Shown here in pieces: positions 1 to 48,748 of a stretch of 48,748 nucleotides of DNA. A model generated the notes under the pieces. It was not told where the DNA came from and did no database searches. It was given only the letters and a program-made list of their open reading frames with translations. Position numbers and translations under genes: made by a program. The stretch spans positions 1-48,748 of the forward strand of contig CACOSI010000005.1 of assembly GCA_902629855.1 (NCBI GenBank). The letters run 5' to 3'. Positions within the stretch are counted from its first letter, which is position 1, and each line of letters begins with the position of its first letter. This DNA comes from an uncultured Fidelibacterota bacterium. Its GTDB lineage: Bacteria; Fidelibacterota; Marinisomatia; Marinisomatales; Marinisomataceae.

Positions 1-1408
1 TACAACAATCCTAGCTGATACAATTTCCAGATTTAGAAAATTGATAGGTGAGAGTTCATTTTTTTTAACTGGGCTTGATGAGCATGGTTTAAAAGTTCAG
101 CAGGCAGCAGAAAGAAATAAAAAAAGTCCTCAAGATCATTGTGATAGTATGTCTCCAGCCTTTATAGACCTTTGGAAAAAACTTAATATTGATTATGATG
201 ATTTTATCAGAACAACCGAAAAAAGACATTCTCAGGTTGTACAGCATATTCTTTCGGAAGTTAATAATTCAGGAGACATCTATATAGATGAATATGAAGG
301 GTGGTATTCAATATCTGAAGAGAGGTTTATTACTGAAAAAGAAGTTGAGTCTGGTCAATTTGGTGACGTAAAAAAGTTAAAAGAGAAAAATTATTTTTTC
401 AAAATGAGCAAGTACCAAGAAGATTTAATTAATAAAATTCAGAACGATGAACTTAAAATTCAGCCAGAGTCTAGAAAGAACGAAGTATTAAGTTTTTTAA
501 AAAATGATTTGTCTGATTTGTGTATTTCAAGACCTAAATCAAGGCTTGAATGGGGTATTGAATTACCATTTGATAAGGATTATGTTACTTATGTTTGGTT
601 TGATGCTTTAATAAATTATATATCTTCCATAGGTTTTTCAAAGGATTCAGATAAATTTGAAGAGCATTGGCCAGCTGCTGTTCATCTTATTGGTAAGGAT
701 ATCTTAACTACTCATGCAGTCTATTGGCCTACAATGTTAATGTCAATGAACTTACCTCTTCCAAAAAGAATTTTTGCACATGGCTGGTGGTTAACAGATA
801 GCAAAAAAATGAGTAAATCTTTAGGAAATGTTGTTAGTCCTTTATCGCTAATTGATGATTTTGGGGTAGATGCTGTTAGATACTATTTGATGTCCGATAT
901 GGTACTTGGTATGGACGCTACTTTTTCTTCACAATCTTTTGAAAAAAAGTATAATAGTGATCTTGCAAATGATTTTGGAAATCTTGTAAGTAGAGTATCA
1001 AAACTTATTGAAAATAATTTTGATTCAAAGATTCCAAATTTTTCTAAACAAGAAAGTGATTTATCGAAAAATTTTAAAAAAATCGAACTAAAAAATAATT
1101 TAGATGACTTAAAGATTGATAAAGTTATTGATGATATTATGAATTTTGTTAGAAGTATAAATATTTACATGGAAAGAAACGAGCCTTGGAAATTAGTCAA
1201 AACTGATAAGGATAAAGCTGGTAATGTACTTTACCATTGTGCTGAATCTCTAAGATTATCAGCTATTTTACTTTCTCCTATAATGCCAACAAAAACTGAA
1301 AAAATTTTAGAAAATATCGGTTGTTCTGATAAATCTTTGAAATGGGGGAAGTTACTTTCAGGTTCATCATTGAAGACTTCCGAACCTATTTTCCCGAGAA
1401 TTAATTAA
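1..1408 (+). CDS. metG: Methionyl-tRNA synthetase, N-terminus missing
   Basis: This class I aminoacyl-tRNA synthetase charges tRNA-Met in the cytoplasm. The reading frame is open from base 2, and translation before the first internal Met (L-A-D-T-I-S-R-F) matches family sequence, so the true start with its HIGH motif lies left of the window. Visible are the DEHG segment just after the edge, the WFDAL motif, the GKDI-T-H segment, the KMSKS loop at bases 806-820 and the helical anticodon-binding domain. The connecting region (Y-E-G-W-Y-S onward) has no CxxC zinc knuckle, as in the zinc-free short MetRS forms, and there is no C-terminal tRNA-binding extension. The stop codon overlaps the tatD start codon by one base, so the two are probably cotranscribed. 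Confidence 0.95.
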   Translation, partial: TTILADTISRFRKLIGESSFFLTGLDEHGLKVQQAAERNKKSPQDHCDSMSPAFIDLWKKLNIDYDDFIRTTEKRHSQVVQHILSEVNNSGDIYIDEYEGWYSISEERFITEKEVESGQFGDVKKLKEKNYFFKMSKYQEDLINKIQNDELKIQPESRKNEVLSFLKNDLSDLCISRPKSRLEWGIELPFDKDYVTYVWFDALINYISSIGFSKDSDKFEEHWPAAVHLIGKDILTTHAVYWPTMLMSMNLPLPKRIFAHGWWLTDSKKMSKSLGNVVSPLSLIDDFGVDAVRYYLMSDMVLGMDATFSSQSFEKKYNSDLANDFGNLVSRVSKLIENNFDSKIPNFSKQESDLSKNFKKIELKNNLDDLKIDKVIDDIMNFVRSINIYMERNEPWKLVKTDKDKAGNVLYHCAESLRLSAILLSPIMPTKTEKILENIGCSDKSLKWGKLLSGSSLKTSEPIFPRIN

Positions 1409-2166
1409 TGTTATTAATTGATACACACGCTCACCTATATTACGATAGCATGTACAATGATTTAAAGAGCGTATTATCAGAGGCTGAATCACATTATGTT
1501 AAAAAGACTATTTGTATAGGTACAGATCTTGATACATCATTGAAATCAATTCAAATTGCAGAAAAAAATGACAATGTTTATGCTACTGTTGGTATTCATC
1601 CCCATGATTCTAAAGATGTTCCTTCTGATTACTTATTGAAACTAGAAAAATTAGCTTTAAACAAAAAAGTAGTAGCAATTGGAGAAATTGGAATTGATAA
1701 TTATAGAAATCACTCCCCAAATGACATACAAAAAAAGGTAATGATTGAACAAATGGCACTAGCATATAAATTAAACTTGCCTATTGTTTTTCATAACAGA
1801 GACGCAGATAATGAAATTTTAGAAGTATTAAGTAGTCATCCTTTTCATAAAGCTTTATCTCATTGCTTTTCAAGTAATTTAGACTTCGCAAAAAAGCTAA
1901 TTTCGCATGGAATTAAAATTTCATTTTCAGGCAATGTTACGTTCAAAAATGCAACCAATACAGATGTTGTTGAGGAAATTTCTCTAGATGATTTTATGCT
2001 TGAAACAGATTGTCCATTTTTAGCTCCACATCCATACAGAGGCATTAAAAATGAACCAAAATATGTTTTAACTATTGCTGAAAAGATAGCTGAGATTAGA
2101 GGTGAATCGTTAGAGAAAATTGCACTATCGACTTCAAAAAATGCAGAACAATTTTTTAATATATAG
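1408..2166 (+). CDS. tatD: TatD family metal-dependent hydrolase
   Basis: A 252-residue TIM-barrel metallohydrolase of the TatD DNase family. In other bacteria these act as 3'-5' exonucleases or deoxyribonucleases in DNA repair and quality control. The metal-binding series is complete: the D-T-H-A-H start motif (His7, His9), G-E-I-G-I-D near residue 93, H-N-R-D near 130, H-C-F-S near 153 and E-T-D-C-P near 200, followed by the family-typical A-P-H-P-Y-R-G. Length is normal. It lies between metG and rsmA with one-base or no spacing. The metG-tatD-rsmA order is common in bacteria and supports the call. The exact substrate cannot be read from sequence. Confidence 0.93.
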   Translation: MLLIDTHAHLYYDSMYNDLKSVLSEAESHYVKKTICIGTDLDTSLKSIQIAEKNDNVYATVGIHPHDSKDVPSDYLLKLEKLALNKKVVAIGEIGIDNYRNHSPNDIQKKVMIEQMALAYKLNLPIVFHNRDADNEILEVLSSHPFHKALSHCFSSNLDFAKKLISHGIKISFSGNVTFKNATNTDVVEEISLDDFMLETDCPFLAPHPYRGIKNEPKYVLTIAEKIAEIRGESLEKIALSTSKNAEQFFNI

Positions 2167-2928
2167 ATGGTTTTTGCTAAGAAGAAATGGGGACAAAATT
2201 TTTTAGTTGATAATAACCTACTTGAAAAAATTATTAAAACCATTGATATACAAAAAAATGATGAAATATTAGAAATTGGTCCTGGACATGGAGCTTTATC
2301 TGAAAAGATTATTCAGAAAACCAATAAATTAAAAATGGTTGAGATTGACCCTGAATTGATTGAGGTTATTGGACAAAATCCTCTACTTTCATCATTCGAA
2401 ATTTTTAATCAAGACATTCTGAAAACAAATCTTAAAGAATTGAGACTCAATAATCCGAAAGTTATTGGAAATATTCCATATAATATTACTTCTCCAATCA
2501 TATTTTGGCTTATTGATCATTTAGCTCACTGGAGTGAGTCTTATCTTATGGTCCAAAAAGAGGTAGCTCAAAGACTAATAGCAGATATTGGAACCAAAGA
2601 TTATAGTAGAATTACAGTAATGACTGGGTTGTACTTTGATATAAAAATATGCTTTTATATTTCTCCGAACGTATTTAATCCAAAGCCAAAAGTTGAATCA
2701 GCTTTTATCTCTATAAAAAAGAAAGATAAGTATGATATAAGTAAAATTGATTCAAAGAAATATAGTCAGGTAGTTCGTATGGCTTTTAACCAAAGAAGAA
2801 AAATGCTAAGAAATTCTCTTTCCGCATTGGACATTAATAGAGATAAATGTAAAGTTGATTTTCAAAGAAGACCAGAACAGCTTACAATAGATGAATTTTT
2901 GGATATTTCTAATAATATTATATCCTAA
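2167..2928 (+). CDS. rsmA: 16S rRNA dimethyladenosine transferase RsmA/KsgA
   Basis: RsmA dimethylates two adjacent adenosines in helix 45 at the 3' end of 16S rRNA, late in 30S assembly. The 253-residue protein starts with the conserved K-K-x-W-G-Q-N-F-L segment. It has the SAM-binding motif E-I-G-P-G-H-G-A-L near residue 37, the acidic V-E-I-D loop and the catalytic N-I-P-Y-N-I motif IV, with I in place of the common L. The C-terminal helical domain ends with the R-P-E-Q-L motif. The start follows the tatD stop directly, with no Shine-Dalgarno sequence, which suggests coupled translation. Length and motifs are standard. Confidence 0.96.
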   Translation: MVFAKKKWGQNFLVDNNLLEKIIKTIDIQKNDEILEIGPGHGALSEKIIQKTNKLKMVEIDPELIEVIGQNPLLSSFEIFNQDILKTNLKELRLNNPKVIGNIPYNITSPIIFWLIDHLAHWSESYLMVQKEVAQRLIADIGTKDYSRITVMTGLYFDIKICFYISPNVFNPKPKVESAFISIKKKDKYDISKIDSKKYSQVVRMAFNQRRKMLRNSLSALDINRDKCKVDFQRRPEQLTIDEFLDISNNIIS

Positions 2929-2965
2929 TTGGCATTTTTGAATTTTATCATTAAGTTTCCGCACG

Positions 2966-3160
2966 ATGATTGAAGTAAACATAAAAGACAATGAATCTTT
3001 AGAGAGAGCACTTAGACGTTTCAAAAAGAAATGGGAGCGTTCTGGTGTACTTAAAGACGTTAAAAGAAAAGCTTTCTATGAAAAGCCTAGCGTTACAAAG
3101 AGAATTGCCAAAAAACAGACTATCAGAAGAGCAGTTAGATTAGCAAAGTTTAATAACTAA
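2966..3160 (+). CDS. rpsU: 30S ribosomal protein bS21
   Basis: A 64-residue, very basic protein with the bS21 pattern: an acidic start (M-I-E-V), the E-S-L-E-R-A-L-R-R-F-K-K segment, and R-R-A-V-R-L-A-K near the C-terminus. bS21 binds the 30S platform near the anti-Shine-Dalgarno end of 16S rRNA. In Bacteroidetes it helps hide that end (established for Flavobacterium johnsoniae). The gene lies 37 bases after rsmA, which modifies the same rRNA end. The bases before the ATG (tttccgcacg) show no Shine-Dalgarno match, unlike the strong one reported for F. johnsoniae rpsU. Confidence 0.95.
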   Translation: MIEVNIKDNESLERALRRFKKKWERSGVLKDVKRKAFYEKPSVTKRIAKKQTIRRAVRLAKFNN

Positions 3161-3211
3161 TACTCTATAACTCCTCTTTCAATTCTAACAAAAAATTTCT
3201 TATCTTCAACT

Positions 3212-4525
3212 ATGTTAATTAGAAGTGCATCTGGTCTAAGAGGAATAGCAGAAGATCATTTTACTCCCGAACTAATCGATAAATATATTTCTGCATTTAT
3301 TTCTACCCAAAATATCAAGTCATGTGTTATTGGTAGAGATGGTAGGCCTTCAGGAAAGCAAATTACACGATGGGTTATCAACGCACTACAGAAAAATGGA
3401 GTAAATGTTGATAATTGTGAACTTGCTACAACGCCAACTATGCAAATTATGACTGAAAAAGATAATTATGATGGTGGAATTGTAATTACAGCTAGTCATA
3501 ATCCTTCTGAGTACAATGGATTAAAGTTCCTTCAAACTGATGGAACATTTTTAAGTCCTGAACAATGCGAAGATTTATTTAAAGCAGTTGATCAAAATAT
3601 TTTATTAGAATATACAGATTCATTAGGGGTTGTAGAAAAATGTAGAACAGCTAACGATGAACATATTGATAGGGTTTTAGCAGCAAAATGTATAGACGTT
3701 GAAAATATCCGTAAAAAGAAGTTTAAAGTTGTGATTGATGCTGTAAATGGAGCAGGATCGTTTATTTTACCAATGCTTTGCAAAGGTTTAGGTTGTGATG
3801 TAATTACAATAAATTGTAATGGAAATGGAAGTTTTAATAGAGTACCTGAACCTTTAGCTAAAAACTTAGGTTCACTAGAGCAGAAAGTTTTAGAAGTTGG
3901 AGCAGATGTTGGATTTGCTACAGATCCAGATGGAGACAGGTTATCAATCGTTTCTAATAAAGGTCAAGCAATTGGAGAAGAGTATTCTTTAGTTTTGGCT
4001 GTTAAAAATTTTATTAATTATCAAAAAAGTAAGGTTGTAACAAATTTATCTACTTCAATGATGCTAAACAATATTGTACCAGAAACTATAAGAACAAAGA
4101 TTGGTGAAGCGCATGTTGTCCAACAGATGAATAAATTAAATATCCCAATTGGTGGTGAAGGGAATGGTGGAGTGATTCTTAAAGAAGTGCATTTAGGAAG
4201 AGATTCATTAGTTGCCGCTTCTATGATATTAAGCCTTTTGTCATCATCGAATAAATCAATCAGTGATGAGATAGAGGAAATACCAAAATATATAATGATT
4301 AAAGATATGATTCGTTTTGATAGCAAAGTCAATTTTGATAGTCTTGAAAGTGTATTTGATTGTGACGAAATTAACAAGCTTGATGGAATAAAATTTATTT
4401 GGTCAGATAAGTGGATTCATATTAGAAAATCTAATACAGAGCCAATAATAAGAATTTTTGCTGAAGCATCAACTCTAGAAGAAGTTGAAGATTTAATTAA
4501 TACATTAAAGAATTATTTAAAATGA
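3212..4525 (+). CDS. glmM: Phosphoglucosamine mutase / phosphomannomutase family (GlmM-type)
   Basis: An alpha-D-phosphohexomutase of 437 residues. It probably makes glucosamine-1-phosphate for peptidoglycan and LPS precursors, though phosphomannomutase activity cannot be excluded. All four active-site loops are visible: the phosphoserine loop T-A-S-H-N-P near residue 95, the Mg2+ loop D-P-D-G-D-R near residue 238, the sugar loop G-E-G-N-G-G-V near 314, and the phosphate loop R-x-S-N-T-E-P near 409. The GEGNGG sugar loop differs from the GEMSGH loop of classical GlmM and resembles the archaeal and Bacteroidetes-type branch. Its stop overlaps the valS start by four bases. Confidence 0.88.
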   Translation: MLIRSASGLRGIAEDHFTPELIDKYISAFISTQNIKSCVIGRDGRPSGKQITRWVINALQKNGVNVDNCELATTPTMQIMTEKDNYDGGIVITASHNPSEYNGLKFLQTDGTFLSPEQCEDLFKAVDQNILLEYTDSLGVVEKCRTANDEHIDRVLAAKCIDVENIRKKKFKVVIDAVNGAGSFILPMLCKGLGCDVITINCNGNGSFNRVPEPLAKNLGSLEQKVLEVGADVGFATDPDGDRLSIVSNKGQAIGEEYSLVLAVKNFINYQKSKVVTNLSTSMMLNNIVPETIRTKIGEAHVVQQMNKLNIPIGGEGNGGVILKEVHLGRDSLVAASMILSLLSSSNKSISDEIEEIPKYIMIKDMIRFDSKVNFDSLESVFDCDEINKLDGIKFIWSDKWIHIRKSNTEPIIRIFAEASTLEEVEDLINTLKNYLK

Positions 4526-7146
4526 AGTTGTTAGATAAAAAACATAGCCCTTTAGATATTGAGAGTAAATGGTATAGTTATTGGCTTGAAAAAAAATACT
4601 TTTCAAGTCAAGAATCTGATAATCATTATACTATTGTAATTCCACCACCTAACGTTACAGGAAAGCTTCATATGGGGCACGTATTGAACAATACCATTCA
4701 AGATATTTTAATAAGAAAAGCTAGAATGGAAGGAAAAAATGCATGCTGGATTCCTGGGACAGATCATGCTTCAATTGCTACTGAATCAAAAGTAACTAAG
4801 ATGCTTGAAGAGCAAGGAATTAATAAAAAAGATTTAACTAGAGAAGAATTCTTAAAGCATGCTTGGGAATGGAAAGAAGAATATGGTGGAACCATCATAA
4901 AACAACTACAAAAACTAGGATGTTCGTGTGATTGGGATAAAACTAGCTTTACCATGGATGAAGATTATTCTAAAGCTGTTTTAGAATCTTTTGTTCAACT
5001 ATATAACAAGGGATTGATTTATAAGGGAAGTAAGCTTGTAAACTGGTGTCCAAAATCACAGACCGCTTTAAGCGATGAAGAAGTTATGTTTAAAGAGGTG
5101 AATGGAAAACTATGGTACATTAAGTATGCTGTAAATGAATCTGATACATTTATAGAAATTGCAACAACAAGACCAGAAACTATGTTAGGCGATACAGCAA
5201 TAGCAGTAAATCCTAATGATTCAAGATATAAAGCATTGATTGGTAAAACAGCATTATTACCGTTAGTTGGTAGAAGAATTCCTATTATTGCTGATGATAT
5301 GGTGGATCCTGAATTTGGAACAGGTTGTGTTAAAATTACACCTGCTCACGACTTAAATGATTACGAAGTAGGAATAAAGCATAATCTTGAAATTATCAAT
5401 ATAATGAATGCAGACAGTTCTATTAGCGATAAGGCTCCAAAAAAGTATAGAGGAATGTCAAGAGAGGCTGCTAGAAAGCAAATTGTTTCCGATTTAAAAG
5501 ACACAAATCATTTAATAAAAGAAGAGGATTATCTTCATAAGGTTGGATATTCAGAACGAGGAAATGTACCAATTGAATACTATCTATCTGAACAATGGTT
5601 TTTAAAGATGGAAGGTATAGCTGAACCAGCAATCAGAGCAGTTAAAAATAACGAAATTAATTTTTATCCAAATCATTGGGTAAAAACATATAATCACTGG
5701 ATGGACAATATTCAAGATTGGTGTATAAGCAGACAACTTTATTGGGGTCATCAAATACCTGTTTGGTATAAAAAAGATGCTGATAGATCCAATCAAGATA
5801 ATTGGTTTGTTTCAACAACACCACCAACAGATCTAGAAAATTGCGAGCAGGATAATGATGTTTTAGATACTTGGTTTAGTTCATGGTTATGGCCTTTTGC
5901 TGTACATGGATGGCCTGATGTAAAATCAACAAAATATTTTCCAACTAATGCATTAGTAACAGGTCCAGATATCATTTTTTTCTGGGTTGCTAGAATGATT
6001 ATGTCAGGATATGAGTTTATGGGGGATTTACCATTTAGGGATGTTTATTTCACAAGTATTTTAAGAGATGATAAGGGTAGAAAGTTGAGTAAATCTTTGG
6101 GCAACTCTCCTGATCCAATAACTCTTTTTGAAAAATATGGTACTGACGCTACAAGGTTTTCTATAATGCTTATGTCTCCCCAGGGTTCAGATGTTTATTT
6201 TTCTGAATCAGGAATTGAAGTTGGAAGAAATTTCATGACAAAGATTTGGAATGCAAGCAGATTTATTATGCTTAATCATGATAAATCATTTTCTAATGAA
6301 ATTAATTTTGATGAATTAGATAATTTTGACAAATGGATACTTGAATCATTAAATGAAACTATTGTTGAGGTAAATAAATCATTTGATAAATACCAATTTA
6401 ATGAAGCTATAAAGAAAATTTACGATTTTACATGGAATGAATTTTGTAATTGGTATCTTGAAATTGTAAAATACAGATTTAATAACACTGATAAAGAATC
6501 AAAAAGTAATTCATTTAATATATCCAGGTATATAATCAAGAAAGTTCTACTATTACTACATCCAATTGCTCCATTTACTTCAGAAGAAATTTGGAATCAT
6601 TTAAAAGATAGAATTGAAGATGATATCATAATATCCAAATGGCCTAAAGTTATTGATAGTGAGTTTACTTATGATAAAAATCAAGTGTTGGACTTCAAAG
6701 AAATAGTTACTTCTATTAGAACCATTCGATCAGAATTGAATGTTCCACCCTCAAAAAAAATTGATGTATTAGCTTATGCAAAAAATGAATCAGTTGAAAA
6801 AGAAATTAAACCTCTACTCAACTTGATTAAATCTCTTTCAAATACAGGGAATTTTGATATAGGGTTAAAGAAAATCAAACCAGATAACTCAGCTGTTGCC
6901 GTTTGTAAATCTTTAGAGCTATACATTCCTCTTGGTGAATTAGTTGACAAAGATGAAGAAATTGCAAAGCTCAATAAAAGGCTAAATGAATTAGATTCTC
7001 TTATTGAATCAATTGAGAATAAGCTATCTAATGATGAATTTATTTCAAAAGCTCCTGAAAACATCGTAGATGGTGAAAAGAATAAGCTTAATGATTTTAG
7101 TATTGAAAGAACAAAAATTCTTTCTAATATTGAGGTATTAAAATGA
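4522..7146 (+). CDS. valS: Valyl-tRNA synthetase
   Basis: An 874-residue class Ia synthetase of normal length that charges tRNA-Val. The HIGH-type motif is P-N-V-T-G-K-L-H-M-G-H (near residue 45) and the KMSKS-type motif is K-L-S-K-S (near 521). The editing domain carries T-T-R-P-E-T-M-L-G-D near residue 215 and G-T-G-C-V-K-I-T-P-A-H-D near 270. The C-terminus has the anticodon-binding helices and then the valyl-specific coiled-coil arm (about residues 810-870, rich in K, E, L and N). It overlaps glmM by four bases and the next gene by four bases, so translation is probably coupled. Confidence 0.97.
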   Translation: MKLLDKKHSPLDIESKWYSYWLEKKYFSSQESDNHYTIVIPPPNVTGKLHMGHVLNNTIQDILIRKARMEGKNACWIPGTDHASIATESKVTKMLEEQGINKKDLTREEFLKHAWEWKEEYGGTIIKQLQKLGCSCDWDKTSFTMDEDYSKAVLESFVQLYNKGLIYKGSKLVNWCPKSQTALSDEEVMFKEVNGKLWYIKYAVNESDTFIEIATTRPETMLGDTAIAVNPNDSRYKALIGKTALLPLVGRRIPIIADDMVDPEFGTGCVKITPAHDLNDYEVGIKHNLEIINIMNADSSISDKAPKKYRGMSREAARKQIVSDLKDTNHLIKEEDYLHKVGYSERGNVPIEYYLSEQWFLKMEGIAEPAIRAVKNNEINFYPNHWVKTYNHWMDNIQDWCISRQLYWGHQIPVWYKKDADRSNQDNWFVSTTPPTDLENCEQDNDVLDTWFSSWLWPFAVHGWPDVKSTKYFPTNALVTGPDIIFFWVARMIMSGYEFMGDLPFRDVYFTSILRDDKGRKLSKSLGNSPDPITLFEKYGTDATRFSIMLMSPQGSDVYFSESGIEVGRNFMTKIWNASRFIMLNHDKSFSNEINFDELDNFDKWILESLNETIVEVNKSFDKYQFNEAIKKIYDFTWNEFCNWYLEIVKYRFNNTDKESKSNSFNISRYIIKKVLLLLHPIAPFTSEEIWNHLKDRIEDDIIISKWPKVIDSEFTYDKNQVLDFKEIVTSIRTIRSELNVPPSKKIDVLAYAKNESVEKEIKPLLNLIKSLSNTGNFDIGLKKIKPDNSAVAVCKSLELYIPLGELVDKDEEIAKLNKRLNELDSLIESIENKLSNDEFISKAPENIVDGEKNKLNDFSIERTKILSNIEVLK

Positions 7147-8480
7147 AAAAAATAATATTACTACTTTTAGCAGTAAATTTTGTCTTTGCTCAATCAAATA
7201 ATACAGCAAGATCTATAACAGTTTACAAGGACGGTTTTGCAATTGTCAATGAACCTATCATTTGGAACTTAAAGGCAGGAAAAAATATTGCTACTTTTAC
7301 TAATCTATCTCAAAACCTTCTTTTTGATTCTCCAAAATTAAATGTTAGTGGTGTTTCTATTTTATCACAAACATTAAATAGAAACTTCAAATCATCAGAT
7401 AGTTTCTTAAAGAATAATATTGGAATGCCCATTGAAGTTAAGCCTAATGAAGGTTCTCTAATACAGGGTATTTTAATGGATGTCAATGGCAGTTCAATTT
7501 CTGTAAAAACTAATAAAGGCTTAACTGTAATTCATAGATCACAAACAAGCTTTTTTACTTTGAAATCCTCATCTGTTCAAGACAAGTTTTCTCCAGAGAT
7601 TTCTTGGGAGCTAGTTTCAGATGATGAAAAATCTGTTGAAGCAGATTTAACATATATTTCTTCTGGATTTTTATGGAAGCCTGTCTACACTCTAATTATT
7701 GATGATTCAGATAGTACGGCAACAATTGCTGTAAATGCAGAGGTAACAAACAATTCAAATGTAAACTTAATCGATATTGATTTGAGTGTAGTTGAAGGAA
7801 ATGTTCCTTTTGCAGCATCTTCATCAACTTCTACAATGCGCAGTACAACCATGTCGAGGGATATGTCTCCTATGAGTAGTGCAAACAGCCTTGGTGATTT
7901 TTATATTTTTAATCTTGGTTCTAAACTAAAACTCGAAGCAATGCAAACTGTTCAACTGCCTCTAATGTCTGAAAGAGAAATTATTTATGACAAAAAGTAT
8001 ATATTTGAGAATTCTGAAAGAGATCAAGGGGATGAGCCTTTAGAAATTGAAATCTCATTTGAAAACACTAAGCAGAATAATCTTGAGCTACCATTGCCTT
8101 CTGGTACAATTTACTTATATGAAAATAATGATGAAAATATGATGAGATTCGTTGGAAGAAATAATCTTTCACAGATGTTTAAAGGCGGGGTAGCTACTCT
8201 AGATGGTGGCAAAGCTTTTGATATAGTAGGTAAAAGAAGAATTTTAAATTTCGATAGACAAACTAAAAGCGAAGAATCCACAATATCATTACAAATTTTA
8301 AATACATCAGATAAATCTATCAAAGTTAAAGCCGTAGAAAAAATTATTGGTGATTGGGTAATCAAAGAGTCATCATCTATGTATATTAAAGAAGACGCAT
8401 CAACAATATATTTTCCATTAGAAATTGATGCTGGCGCTTCAGAGCTTATTACATATACTTACAGAAAAGAATGGAAGTAA
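7143..8480 (+). CDS. DUF4139 domain protein, exported
   Basis: A 445-residue protein with a clear signal peptide (M-K-K-I, then a leucine-rich segment ending in V-F-A-Q). The mature part matches the DUF4139 pattern: an N-terminal V-Y-K-D-G-F-A-I-V segment, a central Y-I-S-S-G-F-L-W-K-P-V-Y-T core, and a beta-rich C-terminal half ending in T-Y-R-K-E-W. A Ser/Thr/Met-rich low-complexity stretch lies near residues 225-250. The biochemical role is not established; related proteins are exported and predicted to be beta-sandwich folds. GAGG lies about eight bases before the ATG. The start overlaps the valS stop, which is an odd partner for an exported protein and probably reflects genome compaction. 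Confidence 0.8.
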   Translation: MKKIILLLLAVNFVFAQSNNTARSITVYKDGFAIVNEPIIWNLKAGKNIATFTNLSQNLLFDSPKLNVSGVSILSQTLNRNFKSSDSFLKNNIGMPIEVKPNEGSLIQGILMDVNGSSISVKTNKGLTVIHRSQTSFFTLKSSSVQDKFSPEISWELVSDDEKSVEADLTYISSGFLWKPVYTLIIDDSDSTATIAVNAEVTNNSNVNLIDIDLSVVEGNVPFAASSSTSTMRSTTMSRDMSPMSSANSLGDFYIFNLGSKLKLEAMQTVQLPLMSEREIIYDKKYIFENSERDQGDEPLEIEISFENTKQNNLELPLPSGTIYLYENNDENMMRFVGRNNLSQMFKGGVATLDGGKAFDIVGKRRILNFDRQTKSEESTISLQILNTSDKSIKVKAVEKIIGDWVIKESSSMYIKEDASTIYFPLEIDAGASELITYTYRKEWK

Positions 8481-8486
8481 TGTCAT

Positions 8487-10586
8487 TTGAGCAGCCCTTC
8501 TTCACAATCTAATACGTTAGAAACTGAAATTCAGTTTATAAAGGGTGTTGGACCAAAAAGGGCACGTGCGCTTGAGTCATTAAACATTTACACGATAAAA
8601 GATTTAATATACTATTTCCCGCGCAAATACCTTGATAGAACCTCTTTATCTTTAATTGGCGACATATCAGAGGAGCAAGAGGTAAACCTAGTTGGGAGAG
8701 TCAAGTCAGTAAGTCTAAAAAGAATGAAAAAAGGAAACTTTGTTACATCTACTTTAGCAGATCATACAGGTTCAGTTCGATTAATGTGGTTTAATGCAGC
8801 AGATTACATTCATCAATCATTAAAAGTTGGAGATTTATTAACGGTTCATGGAAAAGTTGCAGCTTATAAAGGCAATCCACAAATTGTACATCCAGAGTAT
8901 GATAAGCTAAATGCAAATGAAATATCATTAACTACTGGATTTATCATTCCTGTATATCCTTTAACAGATGAATTGAAAAAATCTGGACTTGACAACAGAA
9001 ACTTAAGAAAAATAATATATCTAGCTTTAGATTCTTTAAATGAAGTTGAAGATCACTTTAACGAAAATAAAAGAGATGAATATGATATTGAGAGTCTTAA
9101 TTATTCATTAAGAAACATTCATTACCCAAAAAATTTTGAAGTACTAGAAAAATCAACTTACAGACTAAAATTTGATGAACATTTTTTCTTGCAAATGCTT
9201 TTGGCAAAAAGAAAACAACAAATTAAAGAAAATAAGTGTGAGCCAATAGAATTTAAGACAAGATCTTATAACAAAATTATTGATAATCTAAATTTTGAAT
9301 TAACTGGAAGTCAAAAATTGACTATGAGAGAAATAGTAGACGATTTTTTATCTCAAAATCCAATGAATAGAATGATTCAAGGTGATGTAGGTTGTGGAAA
9401 GACTATAGTTTCAATTTTGTCAGCAGCAATCGTTGTAGATAATGATTACCAAGTAGCAATAATGGCACCAACTGATTTATTAGCAAAACAGTTGTATAAA
9501 AACTTTAAAACGCATTTTAAAAAAATAAAAATTCAGTGTTCACTTTTGACTGGTAGCATAAAAAGTCACGAAAGAAAAAATGTTTTAGCAGATATTAAAT
9601 CAGGTAATACAAAAATTATCATTGGAACCCACGCTTTGTTTCAAAAAGATGTTCAATATAAAAATCTAGGCTTTACAGTAATAGATGAACAACACAGATT
9701 TGGGGTTAACCAAAGACAAAAATTATTATCAAAGTCTGTCAATCCCAATTTAATGGCTATGACAGCAACTCCAATTCCAAGAACACTTGCAATAACTTAT
9801 AATGGTGATATGGATATTTCAATTATTGATGAGCTTCCAAAAAATAGGCCAGAAATTCATACTTCATTTATCGAAAAGGATAATTTATCTACAGCTTATA
9901 ACTTCATTAGAGACCAGATTAAAGAAGGAGGTCAAACTATTATTGTCTATCCTTTAATTTCTGAGAGTGAAAAACATGACTTATCTGCTGCTGAGGAATC
10001 ATATCATTATTTAAAGAAAACAATCTTCCCTGATCAAAATATTGGTTTGGTTCACGGTAAGCTTGATGATGAAGATAAAAATAATGTAATGAGTAGATTT
10101 ATGAATGGTGATATTAATATCCTTGTTTCTACCACTGTAGTAGAGGTTGGTATTGATAATCCGACTGCAAACGTAATATTAATTAATAATTGCGAAAGAT
10201 TTGGATTAAGCCAAATGCATCAATTACGAGGAAGAGTTGGAAGGGGTATTCTAAAAAGTTATTGTTTATTACATAGTGATAGTGAATCACCAAATACAAA
10301 AGACAGACTGGGAATACTTGTGAAATCTAGAAATGGATTTGAAATAGCTGATGAAGATTTAAAACTTAGAGGTCCAGGTGAATTTTTTGGTGAAAAACAA
10401 AGTGGCTTTATCAGGTTTAAAATTGCTGACTTAATTGAAGATGGACCAATAATAAGAATTGCTCGTACTAAAGCTTTTGAAATTATTAATAAAGATGCGA
10501 ATTTAAGCCTTGAAAAAAACATTTTAATTAAAGAGAAATTTGATGATGAATATTTAGATCTTTTTTTAAAAACAACAGTTAATTAA
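8487..10586 (+). CDS. recG: ATP-dependent DNA helicase RecG
   Basis: RecG remodels stalled replication forks and Holliday junctions. In order, the 699-residue protein has a wedge/OB domain (F-I-K-G-V-G-P-K-R-A start, then T-S-T-L-A-D-H-T-G-S-V), a Walker A motif G-D-V-G-C-G-K-T near residue 299, the RecG-specific D-E-Q-H-R-F-G-V box near 400, motif III T-A-T-P-I-P-R-T, and helicase C with Q-L-R-G-R-V-G-R-G near 580. The best start is TTG at 8487, preceded by GGAAG nine bases upstream. A nearby ATG at 8480 is in another frame and stops after ten codons. Length is normal. Confidence 0.96.
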   Translation: MSSPSSQSNTLETEIQFIKGVGPKRARALESLNIYTIKDLIYYFPRKYLDRTSLSLIGDISEEQEVNLVGRVKSVSLKRMKKGNFVTSTLADHTGSVRLMWFNAADYIHQSLKVGDLLTVHGKVAAYKGNPQIVHPEYDKLNANEISLTTGFIIPVYPLTDELKKSGLDNRNLRKIIYLALDSLNEVEDHFNENKRDEYDIESLNYSLRNIHYPKNFEVLEKSTYRLKFDEHFFLQMLLAKRKQQIKENKCEPIEFKTRSYNKIIDNLNFELTGSQKLTMREIVDDFLSQNPMNRMIQGDVGCGKTIVSILSAAIVVDNDYQVAIMAPTDLLAKQLYKNFKTHFKKIKIQCSLLTGSIKSHERKNVLADIKSGNTKIIIGTHALFQKDVQYKNLGFTVIDEQHRFGVNQRQKLLSKSVNPNLMAMTATPIPRTLAITYNGDMDISIIDELPKNRPEIHTSFIEKDNLSTAYNFIRDQIKEGGQTIIVYPLISESEKHDLSAAEESYHYLKKTIFPDQNIGLVHGKLDDEDKNNVMSRFMNGDINILVSTTVVEVGIDNPTANVILINNCERFGLSQMHQLRGRVGRGILKSYCLLHSDSESPNTKDRLGILVKSRNGFEIADEDLKLRGPGEFFGEKQSGFIRFKIADLIEDGPIIRIARTKAFEIINKDANLSLEKNILIKEKFDDEYLDLFLKTTVN

Positions 10587-10595
10587 GGAAAAAAA

Positions 10596-10907
10596 ATGAA
10601 AGAAAAACCAACAGAAAAACAATTATTTGATGCTTTAATTTCTCAAACAGCTTATGGAATTTGGGTTTCATTAGGAAAACTTCAAAATCCAGTAAATGGT
10701 GAGACAAATATCGATTTACAACAAGCATCAATTCAAATTGATATGTTAGATATGATTAATAATAAGATGCATGCAAGTTTATCTGATGAAGAAAGAGAAT
10801 ATATTGATAAAGTTTTATCGGAAGCTAAGATGAATTATCTTGAAGTAGAAAAAAATGAATCTACAAAAGATGACAAAAAAGAAGTCGAAGAAAAATCAGA
10901 AGAGTAA
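10596..10907 (+). CDS. DUF1844 family protein
   Basis: A small 103-residue soluble protein. It fits DUF1844: a conserved helix with L-x-x-Q, L-G-K-L-Q-N-P-V-N-G, then D-L-x-x-A-x-x-x-I-D-M-L and a helix ending in E-x-x-Y-I-D. The last 20 residues are a charged Lys/Glu tail. Its function is not established. AAGGA lies about eight bases before the ATG, one of the clearer Shine-Dalgarno sites in the window. The tail is read from DNA that also encodes the start of the next gene in another frame. Confidence 0.75.
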   Translation: MKEKPTEKQLFDALISQTAYGIWVSLGKLQNPVNGETNIDLQQASIQIDMLDMINNKMHASLSDEEREYIDKVLSEAKMNYLEVEKNESTKDDKKEVEEKSEE

Positions 10908-13788
10908 ATTGGAATACCTTAAAAAATTTAATCCTTCTTTAGAACAATTAATTAGCATTTCTCTTTTTGTTATAACCTTTGTTATTTATTTCTCAACTAT
11001 GGCACCAACTGTATCTTTCTGGGATACTGGAGAGTTTATTGCAACTTCATACATTTTAGGAATCCCTCATCCTCCTGGTAGTCCTTTATATCTACTTGTT
11101 GGTAAGCTATTTAGTTTAATTCCAATTAGTTCTGACATTGCATTTAGAGTAAATATTTTTTCACCTTTAATAAGTGCCGCAACGATTAGTCTTCTATTTC
11201 TAATTTGTAATCAATTTTTGGATAGAGTTGACACTGAAATTGAGAATAAAACATTTAAAATATACTCATCTTTCATTGCCTCATTGACTTTTGCTTTTAC
11301 ACACAGCCATTGGTTTAATGCTGTTGAAACTGAAGTTTATGCTTTTAGCGGTTTTTTAACAGCACTTGTTATTTATTTGGTAATGAGATGGTCAAAAGAA
11401 TATAAAAATAGTTATCATTTAATATATTTGATTTTTATCTCATATTTAATTGGTCTTGCAACTGGTTTACATTTATTAAATCTCCTTACAATACCCTTTA
11501 TTGGATTAGTAATTTATTTTACTTTAAATAAGTTAAGTATAAAGAATTTTTTACTCACCATTATGCTATCACTTGCTATTTTTTTTGGTGTTCAAAACTT
11601 AATTATTAAAGGCATTCCTTTAATTGCTCAAAGCATTGGATTAATTGGTTTATTTGTATTTATTGCAATAATAATTTTTTTGAATATTTATTTTATAAAG
11701 AAGAAAAAGATGCTATCAACAATTATAATGAGTTCAATTGTACTGATTATGATTGGATATTCAACTTATTTCTCAATTTTCATTAGATCAGGTCAAAACC
11801 CTAATATTGATGAAAATAATCCAGAAACAGTTGAAGAAGCTATTTCCTATTTGAATAGAGACCAATATGGTAAAATGACACTGCTACCAAGGAAATTTGA
11901 TAATTTACCTTCAAAAATATCTGTTGTTGGAAAACCTGAATTAGATAATAGAACGTTCTCTTCAAAACAAAATTATGCATATATGATACATGATCTTCCT
12001 CAACAATTAAGTTTTTTTTGGAATTATCAAATAAAGAAAATGTACGTAAGATATTTTCTTTGGCAATTTGCAGGTAAGGGAGATAGCAATGATCCGTTTG
12101 TTGCCTCAGTAGGTGCAAATAATTTACAGGATGGTGTTGATTGGAGACAATTTGGATTACCAATTGCGCTAATAATTGGGTTTATTGGATTTTTTTATCA
12201 TTTCAGAACAAATAAATATGATGCTTTTTCATTATTGATACTATTTTTAATGACTGGTTTAGCAATTATACTTTATCTAAACCAAGACTCGCCCCAACCT
12301 AGAGAAAGAGATTATTCATATGTAGCTAGTTTTATGACTTTTTCAATATGGATATCTTTAGGAATTTATGGATCTATCAATTTCATTTGTGATAAACTGT
12401 TAGAAAAATCAATTAAGAAGAAAGCTATAAATTTTATGTTAGTTTTATTTTTGTTTTTTATGCCAAGTAGAATGTTATTAGCAAATTATGACACCCATGA
12501 TAGGACAGGTAATTATATAGCATGGGACATGGCATACAATATGCTACAAACATGTGAACCAAATGCAATATTATTCACAAATGGAGATAATGATACTTTT
12601 CCGTTATGGTATCTTCAAGAAGTAGAAAAAATTAGGACAGATGTTGTTGTTGCAAATCTTAGCCTTTTAAATACTTCTTGGTATGTTGAGCAATTAAAAT
12701 CAAGATATGATAAAAACCCATTTATTAAAATGGAACAAAGTGAGATAGATAACCTTGATTTTAAGAGGTGGGAAACAAAAGAAGTATCCATAAATGCACC
12801 AAAAGATCAAAATAATCAAACTGGAAAAATCAAATGGAATTTAAAACCAACCTATATGGATATTGCTCTTAGAATCCAAGATTTAATGGTTTTAAAAATA
12901 ATCAATGACAATAATTGGGAAAGACCTATTTATTTTGCAGTAACTGTTTCACCTGCAAGTATGTTAAGTCTAGATGAATATTTAAGAATGGATGGCTTAG
13001 CTTACAAACTGGTTAATAATAAAAGTGAAATTGTTAATAAAGAAATAATCTCAAAAAATTTATTGGAATTTATTGGAGATCCTTCTTGGTTTAAAGATTA
13101 TGATTTCAATAAAGATATTCCTGTTTCAAGAAATATATCAAAAGAATACCAAAGTGGATATCTTTACAGAAATTTATCTAATGAAAATGTTTACATTGAA
13201 CCTCAAATTGGTAGATTAATTCAAAATTATAGAACTGGATTTGCAAGATTATCTATTTCATATTATTTAGATGAAGAATTAGAAAGTTCAGAAAAAGTGT
13301 TGCTAGAAATGGAAAAAATAATGCCAAGTAGTATTATACCATTTCCTTCCAAAGATTTACAGTATCAAATAGCTCAAGTTTATAATGGTGTAGGTAATAA
13401 AGAAAAAATGAAATACCATATGAAAGAATTAATTGATAGGAAAGATCTTGAATTAAATGACTATATTTTATATGGAAAAACTTTTATTCAAAGTTTGGAG
13501 GAATATGAGGAATCAGAATTAATTTTTGAAACTATATACAATAATTACAATATTATTGAGAATTCAATTAAAAAAAGGGGATACACGTCAACAAAAATAT
13601 CACCATCTGAGTGGAATAATTGGCAGGAAAGTCTAGCAGAAATAGTTTTTTTATTATATATAAGCTATAAAGAACAAGAAAAATATGATAAAGCTGAAGC
13701 TTTACTAAATAATTGGATTGCTAAAAATCCAAATGATGAAAATGCAACAAAGCTTCTTGAAGAAATAATTGAACTAAAACTCAAATGA
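10855..13788 (+). CDS. DUF2723 / TMEM260-like multi-pass membrane protein
   Basis: A protein of up to 977 residues with about 12 hydrophobic helices in the first 550 residues, followed by a long soluble part. The DUF2723 signature is clear: T-M-A-P-T-V-S-F-W-D-T-G-E-F near residue 50, then P-H-P-P-G-S-P-L-Y, and later S-P-Q-P-R-E-R-D-Y-S-Y and N-G-D-N-D-T-F-P-L-W-Y-L-Q. The C-terminus contains TPR-like helices, including K-A-E-A-L-L-N-N-W. The family belongs to the GT-C glycosyltransferase fold; the animal homologue TMEM260 is a protein O-mannosyltransferase. A role in protein or surface glycosylation is therefore an inference. The start is uncertain: ATG at 10855 or 10870 (the second begins M-T-K-K-K). 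Both overlap the DUF1844 gene. Confidence 0.85.
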   Translation: MNLQKMTKKKSKKNQKSKLEYLKKFNPSLEQLISISLFVITFVIYFSTMAPTVSFWDTGEFIATSYILGIPHPPGSPLYLLVGKLFSLIPISSDIAFRVNIFSPLISAATISLLFLICNQFLDRVDTEIENKTFKIYSSFIASLTFAFTHSHWFNAVETEVYAFSGFLTALVIYLVMRWSKEYKNSYHLIYLIFISYLIGLATGLHLLNLLTIPFIGLVIYFTLNKLSIKNFLLTIMLSLAIFFGVQNLIIKGIPLIAQSIGLIGLFVFIAIIIFLNIYFIKKKKMLSTIIMSSIVLIMIGYSTYFSIFIRSGQNPNIDENNPETVEEAISYLNRDQYGKMTLLPRKFDNLPSKISVVGKPELDNRTFSSKQNYAYMIHDLPQQLSFFWNYQIKKMYVRYFLWQFAGKGDSNDPFVASVGANNLQDGVDWRQFGLPIALIIGFIGFFYHFRTNKYDAFSLLILFLMTGLAIILYLNQDSPQPRERDYSYVASFMTFSIWISLGIYGSINFICDKLLEKSIKKKAINFMLVLFLFFMPSRMLLANYDTHDRTGNYIAWDMAYNMLQTCEPNAILFTNGDNDTFPLWYLQEVEKIRTDVVVANLSLLNTSWYVEQLKSRYDKNPFIKMEQSEIDNLDFKRWETKEVSINAPKDQNNQTGKIKWNLKPTYMDIALRIQDLMVLKIINDNNWERPIYFAVTVSPASMLSLDEYLRMDGLAYKLVNNKSEIVNKEIISKNLLEFIGDPSWFKDYDFNKDIPVSRNISKEYQSGYLYRNLSNENVYIEPQIGRLIQNYRTGFARLSISYYLDEELESSEKVLLEMEKIMPSSIIPFPSKDLQYQIAQVYNGVGNKEKMKYHMKELIDRKDLELNDYILYGKTFIQSLEEYEESELIFETIYNNYNIIENSIKKRGYTSTKISPSEWNNWQESLAEIVFLLYISYKEQEKYDKAEALLNNWIAKNPNDENATKLLEEIIELKLK

Positions 13789-14801
13789 CGTCTGTTTCAA
13801 TAGTTATACCTCACTTGAATGGAAAAGAGATGTTGTATAACTGCATTGAATCCTTATATCGAAATATTATAAATATTAATGTTGAAGTAATTATTGTTGA
13901 TAATGGTTCAACAGATAATTCAATTGAAAATGTTAAGAAGCATTTTAATGAATTAAAAATCATAAAATCAGATAAAAATCTTGGATATAGCGGCGGTTGC
14001 AACTTAGGAGCATCAAAAGCTATTCATAATTATATAATTTTTTTAAATAATGATACAATTCATTCTAAAGGATGGGTAGAAGAACTAGTAAACTTTTTAG
14101 ATAGTAATCCTCATATTGGTGCTGCACAACCAAAAATTTTAAATGCTATTAATAAAGATAAATTTGATTATGCCGGAGCTGCAGGAGGGTTTATTGATAA
14201 GTATTGTTTCCCTTATGCTCAAGGAAGATTATTTAGCACAATTGAGGAAGATAAGGGTCAATATAATGAGCCGAAAAAAATATTTTGGGCATCAGGTGCA
14301 GCCTTCATTGTAAGAAAAGATATCTTTTCATCTCTTGGTATGTTTGATAATATATATTTTGCTTACATGGAAGAAATAGATTTTTGTTGGCAGATGCATC
14401 TGGATGGATGGGGAATATGGTATGTCCCATCTTCTACTATTTACCATTTCGGCAAACAAACCATAAAAGAGAATTCATACAAATCGCATTATTTAAATCA
14501 TCGAAATTCCTGGATACTATTTTTAAAAAATACTTATTCATTTCATGGAGGATTGATGATTATTAATAGAGTTTTATTGGATTACATGGCTTGCATTTAT
14601 TCAGTTATAACTTTTGATTTTAATAGACTAATTGCAATTCTGTCATCACAATTATGGTTATTATTTAATTTTTACAAACTCGTATCAATAAGAAAAAATA
14701 AGAAAATAAAAAATGCAAAATTAGATATTTTATTTAATGGTAGTATTGCAATTGAATATTTTTTTAAAGGAAATAAATTTTTTTCAGATATTAATCATTA
14801 A
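13785..14801 (+). CDS. Family 2 glycosyltransferase
   Basis: A 338-residue GT2 (GT-A fold) enzyme of the rhamnosyltransferase/WbbL-like type, likely transferring a sugar onto a surface polysaccharide or glycan. Visible are the nucleotide-binding start S-I-V-I-P-H-L-N-G, V-D-N-G-S-T-D-N-S near residue 46, N-L-G-Y-S-G-G-C-N near 74, the metal-binding region F-L-N-N-D-T, and an E-E-I-D-F-C-W catalytic-type segment near residue 200. A hydrophobic C-terminal region may contact the membrane. It overlaps the DUF2723 stop by four bases, so the two probably work in the same glycosylation step. Its 3' end overlaps the convergent DUF4835 gene by 18 bases. Donor and acceptor are unknown. Confidence 0.88.
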   Translation: MTSVSIVIPHLNGKEMLYNCIESLYRNIININVEVIIVDNGSTDNSIENVKKHFNELKIIKSDKNLGYSGGCNLGASKAIHNYIIFLNNDTIHSKGWVEELVNFLDSNPHIGAAQPKILNAINKDKFDYAGAAGGFIDKYCFPYAQGRLFSTIEEDKGQYNEPKKIFWASGAAFIVRKDIFSSLGMFDNIYFAYMEEIDFCWQMHLDGWGIWYVPSSTIYHFGKQTIKENSYKSHYLNHRNSWILFLKNTYSFHGGLMIINRVLLDYMACIYSVITFDFNRLIAILSSQLWLLFNFYKLVSIRKNKKIKNAKLDILFNGSIAIEYFFKGNKFFSDINH

Positions 14802-15635
14802 ATCTTCGTAAAGACTCTTCCTTTGAGGATCAACAAGCTGCATTTCTTTCAGCATATTTTTTTGACCAAGTTTTTTCATGATACTTCCAATTTTAGGTCC
14901 ATGATATTTTAAAAACATTCCCGTATAATTTTCCTGAGAATAATTATCAAATACTTCATTGAGATTTTTAATAATATCCTTTAATGCTAATTGACATTCG
15001 TCAATTTCACCATTTTCAAAAAGTTCGTAGGTGAGATATGTTGAAAACCTTAATTTTCTTAAACCATTATTTTCCGTTAATATATTTATCAATAGCAATC
15101 TTTGTTCCCATCCTCTTGAAAAGTTTGATGCACTTGATCTAACAGCAATACTTCGGGCTTTTTCATAATGTAGAGTACCTCCTAGAGGACTCCATGTATC
15201 TATTTCAGCTCCAAGAATTATATTTCCATAGAAGCCTAAGAGGCTTGATAAAGGATCATAGTAAATACTATCATAATACAAAGATGTATTTTGGCTTAAA
15301 GAAAATTGTGAACCCTTATCAAAAAAGTGTAAATCTTTATTATTACTAAAAAGTGACTGGATTAAAAAAGCTTCTGAACTACCAATATTTGCATTTCCTT
15401 CAAAAATTATTTGAACATCAAGTTTTAGTTCAAGATCGCTATACTCGTCGTTCCATACTGAATTTTCATAGAACTTTTTTATACTATTGTTCAAGCTTAT
15501 AAGTGTGGTTTTCTCATCTGCACGAAGAAGCCTATCATCAAAACTAACATTTACCTCTTTAAATTGAGCAAATAGCATTGAAAACAGCATTAAAAAACTG
15601 AGATATTTGTTTAGTTTTTGTAGCATAAAAGACAT
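14784..15635 (-). CDS. DUF4835 family exported protein
   Basis: A 283-residue protein with a signal peptide ending in M-L-F-A-Q near residue 23. It matches the Bacteroidetes DUF4835 family: a beta-rich N-terminal half with a V-N-V-S-F-D-D start, then a helical half introduced by G-F-Y-G-N-I-I-L-G-A and the family signature D-T-W-S-P-L-G-G-T, followed by A-R-S-I-A and G-W-E-Q-R. From memory, this family has been linked to type IX secretion (PorD); I treat that as tentative because no other por/gld gene is in the window. A second in-frame Met at codon 4 (M-L-Q-K-L) gives a cleaner signal peptide. It is transcribed away from the tRNA nucleotidyltransferase, only 21 bases away. Confidence 0.75.
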   Translation of the reverse strand: MSFMLQKLNKYLSFLMLFSMLFAQFKEVNVSFDDRLLRADEKTTLISLNNSIKKFYENSVWNDEYSDLELKLDVQIIFEGNANIGSSEAFLIQSLFSNNKDLHFFDKGSQFSLSQNTSLYYDSIYYDPLSSLLGFYGNIILGAEIDTWSPLGGTLHYEKARSIAVRSSASNFSRGWEQRLLLINILTENNGLRKLRFSTYLTYELFENGEIDECQLALKDIIKNLNEVFDNYSQENYTGMFLKYHGPKIGSIMKKLGQKNMLKEMQLVDPQRKSLYEDLMINI

Positions 15636-15656
15636 ATATATTTTTTAATTTACAAA

Positions 15657-17075
15657 ATGGCAATAATTAAAGATATAATTAAGCAGAATAAACGATTATA
15701 TGATATTTCTAAAATAATTTCATCATTAGCTGATAATCAAAACATAAAGTGTTATTTAGTTGGTGGTTGTGTAAGAGATCTAATGTTAGATCCTAAAAAA
15801 GAATCAATTGATTTAGATATCATGGTTGAAGGCGATGGAATTGATTTTGCTAAAAAAATTGCTCAAGAGTTAAAAATAGCCAAAATCATTCCATTTGAAA
15901 AATTTGCTACTGCCAAGATTCCATATGAAAAATTTGAAATTGAGGTAGCATCTGCTAGAACAGAGTCATATTTTGAAGGATCGCGAAACCCCTCAGAAGT
16001 TAAAATGACTAATATTCAAGAGGATCTTAAAAGACGAGACTTTACAGTTAATTCCATGGCAATAAGTATTAACAATAATAATTTTGGAGAATTTTTTGAT
16101 CCCTTTCATGGAATGGATGATTTAAGGAAAAAGATTTTAAAAACCCCAATGAATCCAGATAGCACATTTTCAGATGATCCATTAAGAATGATAAGAGCTG
16201 CATATTTCTCTTCTAAACTAAACTTAACAATTGAAAAAAATAGCTTTGATGCCATAAAGAAAAATTCAGAAAGAATTAAAATAGTTTCTCAAGAAAGAAT
16301 CACCAATGAATTATTAAAAGTTTTAGGAACAAAAAAACCTTCAATTGGTCTGGATATTCTTCAAATGTCTGGAATAATGAAATATATATTTCCTGAAATA
16401 TCAAATATGTTTGGACTAGATCAATCAAATGAATATCACCACAAGGATATTTTTTATCATACTCTTGAAGTAGTTGATAATGCTGCATCCATGTCAGAAA
16501 ATGTCAATTTAAGATTAGCAGCTTTAGTGCATGATATTGCTAAACCACAAACTAGAAGACTTTCAAAAACTAAGGGCTATACTTTTTATGGTCATGATGA
16601 CGTTGGTGCAAGATTATTAATAGACATTTCAAAGCGAATGAAGTTTTCGAATAATACAAGAGACTATATCTCAAAATTAACGGCATTACATTTGCGCCCT
16701 ATAGGTTTGGCAAAAGATGGAGTTACTGATTCAGCAATCAGACGACTGATTGTTGATGCAGGCGAAGAAATCAATGATTTAATGATATTATGTCGTGCTG
16801 ATATAACTACAAAAAATCCAAAAAATATAAAAAAATATCTATCTAACTTTGATAGAGTAGAGAAAAGAATGAATGAAGTTATTGAAATTGATCATTTAAG
16901 ATCTTTTCAATCACCTGTAAGAGGGGCAGAGATAATGAAAATGTTCAATTTAACTCCTGGTAAAGAGGTAGGAAGATTAAAAGGTCTTGTTGAAGAAGCT
17001 ATTATTAATGGAGATATTAAAAATACATATTCCGATGCAATATCATTTCTTGATAGAATAAAACACGAAAAATGA
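15657..17075 (+). CDS. cca: tRNA nucleotidyltransferase (CCA-adding), HD domain
   Basis: A 472-residue class II nucleotidyltransferase. The head domain shows L-V-G-G-C-V-R-D-L near residue 35 and the catalytic D-L-D-I-M pair near 54. The R-R-D-F-T-V-N-S-M-A motif lies near residue 127, with the neck and body domain P-L-R-M-I-R-A after it. An HD domain follows (A-A-L-V-H-D-I-A-K-P near 290). Poly(A) polymerases share the head, but the HD domain and length favour CCA addition or repair. The context agrees: neither the tRNA-Asn gene nor the tRNA fragment in this window encodes CCA, so the cell needs such an enzyme. No Shine-Dalgarno sequence precedes the ATG. Confidence 0.9.
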   Translation: MAIIKDIIKQNKRLYDISKIISSLADNQNIKCYLVGGCVRDLMLDPKKESIDLDIMVEGDGIDFAKKIAQELKIAKIIPFEKFATAKIPYEKFEIEVASARTESYFEGSRNPSEVKMTNIQEDLKRRDFTVNSMAISINNNNFGEFFDPFHGMDDLRKKILKTPMNPDSTFSDDPLRMIRAAYFSSKLNLTIEKNSFDAIKKNSERIKIVSQERITNELLKVLGTKKPSIGLDILQMSGIMKYIFPEISNMFGLDQSNEYHHKDIFYHTLEVVDNAASMSENVNLRLAALVHDIAKPQTRRLSKTKGYTFYGHDDVGARLLIDISKRMKFSNNTRDYISKLTALHLRPIGLAKDGVTDSAIRRLIVDAGEEINDLMILCRADITTKNPKNIKKYLSNFDRVEKRMNEVIEIDHLRSFQSPVRGAEIMKMFNLTPGKEVGRLKGLVEEAIINGDIKNTYSDAISFLDRIKHEK

Positions 17076-17106
17076 TTTTTTCATATTTTATTATTTTTAA
17101 TCAATA

Positions 17107-17135
17107 TTGTTAAACGAGATAAAAATATATATATT
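17107..17135 (+). promoter_or_regulatory. Possible sigma-70-type promoter for the efflux operon
   Basis: The 130-base gap before tolC contains TTGTTA (17107-17112) and TATATT (17130-17135), separated by 17 bases and lying about 70 bases before the ATG. Spacing is ideal, but the gap is so AT-rich that chance matches are likely. The rest of the gap shows no strong hairpin. AAAGGCAG sits about seven bases before the tolC ATG and may serve as its ribosome-binding site. Confidence 0.3.
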
Positions 17136-17205
17136 TCTATCCTTTGTATAGAATGTAGAAAATGAAACAATTTATATTAAATTAGATATAAATAAAGGCA
17201 GTAAA

Positions 17206-18471
17206 ATGAAGACAATCTTACTTATTATGGTAATATCTTTCAGTTATGCTCAAACATTGAGCATAGATGAAGCAGTTAGAGTAGCTTTAGAAAATAAGGC
17301 AGCGATTACAAGCGCTCAAAAAGATGTCGATATTGCTCGACTCAACAGTTACTCTTCAGCTTCTTTGCTTTTACCTTCCATAAATGCCTCTAATTCATTT
17401 AGAGAGACTACCTATGGAAATTCTTTTGTAAGTGGAGGAGAAACTTATTCTGGGGGATTTTCTTTATCACAAAGTCTTTTCAACTTTGGTGGTAAAGTAA
17501 ATTCCGTTCGCCAGAGCAATAACACATATTTAATTTCAAAAATCCAGAAAAGAGAAACATCTGCAAGAGTTATTCTAAACGTTTATACATTTTATTACCA
17601 GTTTTTAAAAAACTCTGAATTATTTGAAATTGCTAAAGAAGACTTAGCTCTATCACAAAAACAACTTGATCTTGTAAAACAGCAATTTGATTTAGGAGCT
17701 GTAAGTAGAACGGACTATCTAAAAGCATCTGTACGTTTTGGTACTGCAAAATCAACACTTTTAAATAGAGAGTTAAGCAAAAATAATTCACTTAAAAATT
17801 TAAGAAATAGTATGGGATTGATTGGAAAAGATATTGAAATAAAGATGCCAAAAAATGTTGAAATTAGCTTGATAATACCTTCTTTTGATGAAGCATATCA
17901 AATAATGTTAAATAACAGTCCAAGTTTAAATATCCTAGATAAAAGAATCACTTCAGCAAAAATTAATGTTAAGCAAAATTGGGCATCATCTCTTCCAAGC
18001 TTAAATATGAGTCTTGGATATAATGCTACTTCTAGTGAGCAACTAACAAAACAATACTTTGAAGACAACTATATTAAAAGTGCTAACTTAACTTTAAGTA
18101 TTCCAATTTTTAGTGGATTCAGAAATAGAAATGATATAAAAATTTCAAAACTTCAACTTTCTCAAAGTGAATCTTCATACAATACAGCTATTAAAGATTC
18201 ACAAGTTGAATTATCTACGCTTATAAATAGACTTAAAAATTATGAAGAATTAATACCAATTCAAGAAGAGGTGCTGCTTTCAGCAGAGGAAGACCTAAAG
18301 CTTGCTCTTCAAAAATATGAACTTGGTTCAGCTGATATTTTGGAGTTATTAAATGCACAACTAGCTGTCATTCAGGCTAGTTCATCTTTAGTAAATACAA
18401 AGTACGACGCAGCCATTGAATTAGCTTCACTTGATAATTTAATTGGTACTCTTGACAAAAAATACGAATAG
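17206..18471 (+). CDS. TolC family outer-membrane efflux protein
   Basis: A 421-residue outer-membrane channel component. It has a signal peptide (M-K-T-I-L-L, ending in S-Y-A-Q) and then the two homologous OEP halves. Each half has long helices, for example S-I-D-E-A-V-R-V-A-L-E-N near residue 19 and the Q-L-D-L-V-K-Q-Q-F-D-L-G-A-V-S helix near 158. The second half contains L-S-I-P-I-F-S-G-F near 300 and the matching L-A-L-Q-K-Y-E-L-G-S-A-D-I-L-E segment. It is the first gene of a five-gene efflux operon, eight bases before the periplasmic adaptor. The substrate is unknown. Confidence 0.92.
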   Translation: MKTILLIMVISFSYAQTLSIDEAVRVALENKAAITSAQKDVDIARLNSYSSASLLLPSINASNSFRETTYGNSFVSGGETYSGGFSLSQSLFNFGGKVNSVRQSNNTYLISKIQKRETSARVILNVYTFYYQFLKNSELFEIAKEDLALSQKQLDLVKQQFDLGAVSRTDYLKASVRFGTAKSTLLNRELSKNNSLKNLRNSMGLIGKDIEIKMPKNVEISLIIPSFDEAYQIMLNNSPSLNILDKRITSAKINVKQNWASSLPSLNMSLGYNATSSEQLTKQYFEDNYIKSANLTLSIPIFSGFRNRNDIKISKLQLSQSESSYNTAIKDSQVELSTLINRLKNYEELIPIQEEVLLSAEEDLKLALQKYELGSADILELLNAQLAVIQASSSLVNTKYDAAIELASLDNLIGTLDKKYE

Positions 18472-18479
18472 GAGATAAT

Positions 18480-19646
18480 GTGAAAAATTTGATAAATATG
18501 CTTATGGAAAATAAATTCAAAGTTGTAGGCGCTTTAGTTTTACTCTTTGCAATTTCTTTTTTTGGAAAATCCGATGATAACGAAACTATAGAAGTATCTA
18601 TAAAGAAAGTCATTAGAAAAAATTTACAAAGTAAAGTAGTGGCGGACGGCGTGCTTACTCCAGAGACAGAGGTAAAATTAAGTGCAAATAATACAACATA
18701 TATTACTGATATTGCTGTAAAAGAAGGCGACTTTGTAAAAAAAGGTGATTTTTTAATGTCTCTTGATGATAGGCAGCAAAAAGCTGCAACAGAAGCATCT
18801 AGAGCAAGTGTTGAAGCTGCAAAAGTGCAACTCGAACAAAGAAAAGCTCAGCAAGAACGACAAGCTAAACTCTATAGCCAAGGTTTAATTTCAGATCAAG
18901 AAATGGAGTCAACTAACTCTTCATTTGCTTCAGCTCTTAGTACATTTAATGGTGCACAATCAAGACTAATTCAAGATGAAGATGCTTTATCTAAATTAAG
19001 ATTAATTGCGCCACAAGATGGAACAATTACTTTTATTGATGGTGAAGTAGGTGATTTAGCTCAGGGTGGAATGTTTAATCCAAGTGTGTTACTTAAACTT
19101 TCTGATTTATCAAAAATGGAAGTATATGTCAATGTTAATGAAAATGATATAGCTGATATTTCTATAGATGATCCTGCAATAATTGAAGTTGATGCTTATG
19201 ATGGAAGAAAATTTAAAGGTAGAGTTAAAGAAGTTGCTTATGCTTCTTCCGTTTCAAGCGGTGGTTCACAACAACAAGTAACAAATTTCCAGGTAAAAAT
19301 CCAAATGCTTGAAGTTGTTGAAGGAATGAGACCTGGAATGAGTGCAACAGTTGATATCATTACAGCAGATAAATCCAATGTTATCAGTATTCCAATTCAA
19401 TCTTTGACTTCTTCTAGATCGATGAAAAAAGGAACAAATGTTGTCTTCATTTACAAAAACGGTATTGTTAACGAAAGAGTTGTTGAAACAGGAATTGTTG
19501 GTGATAGAGATTATGAAATTGTTTCAGGTCTCGAAGAAGGGGATGAGATAGTAACAGGAAGTTTTATTGCAATTAGTAGAGAATTATCTGATGGGATGAA
19601 AGTTACAGTTAGAGAATTTCAGAAGAATAGAAGAAAACGTGACTAA
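18480..19646 (+). CDS. HlyD/MacA-type periplasmic adaptor
   Basis: A 388-residue membrane-fusion protein bridging the inner-membrane ABC transporter and TolC. One N-terminal membrane helix lies near residues 14-28. The split biotinyl-lipoyl-like domain appears as V-K-E-G-D-F-V-K-K-G-D near residue 80 and L-R-L-I-A-P-Q-D-G-T near 176, separated by a coiled-coil hairpin rich in A, Q, E and R. A beta-barrel follows, with the G-M-R-P-G-M-S-A-T-V motif near 280, and then the membrane-proximal domain. The start is GTG, preceded by a very good Shine-Dalgarno sequence AGGAGAT at the end of tolC; the only nearby ATG stops at once. The 3' end overlaps the ATPase gene by eight bases. Confidence 0.92.
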   Translation: MKNLINMLMENKFKVVGALVLLFAISFFGKSDDNETIEVSIKKVIRKNLQSKVVADGVLTPETEVKLSANNTTYITDIAVKEGDFVKKGDFLMSLDDRQQKAATEASRASVEAAKVQLEQRKAQQERQAKLYSQGLISDQEMESTNSSFASALSTFNGAQSRLIQDEDALSKLRLIAPQDGTITFIDGEVGDLAQGGMFNPSVLLKLSDLSKMEVYVNVNENDIADISIDDPAIIEVDAYDGRKFKGRVKEVAYASSVSSGGSQQQVTNFQVKIQMLEVVEGMRPGMSATVDIITADKSNVISIPIQSLTSSRSMKKGTNVVFIYKNGIVNERVVETGIVGDRDYEIVSGLEEGDEIVTGSFIAISRELSDGMKVTVREFQKNRRKRD

Positions 19647-20328
19647 ATCTAGAAGAGAAATTATTGGAATAAAATCCGTATCTAAAATTTATAATTTAGG
19701 AGATACAATTGTTAAAGCATTAGATAATGTTTCATTGAGTATCAATGAAAATGATTACATTTCAATTATGGGCCCTTCAGGTTCTGGAAAATCAACACTA
19801 ATGAATATTATTGGATGTTTAGATGTTCCAACAAAGGGAACGTATAAGTTCAATAACGAAAAAATCTCTGATATGAATGATAATCAATTAGCAAATATTC
19901 GTAACGAAAAAATTGGTTTTGTTTTTCAAACTTTTAATCTTCTTCCAAAACTGAATTCAATTCAAAATGTTGAAGTACCTTTAGTTTATTCTTCACTTGG
20001 CAGAGCAGAGAGAAGTTTAAAAGCAAAGAAAGCTTTAAAAATAGTTGGCCTTGAAGATAGAATGTCTCATAAACCAAACGAATTATCAGGTGGACAAAGA
20101 CAAAGAGTTGCAATAGCTAGAGCACTTGTAAATGAACCATCAATAATTTTAGCAGATGAGCCAACTGGAAATTTGGACTCGAAGAGTGGAACTGAAATAT
20201 TAAACTTTTTTGATAGTTTACATAAAGCTGGTAATACTTTAATTATTGTTACTCATGAAGATTCAGTCGCTAAAAGAGCAAAAAGAAGAATTGAAATTTT
20301 CGATGGAAAAATTACCTTAGATGAATAA
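19639..20328 (+). CDS. ABC transporter ATPase, MacB/LolD type
   Basis: A 229-residue stand-alone nucleotide-binding domain. It has Walker A G-P-S-G-S-G-K-S-T near residue 44, the Q-loop V-F-Q-T-F-N-L-L-P near 95, signature L-S-G-G-Q-R-Q-R-V near 151, Walker B I-I-L-A-D-E-P-T-G-N-L-D near 171 and the switch His in V-T-H-E-D. The sequence type is that of mechanotransmission ABC systems (MacB, LolD, FtsE). The start is GTG inside the end of the adaptor gene. In true MacB the ATPase is fused to the permease; here it is separate and must serve two permease partners. Confidence 0.94.
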   Translation: MTKSRREIIGIKSVSKIYNLGDTIVKALDNVSLSINENDYISIMGPSGSGKSTLMNIIGCLDVPTKGTYKFNNEKISDMNDNQLANIRNEKIGFVFQTFNLLPKLNSIQNVEVPLVYSSLGRAERSLKAKKALKIVGLEDRMSHKPNELSGGQRQRVAIARALVNEPSIILADEPTGNLDSKSGTEILNFFDSLHKAGNTLIIVTHEDSVAKRAKRRIEIFDGKITLDE

Positions 20329-21568
20329 AATAATAAAAAATATTTTGATTGGCTTTAGTGCAATTAGATCAAGTTTTACAAGAGTATTTCTTACTTCTAT
20401 CGGATTAACTATTGGTATTTTTACAGTAAGTATAGTCACAGCAGCAGTATCATCTGTTGATAGAGAATTTGCAAAATCAATTCAGAGCATTGGAAATGAT
20501 AAAATTTATGTGGGAAGAATGCCTTGGTCCTTTGAGTTTGACTGGTGGAATTATCGAAACAGACCTGAAATAAAAGAAGAGAGTTTAGATTATATAAATC
20601 AGTATAGTGAATATGTAACTCAATCAAGTATGAAACAAAATTATTGGACAAAGGCAACATACGAAAATAAAGCTTCATGGCTTCAAATGAACGGAGTTTA
20701 TCCAAATTATAATGATATGATGACAGGTACAAAAGTTGTGAATGGAAGGTTTTTTTCTGAAAATGAATGGAAGCTTCAAAGAAGAGTTGCAATAATTGGC
20801 GGAAGTGTAGGTGAAGGATTTTTTGATGGTGAGGATCCGATCGGTAAAAAAATTAGGCTTGGAGGAGTAAGTTTTGAAGTAATAGGTGAGCTTGAAAAAA
20901 CTGGAAGTTTTACTCCGACAGGCAGCCTCGATCAAGTTATAATTATGCCAACAACAACTTTTCAAAGAATTTTAACAAGGTGGACATGGAATGAGTTTGT
21001 ACTTCAAATAGATCCTAACAATCGAGAAAAAGCTAAAGAAGAAGTAAGAATGATTATGCGTGTTGCTAGAAAATTAAAACCAGATGAAGAAGATAATTTT
21101 GCTGTAAATAGCGCTGATGCTTTTACCAAACAATTTAATCAAATGAAAATTGCTATTGCAGGTATGGGCTTATTAGTTACTAGTATATCTTTGATTGTAT
21201 CTGGGATTGGAATTATGAATGTTATGTTTGTTTCAGTTAGAGAAAGAACTAAAGAAATTGGATTAAGAAAAGCTATGGGAGCTACTAATTCTGATATTTT
21301 AACACAATTTTTGAGTGAGGCAATTGCTATCGCTATCATTGGCGGAACCATGGGTATTTTATTAATTAGAACAACATTATATTTTATTGGTTCTGCAATT
21401 GCAAACATAGACATAAACGGTATGGGTTCTGCAATTGATTTACAAATGGATTTATTGCTTACTTTCTATACTTTTATGGTTTGTGTTTTTCTAGGGTTGA
21501 TTGCTGGAATGGTTCCAGCAAGAACAGCTGCAAAATTAAATCCAATAGACGCACTAAGACATGAATAG
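20321..21568 (+). CDS. ABC transporter permease, MacB/FtsX type (first)
   Basis: A 415-residue permease with one N-terminal membrane helix near residues 18-45 (F-T-R-V-F-L-T-S-I-G-L-T-I-G). A large periplasmic MacB core domain covers about residues 46-270, and three C-terminal helices follow, beginning near 280 (V-S-G-I-G-I-M-N-V-M). The cytoplasmic coupling segment R-T-K-E-I-G-L-R-K-A-M-G-A-T is typical of MacB/FtsX. It overlaps the ATPase by eight bases and the second permease by eight bases. It probably forms a heterodimer with the next protein. The charged R-P-E-I-K-E-E region of its periplasmic domain differs from the partner. Confidence 0.92.
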   Translation: MNKIIKNILIGFSAIRSSFTRVFLTSIGLTIGIFTVSIVTAAVSSVDREFAKSIQSIGNDKIYVGRMPWSFEFDWWNYRNRPEIKEESLDYINQYSEYVTQSSMKQNYWTKATYENKASWLQMNGVYPNYNDMMTGTKVVNGRFFSENEWKLQRRVAIIGGSVGEGFFDGEDPIGKKIRLGGVSFEVIGELEKTGSFTPTGSLDQVIIMPTTTFQRILTRWTWNEFVLQIDPNNREKAKEEVRMIMRVARKLKPDEEDNFAVNSADAFTKQFNQMKIAIAGMGLLVTSISLIVSGIGIMNVMFVSVRERTKEIGLRKAMGATNSDILTQFLSEAIAIAIIGGTMGILLIRTTLYFIGSAIANIDINGMGSAIDLQMDLLLTFYTFMVCVFLGLIAGMVPARTAAKLNPIDALRHE

Positions 21569-22823
21569 AATTATCAATTATCTAATAGATGTTATTAGAG
21601 GTGTTCTGTTCTATTTTAGTCAAACTAAACTTAGAACTGCATTAACACTCCTTGGTATTACAGTTGGTGTGTCTTCAATAATTGCAATAATGACTGTTTT
21701 AGCAACATTTGAAAAAACAACCGATCAAATTGTTTCAGATGTTAGAACAAATGTTTTCTATATAACTAGAGAGAATCCAATTGAAGTAAGTTTTGGGGAC
21801 AACAATAAATGGGCTCGTAACAAGCCAAAAATAACGTGGAATGAATATGAGCAATTAAAAAGAAGCTTAAAACTTATAGAGAATATGTCGGCAGTAGTTT
21901 CAGAAGAGCCAAGTGATAGAACTTTTAGTGTAGGAAAAAAAGAATTTAAGAGTCGTATCCAAAGTTTTTGGGCCGCTGATGGTGATATTCTTTCACTCTA
22001 TAAATATGACATAATAGATGGAAGAAATATTCAAGAGGTTGATATTAATAATCGTAGTAGAGTTGCCATTGTTGGATCAGATATTAAAAAAGAGCTCTTT
22101 CCATTTAAAAATCCAGTAGGCGAAACTATAAAAATAGATAATATACCATTTGAAATCATTGCTTTAACAGAAGAAAAAGGTGAACTTGCTGGACAAAGTA
22201 TGGATAGCATGGTTGGTATACCAATTTCAACCTATTTAAAATATTTTGGTGGAAATTGGAGACGGGCAGATTTACAATTAGTTTTGGAATCTGAATCTAT
22301 TGAAAATATTGATGATGCAACTGATGAAGCAATAGGTGTATTTAGGGCAATAAGAAAAATTCCTCCTGGAGATCCAAATAATTTTTATATAGCTACCAAT
22401 GATCAATTGATGGATACTTTTGGTGAATTTACAGGCTATTTAAAAACTTTTGTTGGTCTTATTACTGGTATTTCTTTGTTAGTTGCAGGTATTGGAATTG
22501 CAAATATTATGCTGGTTTCTCTTAATGAAAGAATAAAAGAAATTGGAATAAGAAAAGCTCTAGGTGCAAGAAGAAGTGATATATTTCTACAATTTTTAAT
22601 TGAAGCAATTTTAATTTCTCTACTTGGGGGCATAATTGGAATTTTTATTGGCCTTTCATTTGGTAATGTAGTGGCGTTATTCTTAGAACAAAGTCCAGTT
22701 ATACCTATCGATTGGGTTTTCTATAGTTTACAAATTTGTGCATCAATGGGAATAATCTTTGGACTTTATCCAGCTATAAAAGCCTCTAAGTTAAATCCTA
22801 TTGATTCAATGAGATTTGACTAA
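21561..22823 (+). CDS. ABC transporter permease, MacB/FtsX type (second)
   Basis: A 420-residue paralogue of the preceding permease with the same plan: an N-terminal helix (L-T-L-L-G-I-T-V-G-V-S), a periplasmic MacB core, and three C-terminal helices beginning V-A-G-I-G-I-A-N-I-M. The coupling segment is R-I-K-E-I-G-I-R-K-A-L-G-A-R-R. Its ending (A-S-K-L-N-P-I-D-S-M-R-F) parallels the ending of the first (A-A-K-L-N-P-I-D-A-L-R-H), so the pair arose by duplication. With TolC, the adaptor and the ATPase this gives a complete tripartite exporter for an unknown compound, peptide or lipid. Confidence 0.92.
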   Translation: MNRIINYLIDVIRGVLFYFSQTKLRTALTLLGITVGVSSIIAIMTVLATFEKTTDQIVSDVRTNVFYITRENPIEVSFGDNNKWARNKPKITWNEYEQLKRSLKLIENMSAVVSEEPSDRTFSVGKKEFKSRIQSFWAADGDILSLYKYDIIDGRNIQEVDINNRSRVAIVGSDIKKELFPFKNPVGETIKIDNIPFEIIALTEEKGELAGQSMDSMVGIPISTYLKYFGGNWRRADLQLVLESESIENIDDATDEAIGVFRAIRKIPPGDPNNFYIATNDQLMDTFGEFTGYLKTFVGLITGISLLVAGIGIANIMLVSLNERIKEIGIRKALGARRSDIFLQFLIEAILISLLGGIIGIFIGLSFGNVVALFLEQSPVIPIDWVFYSLQICASMGIIFGLYPAIKASKLNPIDSMRFD

Positions 22824-22832
22824 GCCTTTTTC

Positions 22833-22861
22833 TTGATGAATTATTACTAATAATCTAAATT
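22833..22861 (+). promoter_or_regulatory. Possible promoter for the gatC-argF operon
   Basis: In the 51-base gap after the efflux operon, TTGATG (22833-22838) and TAAATT (22856-22861) are separated by 17 bases, 13 bases before the gatC ATG. This would give a very short leader. No Shine-Dalgarno sequence precedes gatC. The match is modest and the region AT-rich, so this is only a candidate. Confidence 0.3.
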
Positions 22862-22874
22862 GTGTTAATTTCAT

Positions 22875-23182
22875 ATGACAAAAAAAAATAAAGTTTCAAA
22901 AAAAGAAGTAGAAAAAATTGCATCTCTTGCAAGACTATCACTTTCAGAAAAAGAATTGGAATCCAGAACAAATGATATGAACAATATTCTTAATTACATG
23001 GATTCTTTAAACGAAATCAATACCGATGGAGTGGAAGAGTTATTAAATGTTCACGATATGAATAATTCATTAAGAGAAGATGAATATTCAAGTTCGATAT
23101 CAAAAAAAGATTTTTTAAAAAATAGTCCCTCAAAAAATGAAAATTATATTGAAGTGCCACTCACTGTTAAAAAGGACAGAAA

Positions 23183-23186
<4 letters not shown>
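22875..23186 (+). CDS. gatC: Aspartyl/glutamyl-tRNA amidotransferase subunit C
   Basis: The 103-residue GatC subunit stabilises the GatCAB complex, which converts misacylated Glu-tRNA-Gln or Asp-tRNA-Asn to the amide form. The family pattern is clear: V-x-K-I-A-S-L-A-R-L-S-L-S-E-x-E near residue 12, the I-L-N-Y-M-D-S-L-N-E helix, and L-R-E-D-E near 70. gatA and gatB are not in the window. The gene opens a dense LPS-biogenesis operon, and its stop codon overlaps the GTG start of kdsB. Confidence 0.9.
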
Positions 23187-26291
<3,105 letters not shown>

Positions 26292-26305
<14 letters not shown>

Positions 26306-26828
26306 AATTTTAAAAAATATTAAGTTACTTATTTGTGATATTGATGGAGTCTTAACTGATGGTCAATTTATTAAAAGTAGTAATGGAGATGAGCTTCGTT
26401 CATTTAATGCGCTAGATGGTGTTGGTTTTGTAATGCTAAGACTCCTGAATTTAAATATAAAAACAGCTTGGATTACTGGAAGAGAATCTGTGACAACAAC
26501 GTTAAGAGCAGAAGAGCTTAAAATTGATGATGTATATAATGGGGTAATTAGAAAAATAGATGCTTATAATGAATTAAAAGAAAAATATAGTGTTGAAGAT
26601 GAAGAAATATGCTTTATAGGTGATGATATTATAGATATTCCTTTACTTGAAAAAGTGGGTTTTGCCGTTACTGTTCCAAATGCGCCAGAATATATGAGGA
26701 GATACGTACATTACACTACTAAAATTCCTGGTGGACATGGTGCAGTACGTGAGGTTATAGATATGATTATTGACTCTAGAGAAAATTTTGATTCTAAGTT
26801 AGAAGAGTTGCTTAAAGATTTAAGATGA
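26292..26828 (+). CDS. kdsC: 3-deoxy-manno-octulosonate-8-phosphatase
   Basis: KdsC removes phosphate from Kdo-8-P. It is a 178-residue C0-type HAD phosphatase, a family that acts as a tetramer. Motif I is I-C-D-I-D-G-V-L-T-D-G near residue 15, motif II T-G-R-E-S near 60, and motif III with G-D-D-I-I-D near 110. The end includes G-G-x-G-A-V-R-E, a family feature. It overlaps kdsA by 14 bases and lptC by four, so translation of the series is probably coupled. Confidence 0.95.
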
Positions 26829-27346
26829 ACGTATTTGTATTTTTTTTATTTTTGATACCAATATTTTTTGGATGCTCAAATGAAAATCAAGTTATTGATA
26901 ATTTCAAAAGTGTTCATGATCAACAATCTTCAAATGTAATAATTACGCTAACAAAGAAAGGTAATATTACAGCCAAAATTGAAGCTGAATTAATGAAAAA
27001 AAATAATCAAAACTTAAAGCTCGAATTAAAAAATAATGTTAAGGTTGATTTATATGATGATGACTTTAATCATAAATCAATTATTAACTCTCAATATGCG
27101 ATCGTTGATGAAAAAGAAAATAAAATAAATGCATACGATAACGTTCAGGTAATTTCTAATGATGGTAAGCAATTAAAAGCAGACTCCTTGTTGTGGGATA
27201 ACAATGAAGATCGAATTTTTACAAATTCGAATTTACAATTTATAACAGCTGATACAGATACTCTTTATGGACAAGGTTTCGAGTCAAATATTGATTTAAC
27301 TGATTGGATAATTTTTCAACCTAAAGGTTCAATAAACAATGAGTAA
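26825..27346 (+). CDS. lptC: LPS export protein LptC (lipoprotein form)
   Basis: LptC is the bitopic periplasmic part of the LPS transport bridge. The 173-residue protein has a lipobox-like end to its signal (F-F-G-C, Cys17), so it may be lipid-anchored rather than held by the transmembrane helix of E. coli LptC. The rest is a beta-jellyroll with repeated short strands (for example A-Y-D-N-V-Q-V-I-S-N-D-G, L-L-W-D-N), as in the LptC/OstA fold. The family assignment rests on this fold pattern and on its position between kdsC and lptB. The usual lptA gene is not between lptC and lptB. Confidence 0.85.
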   Translation: MNVFVFFLFLIPIFFGCSNENQVIDNFKSVHDQQSSNVIITLTKKGNITAKIEAELMKKNNQNLKLELKNNVKVDLYDDDFNHKSIINSQYAIVDEKENKINAYDNVQVISNDGKQLKADSLLWDNNEDRIFTNSNLQFITADTDTLYGQGFESNIDLTDWIIFQPKGSINNE

Positions 27347-28070
27347 AACTTTGAAAGCAAAAAATCTTGTTAAAATGTATAAAGATTTTTATGCAGTTAA
27401 CGATATTGACCTAGAGCTCAAAAAAGGTGAAGTTGTTGGTCTTTTAGGCCCCAATGGAGCAGGAAAAACAACAACATTTTATATGATAACTGGAATGATT
27501 AGGCCTAAATCAGGGAGTATTTTTTTAGGAAGCGATGATATTACTTTTTTACCAATGTATAAAAGAGCTAGAATGGGTATTGGATATTTAGCCCAAGAAC
27601 CTTCAATTTTTGCAAAACTTTCAGTCGAAGACAATTTGAAAATTGTTTTAGAAACAATTATTCCAGACAAAGAAGAACAAAATAATCTTATTGATAAACT
27701 TTTAAATCAATTTAATATTTCTCATATAAAAAATAATCTTGGATCAGACTTATCAGGAGGAGAGCGAAGAAGGGTTGAAATCTGTAGAACTTTAGCTTTA
27801 AAACCAGATTTTGTTTTATTAGATGAGCCATTTGCAGGTGTTGATCCAATTGCAGTTGAGGACATACAGCAAATGATTATTGCTCTGAAAGAAAAAAATA
27901 TTGGTGTTCTTATTACAGATCATAACGTAAGAGAAACACTTTCAATAACAGATAGATCTTATCTACTATATGGGGGAAAAATTTTAAAATCTGGTGATGC
28001 ACAGACTCTTGCAAATGATGAAGAGGTGAGAAGAATTTATCTTGGAAAAAACTTTAAATTAAGTCAATGA
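27339..28070 (+). CDS. lptB: LPS export ABC transporter ATPase LptB
   Basis: LptB powers LPS extraction from the inner membrane with LptFG. The 243-residue ATPase has Walker A G-P-N-G-A-G-K-T-T near residue 36, the LptB-type Q-loop G-Y-L-A-Q-E-P-S-I-F near 85, signature L-S-G-G-E-R-R-R-V-E near 139, Walker B F-V-L-L-D-E-P-F-A-G-V-D-P near 160 and the H-loop T-D-H-N-V-R-E-T. The E-R-R-R-V-E-I-C-R signature is typical of LptB. It overlaps lptC by eight bases and rpoN by four. Confidence 0.96.
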   Translation: MSKTLKAKNLVKMYKDFYAVNDIDLELKKGEVVGLLGPNGAGKTTTFYMITGMIRPKSGSIFLGSDDITFLPMYKRARMGIGYLAQEPSIFAKLSVEDNLKIVLETIIPDKEEQNNLIDKLLNQFNISHIKNNLGSDLSGGERRRVEICRTLALKPDFVLLDEPFAGVDPIAVEDIQQMIIALKEKNIGVLITDHNVRETLSITDRSYLLYGGKILKSGDAQTLANDEEVRRIYLGKNFKLSQ

Positions 28071-29359
28071 ATAAAATATCAACTAAAATTAGACAAAAAC
28101 AGTCTTTAATTCCTCAGCAAATACTTAAATCTAAACTTCTTGAATTATCCATTGATGAATTAGAAAAGGATTTAAATAATGAAATTCAGCAAAATCCCGT
28201 TTTAGAAGAAAAAAGCATTGAAAGTTCAAATAGCGTGCAAGAATTTGCTGATTCTTTTTCTTCAACAGATAACTACGAATTTTTTATGGCAAATATTCCT
28301 GATACGTTAAATGTTATTGATGAATTAATTAATCAAATAGATACAGCTGAATTCAATAATGAATTAAAAGAAGTAGCAAAAGAAATAATTTTCAACGTTG
28401 ACAAAAATGGTTTTCTTGATATTGAGCATGAGCTTATTTCAGATAAATTTGGAATTAGTATTTCTAAAATTGAAGAAGTGAGAAAAAAAGTTATGTTATT
28501 GTCACCAAAAGGTGTTGGTTCAAAAGATCTTAAAGATTATTTAATTTTTCAAATTGGTGATCAGAGCAAAGTTGCAACAGAAATTCTACAAAATTTTTTT
28601 GAAGATTTTATAAACCAAAATATTTCAATTATAGAAAAAAATCTCCCCTATGAAAAAAAAGAAATTGAAAATGCATTACATCTAATTTCTGAAAAAAATT
28701 TTTCTCCAATTTTTGACAATGATGTTAATAGCATGAGTCTTTATCCTGATGCAGTTGTCAAAAATAAAAATGAAAAATGGTTAATTATGGTAAATGATAA
28801 GTTTTTGAGCAAGTATCAAATTTCAAATGATTATATGGAAGCTGCATTAAGCAGTAAGTCGTCAAAAGAGGAAAAATCATTTCTTAAAACACATATTAAT
28901 AATGCTCAAGCAATTTTAGATACGTTGAATTATAGATCTTCTACTTTAAAAAATGTGATCTCCGAGATTTTAATTATTCAAGGTGATTATTTACTCGGCA
29001 ATTTAGACTACTTAAAACCACTAAAACTTGAGGATATAGCAAAAAAATTGGATATGGATATATCTACAATTAGTCGCGTCGTAAAAAATAAATATATAGA
29101 TACTCCTATTGGAATATTGAGTTTAAAAAGTTTATTTGCTTCTGAAATAATTAAATCTTCTGGTAAAGTTGGCTCATCAAATGAACTGAAAAAAGCTATT
29201 TTGTCTATTATAGATGAAGAAGATAAAAAAGATCCACTTTCAGATAATAAAATTGCAGAAATATTGTTAAAAAATGATTTTTTAATTGCAAGAAGAACTG
29301 TATCTAAGTATCGTAGGATATTAAATATTAGAAATGCCCAAAAAAGGAAGAAAAAATGA
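28067..29359 (+). CDS. rpoN: RNA polymerase sigma-54 factor
   Basis: RpoN directs transcription from -24/-12 promoters and needs AAA+ activators. The 430-residue protein has region I (Q-K-Q-S-L-I-P-Q-Q-I-L-K-S, L-L-x-L, E-I-Q-Q-N-P-V-L-E-E), the core-binding domain, a helix-turn-helix (L-D-M-D-I-S-T-I-S-R-V-V-K-N-K-Y) near residue 335, and the RpoN box A-R-R-T-V-S-K-Y-R-R near 415. Length is a little under the E. coli protein. The lptB-rpoN order is widely conserved. I saw no convincing GG-N10-GC promoter in the window. Confidence 0.95.
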   Translation: MNKISTKIRQKQSLIPQQILKSKLLELSIDELEKDLNNEIQQNPVLEEKSIESSNSVQEFADSFSSTDNYEFFMANIPDTLNVIDELINQIDTAEFNNELKEVAKEIIFNVDKNGFLDIEHELISDKFGISISKIEEVRKKVMLLSPKGVGSKDLKDYLIFQIGDQSKVATEILQNFFEDFINQNISIIEKNLPYEKKEIENALHLISEKNFSPIFDNDVNSMSLYPDAVVKNKNEKWLIMVNDKFLSKYQISNDYMEAALSSKSSKEEKSFLKTHINNAQAILDTLNYRSSTLKNVISEILIIQGDYLLGNLDYLKPLKLEDIAKKLDMDISTISRVVKNKYIDTPIGILSLKSLFASEIIKSSGKVGSSNELKKAILSIIDEEDKKDPLSDNKIAEILLKNDFLIARRTVSKYRRILNIRNAQKRKKK

Positions 29360-30276
29360 ATTTGAGACATTGTATTAAAGTTGACGACTTTTCAAAAGAT
29401 GAAATAATTGAATTATTTGAGTTGGCATCTGAATTAAAGAAAAAATTTAGAAATAAGGAAAGCTATAAACCTTTTAAAGATCATTCCATGGCAATGATTT
29501 TTGCAAAGCCGTCTGCTAGAACTAGAGTTTCTTTCGAAACGGGTTTTACATGGATGGGAGGTCATGCAATTTATTTAGCTCCTCAAGATATTGGTCTGGG
29601 AACTAGAGAAACAGCGTCAGATTTAGCTCAATTATTTAGTAGGTACAATGATATGATCATGGCTAGAGTTTATAGTCATAATGATATGATTGATTTTGAG
29701 AAATTTTCTACAGTTCCAGTAATAAATGGTTTAACAGACTATAATCATCCATGTCAAATTTTAACTGACATGTTTACTATTTGGGAAAATAAAAAGAATA
29801 ACTTTAACAATTTGAAAATTGTTTACGTTGGAGATGGAAATAATATAGTCAATTCATGGATAAGGTTATCATCAATACTTTCTTTTGATTTCACATGTGT
29901 TTGTCCGGAGGGTTATGAACCAGATAATGATACTATCCAATTTGCAAAATCAAAAAACTTGTCAAAAATTAATATATCAAATGATGCTAAAGAGTCTGTG
30001 AAAAATGCAGATGTCATCTATACTGACGTATGGGCTTCAATGGGTCAAAAAAAAGAAATAGATGAAAGAATTAAGGTTTTTTCACCTTTGCAAGTAAATG
30101 AAGCTCTAGTTGAAAATGCAAAAAGTGACTACATGTTCATGCACTGTTTACCAGCAGAAAGAGGAAGAGAAGTAACTGATGGTGTAATTGATTCATCTAA
30201 TTCAGTAGTTTTTGAGCAAGCTGAGAACAGACTTCATACACAAAATGCAATTATGGTTACTCTTGCAAATAAATAG
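29356..30276 (+). CDS. argF: Ornithine carbamoyltransferase
   Basis: ArgF makes citrulline from ornithine and carbamoyl phosphate in arginine synthesis. The 306-residue protein has the carbamoyl-phosphate loop S-A-R-T-R-V-S-F-E near residue 53 (the usual motif is STRTR; here Ala replaces the first Thr), the H-P-C-Q motif near 132, the ornithine-side V-W-A-S-M-G segment near 225, and H-C-L-P-A-E-R-G near 265. It overlaps rpoN by four bases. No other arginine gene is present, so its place in an LPS operon may be chance. Its stop lies two bases from the convergent lpxH-type gene. Confidence 0.93.
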   Translation: MNLRHCIKVDDFSKDEIIELFELASELKKKFRNKESYKPFKDHSMAMIFAKPSARTRVSFETGFTWMGGHAIYLAPQDIGLGTRETASDLAQLFSRYNDMIMARVYSHNDMIDFEKFSTVPVINGLTDYNHPCQILTDMFTIWENKKNNFNNLKIVYVGDGNNIVNSWIRLSSILSFDFTCVCPEGYEPDNDTIQFAKSKNLSKINISNDAKESVKNADVIYTDVWASMGQKKEIDERIKVFSPLQVNEALVENAKSDYMFMHCLPAERGREVTDGVIDSSNSVVFEQAENRLHTQNAIMVTLANK

Positions 30277-30278
30277 AA

Positions 30279-31007
30279 TCAAATTTTTTCTTTAATAAAA
30301 CTTGATCCATCATATTTTAGATAGTTAAAGCTATTCTCTGAACAATCATCAAGGATATATAGTTCTTTACCATTTTCAGTAAAACTAAAATCATGATGAT
30401 AATGTCCCATAATAACACAATCAGTACCAGTGCTCCATTTTTCTTTAGAAAAATTAATTAATTCATCATGAATTTTATTTAATTTTTTAATATCTCTTTT
30501 GTGTGAATCTTTTCTCTTGTAAGAAATTTTTTCAGCTATTTTATTTCCATATTTTTTTGGTATTAAAGAATAAATTATTATGAAAATACTACTTCTTATT
30601 ATTTTTTTTAGAACTCTATAAGATTTATCCCATGATAATATACCATCACCATGAGTCAAATAAATTGACTTATTATTTATTTGTATTTCAGTATCGTTTA
30701 GAAAAGTTTTCTTTGTGTAAGATTTAAAGTAGTCTCCGATCCAATAATCATGATTACCTGCTACAAAATATATGTCAATTTTACTTTCTTTAATTCTTTT
30801 AAGAAGATCAAAAACTTCATTGAAATAATCAGGTTTTGAATTATTATATTCAAAATAATAATCAAAAAAATCTCCCATAATTACAATACTGCATTTTTCA
30901 TTTTTTATTAAATGATAAAAATCTTCAAATTTTTTAATTTTTTCTTTATTTGATAATGGATTAATTGAAAAATGGTTATCTCCAAAAAAGTATATTGGCA
31001 ATTGCAT
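30279..31007 (-). CDS. UDP-2,3-diacylglucosamine hydrolase-like metallophosphoesterase (LpxH type)
   Basis: A 242-residue calcineurin-type phosphoesterase. Metal-binding motifs are complete: G-D-N-H near residue 9, G-D-F-F-D near 46, G-N-H-D-Y-W near 83, T-H-G-D-G near 117, and G-H-Y-H-H near 205. LpxH cleaves UDP-2,3-diacylglucosamine to lipid X in lipid A synthesis. The H-D-Y-W and H-G-D-G contexts and the nearby Kdo/LPS operon support LpxH, but a general phosphoesterase remains possible. A hydrophobic stretch near residues 135-150 (S-S-I-F-I-I-I-Y-S-L-I) would fit membrane association. It converges with argF. Confidence 0.82.
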   Translation of the reverse strand: MQLPIYFFGDNHFSINPLSNKEKIKKFEDFYHLIKNEKCSIVIMGDFFDYYFEYNNSKPDYFNEVFDLLKRIKESKIDIYFVAGNHDYWIGDYFKSYTKKTFLNDTEIQINNKSIYLTHGDGILSWDKSYRVLKKIIRSSIFIIIYSLIPKKYGNKIAEKISYKRKDSHKRDIKKLNKIHDELINFSKEKWSTGTDCVIMGHYHHDFSFTENGKELYILDDCSENSFNYLKYDGSSFIKEKI

Positions 31008-31096
31008 TCAAAAACTTAATCTTTTAAAAAAAGTTCATCAATGAATTATTATTTTTATTTTTTTAATAATATCATATTCTTTGATAGTAAAAATAA

Positions 31097-31120
31097 TTTC
31101 AATTATTTAAATTATTGAAA
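31097..31120. promoter_or_regulatory. 24-base near-palindrome in the lpxH/peptidase intergenic region
   Basis: TTTCAATTATTT is followed directly by AAATTATTGAAA. Eleven of twelve symmetric positions match, giving a near-perfect dyad 30 bases before the 31151 start codon. It could be an operator for a dimeric regulator. The DNA is AT-only apart from one C/G pair, so chance formation is possible. Confidence 0.35.
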
Positions 31121-31137
31121 CATTTGATCAGCAAATG
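31121..31137. promoter_or_regulatory. Second inverted repeat CATTTG-N5-CAAATG
   Basis: A perfect 6-base inverted repeat (31121-31126 and 31132-31137) directly abuts the 24-base dyad and ends 13 bases before the 31151 start codon. It may belong to the same operator, or form a small hairpin in the mRNA leader. The 143-base divergent gap between 31008 and 31150 shows no other clear element. Confidence 0.3.
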
Positions 31138-31150
31138 CTTTTAAAATCAT

Positions 31151-34100
31151 ATGAAACGCTATATTACTATATTATTATTTATAACTTTTTTATTTCCTCA
31201 AAGCTTTGGGAAAAACAAAGTTCAATATAATTCATTCGATTGGGAATATATTGTAAGTCCAAATTTTAACGTTTATTACTATGGTGACAACTACGACTTA
31301 GCTATTTTTACTTCTGAAGTTGCCGAAAGATCAATTGAACAGATAGGTAAACACCTTAGATGGAGGCCTGGTAAACCCATTAAAATTATTGTTTATACTT
31401 CACACAACGATTTTCAACAAACTAACGTAGTTGATGTATACATGTCTGAGGGTATTGGTGGTGTTACGGAGCTTTTTAAAAATAGAATAGTTATCCCATT
31501 TGAAGGTTCTTATGAGCAGTTTGAACATGTAATTCATCATGAACTTGTTCATGCTGCGATTAATGAATCAGTTTATGGCGGAAATGCTCAGGCATTAATC
31601 AGTGGAAGAATAAGAGTGCAAGTTCCTCTTTGGGCAAATGAAGGTCTTGCAGAATTCCTATCAGTTGACTGGGATACAAATTCTGATATGGTTTTAAGAG
31701 ATTTAGCTATTGAAGAAAGATTACCATCCATTCAAGAGCTTAATTATTCAATCCTTGCATATAAAGGAGGTAATTCAGTTTGGCAATATATTACTCAGAA
31801 ATATGGTCGAGAAAAAGTTGGAGAAATATTTCAGCAAATGAAAAGAACGCAAAATGCTGAAAAAGGATTTGAGAGCGCAATTGGTGTTGATTTCGAGAAA
31901 TTAACAGAAGATTGGCACGATTATTTAAAAAGAGAGTATTGGCCTGATTTGGTTAATAGAGAAAATTTTAAAGATTTTTCTGAAAAAATTACTGATAGAT
32001 CAAAAACAAGAAATTTTTATAATGTTAGTCCCGCATTTTCACCTGATGGTAATACTGTAGCTTACTTTTCTGATCAAGACGGCTATATGGATTTAATTTT
32101 ATATAATATTGATACTCAAAAACAAAAGAAAAGATTAATACGTGGTAACACCACTCCAGATTTAGAAGAGCTAAAGTGGTTACAGCCTGGTATATCGTGG
32201 TCACCGGACGGCAAGTTTATATCATTTGCCTCTAAAAGTGGAAAACAGGATTCAATAATAATTGTAAATGTCAAAAATGGTAAATACAAAAAAATTCCAA
32301 TTAACTTAGATGGAGTTTTTACTACTTCATGGCACCCATCTGAAGATAAAATTGCATTTGTGGGTCATAAAAATGATTCAAGTGATATATTTATAATCAG
32401 TTTAGATGGAAAAGAAACTATAAATATAACAAACGATAAGTTTTCTGAATACTCACCGAGTTGGTCTGCTGATGGGAATAAATTATATTTTGCTTCAGAT
32501 AGAGGTAATAGTAATGATTCTTCAAACATGTTCAAAGTGGACTTTTCTCAAACTGACATTTTTGAATTTAATTTACTTGATAATAAACTAATTCAAATAA
32601 CAGATACAGATTTTAATGAAAATTATCCTGTACAATCAGAAGAAGGTACTCTTTATTATACTTCAGATTTTAATGGAATAACAAATGTATTTTATCAAGA
32701 CCTCCAAAGTGGAGATTCTTTCCCAATAACAAATGTTGTTACTGGAGTTCAGCAAATTGACATTGATAATAATAACAATCTAGTTTTTTCAGGTTATAAA
32801 GAAAGAGGTTGGGATTTATATTTGATGAACAATTTGAATCAAAAAAATAAGAAAGAGGTAAAAGAAACTAAATTTTATTCTCAAAGAGATCTAAGTGATG
32901 ATTTTGAAGATTTAAGGTCTTTTACAAAAAACGAAAAAACAAAAACCCCTGAAGATTACTCATCATACATTTTTGCAAGAAACTTTGACTATAAGAATGA
33001 TAAAAAAGAAGATAAAGTAGAAGTAGAAAATGATAGCTTACGTTTTCAAGATGACTATATTGCAAGGAGATATCAACCTGAATTTTCAGTAGATTACATT
33101 CAAACTACAGCTTCAATTGATAATCTCTTTGGTACAAGAGGTGTAGCAAATTTTGCTTGGAGCGATGTTATGGGTGATCATAGAATAAATGTTGGAACAA
33201 ATCTTGTTTTAGATTTAGATAACAGTGACTTTATTTTTCAATACGCCTACCTAAAAAATAGAATAAATTACTACACAACAATTTTTCAGCAGGCGAATAC
33301 TTTTTCTTTAGGATATAACTTAAACTTTGATTTTATAGGCCAATTACGTGATTATGGAATTGGTTTCTTTGCACAGTACCCTTTTTCTAAATTTTCAAGA
33401 GTGGATTTCGGATCAACAATAAGGGCTGTTAATTATGAAGTGAAAGAGTTTGACATTTTTACATTCACAACAAATACAGCTTATACTGAAAATTTAAAAT
33501 CACTAGTTCCTGTTGTCAGTTACATATATGACAATACAACAAATGGTTATACCGGTCCTATTGATGGTTTTAAGCAAAATTTAACCTTTCAATTCAGCCC
33601 GAGTATTGGAGATAGCTCTGTACCATTTAGAACTTTAAAATTTGACATGCGAAAGTATTTTAAGATAAGTCGTAATTATAGTTTTGCAGCGAGATTAATG
33701 CTTGGAAAAAGTATTGGAGATAAAGCACAAAAATTCTTTTTAGGTGGAAATTCACAGTTTACTATATTTTCGGATACCCAAACAGAAGGAAGAGATGATT
33801 CTGGTTTTTATGCTCAAAGAGTCTTAGAGTACGATAATACAAGTATACTTGAAGATGTATATTTTAGTGAGTACGTATTTCCTTTACGAGGTGCAAGATA
33901 TAGAGAAAGAGTTGGAGAAAATGTTGCCATAGCAAACTTTGAATTTAGATTCCCATTTGTTAATTATGTTGATGTTAGCTTTCCTGCAAGGATAAGGTTT
34001 GGAAATATTTTTGGGCATCTTTTTTTAGATGTTGGAGCTGCTTGGGATGATTCAAATGAATTTGATAGCAGTCAAATTATAAGAGATAAATATGGCTTAA

Positions 34101-34255
34101 CAGATCCCGAGGCTTCTCCAATTCTTACTACATTTGGAATTGGGGCAAAGATATTTACAGGTTTTGGTATAGTAAGATTAGATACTGCATGGGATAAATA
34201 TTCTTCTGGCTATTCAAAGCCTCAATATATTATATCAGTTGGTTACGATTGGTAA
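31151..34255 (+). CDS. Gluzincin peptidase - beta-propeller - outer-membrane barrel fusion
   Basis: A 1034-residue protein with three visible modules. After a signal peptide (M-K-R-Y-I-T to F-P-Q), a peptidase-MA-like domain carries the zinc motif H-E-L-V-H (residues 130-134) and a downstream N-E-G-L-A-E (Glu164) as the likely third ligand. Residues about 290-560 hold TolB/PD40-type propeller blades, each with S-P-D-G or S-A-D-G turns. From about residue 650 to the end lies a BamA/Omp85-like C-terminal barrel (R-G-V-A-N-F, G-G-N-S-Q-F near 870, F-R-F-P-F) ending in the aromatic S-V-G-Y-D-W beta-signal. It is probably anchored in the outer membrane with a periplasmic or surface protease. The substrate is unknown. 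Confidence 0.8.
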   Translation: MKRYITILLFITFLFPQSFGKNKVQYNSFDWEYIVSPNFNVYYYGDNYDLAIFTSEVAERSIEQIGKHLRWRPGKPIKIIVYTSHNDFQQTNVVDVYMSEGIGGVTELFKNRIVIPFEGSYEQFEHVIHHELVHAAINESVYGGNAQALISGRIRVQVPLWANEGLAEFLSVDWDTNSDMVLRDLAIEERLPSIQELNYSILAYKGGNSVWQYITQKYGREKVGEIFQQMKRTQNAEKGFESAIGVDFEKLTEDWHDYLKREYWPDLVNRENFKDFSEKITDRSKTRNFYNVSPAFSPDGNTVAYFSDQDGYMDLILYNIDTQKQKKRLIRGNTTPDLEELKWLQPGISWSPDGKFISFASKSGKQDSIIIVNVKNGKYKKIPINLDGVFTTSWHPSEDKIAFVGHKNDSSDIFIISLDGKETINITNDKFSEYSPSWSADGNKLYFASDRGNSNDSSNMFKVDFSQTDIFEFNLLDNKLIQITDTDFNENYPVQSEEGTLYYTSDFNGITNVFYQDLQSGDSFPITNVVTGVQQIDIDNNNNLVFSGYKERGWDLYLMNNLNQKNKKEVKETKFYSQRDLSDDFEDLRSFTKNEKTKTPEDYSSYIFARNFDYKNDKKEDKVEVENDSLRFQDDYIARRYQPEFSVDYIQTTASIDNLFGTRGVANFAWSDVMGDHRINVGTNLVLDLDNSDFIFQYAYLKNRINYYTTIFQQANTFSLGYNLNFDFIGQLRDYGIGFFAQYPFSKFSRVDFGSTIRAVNYEVKEFDIFTFTTNTAYTENLKSLVPVVSYIYDNTTNGYTGPIDGFKQNLTFQFSPSIGDSSVPFRTLKFDMRKYFKISRNYSFAARLMLGKSIGDKAQKFFLGGNSQFTIFSDTQTEGRDDSGFYAQRVLEYDNTSILEDVYFSEYVFPLRGARYRERVGENVAIANFEFRFPFVNYVDVSFPARIRFGNIFGHLFLDVGAAWDDSNEFDSSQIIRDKYGLTDPEASPILTTFGIGAKIFTGFGIVRLDTAWDKYSSGYSKPQYIISVGYDW

Positions 34256-34261
34256 AATTCC

Positions 34262-35383
34262 TTGAAGTTTTCAGTTTTATCTCAAGATAAAAATTCTCAA
34301 GCACGAACTGGATTAATTGAAACAGATCATTCAAAAATTGAAACTCCAGTTTTTATGCCTGTTGGTACACATGGTGTAGTTAAGTCCTTATCTCCAGAAG
34401 ATTTAAATAGTCTCAACGTTCAAATTATGCTTTCAAATACTTATCACCTTTATTTAAGACCAGGAACTGAAATTGTTAATAAAAATAATGGTTTACATGA
34501 ATTTATTAATTGGAACAAAAGTATTTTGACAGATAGTGGTGGCTATCAAGTATTTTCATTAAGTAACATGAATGAAATAACTTCAAAAGGTGTAAAGTTT
34601 AAATCTCATTTAGATGGAAGTGAACACTTTCTGACGCCTACAAAATCAATGGAGATCCAGAGATATCTTGGTGCAGATATTATTATGGCATTTGATTATT
34701 GTCCACCAGGTGATTGTTCAAAAAGCGAATTATTAAGAGCCTCAGATCTAACAAATATTTGGACTAAAGAAGCATTCGAATATCTTCAAAAAAATCAATC
34801 AATATATGTACACAATCAAACAATGTTTCCAATTATTCAAGGAGGAACGAGTATTGAAGAAAGAAAAAAATGCTTAGAACAAATGATTCCTTTTGCAACG
34901 TGCGGAATTGCAATTGGAGGTCTTTCTGTTGGAGAAAAAAAAGATCCTATGCTTGAGGTTGTAGAGTTTTTAGGAAAAGAAATGCCTAAAGATCAACCGC
35001 GATACCTTATGGGTGTTGGTAAGCCTACTGATTTAGTAAAATCAATTTTGAGAGGAGTGGATATGTTCGATTGTGTTTTACCAGCTCGAAATGCAAGGAA
35101 TGGTCAAATTTTTACTCATGATGGCGTGATTAATATTTTAAATAGTCAATTTTCAAATGATACATCTCCTATTGATAGTAAGAGTTCAGTTAAATTTGCT
35201 AAAGATTTTTCTAAATCATATTTAAGACATTTATTTAAGGTTAACGAAATGTTTGGAATTCGGATTGCTACGCTCACTAATATCGCATACTACTTTGATT
35301 TAATTAGTGAAATAAAGAATGAAATTAATAATAATAGTTTTGTAAAATGGTCTAGTAATTATTTAAATAAATTTGACAGGTAG
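34262..35383 (+). CDS. tgt: tRNA-guanine transglycosylase, zinc ligands absent
   Basis: Tgt exchanges guanine-34 for preQ1 in Asp, Asn, His and Tyr tRNAs. The 373-residue protein starts at TTG. It shows T-D-S-G-G-Y-Q-V-F near residue 95, F-D-Y-C near 144, G-G-T-S near 196, G-I-A-I-G-G-L-S-V-G-E near 217 and the nucleophile region V-D-M-F-D-C-V-L-P-A-R-N near 269. The canonical C-x-C-x2-C...H zinc site is lost: aligning to E. coli Cys302, Cys304, Cys307 and His333 gives Ser308, Val310, Ala313 and Thr339. The flanking segments Y-L-R-H-L and N-I-A-Y-Y are kept, so this is substitution rather than truncation. Confidence 0.93.
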   Translation: MKFSVLSQDKNSQARTGLIETDHSKIETPVFMPVGTHGVVKSLSPEDLNSLNVQIMLSNTYHLYLRPGTEIVNKNNGLHEFINWNKSILTDSGGYQVFSLSNMNEITSKGVKFKSHLDGSEHFLTPTKSMEIQRYLGADIIMAFDYCPPGDCSKSELLRASDLTNIWTKEAFEYLQKNQSIYVHNQTMFPIIQGGTSIEERKKCLEQMIPFATCGIAIGGLSVGEKKDPMLEVVEFLGKEMPKDQPRYLMGVGKPTDLVKSILRGVDMFDCVLPARNARNGQIFTHDGVINILNSQFSNDTSPIDSKSSVKFAKDFSKSYLRHLFKVNEMFGIRIATLTNIAYYFDLISEIKNEINNNSFVKWSSNYLNKFDR

Positions 35384-35385
35384 AT

Positions 35386-35844
35386 ATGATTGATATAGGC
35401 AAAAAAGCACCAAATTTTATTTTAAAAAACCAAAATGGAGAAGATGTAGAATTAAAAGATTTTTTAGGTTCTAAAGTTTTGATTTGGTTTTTTCCTAAAG
35501 CAAATACTGGAGGTTGTACAAGAGAGGGTGTTGGTTTTAAAGACGATTTCAATATATTTAAAAAGAATAATATTAAAATTATCGGTGTTAGTAAGGATTC
35601 TATAAAAGCTCAACAAAATTTTTGTAATAAAAATGATTTTCCGTACGACTTACTTGCTAACCCTGAATTAGATATGATAAAATCATATGAAGCTTGGGGT
35701 TTAAAAAAAATGTATGGAAAAGAATATGAAGGCATATTGCGAATATCATATTTAATAGACGAGAAAGGAATTATCATTAGAGCTTTCCCAAAAGTCAAAA
35801 CTGCTACTCATTCTAAAGATGTTTTACAATCAATTGATTTATAA
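35386..35844 (+). CDS. bcp: Peroxiredoxin, Bcp/PrxQ type
   Basis: A 152-residue thiol peroxidase that reduces H2O2 and organic hydroperoxides. The active site P-K-A-N-T-G-G-C-T-R-E fits P-x3-T-x2-C with peroxidatic Cys44. The usual E. coli Bcp resolving Cys five residues later is Val49 here. A second Cys80 lies 36 residues after Cys44, the same spacing as the Cys48-Cys84 disulfide known from Xanthomonas Bcp, so an atypical two-Cys mechanism is likely. It follows tgt by two bases and overlaps the next lipoprotein gene by 26. Confidence 0.92.
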   Translation: MIDIGKKAPNFILKNQNGEDVELKDFLGSKVLIWFFPKANTGGCTREGVGFKDDFNIFKKNNIKIIGVSKDSIKAQQNFCNKNDFPYDLLANPELDMIKSYEAWGLKKMYGKEYEGILRISYLIDEKGIIIRAFPKVKTATHSKDVLQSIDL

Positions 35845-36871
35845 AATATATTTTCTTTTATTTTTTGTATTATTTACATCGTGTGCATCTGTAATGTCCC
35901 CTGGAGGTGGGCCCAAGGATTTAAAACCTCCGTTGTTAATCAGTACCGACCCTGTTGAGTTGGTTAACATTAAAGATAATCAAGAAATATCAATCATTTT
36001 TGATGAATATATCAATGAAGGTTCTATAAAAAAGTCTTTATCAATTTTTCCAAAAAATCAAAATGGAATTGATTTTTCTTATGAGGGAAAAATTATTAGA
36101 GTAGAAATACCTTCAGATTTAGATCCAAATATGACATATACTATTAATTTTAATAAAAATTTTTCAGATGAAAATAACGTTAAAATTAATGAAGATATAG
36201 TTATTCCATTCTCTTTCTCAGATAATATTAGTTCAGGAAAAATTAATGGTCAAATTTTTGGTGATTTTGAAAATGTTAGTATTCTTATTTGGAATGGAAT
36301 TTTCTCTGGAGAAATTATTAATGATTTGAAACCAGACTACGTGATTTCAGCAAATAAACAATTTTCTTTTAATCACTTACCAAATGGTGATTTTTCTTTA
36401 ATAGCAGTGAATAATTATAGAAAAAATGAAGATTTAACTTCTCAAAATATTTCATTAAATAAGTCATTTCATTTTAATATTGAGGATAATAATTCAATAA
36501 TATCAAATTTTTATTTCAATAAAAATAAAGTAGATGAAATTGAAACAGAAAATTCTGAAGAATTAAATTCAAAGTATTCTTCCTTATCAGGAAGAATTGT
36601 TGGCAATTACTTATTACCAATGGTGGTTACTCTTTCCGGGGATAAAAATTATTCAACAAACCTTGGTTTAGATGGAAAATTTAATTTTGAAAAAGTTAAT
36701 GAGGGTAAGTACGAAATGATTATCTTTGAAGATAGGAATAATAATCGAATTTTAGATACTGGTTCACTTGAAAATAGTACAGATACCGAAAATTTTCATG
36801 TTTATGGTGATATTTTGGAATTAAGGTCAAACTGGGAATTTGAAATTCCAAACTGGAATATAAATGAATAA
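35819..36871 (+). CDS. Ig-like domain lipoprotein
   Basis: A 350-residue exported lipoprotein. The signal ends in L-F-T-S-C (Cys22) and is followed by the S-P-G-G-G-P-K-D-L-K-P-P-x-L pattern that Bacteroidetes-type Big_5/SbsA Ig-like lipoproteins carry after the lipidated Cys. The first 130 residues form a beta-sandwich with I-S-I-I-F-D-E-Y-I-N. A later region near residues 245-320 looks like a carboxypeptidase-regulatory-type beta domain (L-S-G-R-I-V-G-N, then Y-E-M-I-I-F-E-D-R-N-N-N-R-I-L-D-T-G). The start is uncertain: ATG at 35819, or TTG at 35834, which gives a shorter signal. The function is unknown, probably structural at the cell surface. Confidence 0.78.
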   Translation: MFYNQLIYKIYFLLFFVLFTSCASVMSPGGGPKDLKPPLLISTDPVELVNIKDNQEISIIFDEYINEGSIKKSLSIFPKNQNGIDFSYEGKIIRVEIPSDLDPNMTYTINFNKNFSDENNVKINEDIVIPFSFSDNISSGKINGQIFGDFENVSILIWNGIFSGEIINDLKPDYVISANKQFSFNHLPNGDFSLIAVNNYRKNEDLTSQNISLNKSFHFNIEDNNSIISNFYFNKNKVDEIETENSEELNSKYSSLSGRIVGNYLLPMVVTLSGDKNYSTNLGLDGKFNFEKVNEGKYEMIIFEDRNNNRILDTGSLENSTDTENFHVYGDILELRSNWEFEIPNWNINE

Positions 36872-37271
36872 AAAAAATATTGTTGCTGTCAGTGGATACT
36901 TTGATCCAATTCATGTAGGTCATTTAGAATACCTAGAGCTTGCCAAAAAAATTGGTGATTATTTAATTGTCATTGTGAATAATGATTTTCAAGCATCTTT
37001 AAAAAAAGGAAAATCTTTTATGAATGAAAATGATAGAGTTGAAATAGTTTCAGCTATAAGGTGCGTTGATGAAGTTTTTTTGAGCATAGATGAGGATTCA
37101 AGTGTTTGCAAAAGTCTTGAACATATTAAACCAGATATTTTTGCAAACGGAGGTGACCGTAAACTTGATGAAATTCCAGAAACTAAAGTTATGAAAAAGT
37201 ATAATATAAAAATGGTTGATGGACTTGGAAAAAAAATAAGAAGTAGTAGTGATTTAACAGGTTTAAAATGA
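36864..37271 (+). CDS. Cytidylyltransferase-like nucleotidyltransferase (RfaE2/HldE C-terminal type)
   Basis: A 135-residue Rossmann-like nucleotidyltransferase. The signature G-Y-F-D-P-I-H-V-G-H-L-E-Y-L near residue 11 contains the H-x-G-H motif. I-V-N-N-D (near 39), N-E-N-D-R-V-E-I-V (near 54), R-C-V-D-E-V (near 66) and F-A-N-G-G-D-R (near 93) follow the order seen in ADP-heptose adenylyltransferase domains. Canonical ISSTxxI near the end appears as I-R-S-S-S-D-L. The likely role is making an activated sugar for LPS core, but related enzymes act on glycerol-phosphate or FMN, so the substrate is open. Confidence 0.75.
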   Translation: MNKKNIVAVSGYFDPIHVGHLEYLELAKKIGDYLIVIVNNDFQASLKKGKSFMNENDRVEIVSAIRCVDEVFLSIDEDSSVCKSLEHIKPDIFANGGDRKLDEIPETKVMKKYNIKMVDGLGKKIRSSSDLTGLK

Positions 37272-37558
37272 AGAAAAAAACAAAAATAGATAAGAAGAAA
37301 TCTCAACTCCTTGAGGAATTTTTAATGTTAGGTGAAAAATGTGGAATAAAAATTATTCATGATAAAGGTGATTTTAATGGCGATAATTGTGTTTTATTTT
37401 CAAATGACACAATTGTTATTAACAAACATAAGCCTATAGAACAAAGACTATATGTTCTTGCTAAGTGTTTTAGTCAAACTAATTTAGATAATGTTTATAT
37501 TAAACCTGTCATACGTGATTTAATTACAAAGGCAAAAGAAGATAAAGTTTATGAGTAA
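37268..37558 (+). CDS. Conserved hypothetical protein, 96 residues
   Basis: A small, basic, probably cytoplasmic protein whose function I do not recognise. It has a Lys-rich N-terminus, an L-L-E-E-F-L-x-L-G-E-K-C-G-I-K-I helix-strand unit, two short strands around C-V-L-F-S-N-D-T-I-V-I-N-K, and a helix E-Q-R-L-Y-V-L-A-K-C-F-S. The layout resembles small proteins found beside metabolic genes in related phyla, without a known role. Overlaps of four bases with the nucleotidyltransferase and eight bases with the HIT gene support it as a real translated gene. Confidence 0.7.
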   Translation: MKKKTKIDKKKSQLLEEFLMLGEKCGIKIIHDKGDFNGDNCVLFSNDTIVINKHKPIEQRLYVLAKCFSQTNLDNVYIKPVIRDLITKAKEDKVYE

Positions 37559-38048
37559 GACAAAACATCTATGGGCTCCATGGAAAATGGACTATTTAAG
37601 AAATAAAAAAAATGATTCACAAAAAATATTTTCTGATTTTGCAAATGAAGACAATGATAGAGATAATCTTATATTACACCGTGCAAAACATTGCTATGTA
37701 ATAATGAATTATTATCCCTACAATAATGGACATTTGATGGTAATTCCTTTCAAAGAAGTTGATAGATTTGAAGATCTTGATGATAAAGTTCTTTCTGAGA
37801 TTATGGTTATTTCTAAAAAAATTATGAAAATATTAAGACACAGTTTTAGTTGTGATGGTTTTAACTTTGGAGCTAACATTGGAGAGGGCTCAGGAGCATC
37901 TATTGCTTCTCATTTACATTTTCATATTGTGCCTCGATGGAAAAGTGATACATCTTTTATGCCTGTTATTGGAAATACAAAAGTGATGGCTCAAACTTTA
38001 GATGATACTTATGAGCAATTATTAAAATTATTTAAGGAAGTACTATAG
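37551..38048 (+). CDS. HIT family hydrolase
   Basis: A 165-residue histidine-triad protein of the branch with an N-terminal L-W-A-P-W-K-M-D-Y motif. The triad is H-L-H-F-H-I-V-P-R-W near residue 125, and Y-P-Y-N-N-G-H-L-M-V-I-P lies near 60. Relatives hydrolyse or phosphorolyse dinucleoside polyphosphates such as Ap4A, or AMP-linked compounds. The CxxC pair usually found soon after the LWAPW motif is missing; the matching region reads Q-K-I-F-S-D-F-A. The gene shares its last base with the GTG start of the next gene. Confidence 0.88.
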   Translation: MSKTKHLWAPWKMDYLRNKKNDSQKIFSDFANEDNDRDNLILHRAKHCYVIMNYYPYNNGHLMVIPFKEVDRFEDLDDKVLSEIMVISKKIMKILRHSFSCDGFNFGANIGEGSGASIASHLHFHIVPRWKSDTSFMPVIGNTKVMAQTLDDTYEQLLKLFKEVL

Positions 38049-38332
38049 TGGATTTATTTTCACATTCTTGGCTTCCATTTATGTATCAATATGGTTTTGG
38101 TCTATTAATTTTTGGTGGAGGGCTTTTTGCTGTATTTAAAGCATATGGGGGGAAAGAGTTCTGGAATCAATATAAGATATGGATTCAGATTTTAATTTGG
38201 GGATTCATTTACGTTTCTTCCATTCACTTATTGATGACTGTTTCAGCTCTGAATGATCTTTCTCAGTTATACCTTGTAATTTTATCTTTATACATATTTA
38301 ATGTCTTTCTATTAACAAGGAAGATTACATGA
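38048..38332 (+). CDS. Small membrane protein next to a Na+/solute symporter
   Basis: A 94-residue protein with three predicted membrane helices (about residues 10-32, 44-68 and 71-90) and no family I can name. It starts at GTG on the last base of the HIT stop codon and overlaps the symporter start by four bases, so translation is probably coupled. Small partner subunits are known for some symporters of the SSS family, such as the small DUF4212-type proteins beside acetate-type symporters. By context this may be such a partner, although its sequence does not let me assign it to that family. Confidence 0.7.
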   Translation: MDLFSHSWLPFMYQYGFGLLIFGGGLFAVFKAYGGKEFWNQYKIWIQILIWGFIYVSSIHLLMTVSALNDLSQLYLVILSLYIFNVFLLTRKIT

Positions 38333-40197
38333 CTACTATTCCTACTTCAGAATTGTTTTGGGTTATTTTAGCAGCTTATGTTTTCTTTGTATTAGGTGCT
38401 GGATTATTCTTTGCGAGAAATAATCAGTCAACTGAAGACTTCTTTTTTGGTGGTAGAAGATTTTCATGGTGGTTGATTGGTATGTCAATGCTGGCTACTG
38501 GTGTTGGATCACATAGTTTTGCTAAATACGCCTCTAAAGGTTTTGAATATGGATTTTCATCCACAATGACCTATATGAATGATTGGTTTTTTATGCCATT
38601 ATTATTATTTGGTTGGATTCCAATCATATATTATATGCAGGTCAATTCCATTCCTGAATATTTTGAACGAAGATTTAACTCAACTGTAAGAAATTTATCT
38701 ACAATAACCATGCTTCTATATCTCATAGGGTATATAGGAATTGGATTATTAGCTTTAGGGTCATTATTGCAACCAATTTTGGGATGGGAAATTAATACTA
38801 TTATTATAGTGGTAGCTATCATATCTGGTACTTATGTATCTTTAGGTGGTCAAACTGCAATTATATTTACTGACTTCTTACAAGGTGTCATTCTTCTATT
38901 TGCTGGGTTACTAATTTTTGGTTTGGGTATTGCTTATTTAGGAGGATTTGATTTCTTCTGGAGCAATTTGTCAGCTACAAATAAGTTACCATTGGCAGAT
39001 TTTAACTCTCCACCTGACTTTAATTTTGTTGGAATTTTCTGGCAAGATGGAGTAGTTGGTTCAGTTGGATTCGCGTTTATGAATCAGGCAGTAATTATGA
39101 GATTCTTAGCATCTCGATCCGTTATTCATGCTAGAAGAGCGACTATGATGAATGTATTGGTTTTCTTACCAATAGGAACTGTTGCAGTTTCTAATTCTGG
39201 TTGGCTTGCTAGGGCTATAGAAAATATGACTCCTGGTGTTATAACAAATTTATTACCAAATGGAAGTGCAAATGGTGTATTTACTGTTGTTGCTTCCCTG
39301 GTAGCTAATTCAGAAGCAATTTTCGCATTTCTAGTAGCAGCAGTAGTTGCTGCTTTAATGTCCAGTTTAGATTCACAAATTAATGCATCAGCAGCGGTGG
39401 CGGTTAACGATGTATATACGCCATTAAGCAAGAATCCTTCTGAAAAAACACGCTTGAGAGTTTCTATGTTTACTTCCCTAATTGTTACTTTTGTTGGGAT
39501 ACAGGCAGCATTCTTATTTGCACAATATGGAACCATCTATGAGGCTCATGGTGCATTTCATAGTGTAGTTACTCCACCAATGGTTACAGTTATTTTCCTT
39601 GGAATTTTCTGGCAGCGCTTTTCATCAAGAGCAGCTGTATTAACGTTTATCCTAGGTGCAGCATTCATTTTCCTTGGGATTGAGTATCCTCAAATTTTTG
39701 TTCAACCATTTTCACATGGGATAGAATATGTTGAAGCAAAACCATGGTCTTATATTAGAGCATTATATAATGTAGTTGCATGTACATCCATTGGAATCAT
39801 AGTAACCTTAATAACGTCAAAACCAAATCACTCTCATTACGAACAAATTAAAGGATTAACTCTTTGGACTATTAAAGATGGCCCAACATTCTTCAAAGGT
39901 TCTGAGGTTAATGAAAATGCAGGAAGTAAAATCACCTTTGACGGTGACATGATTAAAGTTGTGGATGATACAGATAATAAAATATACTTACCTGCAGATT
40001 TAATGAAAGATCTTGGCGCTAAAGAAGGAGATTTTGCATATATATCTGATACAAGGTGGTACTTAGGTGGAATCAAATCTACTCATGCTTACATTGGAAA
40101 AATATCTTCAAGTAATAAAATTGAAATCTCTAAAAATGTCCAGAATCATGGTCAATTTGATTCTTCAAAAAAATTATTTATCGAGCTAGAATTATAA
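38329..40197 (+). CDS. Sodium:solute symporter with C-terminal soluble domain
   Basis: A 622-residue SSS-family transporter. About 13 membrane helices fill residues 1-500. The N-terminus shows S-T-E-D-F-F-F-G-G-R-R-F-S-W-W, then G-S-H-S-F-A-K-Y-A and I-P-E-Y-F-E-R-R-F near residue 105. The helix near residues 330-350 ends in A-A-L-M-S-S-L-D-S-Q-I-N-A-S, a family landmark for sodium-site serines. Residues about 510-622 form a soluble beta-rich tail (F-D-G-D-M-I-K-V-V, then K-L-F-I-E-L-E-L at the end), which plain symporters lack. The substrate is unknown. The following 255-base gap starts with an oligo-T stretch and leads to the TonB receptor. Confidence 0.9.
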   Translation: MTTIPTSELFWVILAAYVFFVLGAGLFFARNNQSTEDFFFGGRRFSWWLIGMSMLATGVGSHSFAKYASKGFEYGFSSTMTYMNDWFFMPLLLFGWIPIIYYMQVNSIPEYFERRFNSTVRNLSTITMLLYLIGYIGIGLLALGSLLQPILGWEINTIIIVVAIISGTYVSLGGQTAIIFTDFLQGVILLFAGLLIFGLGIAYLGGFDFFWSNLSATNKLPLADFNSPPDFNFVGIFWQDGVVGSVGFAFMNQAVIMRFLASRSVIHARRATMMNVLVFLPIGTVAVSNSGWLARAIENMTPGVITNLLPNGSANGVFTVVASLVANSEAIFAFLVAAVVAALMSSLDSQINASAAVAVNDVYTPLSKNPSEKTRLRVSMFTSLIVTFVGIQAAFLFAQYGTIYEAHGAFHSVVTPPMVTVIFLGIFWQRFSSRAAVLTFILGAAFIFLGIEYPQIFVQPFSHGIEYVEAKPWSYIRALYNVVACTSIGIIVTLITSKPNHSHYEQIKGLTLWTIKDGPTFFKGSEVNENAGSKITFDGDMIKVVDDTDNKIYLPADLMKDLGAKEGDFAYISDTRWYLGGIKSTHAYIGKISSSNKIEISKNVQNHGQFDSSKKLFIELEL

Positions 40198-40219
40198 TTT
40201 TCTTTTTTTTAAAATTATA

Positions 40220-40249
40220 TTGACAAATATTTTTCATCTCTTTTAAACT
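40220..40249 (+). promoter_or_regulatory. Candidate promoter for the TonB-dependent receptor
   Basis: TTGACA (40220-40225), an exact -35 consensus, is followed by TAAACT (40244-40249) at 18 bases or TTAAAC at 17. Transcription would start near 40256, just before the three tandem leader elements, giving an untranslated leader of roughly 195 bases. The exact -35 makes this the best promoter candidate in the window. The -10 is weak. Confidence 0.45.
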
Positions 40250-40266
40250 CCCGTAGTTAAAATCGC

Positions 40267-40325
40267 TTTTTAAGATGTTGAAGCAGATCTTAATGAAAAA
40301 ATTGATCTGGCCATGCACTTAAAAA
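40267..40325 (+). repeat. Leader element copy 1
   Basis: First of three tandem elements before the TonB-receptor gene. The outer arms TTTTTAA (40267-40273) and TTAAAAA (40319-40325) are perfectly complementary. The conserved cores are GTTGAAGC (40277-40284) and GGCCATGC (40309-40316). The inner stem pairs AGATC (40285-40289) with GATCT (40304-40308), and the core C40284 can pair with G40309. The loop contains ATGAAAAA. The ATG at 40313 opens a 12-codon frame M-H-L-K-R-V-L-L-L-F-K-S. Confidence 0.8.
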
Positions 40326-40337
40326 GAGTTTTATTAC

Positions 40338-40395
40338 TTTTTAAGAGTTGAAGCAGATGTGGATGAGAAAACATATCTGGCCATGCGATTAAAAA
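40338..40395 (+). repeat. Leader element copy 2
   Basis: The second copy has the same outer arms (40338-40344 and 40389-40395) and the same cores, GTTGAAGC (40347-40354) and GGCCATGC (40379-40386). The GGCCATGC core lies exactly 70 bases after that of copy 1. The inner stem AGATGTG (40355-40361) pairs with CATATCT (40372-40378) over seven bases including one G-T pair. The loop contains ATGAGAAAA. The ATG at 40383 opens a six-codon frame, M-R-L-K-K-S, which resembles the receptor start M-R-L-K-T. Confidence 0.8.
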
Positions 40396-40409
40396 AGTCT
40401 TAGGGGGCG

Positions 40410-40465
40410 TTTTTAAAAGTTGAAGCTAATTTTATGAAAAGGAGATTAGGCCATGCGATTAAAAA
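40410..40465 (+). repeat. Leader element copy 3, containing the receptor start codon
   Basis: The third copy has outer arms 40410-40416 and 40459-40465 and cores GTTGAAGC (40419-40426) and GGCCATGC (40449-40456), again exactly 70 bases after copy 2. The inner stem is now CTAAT (40426-40430) with ATTAG (40445-40449): both sides changed together relative to copies 1 and 2, a compensatory change. Its loop carries the Shine-Dalgarno sequence, and the ATG in GGCCATGC is the real receptor start. Folding would cover the translation start region. Confidence 0.8.
40437..40444 (+). promoter_or_regulatory. Shine-Dalgarno site of the TonB receptor, within leader copy 3
   Basis: AAAAGGAG lies eight bases before the ATG at 40453, in the terminal loop of element copy 3. 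Copies 1 and 2 have no GGAG at the matching place, so only the third copy is equipped for strong initiation. This also fixes the receptor start at 40453. Confidence 0.65.
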
Positions 40466-43188
40466 CAATTATTCTATCCGTATGTCTTATCACATCACAT
40501 TTACTTTCACAAACAGGTAATTTATTAGGAACAGTTTCAGATTCAAATGGTTCCTTTCCATTACCTGGTGCCAATGTTTATTTGGAAGGAACTAACTTTG
40601 GAGGAATAACTGATTCCGGAGGTAAGGTTTATCTTTCAAATTTACCTACAGGCAATTATAAGCTGGTAGTTTCTTACATTGGATATGAAAATCAAGAAAA
40701 AGATATTTATATAGATGAAGAAAGTTTGAACACCTTTGCAGTGGAATTATCAGTTGAAACATTACTTGGAAACGATATTGATGTAATTGGTAATTCTTTA
40801 TTGGGTCAGGCTAGAGCGTTAAATAATCAAAAAAATAAATCAAATATTAGTAATGTTATTTCGTCAGATCAGGTTGGGAAGTTTCCAGACTCAAATATTG
40901 GAGATGCGTTAAAACGTGTACCTGGAATTGCTGTATACAACGATATGGGTGAAGCGAGATTTGGACATGTTCGTGGAACTCCATCTAGTTTTAATTCAGC
41001 AACTATTAATGGCGAAAGAATGCCTTCCGCAGAGGCTACAACAAGAAGTAACCAGTTGGACATAATTCCTGCTGATATGATTCAAACCGTAGAAGTAATA
41101 AAAGCACTTACTCCAGATATGGATGCAGATGCAATAGGAGGGTCTATTAATCTTATTACACGAAAAGCTGCAGGAAAACGTACATCAGTTACAGTTGGAA
41201 GAGGTGAGAATACCTTGGATGAAGCTGGTAAAATAGTACAGTTATCTGGAATGCATTCCAATAGATCAGAAGACAGAAATTTTGGATATATGTTTAATTT
41301 TTCTTTTTATGATAACTGGACGGGTACTGATAACGTTGAAGCAGAATGGGATGATGAAGGAAATATTGTTGAACATGATATAAGAAAATATCTAGTGCAT
41401 CGAGAAAGAAAAAGTTTTGGATTAAGGTTCGATTATAATTTGGCTAGTACAGAATTATATGCAGATCTTAATTATAACGATCGTGATGATTACGAAAATA
41501 GGTATCGTCAAAGAATCAAAGATTTAGATGAAGGTGAAGGAAGCCAGGAGGTAAGAAGGCAAACTAAGGCAGGATTGCCAGGTAATGAATATGGAAGACT
41601 AGAAGATCAAAAGCTTTTTTCCTATAAATTTGGTGGAACAAGTCTTTTAGATAAATTAAAACTAGATTATTCTTTTAAAATTTCTGAGGCTTCAGAGTTA
41701 AGACCCAATGAGAGATATCTGGCTTTAAGATTAAAAAAACAAACTGCCATTTGGAATCAAAGTACTGAAAAGCCAAACTTTACTTTCTCAAATGCAATCG
41801 CTGCAGACTTAAATAATTCGTGGGATTTTAGAAACTTAATTGAAGAACGTAGAGATACTGATGAAAAAGCACAAAGTTTTAAGTTAGATGCTGACTACAA
41901 TTTTAATGATAATTTAAAATTAGAGGCTGGATTGAAAATTAGTTCGAGAAAAAAGGAAAGGCGTAATGAGTTCTACGAATTTGAACCAGTAGATGAAGAT
42001 GCTTTTTTAGCAGGTGCATTTTCAAACATCGTAAGTCAAGATAAAAGTGAATGGTTGAATGACGGTAATGGTACTACTTATAATTCAGGATCTTATGTAA
42101 GTAGAGAATTTCTTGGAAATTTAGATTTATCAAATACAGATCTTTTTGAGAGAGTTATTGTTGAAGAAGAGTTGGCTGGCAACTTCAAAGCCTCTGAACA
42201 CATCACTTCATTCTATGGAATGGCTTCATATGATTATTCAGACCAATTGCTAGTTGTAGGTGGAGTAAGATTAGAAAGAACATCCTTATATGATCTAGAA
42301 GCAAGAAGTTATGATGAAGATAATGATCAAAATAATATCATTACAGCCGCTGATAATGACTATACTGATGTATTACCTTCTTTGCACCTGATATATGATT
42401 TAGATGGTTCATCAAAGATTAGAGTTGCTTTAACAAAGTCATTAGCAAGACCTAATTACTTTGATACTGTTCCATATCAACAAGTAAAAGTTGAAGATGA
42501 AGAGATTAAGGTTGGTAACCCTGAGCTAGAGCCTACCATTTCAACAAATTTTGACATTTCTTTCGAAAGGTATTTTGATGATATTGGGTTATTCTCAGCA
42601 GGAATTTTTACTAAAGAAATAGATAACTTCGTTGTTTATACATCTGGCTATGTAACTCAAGCTGATAATCTGCCAGACTACAATGGTTTTCAATTAGACA
42701 AAGCATTGAATGGTGGAAATGCATCTTTATTAGGAGTTGAAATTGCATTTCAAAGGCAAATATTACCAGGACTAGGTTTATATGCCAATGTTACTGCTAT
42801 TGACTCAAAAATAAATAACTTAGATCCAAAGCTTCAAGAAGACAGACCCGATGTAAAAGATAATCCTATGCCAGGTACGTCTCAGCTTAATTACAATCTT
42901 TCAATATCATATGAAAGAGAGCCAATGACCGTACGTTTATCTCTTAATCATCAAGGAGAGTTTCTTGAAGAATTTGGTGATTCCAAATCTGAAGATAGAT
43001 GGTATGATAAATCAACTTTTGTTGATTTAAATGCAAATTATAATTTAAGAGAAAATATTTCTCTTTATGCTGACTTTAATAATTTAACTAATCAACCATT
43101 GAGATATTATCAAGGAAGTAGTAGATATTTAATGCAAGAAGAATATTATAATACAAAATTTACAATTGGTATAAAGGCTGATTTGTAA
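40453..43188 (+). CDS. TonB-dependent receptor with N-terminal carboxypeptidase-regulatory domain
   Basis: A 911-residue outer-membrane active transporter. It has a signal peptide (M-R-L-K-T-I to H-L-L-S-Q) and then a carboxypeptidase-regulatory-like beta domain (L-L-G-T-V-S-D, P-L-P-G-A-N-V-Y-L near residue 38, G-Y-E-N-Q near 78). The plug follows (F-P-D-S-N-I-G-D-A-L-K-R-V-P-G-I near 145, V-E-V-I-K-A-L-T-P-D-M-D-A-D-A-I-G-G near 212). The barrel runs to the end, with Y-A-D-F-N-N-L-T-N-Q-P near 870. The plug is of the type found in large oligosaccharide or peptide receptors (TonB-Xanth-Caul-like). No SusD partner is adjacent, and the ligand is unknown. Expression is probably controlled through the tandem leader. 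Confidence 0.93.
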   Translation: MRLKTIILSVCLITSHLLSQTGNLLGTVSDSNGSFPLPGANVYLEGTNFGGITDSGGKVYLSNLPTGNYKLVVSYIGYENQEKDIYIDEESLNTFAVELSVETLLGNDIDVIGNSLLGQARALNNQKNKSNISNVISSDQVGKFPDSNIGDALKRVPGIAVYNDMGEARFGHVRGTPSSFNSATINGERMPSAEATTRSNQLDIIPADMIQTVEVIKALTPDMDADAIGGSINLITRKAAGKRTSVTVGRGENTLDEAGKIVQLSGMHSNRSEDRNFGYMFNFSFYDNWTGTDNVEAEWDDEGNIVEHDIRKYLVHRERKSFGLRFDYNLASTELYADLNYNDRDDYENRYRQRIKDLDEGEGSQEVRRQTKAGLPGNEYGRLEDQKLFSYKFGGTSLLDKLKLDYSFKISEASELRPNERYLALRLKKQTAIWNQSTEKPNFTFSNAIAADLNNSWDFRNLIEERRDTDEKAQSFKLDADYNFNDNLKLEAGLKISSRKKERRNEFYEFEPVDEDAFLAGAFSNIVSQDKSEWLNDGNGTTYNSGSYVSREFLGNLDLSNTDLFERVIVEEELAGNFKASEHITSFYGMASYDYSDQLLVVGGVRLERTSLYDLEARSYDEDNDQNNIITAADNDYTDVLPSLHLIYDLDGSSKIRVALTKSLARPNYFDTVPYQQVKVEDEEIKVGNPELEPTISTNFDISFERYFDDIGLFSAGIFTKEIDNFVVYTSGYVTQADNLPDYNGFQLDKALNGGNASLLGVEIAFQRQILPGLGLYANVTAIDSKINNLDPKLQEDRPDVKDNPMPGTSQLNYNLSISYEREPMTVRLSLNHQGEFLEEFGDSKSEDRWYDKSTFVDLNANYNLRENISLYADFNNLTNQPLRYYQGSSRYLMQEEYYNTKFTIGIKADL

Positions 43189-43197
43189 ATTTTGTTG

Positions 43198-43240
43198 TTA
43201 TTATTTTAATCAAAAATAAAAGTAATAATACTTGTTTTTT
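43198..43240 (+). terminator. Weak AU-rich terminator after the TonB receptor
   Basis: TTATTATTTT (43198-43207) can pair with AAAAGTAATAA (43218-43228), leaving one bulged G. Six T residues follow at 43235-43240. The stem has no G-C pair, so it would be a poor intrinsic terminator. I list it because it lies ten bases after the receptor stop and before an unrelated tRNA gene. Confidence 0.25.
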
Positions 43241-43270
43241 CGATAATAATATTAAAAATTTCTACCATCT

Positions 43271-43343
43271 TCCGGAGTAGCTCAGTTGGTAGAGCGAGTG
43301 ACTGTTAATCACCAGGTCGGGGGTTCGAGTCCCTCCTCCGGAG
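43271..43343 (+). tRNA. tRNA-Asn (GUU)
   Basis: A full 73-base cloverleaf. The acceptor stem TCCGGAG pairs with CTCCGGA and the discriminator base is G. The D arm is GCTC-AGTTGGTA-GAGC. The anticodon loop is CTGTTAA with anticodon GTT, the variable loop AGGTC, and the T arm GGGGG-TTCGAGT-CCCTC. The anticodon stem has one A-C mismatch at its outer pair. CCA is not encoded: the next bases are CTT. GUU is a target of Tgt, whose gene lies nearby. The following membrane-protein gene starts 36 bases later on the same strand and may be cotranscribed. Confidence 0.96.
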
Positions 43344-43359
43344 CTTGCATGTCAAGCTC
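43341..43359 (+). other. Hairpin overlapping the 3' end of tRNA-Asn
   Basis: GAGCTTG (43341-43347) and CAAGCTC (43353-43359) are perfectly complementary around a CATGT loop. The first three stem bases are the last three of the tRNA, so this fold competes with the acceptor stem or marks the 3' trailer for processing. No T-run follows, so a simple terminator is unlikely. Confidence 0.5.
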
Positions 43360-43379
43360 AATAAAAGGAAGTAAATAAA

Positions 43380-44354
43380 ATGGATTTTCTAACACTATGG
43401 TCTTTATTGGGTTTTTTATTTGCAGTGTATGCTGTAACCGCTAATGATAGTATTCAAACCTTAGGAACATATATTTCATCAAACAGGGATATCAAATGGT
43501 ATTGGATGTTTGGTTATATGGGCTCCATATTTGTTTTCACAATGATTCAGGGTTTCTCCCTGAATGATCCAGCATTTGGTAGATTAGATAAATTTGAACC
43601 AATTACAATTCAATGGTATCATGCATTAGCTCCACTGGTATTGGTAGCATTAACCAGATTAAAAATCCCAGTTTCTACTACATTTTTAGTTCTTTCTGTT
43701 TTTGCAACTTCTATAGTAATGGAGCAGATGTTGGTTAAAAGTTTTGTTGGTTATGCAGTATCATTTGTGTTTGCATGTGGTTCTTGGTACTTAATTAGCA
43801 AATATTTTCTTTATGAAGGAGAAAAAGGTAAAAATAAATATAATAATTATTGGAGAGCAGCCCAATGGTTAACTACTGGCTGGTTATGGTCAACTTGGTT
43901 AAAACATGATTTGGCTAATATTATGATTTTTTTACCAAGATATAGTACAGTTCAAAGCTTACAGTTCCAGTTATTTGTATTATTAGTAATGCTGCTAGGT
44001 TTGGCATTTATGTTTTATGAACGTGGTGGTCGAATTCAAGAAATTGTTTTATCTAAAACCAATACAAGATATGTTAGATCTGCAACACTTATCGATTTAG
44101 TATATTGTTTTGTTTTATACTATTTTAAAGAGGTTAACAATATTCCTATGAGCACTACTTTCGTATTTATGGGAATGCTAGCTGGAAGAGAGCTCGGTAT
44201 TTGGATGTCAATTGGTTATGGTAAATTGACATATACTGATAGACATAAAAAGGCTATTTTCCCAATGCTATATATGGATTTTTTAAGATTAATGCTTGGT
44301 CTAATGATCAGTGTTTCTTTAGCATATGGAATTCAATGGTATTCTACTTTATAA
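43380..44354 (+). CDS. Divergent PiT/Pho4-like membrane transporter
   Basis: A 324-residue protein with about nine hydrophobic segments. Its two halves repeat a motif order like that of PiT phosphate permeases: A-N-D-S-I-Q-T-L-G-T near residue 21 then I-P-V-S-T-T-F near 99, and H-D-L-A-N-I-M-I near 176 then I-P-M-S-T-T-F near 257. In PiT proteins the paired G-A-N-D and P-x-S-T-T-H motifs line the phosphate and cation sites; here the G-A and the final His are lost. Phosphate or another anion is therefore only a guess. AAGGAAG precedes the ATG by about nine bases. Confidence 0.6.
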   Translation: MDFLTLWSLLGFLFAVYAVTANDSIQTLGTYISSNRDIKWYWMFGYMGSIFVFTMIQGFSLNDPAFGRLDKFEPITIQWYHALAPLVLVALTRLKIPVSTTFLVLSVFATSIVMEQMLVKSFVGYAVSFVFACGSWYLISKYFLYEGEKGKNKYNNYWRAAQWLTTGWLWSTWLKHDLANIMIFLPRYSTVQSLQFQLFVLLVMLLGLAFMFYERGGRIQEIVLSKTNTRYVRSATLIDLVYCFVLYYFKEVNNIPMSTTFVFMGMLAGRELGIWMSIGYGKLTYTDRHKKAIFPMLYMDFLRLMLGLMISVSLAYGIQWYSTL

Positions 44355-44372
44355 AACTTTAGTTTATATCAA

Positions 44373-45206
44373 ATGAATTTAAAAAATAAAACTGTTCTTA
44401 TTACTGGTGGTGCTAAAGGTATTGGTCTTGCAACAGCTAAAAGGATTCTTGAGCAGGGAAGTATGGTAATACTTTGGGATTTTGATCGAGAATCTTTAGA
44501 TGAAACAACCAAAAATTTTCACAATAATGGCTTCGAAGTCTTCTCACAAGTATGTGATGTTACAAACAAAGAACAAATTTATGAAAATGCCCGTATTATT
44601 GACGAAAAATTTGGTGGTATTGATATATTAATTAATAATGCTGGGACTGTTTATACAGGTTATATGCTTGATAGGTCAGACGAAGAGTTAGAAAACTTAA
44701 TTAATGTAAATTTTACCTCTATGATATATACTATTCGAGCATTTATGCCAAAAATGCTTGAAAAAAATTCAGGACATATAATAAATATATCATCTGCATC
44801 ATCCTTAACAGGAGCTCCTAAGCTTGCGGTATATGCTGCAACTAAATGGGCAGTAGCAGGTTTGACAGAATCTTTAAGACTTGAGGTTCAGAAAATGGGC
44901 AAGAATGGCGTCAAATTTTCTTCAATTCATCCAAATTTTTTAAAGAAAGGTCTTTTTGAAGGTACAAAACTTAATTTCATTGGACAGTTACTTGCTCCTG
45001 GTGTAAAAAGCCATGATCAAGTTGCAAAGGTTATAGTAAACAGGGCAATCAAGCTTGGTTTCCACTCTCCAAAAGTTCCATGGATAATGAATCAAATTGT
45101 ACTTCTAAGAGCAATCCTACCAAGTTCATTACTAATAAAGTTCAGTAGTCTTTATGGTCTATATAATATGATGGATGACTATAAAGGATATAATGATGGC
45201 AGATAA
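44373..45206 (+). CDS. Short-chain dehydrogenase/reductase
   Basis: A 277-residue SDR with the classical layout: cofactor motif G-G-A-K-G-I-G-L-A near residue 12, D-F-D-R at the end of beta-2, N-N-A-G-T near 88, catalytic Ser in I-S-S-A-S-S near 141, and Y-A-A-T-K near 155. It ends with a hydrophobic tail (I-V-L-L-R-A-I-L-P-S-S-L-L-I) longer than plain 250-residue SDRs, so it may associate with membranes and act on a lipid-like substrate. The residues after beta-2 do not clearly decide NAD or NADP. No Shine-Dalgarno sequence precedes the ATG. Confidence 0.9.
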   Translation: MNLKNKTVLITGGAKGIGLATAKRILEQGSMVILWDFDRESLDETTKNFHNNGFEVFSQVCDVTNKEQIYENARIIDEKFGGIDILINNAGTVYTGYMLDRSDEELENLINVNFTSMIYTIRAFMPKMLEKNSGHIINISSASSLTGAPKLAVYAATKWAVAGLTESLRLEVQKMGKNGVKFSSIHPNFLKKGLFEGTKLNFIGQLLAPGVKSHDQVAKVIVNRAIKLGFHSPKVPWIMNQIVLLRAILPSSLLIKFSSLYGLYNMMDDYKGYNDGR

Positions 45207-45247
45207 TTTTACTTTACAATTTTTAAATAAGGTTTTAGACTAAATAT

Positions 45248-45994
45248 ATGAAAAATTATATTAGCAAGTTTCTAGTCCTATCTTTTTTGTTAGTTAACAG
45301 TTGCTCTTCGGAAAAAGAAAATGAAGTTTTAGATGAGAATTTGATGGTCACTTTTCAGGATTCTTTAAGCTATACTATGGGAGTTAATATTGGAACTAAT
45401 CTACCGGAAACCGAAATTAATCAAGAGCTACTCATTGAGGGATTAAGAGATTATTGGGCAAAAACTGAGCCAAGATTAAATGTCCCAGAACGATCTGAGA
45501 TTTTAAGAATTTTTAATATTAAAAATTCTGAAATTGAAAGAGAGCAAATGGCAGCAATGACTGCAGAAATGAAAGAGCTTTCCAGAAAAAACAAAATGGA
45601 TGGCCAATCTTTCATGGAAAAAAATAAAATGAGAGATGGTGTAAGAGTTTTTCAGAGATCCGGAATTCAGTATAAGGTTATTAAGGAAGGTTTTGGAGTT
45701 ATTCCAGATTATGATGATGCTGTAGTTGTTCATTATAATGGTTATTTAGTGGATGGCCAAAAATTTGATAGTAGTTATGATAAGAATAAGCCTCTCACAA
45801 TAAAAATAGAACAACTTATAGTTGGTTGGCAGGATATTCTACAGAAAATGCCTGTTGGTTCAAAATGGGAAGTATTTATACCATTCAATTTAGCTTATGG
45901 TGAAGGTGGTGTTAAAGATGCTAACAAAGAATATATTATTCCACCTGGAGCAACTTTAATTTTTGAAATGGAACTATTGGAAGTAATTAAATAG
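45248..45994 (+). CDS. FKBP-type peptidyl-prolyl isomerase lipoprotein
   Basis: A 248-residue Mip/FkpA-like periplasmic foldase. The lipobox V-N-S-C (Cys19) follows a short hydrophobic signal. An N-terminal helical dimerisation domain covers about residues 38-135 (S-Y-T-M-G-V-N-I-G-T, then Met/Glu/Lys-rich helices). The FKBP domain has V-V-H-Y-N-G-Y-L near 161, F-D-S-S-Y near 173, L-I-V-G-W-Q-D near 192 and I-P-P-G-A-T-L-I-F-E at the end. It probably assists folding of outer-membrane or secreted proteins. Confidence 0.93.
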   Translation: MKNYISKFLVLSFLLVNSCSSEKENEVLDENLMVTFQDSLSYTMGVNIGTNLPETEINQELLIEGLRDYWAKTEPRLNVPERSEILRIFNIKNSEIEREQMAAMTAEMKELSRKNKMDGQSFMEKNKMRDGVRVFQRSGIQYKVIKEGFGVIPDYDDAVVVHYNGYLVDGQKFDSSYDKNKPLTIKIEQLIVGWQDILQKMPVGSKWEVFIPFNLAYGEGGVKDANKEYIIPPGATLIFEMELLEVIK

Positions 45995-46000
45995 CATCTA

Positions 46001-46957
46001 ATGAAGCTAATTTCATACCTATCTACATTTCTTTTTGTTTTTATATTTACTTCATGCCAAAATCAATCAAGCATTCTATTACTTCAAGATCCAATGTTTA
46101 AAACTGAGTCTTTTAAAGATGCAGGAATTGATAGTATTGGTTTTTTAATGAGGAAGCATGTTATTGTTGCTACAGTTAAAGACAAAAATGAATTGCATGT
46201 TTATGGCGCTATGAACGGAAAATTAAAAAAAACCGTTTCAAGAGAAAGTGCTTTTCCAAATGGAGTAACTGTAATTGATGATAAGTTTGTATTAGTAACT
46301 GAAAGAGATAATAAGCAAGTAGCTGTTTTCAACTCATCGCTAGAATATCTTGGATCTTTTGGCAATAATGAACTTAGAAGTCCTTATGGCATTGCATTTT
46401 ATAAAGTTGATGATAATTTTTATAAAGTCTTTGTAACAGACAGCTATGAATTTAATAATCCTAGAAACGATAGAATATTATCATGGGATTTTAAAATTGA
46501 TAACGAAACTTTTAGGACTGAAAATTCAAATGTTTTTGGAAATCCAACTTTATACCAAGTAGAAAGTATATTCATTGATAAGGAAAATAAAGTAATGCTT
46601 GTAGCTGAAGAAATGAAAGAACATCATAAAATTATGGCTTTAGATTTAGATACAGGTAATGTTATAATTGAAGATATTGGTCAGTTTAATAGAGGAAATG
46701 ATCCTGAAGGTATTGCTTTAGTAAAGACAAGTAAAGATGAAGGATATTGGATATGTACTGAGCAAAGTAAGGATGATAACAGATTCCACCTTTTCGATAG
46801 AAAAACACTAGAATTCAAAAAAACTTTATACTTAGATGAGGTTTCTTATACAGATGGGATAACAACAGCATATATGCATGGAAAGTGGTATTTATATGCT
46901 GTAGACAATGATATGCGAATAGTATCATACGAGTTACCAGCCATCAGTTTTAATTGA
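46001..46957 (+). CDS. Phytase-like beta-propeller lipoprotein
   Basis: A 318-residue lipoprotein (F-T-S-C, Cys19). Its mature part follows the order of segments in beta-propeller phytases: an N-terminal E-L-H-V-Y-G-A-M-N-G-K, F-P-N-G-V-T-V-I-D near residue 87, P-Y-G-I-A-F-Y-K near 127, V-E-S-I-F-I-D-K-E-N near 187 (the calcium-site E-G-C-V-A-D-D in true enzymes), and D-P-E-G-I-A-L-V near 231 then W-I-C-T-E-Q. Several acidic calcium or phosphate ligands of true phytases are not obviously kept, so activity is uncertain. It is followed by a partner esterase gene that overlaps it by four bases. Confidence 0.65.
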   Translation: MKLISYLSTFLFVFIFTSCQNQSSILLLQDPMFKTESFKDAGIDSIGFLMRKHVIVATVKDKNELHVYGAMNGKLKKTVSRESAFPNGVTVIDDKFVLVTERDNKQVAVFNSSLEYLGSFGNNELRSPYGIAFYKVDDNFYKVFVTDSYEFNNPRNDRILSWDFKIDNETFRTENSNVFGNPTLYQVESIFIDKENKVMLVAEEMKEHHKIMALDLDTGNVIIEDIGQFNRGNDPEGIALVKTSKDEGYWICTEQSKDDNRFHLFDRKTLEFKKTLYLDEVSYTDGITTAYMHGKWYLYAVDNDMRIVSYELPAISFN

Positions 46958-47817
46958 TGAACTTTTTATTCATCATTTTAATAACAATTTTTTGCATATA
47001 TATTTTTAGAAATTCATTAATACTTAGAATATATCAACTACCCATAATAAGAAAATCTTGGCAATTACCTGAAAACTCTTCTTCCGAATTTTCAATTAAC
47101 AAAGAAAACAAAAAACCGGTTGTTGTTTGCTGCGGAGATAGTATAACTCATGGTCATATTGGATATGATTGGGTTGGTTCTTTAAGAAAAAAAGATAAAA
47201 CAAAATTATTCATTAATGCTGGAATAAACGCAGATCTTACTTGGAATTTAAACCAACGCGTGAGAGATATAATTAAACACAACCCTGACTATATAACTAT
47301 CTTAATAGGAACAAATGATGCTATCGGAAGCCAACCAGTAAAGCAAATACAGCAGTATTATATTCAAACTAAAGGTTTACCTAAAAAACCTTCAATAGAG
47401 TGGTTTGAAGAACAGTTGGATGAGTTAGTATCAACATTAACAAATAAAACTAATGCAAGAATTTCATTAATTACTTTACCATTTCTAGGAGAACAAAAAG
47501 ATTCTGAAATCATACAAGTAGTAAAAGATCATAATCGAATAATACGAGATATATCAAACAAGTATGGCACTACATTACTTGATTTTTTTAAAAAATTTGA
47601 TTCAATAATCATTGATAACAATAGCATTCCTTATACAACCAGTGAATTAAGAAGATTAAGAGGTTTAAGAGCAGTGATTCTTCACTATGTTTTTAATTGG
47701 ACGTGGAAGGATATAGGAAAAAAATATAATTTAAAACTTCTTTGTGATCACATTCATTTGAATGAAAATGGAGGACAAATTTTAGAAGAGATGGTTAAAG
47801 ACTTCCTGCAAAAATGA
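46954..47817 (+). CDS. SGNH/GDSL-type hydrolase, membrane-anchored
   Basis: A 287-residue protein with one N-terminal hydrophobic helix (residues 3-22), which probably anchors it with the catalytic part outside the cytoplasm. Block I is V-C-C-G-D-S-I-T-H-G near residue 58, block II includes N-A-G-I-N near 88, block III I-G-T-N-D-A-I near 112, and block V D-H-I-H-L-N-E-N-G near 269, giving a Ser-Asp-His set. The family includes esterases, lipases and glycan deacetylases. Its tight link with the phytase-like lipoprotein suggests joint action on an external ester or phosphoester substrate, which is inference. Confidence 0.85.
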   Translation: MMNFLFIILITIFCIYIFRNSLILRIYQLPIIRKSWQLPENSSSEFSINKENKKPVVVCCGDSITHGHIGYDWVGSLRKKDKTKLFINAGINADLTWNLNQRVRDIIKHNPDYITILIGTNDAIGSQPVKQIQQYYIQTKGLPKKPSIEWFEEQLDELVSTLTNKTNARISLITLPFLGEQKDSEIIQVVKDHNRIIRDISNKYGTTLLDFFKKFDSIIIDNNSIPYTTSELRRLRGLRAVILHYVFNWTWKDIGKKYNLKLLCDHIHLNENGGQILEEMVKDFLQK

Positions 47818-47822
47818 AATTT

Positions 47823-48164
47823 TTATTCAAGAGCTTCTACGAGTTTTTTTGTAAGAATACCCAATGCCTCATTATTTTCTTCAATTCTTTTTTGAGTTTC
47901 TTTTAATTTTTCAAGACTAGCTGCTACATCATCAAAATCTCCTACTCCATCATTTATATACAAATAAATTTCAAAGTATAAAGCTCCAAATAAGGTTATA
48001 TCACTACTAAGTTCTTTAGCAGATAAGACAATTTCAGCTTGTTGCAATAAAACACTTTCTTGAATTGTAAAATATTGATTTACTCTACCAACAATCTGAA
48101 ATAAAGATAATGAGAGAGTTATCATTAAAATAGATATTGAAATATTTAATATTTTTTTGTCCAT
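47823..48164 (-). CDS. Hypothetical single-pass membrane protein
   Basis: A 113-residue protein that I do not recognise. It has an N-terminal membrane helix (about residues 7-25), a mostly helical middle with hydrophobic L-F-G-A-L-Y-F-E-I-Y, and a charged C-terminal helix (L-E-K-L-K-E-T-Q-K-R-I-E-E-N). It converges with the SGNH gene, with five bases between stop codons. On the simplest reading of the tRNA fragment upstream it lies on the chromosomal side of an integration junction. Confidence 0.55.
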   Translation of the reverse strand: MDKKILNISISILMITLSLSLFQIVGRVNQYFTIQESVLLQQAEIVLSAKELSSDITLFGALYFEIYLYINDGVGDFDDVAASLEKLKETQKRIEENNEALGILTKKLVEALE

Positions 48165-48172
48165 ATTGAAAT

Positions 48173-48194
48173 ATACCTATGATATTTTAGGTAT
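48173..48194. promoter_or_regulatory. Inverted repeat upstream of the 113-residue gene
   Basis: ATACCTA (48173-48179) and TAGGTAT (48188-48194) are perfect 7-base complements around an 8-base spacer, starting nine bases upstream of the minus-strand start codon at 48164. It may be an operator or a hairpin in the mRNA leader. The rest of the 150-base gap up to 48314 holds the tRNA fragment described separately and nothing else I can identify. Confidence 0.3.
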
Positions 48195-48234
48195 TTAATA
48201 GATTTTTGAAAGACTAAAGAGAAATCGATTTTAG

Positions 48235-48276
48235 TACCCTGGACAGGATTTGAACCTGTGACCTACGGATTAGAAA
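48235..48276 (-). other. Isolated 3' half of a tRNA gene (att-like site)
   Basis: Read on the minus strand this is the 3' part of a tRNA from the anticodon loop (TTTCTAA, anticodon TCT if intact, so tRNA-Arg) onward. It has variable loop AGGTC, T arm ACAGG-TTCAAAT-CCTGT, acceptor strand CCAGGGT and discriminator A, with no CCA. On its 5' side (higher coordinates) there is no D arm and no matching acceptor strand ACCCTGG, and only three of five anticodon-stem pairs could form. A tRNA cut cleanly at the anticodon loop is the usual product of integrase-mediated insertion into a tRNA gene. The intact tRNA would lie beyond the right edge. Confidence 0.75.
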
Positions 48277-48314
48277 ATCGTTGACTTCTCGACGAGAAAA
48301 TAGAAAGAATATTG

Positions 48315-48728
48315 TTATAAATTTGAATTAATTTTTCTTAATAATTTATATCTTCTTCTATTTTGATATATTTGTACAACTTGAAATAAATTATTCCACC
48401 AAAGTTTATTATTAACTCCCTTCAATTCTTTAGTAAGAGACTTATTCATATTATCAACGGATAATTTTACTCCATCAACAGAATCTTTCACATCACTTAT
48501 TGATTGATTAATGCTAGATAGTTGATTTATTATTGATGTTTCTAAACTTTGAATTTGCTTAGAAATTGTCAATAAACTTTTAACTGTTTCAAGATTTAAC
48601 ACCTTAATTTCATTTAAAGTGTTTTTCATTTCTGATTCCCAATTTGACTCAAAAATACCAACACTGTCAAATATTTCATAAATCTCGTAAAACGTAATTA
48701 AATCTTCTTTTATTAGTGATAAAACCAT
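48315..48728 (-). CDS. Hypothetical coiled-coil protein, possibly longer than seen
   Basis: At least 137 residues. A helical region rich in I, L, S, N and K with heptad-like spacing spans about residues 45-105 (Q-L-S-S-I-N-Q-S-I-S-D-V-K-D, V-D-G-V-K-L-S-V-D-N-M-N-K-S), followed by a basic C-terminus (Y-Q-N-R-R-R-Y-K-L-L-R-K). I know no family. The frame is open from the first ATG (48728) to the window edge, so the true start may lie outside. It is the only gene on the element side of the tRNA fragment and may belong to an integrated element. Confidence 0.5.
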   Translation of the reverse strand: MVLSLIKEDLITFYEIYEIFDSVGIFESNWESEMKNTLNEIKVLNLETVKSLLTISKQIQSLETSIINQLSSINQSISDVKDSVDGVKLSVDNMNKSLTKELKGVNNKLWWNNLFQVVQIYQNRRRYKLLRKINSNL

Positions 48729-48748
48729 TTCATATGATCTAAATAACA

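Follow-up and report, generated by a model that had tools for sequence, protein, structure and literature searches.

The 3' half of a tRNA-Arg(TCT) gene near the right end of the analyzed DNA has likely been displaced by site-specific integration, and the site likely holds mobile units of one gene each. The window, which is the whole stretch of DNA analyzed, is the complete contig C5 (48,748 bp) of a 0.93-Mb assembly that consists of 19 contigs and is 88% complete. Its relevant features are as follows.

46954-47817, plus strand: SGNH-hydrolase-like host gene flanking the site (function is a reading of the ORF)
47823-48164, minus strand: gene of 113 aa adjoining the tRNA fragment
48235-48276, minus strand: likely displaced 3' half of tRNA-Arg(TCT), the far attachment site of the integrated unit
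48277-48301, minus strand: distal end of the proposed mobile unit (TTTTCTCGTCGAGAAGTCAACGATT region), common in alignment to the distal ends of the G011 and G019 cassettes
48315-48748, minus strand: probable cargo ORF, coiled-coil-like by weak coiled-coil-type family matches, from the ORF list and open at the contig edge

The tRNA half and its intact counterpart

Read on the minus strand from 48276 to 48235, the window gives TTTCTAATCCGTAGGTCACAGGTTCAAATCCTGTCCAGGGTA, which is the 3' half of tRNA-Arg(TCT) and comprises the anticodon loop (TCT), the 3' strand of the anticodon stem, the T arm, the 3' acceptor strand and the discriminator. It is identical to an intact tRNA-Arg of the same genome at 41 of 42 bases, with one mismatch, while no match to the tRNA half with fewer than 17 mismatches turned up when the window was shuffled 50 times by a first-order Markov model. 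Weaker similarity extends 7 bases outward to 48283 (CAACGAT as opposed to CAACGGA). ARAGORN and Rfam, when applied to the window, report only a tRNA-Asn at 43271-43344 and no tRNA at 48235-48276; therefore the 5' half is absent, and the preliminary description of a minus-strand 3' half that runs from anticodon loop to discriminator without its 5' partner is confirmed. RNA folding of the fragment gives no signal above shuffles (z -1.0). Since the fragment sits near a contig end of a MAG, it could be taken for a chance match or an assembly artefact. This is extremely improbable given the identity of 41/42 against at least 17 mismatches by chance, the presence of the same fragment and flank in the separately assembled genome G022, and the recurrence of the arrangement in several genomes. 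For a TonB-dependent-receptor-like gene (40453-43188) that lies beside the tRNA-Asn elsewhere in the window, the syntenic position in G022 holds no aligned counterpart.

The intact tRNA-Arg(TCT) is located at 5806-5880 on the plus strand of contig C14 (6,571 bp), with 691 bp remaining to the contig end, and it is the sole close match to the fragment elsewhere in the genome. The remaining matches reach just 79-80% identity and look like different tRNAs, therefore tRNA-Arg(TCT) is apparently single-copy. Genes upstream of it on C14 are secD/secF-like, EamA-like and DUF502-like, as read from their ORFs. Downstream, approximately 150 bp without an obvious gene are followed by an ORF that runs off the contig, and this DNA is foreign, of element type. 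The orientation suits integration at a tRNA: the intact gene on the plus strand of C14 would lead into the element and from there to the fragment on the minus strand of C5, with the intact tRNA at one end and the 3' fragment at the other in the same orientation. We therefore hold that C14 and C5 are very likely the two outer ends of the inserted DNA; the two contig ends share no overlap of 8 or more bases. An intact tRNA and a 3' fragment are also found together on single contigs in G022, G019, G011, G008, G020 and G007. The preliminary description had looked for an intact tRNA-Arg whose last 42 or so bases repeat the fragment, and C14 supplies it, in the orientation needed and with element-type DNA downstream.

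In genomes of the same genus (Ca. Marinimicrobia, SAR406 group), a homologue of the SGNH gene and the intact tRNA-Arg(TCT) are convergent neighbors. Seven of these genomes (G006, G014, G015, G023, G017, G001 and G021) have an empty site, in which the intact tRNA adjoins the SGNH gene with no second tRNA half between them. An integration junction with the element above 48276 had been proposed beforehand, to be doubted if homologous empty sites carried the same fragment. None of the seven does: each has one intact tRNA and no fragment, and together with the C14 tRNA and its orientation they support the junction. The 113-aa gene next to the fragment is probably an older cassette, because its homologue in G012 lies between an intact tRNA and a decayed tRNA half. 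The SGNH gene by the cassette locus in G012 (L023 294-1154) is read in two overlapping frames, which reflects a frameshift or an assembly error.

One-gene cassettes and their leader

Six relatives carry tRNA halves between the intact tRNA and the SGNH gene, with the following contents.

G022: one unit, one ORF of 309 aa
G019: two tandem units, ORFs of 203 and 240 aa
G011: one unit, ORF of 426 aa
G008: one unit, ORF of 561 aa
G020: one unit, ORF of 168 aa
G007: element of 6.5 kb at the same tRNA-Arg site

Occupied relatives thus mostly hold one or two tandem cassettes of 0.7-1.9 kb each, which are laid out as a conserved leader of about 150 bp, one main ORF and the next tRNA half. The sample is small, with six complete units from five genomes of one genus. 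Apart from G007, every complete unit has a single main ORF in the direction of the tRNA. The complete units of these five relatives have att sites at both ends and no integration or transfer genes, and no recombinase was recognized within them (G022, G019, G011, G008, G020); an integrase inside the element is present in G007. Family matching of the ORFs leaves the cargo mostly without a family. The G011 cargo is GmrSD_N+HNH nuclease-like (Pfam E 6e-19; PADLOC NsnA E 1e-32), and that of G020 carries DUF805. In G008, the 561-aa cargo and a neighboring 683-aa gene (L019 13275-14957 and 15393-17441) encode lipoprotein-like proteins that are rich in repeats and similar to each other; the first lies within the newest unit, and the second adjoins the old flank.

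The tRNA-Arg site is therefore a swap slot for single genes, where close relatives carry different one-gene units or none. The locus is broken in G002 as well: one contig runs for 94 bases beyond the point where the ORF usually starts, which in this case has no ATG, and a second begins inside the tRNA half. If the cargo differs among members of a mixed population, assemblies would break within it, which would account for these breaks as well as those of C14 and C5.

The leader is similar across unrelated cargo. In seven units, with that on C14 counted, the distance from the tRNA end to the ORF start is 150-154 bases, the first ATG in that position being taken as the start codon. The mean pairwise identity of four leaders per 25 columns is 0.63-0.92 over the first 150 and 0.15-0.45 thereafter, i.e. 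it falls at the ORF. Each leader contains two direct copies of a word of 11-12 bp, which begin 43-48 bases after the tRNA end (ACCGACTACAA in C14, ACCGACAACAAA in G019, and a run of AAAACAACAAC in G022 and G008). When shuffled leaders were put through the same search over lags, repeat runs as long occurred in none of 500 dinucleotide shuffles for six of the seven leaders and in 1% for the seventh. We regard these paired repeats as putative integrase arm-type sites. Additionally, five of the seven leaders carry GTTAGAAAATCCGTTG or a near copy, which is the reverse complement of the tRNA anticodon-arm core plus one extra base, and the other two have a similar inverted arm; in most leaders the inverted copy of the core is found about 95 bases after the tRNA (C14/L003 about 5970-5995). 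All seven aligned leaders have a TATATT-like box directly upstream of the start codon. Judged from these sequences, the leader may supply the promoter of the cassette, and one might guess at roles in promotion or recombinase binding for the inverted arm and the box. A possible palindrome before the start codon, noticed by eye, was inconsistent across cassettes and was dropped.

A scan of genome contigs with the leader pattern returned four contigs, which by length correspond to contigs of G011, G019, G002 and G020, and an order-wide search outside the genus returned nothing beyond matches to the tRNA end. Viral contigs, searched as possible helper phages with the leader pattern, the tRNA-half patterns and the G007 integrase, gave no match.

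Both assembled ends in the present genome fit this one-gene layout, with C14 carrying the leader of the one-gene cassettes and C5 carrying the matching distal end of the same group. On C14 the ORF has 181 aa from a TTG at 6028 (ATG at 6034; L003 numbering) and is cut by the contig end. On C5 the coiled-coil ORF of the preliminary description is present (48315-48728, 143 aa), and its frame is open to the contig end (48746). Its assignment to the element holds in that it is probably cargo; as a whole gene it does not, since the contig edge truncates it and what remains is probably only the 3' part of the cargo gene, which may begin on C14 (L003 6034). The two ORFs could come from a single gene, as its two ends, or from two cassettes in tandem, and no homologue that convincingly links them was found in 130 genomes of the order. 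By analogy with G022, G019, G011, G008 and G020, we favor the view that the unit of this genome is a short cassette that has a single cargo gene and no integrase. The prophage or ordinary genomic island suggested earlier is probably not what lies here, because the unit in most occupied relatives is such a cassette.

Proposed integration, movement and turnover of the units

In the mechanism that we consider likely, a mobile unit would integrate by site-specific recombination in the anticodon loop of the host tRNA-Arg(TCT). It would bring its own tRNA 3' half, so that an intact tRNA is rebuilt at the other end, now on C14, and the original 3' half of the host would be displaced to 48235-48276.

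A candidate source of the recombinase is the 6.5-kb element of G007, which encodes a 411-aa tyrosine integrase together with serine-resolvase-like, ParB-like and Xis-like HTH proteins. It has ACCTACAACATTACCTACAACA near the tRNA end and CTACAACACAAAACTACAACA near the other end. The word CTACAACA occurs six times in the element, never more than about 165 bp from an end, against an expectation of 0.2 occurrences; it was picked after the ends had been seen, therefore the count is descriptive. These end repeats resemble, but only resemble, the 11-12-bp repeats of the cassettes, and the G007 leader differs. No recombinase was found at the tRNA-Arg locus outside G007. A PF00589 survey of the cassette-bearing genomes found mainly two Xer-sized proteins, with a further integrase in another element of G019 and a partial one at a contig end in G020. 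Extra tyrosine recombinases in G019, G009, G020 and G002 were considered as movers and set aside, none being at the tRNA-Arg site (contig ends truncate those of G020 and G002), as was a serine recombinase as a general mover, present in G007 and G009 only. G019 holds another small integrative element with a 365-aa tyrosine integrase (L106 2552-5450; G019:C1 about 374.5-377.5 kb), and the ORF that follows it opens with the peptide GAGGRRFKSCHPD, which resembles a translated tRNA 3' end. No circular form of a cassette was seen. Given mainly Xer-sized proteins in the cassette-bearing genomes and the integrase and repeats of G007, movement in trans is the best-supported mechanism: with moderate confidence, we suggest that cassettes are moved by tyrosine integrases of co-resident or incoming elements like that of G007, which would recognize the tRNA core and the paired 11-12-bp repeats.

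The flanks indicate recent exchange. The window and G022 are 83% identical at 10000-14000 and about 70-92% identical per 250 bases in the aligned parts of 34000-44750, as compared with about 99% (five substitutions) over the approximately 777 bp of 47500-48276. They diverge at 48276/48277, inside the anticodon arm, where the alignment ends, and the inserts beyond are unrelated. In the flank on C14, identity with G022 increases from about 83-86% to 96% in the 250 bases that end 56 bases before the tRNA; ordinary conservation accounts for part of this increase, because in most pairs of genomes similarity is higher over the final 500 bases before the tRNA on that side. The climb from about 83% towards tRNA-Arg is steady on both sides (window 44750-48276; C14/L003 5001-5750), as if flanks had been exchanged repeatedly between species around the locus. 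Given the identity of about 99% beside the fragment, the two genomes came to share the right flank only recently, and homologous recombination is the probable route. In the simplest reading a cassette was swapped or added after this sharing; alternatively, a tract with the tRNA repeat at its end may have been imported.

Such homologous exchange, seen in the rise from about 83% to about 99%, is also what would be expected if cassettes were deletion remnants that no recombinase moves any longer and that differ among genomes by recombination in the flanks, as would be cassette-bearing genomes without a recombinase at the locus. We consider this unlikely, since in remnants one would not expect unbroken ORFs to follow at a constant spacing behind a conserved leader that contains paired repeats, nor the distal end to be conserved, and the breakpoint lies inside the anticodon loop. 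It is a little less doubtful, though still not probable, that the unit of this genome is an autonomous integrative element (prophage, satellite or island) whose own integrase lies in the gap between C14 and C5. An element of this kind occupies the same tRNA in G007, and the unassembled gap could be of any length; against it, the C14 leader is of the one-gene cassette type and not of the G007 type, the distal end on C5 matches, and a single Xer-type protein is the only integrase found in the present genome, which is 88% complete. Movement of the cassettes by host XerC/XerD would account for several cassette-bearing genomes in which Xer-type proteins are the only tyrosine recombinases found. It is highly unlikely nonetheless: the anticodon arm of the tRNA forms the core and, judged by eye, bears no resemblance to a dif site, and the paired repeats close to the ends suggest an integrase that uses arm-type sites.

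Relation to known systems and significance

The closest known systems are tRNA-anchored additive islands and cis-mobilizable elements. Additive flexible genomic islands with tRNA-fragment repeats at tRNA genes appear in the article on Ca. Actinomarinales (PMC7771536), and an additive island, fGI-2, at tRNA-Lys in that on Methylophilaceae (PMC10872708). As in the excerpts of these articles, cassettes beside a tRNA gene in small genomes are bounded by direct repeats of part of the tRNA and vary among close relatives, and the present locus shows the tRNA, the recurring tRNA-end repeats and the variable cassettes of such an island. Unlike those islands, it mainly holds units of one gene, each preceded by a shared leader that contains paired repeats, and such a leader is not described in the excerpts (PMC7771536, PMC10872708). 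The same site also accommodates an element that has an integrase and similar end repeats. At ssrA of Dehalococcoides, tandem islands without integration modules have been suggested to be cis-mobilizable elements (PMC3146451); they are likewise att-flanked and occur in tandem with, or replace, module-bearing units, and movement with the help of neighbors was suggested there. They differ by their serine recombinase and tmRNA site, as opposed to a likely tyrosine integrase and units of 0.7-1.9 kb here. Tycheposons, described in PMC10872708 after the original report as elements of 4-200 kbp with a tyrosine recombinase, are also cargo elements at tRNA genes of streamlined marine bacteria. As summarized in that excerpt, they could include the G007 element (6.5 kb, tyrosine integrase), while the complete cassettes, at 0.7-1.9 kb and with no recombinase, fall outside the description.

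The units also recall integron cassette arrays in having one gene per unit, the same orientation, a fixed platform and a tandem order, and they differ in that tRNA halves form the joints and each unit seems to carry its own promoter region. No integron integrase was found by the platform; the sole tyrosine recombinase of the locus is that of the G007 element itself, which was not assigned to IntI. We tentatively suggest an integron-like form of gene capture, which may well prove wrong: the single-copy tRNA-Arg would be the platform and the tRNA halves the joints, and each cassette would be a standard leader (tRNA 3' half with trailer, paired integrase-binding repeats and promoter) plus one gene, moved in trans by the integrases of passing elements, with differing leader repeats addressing different integrases. 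Since tRNA-anchored islands and integrase-less tandem islands have already been described, the kind itself is known. A limited search of open-access literature found no description of a standard leader with one gene at a site that is also used by an integrase-carrying element whose end repeats are similar, and no title recognizable as treating this tRNA-Arg hotspot in Marinimicrobia.

The means by which marine bacteria acquire genes when their genomes are smaller than 1 Mb are an open question. If the proposed reading is true, the slot would offer an inexpensive answer: single genes with their own leader would be added to, or exchanged at, an essential tRNA, and no genome space would go to an integrase. 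It would also explain why assemblies of this group break at the locus. The locus is also a defined place in which to seek adaptive or defense genes, with one cargo already nuclease-like.
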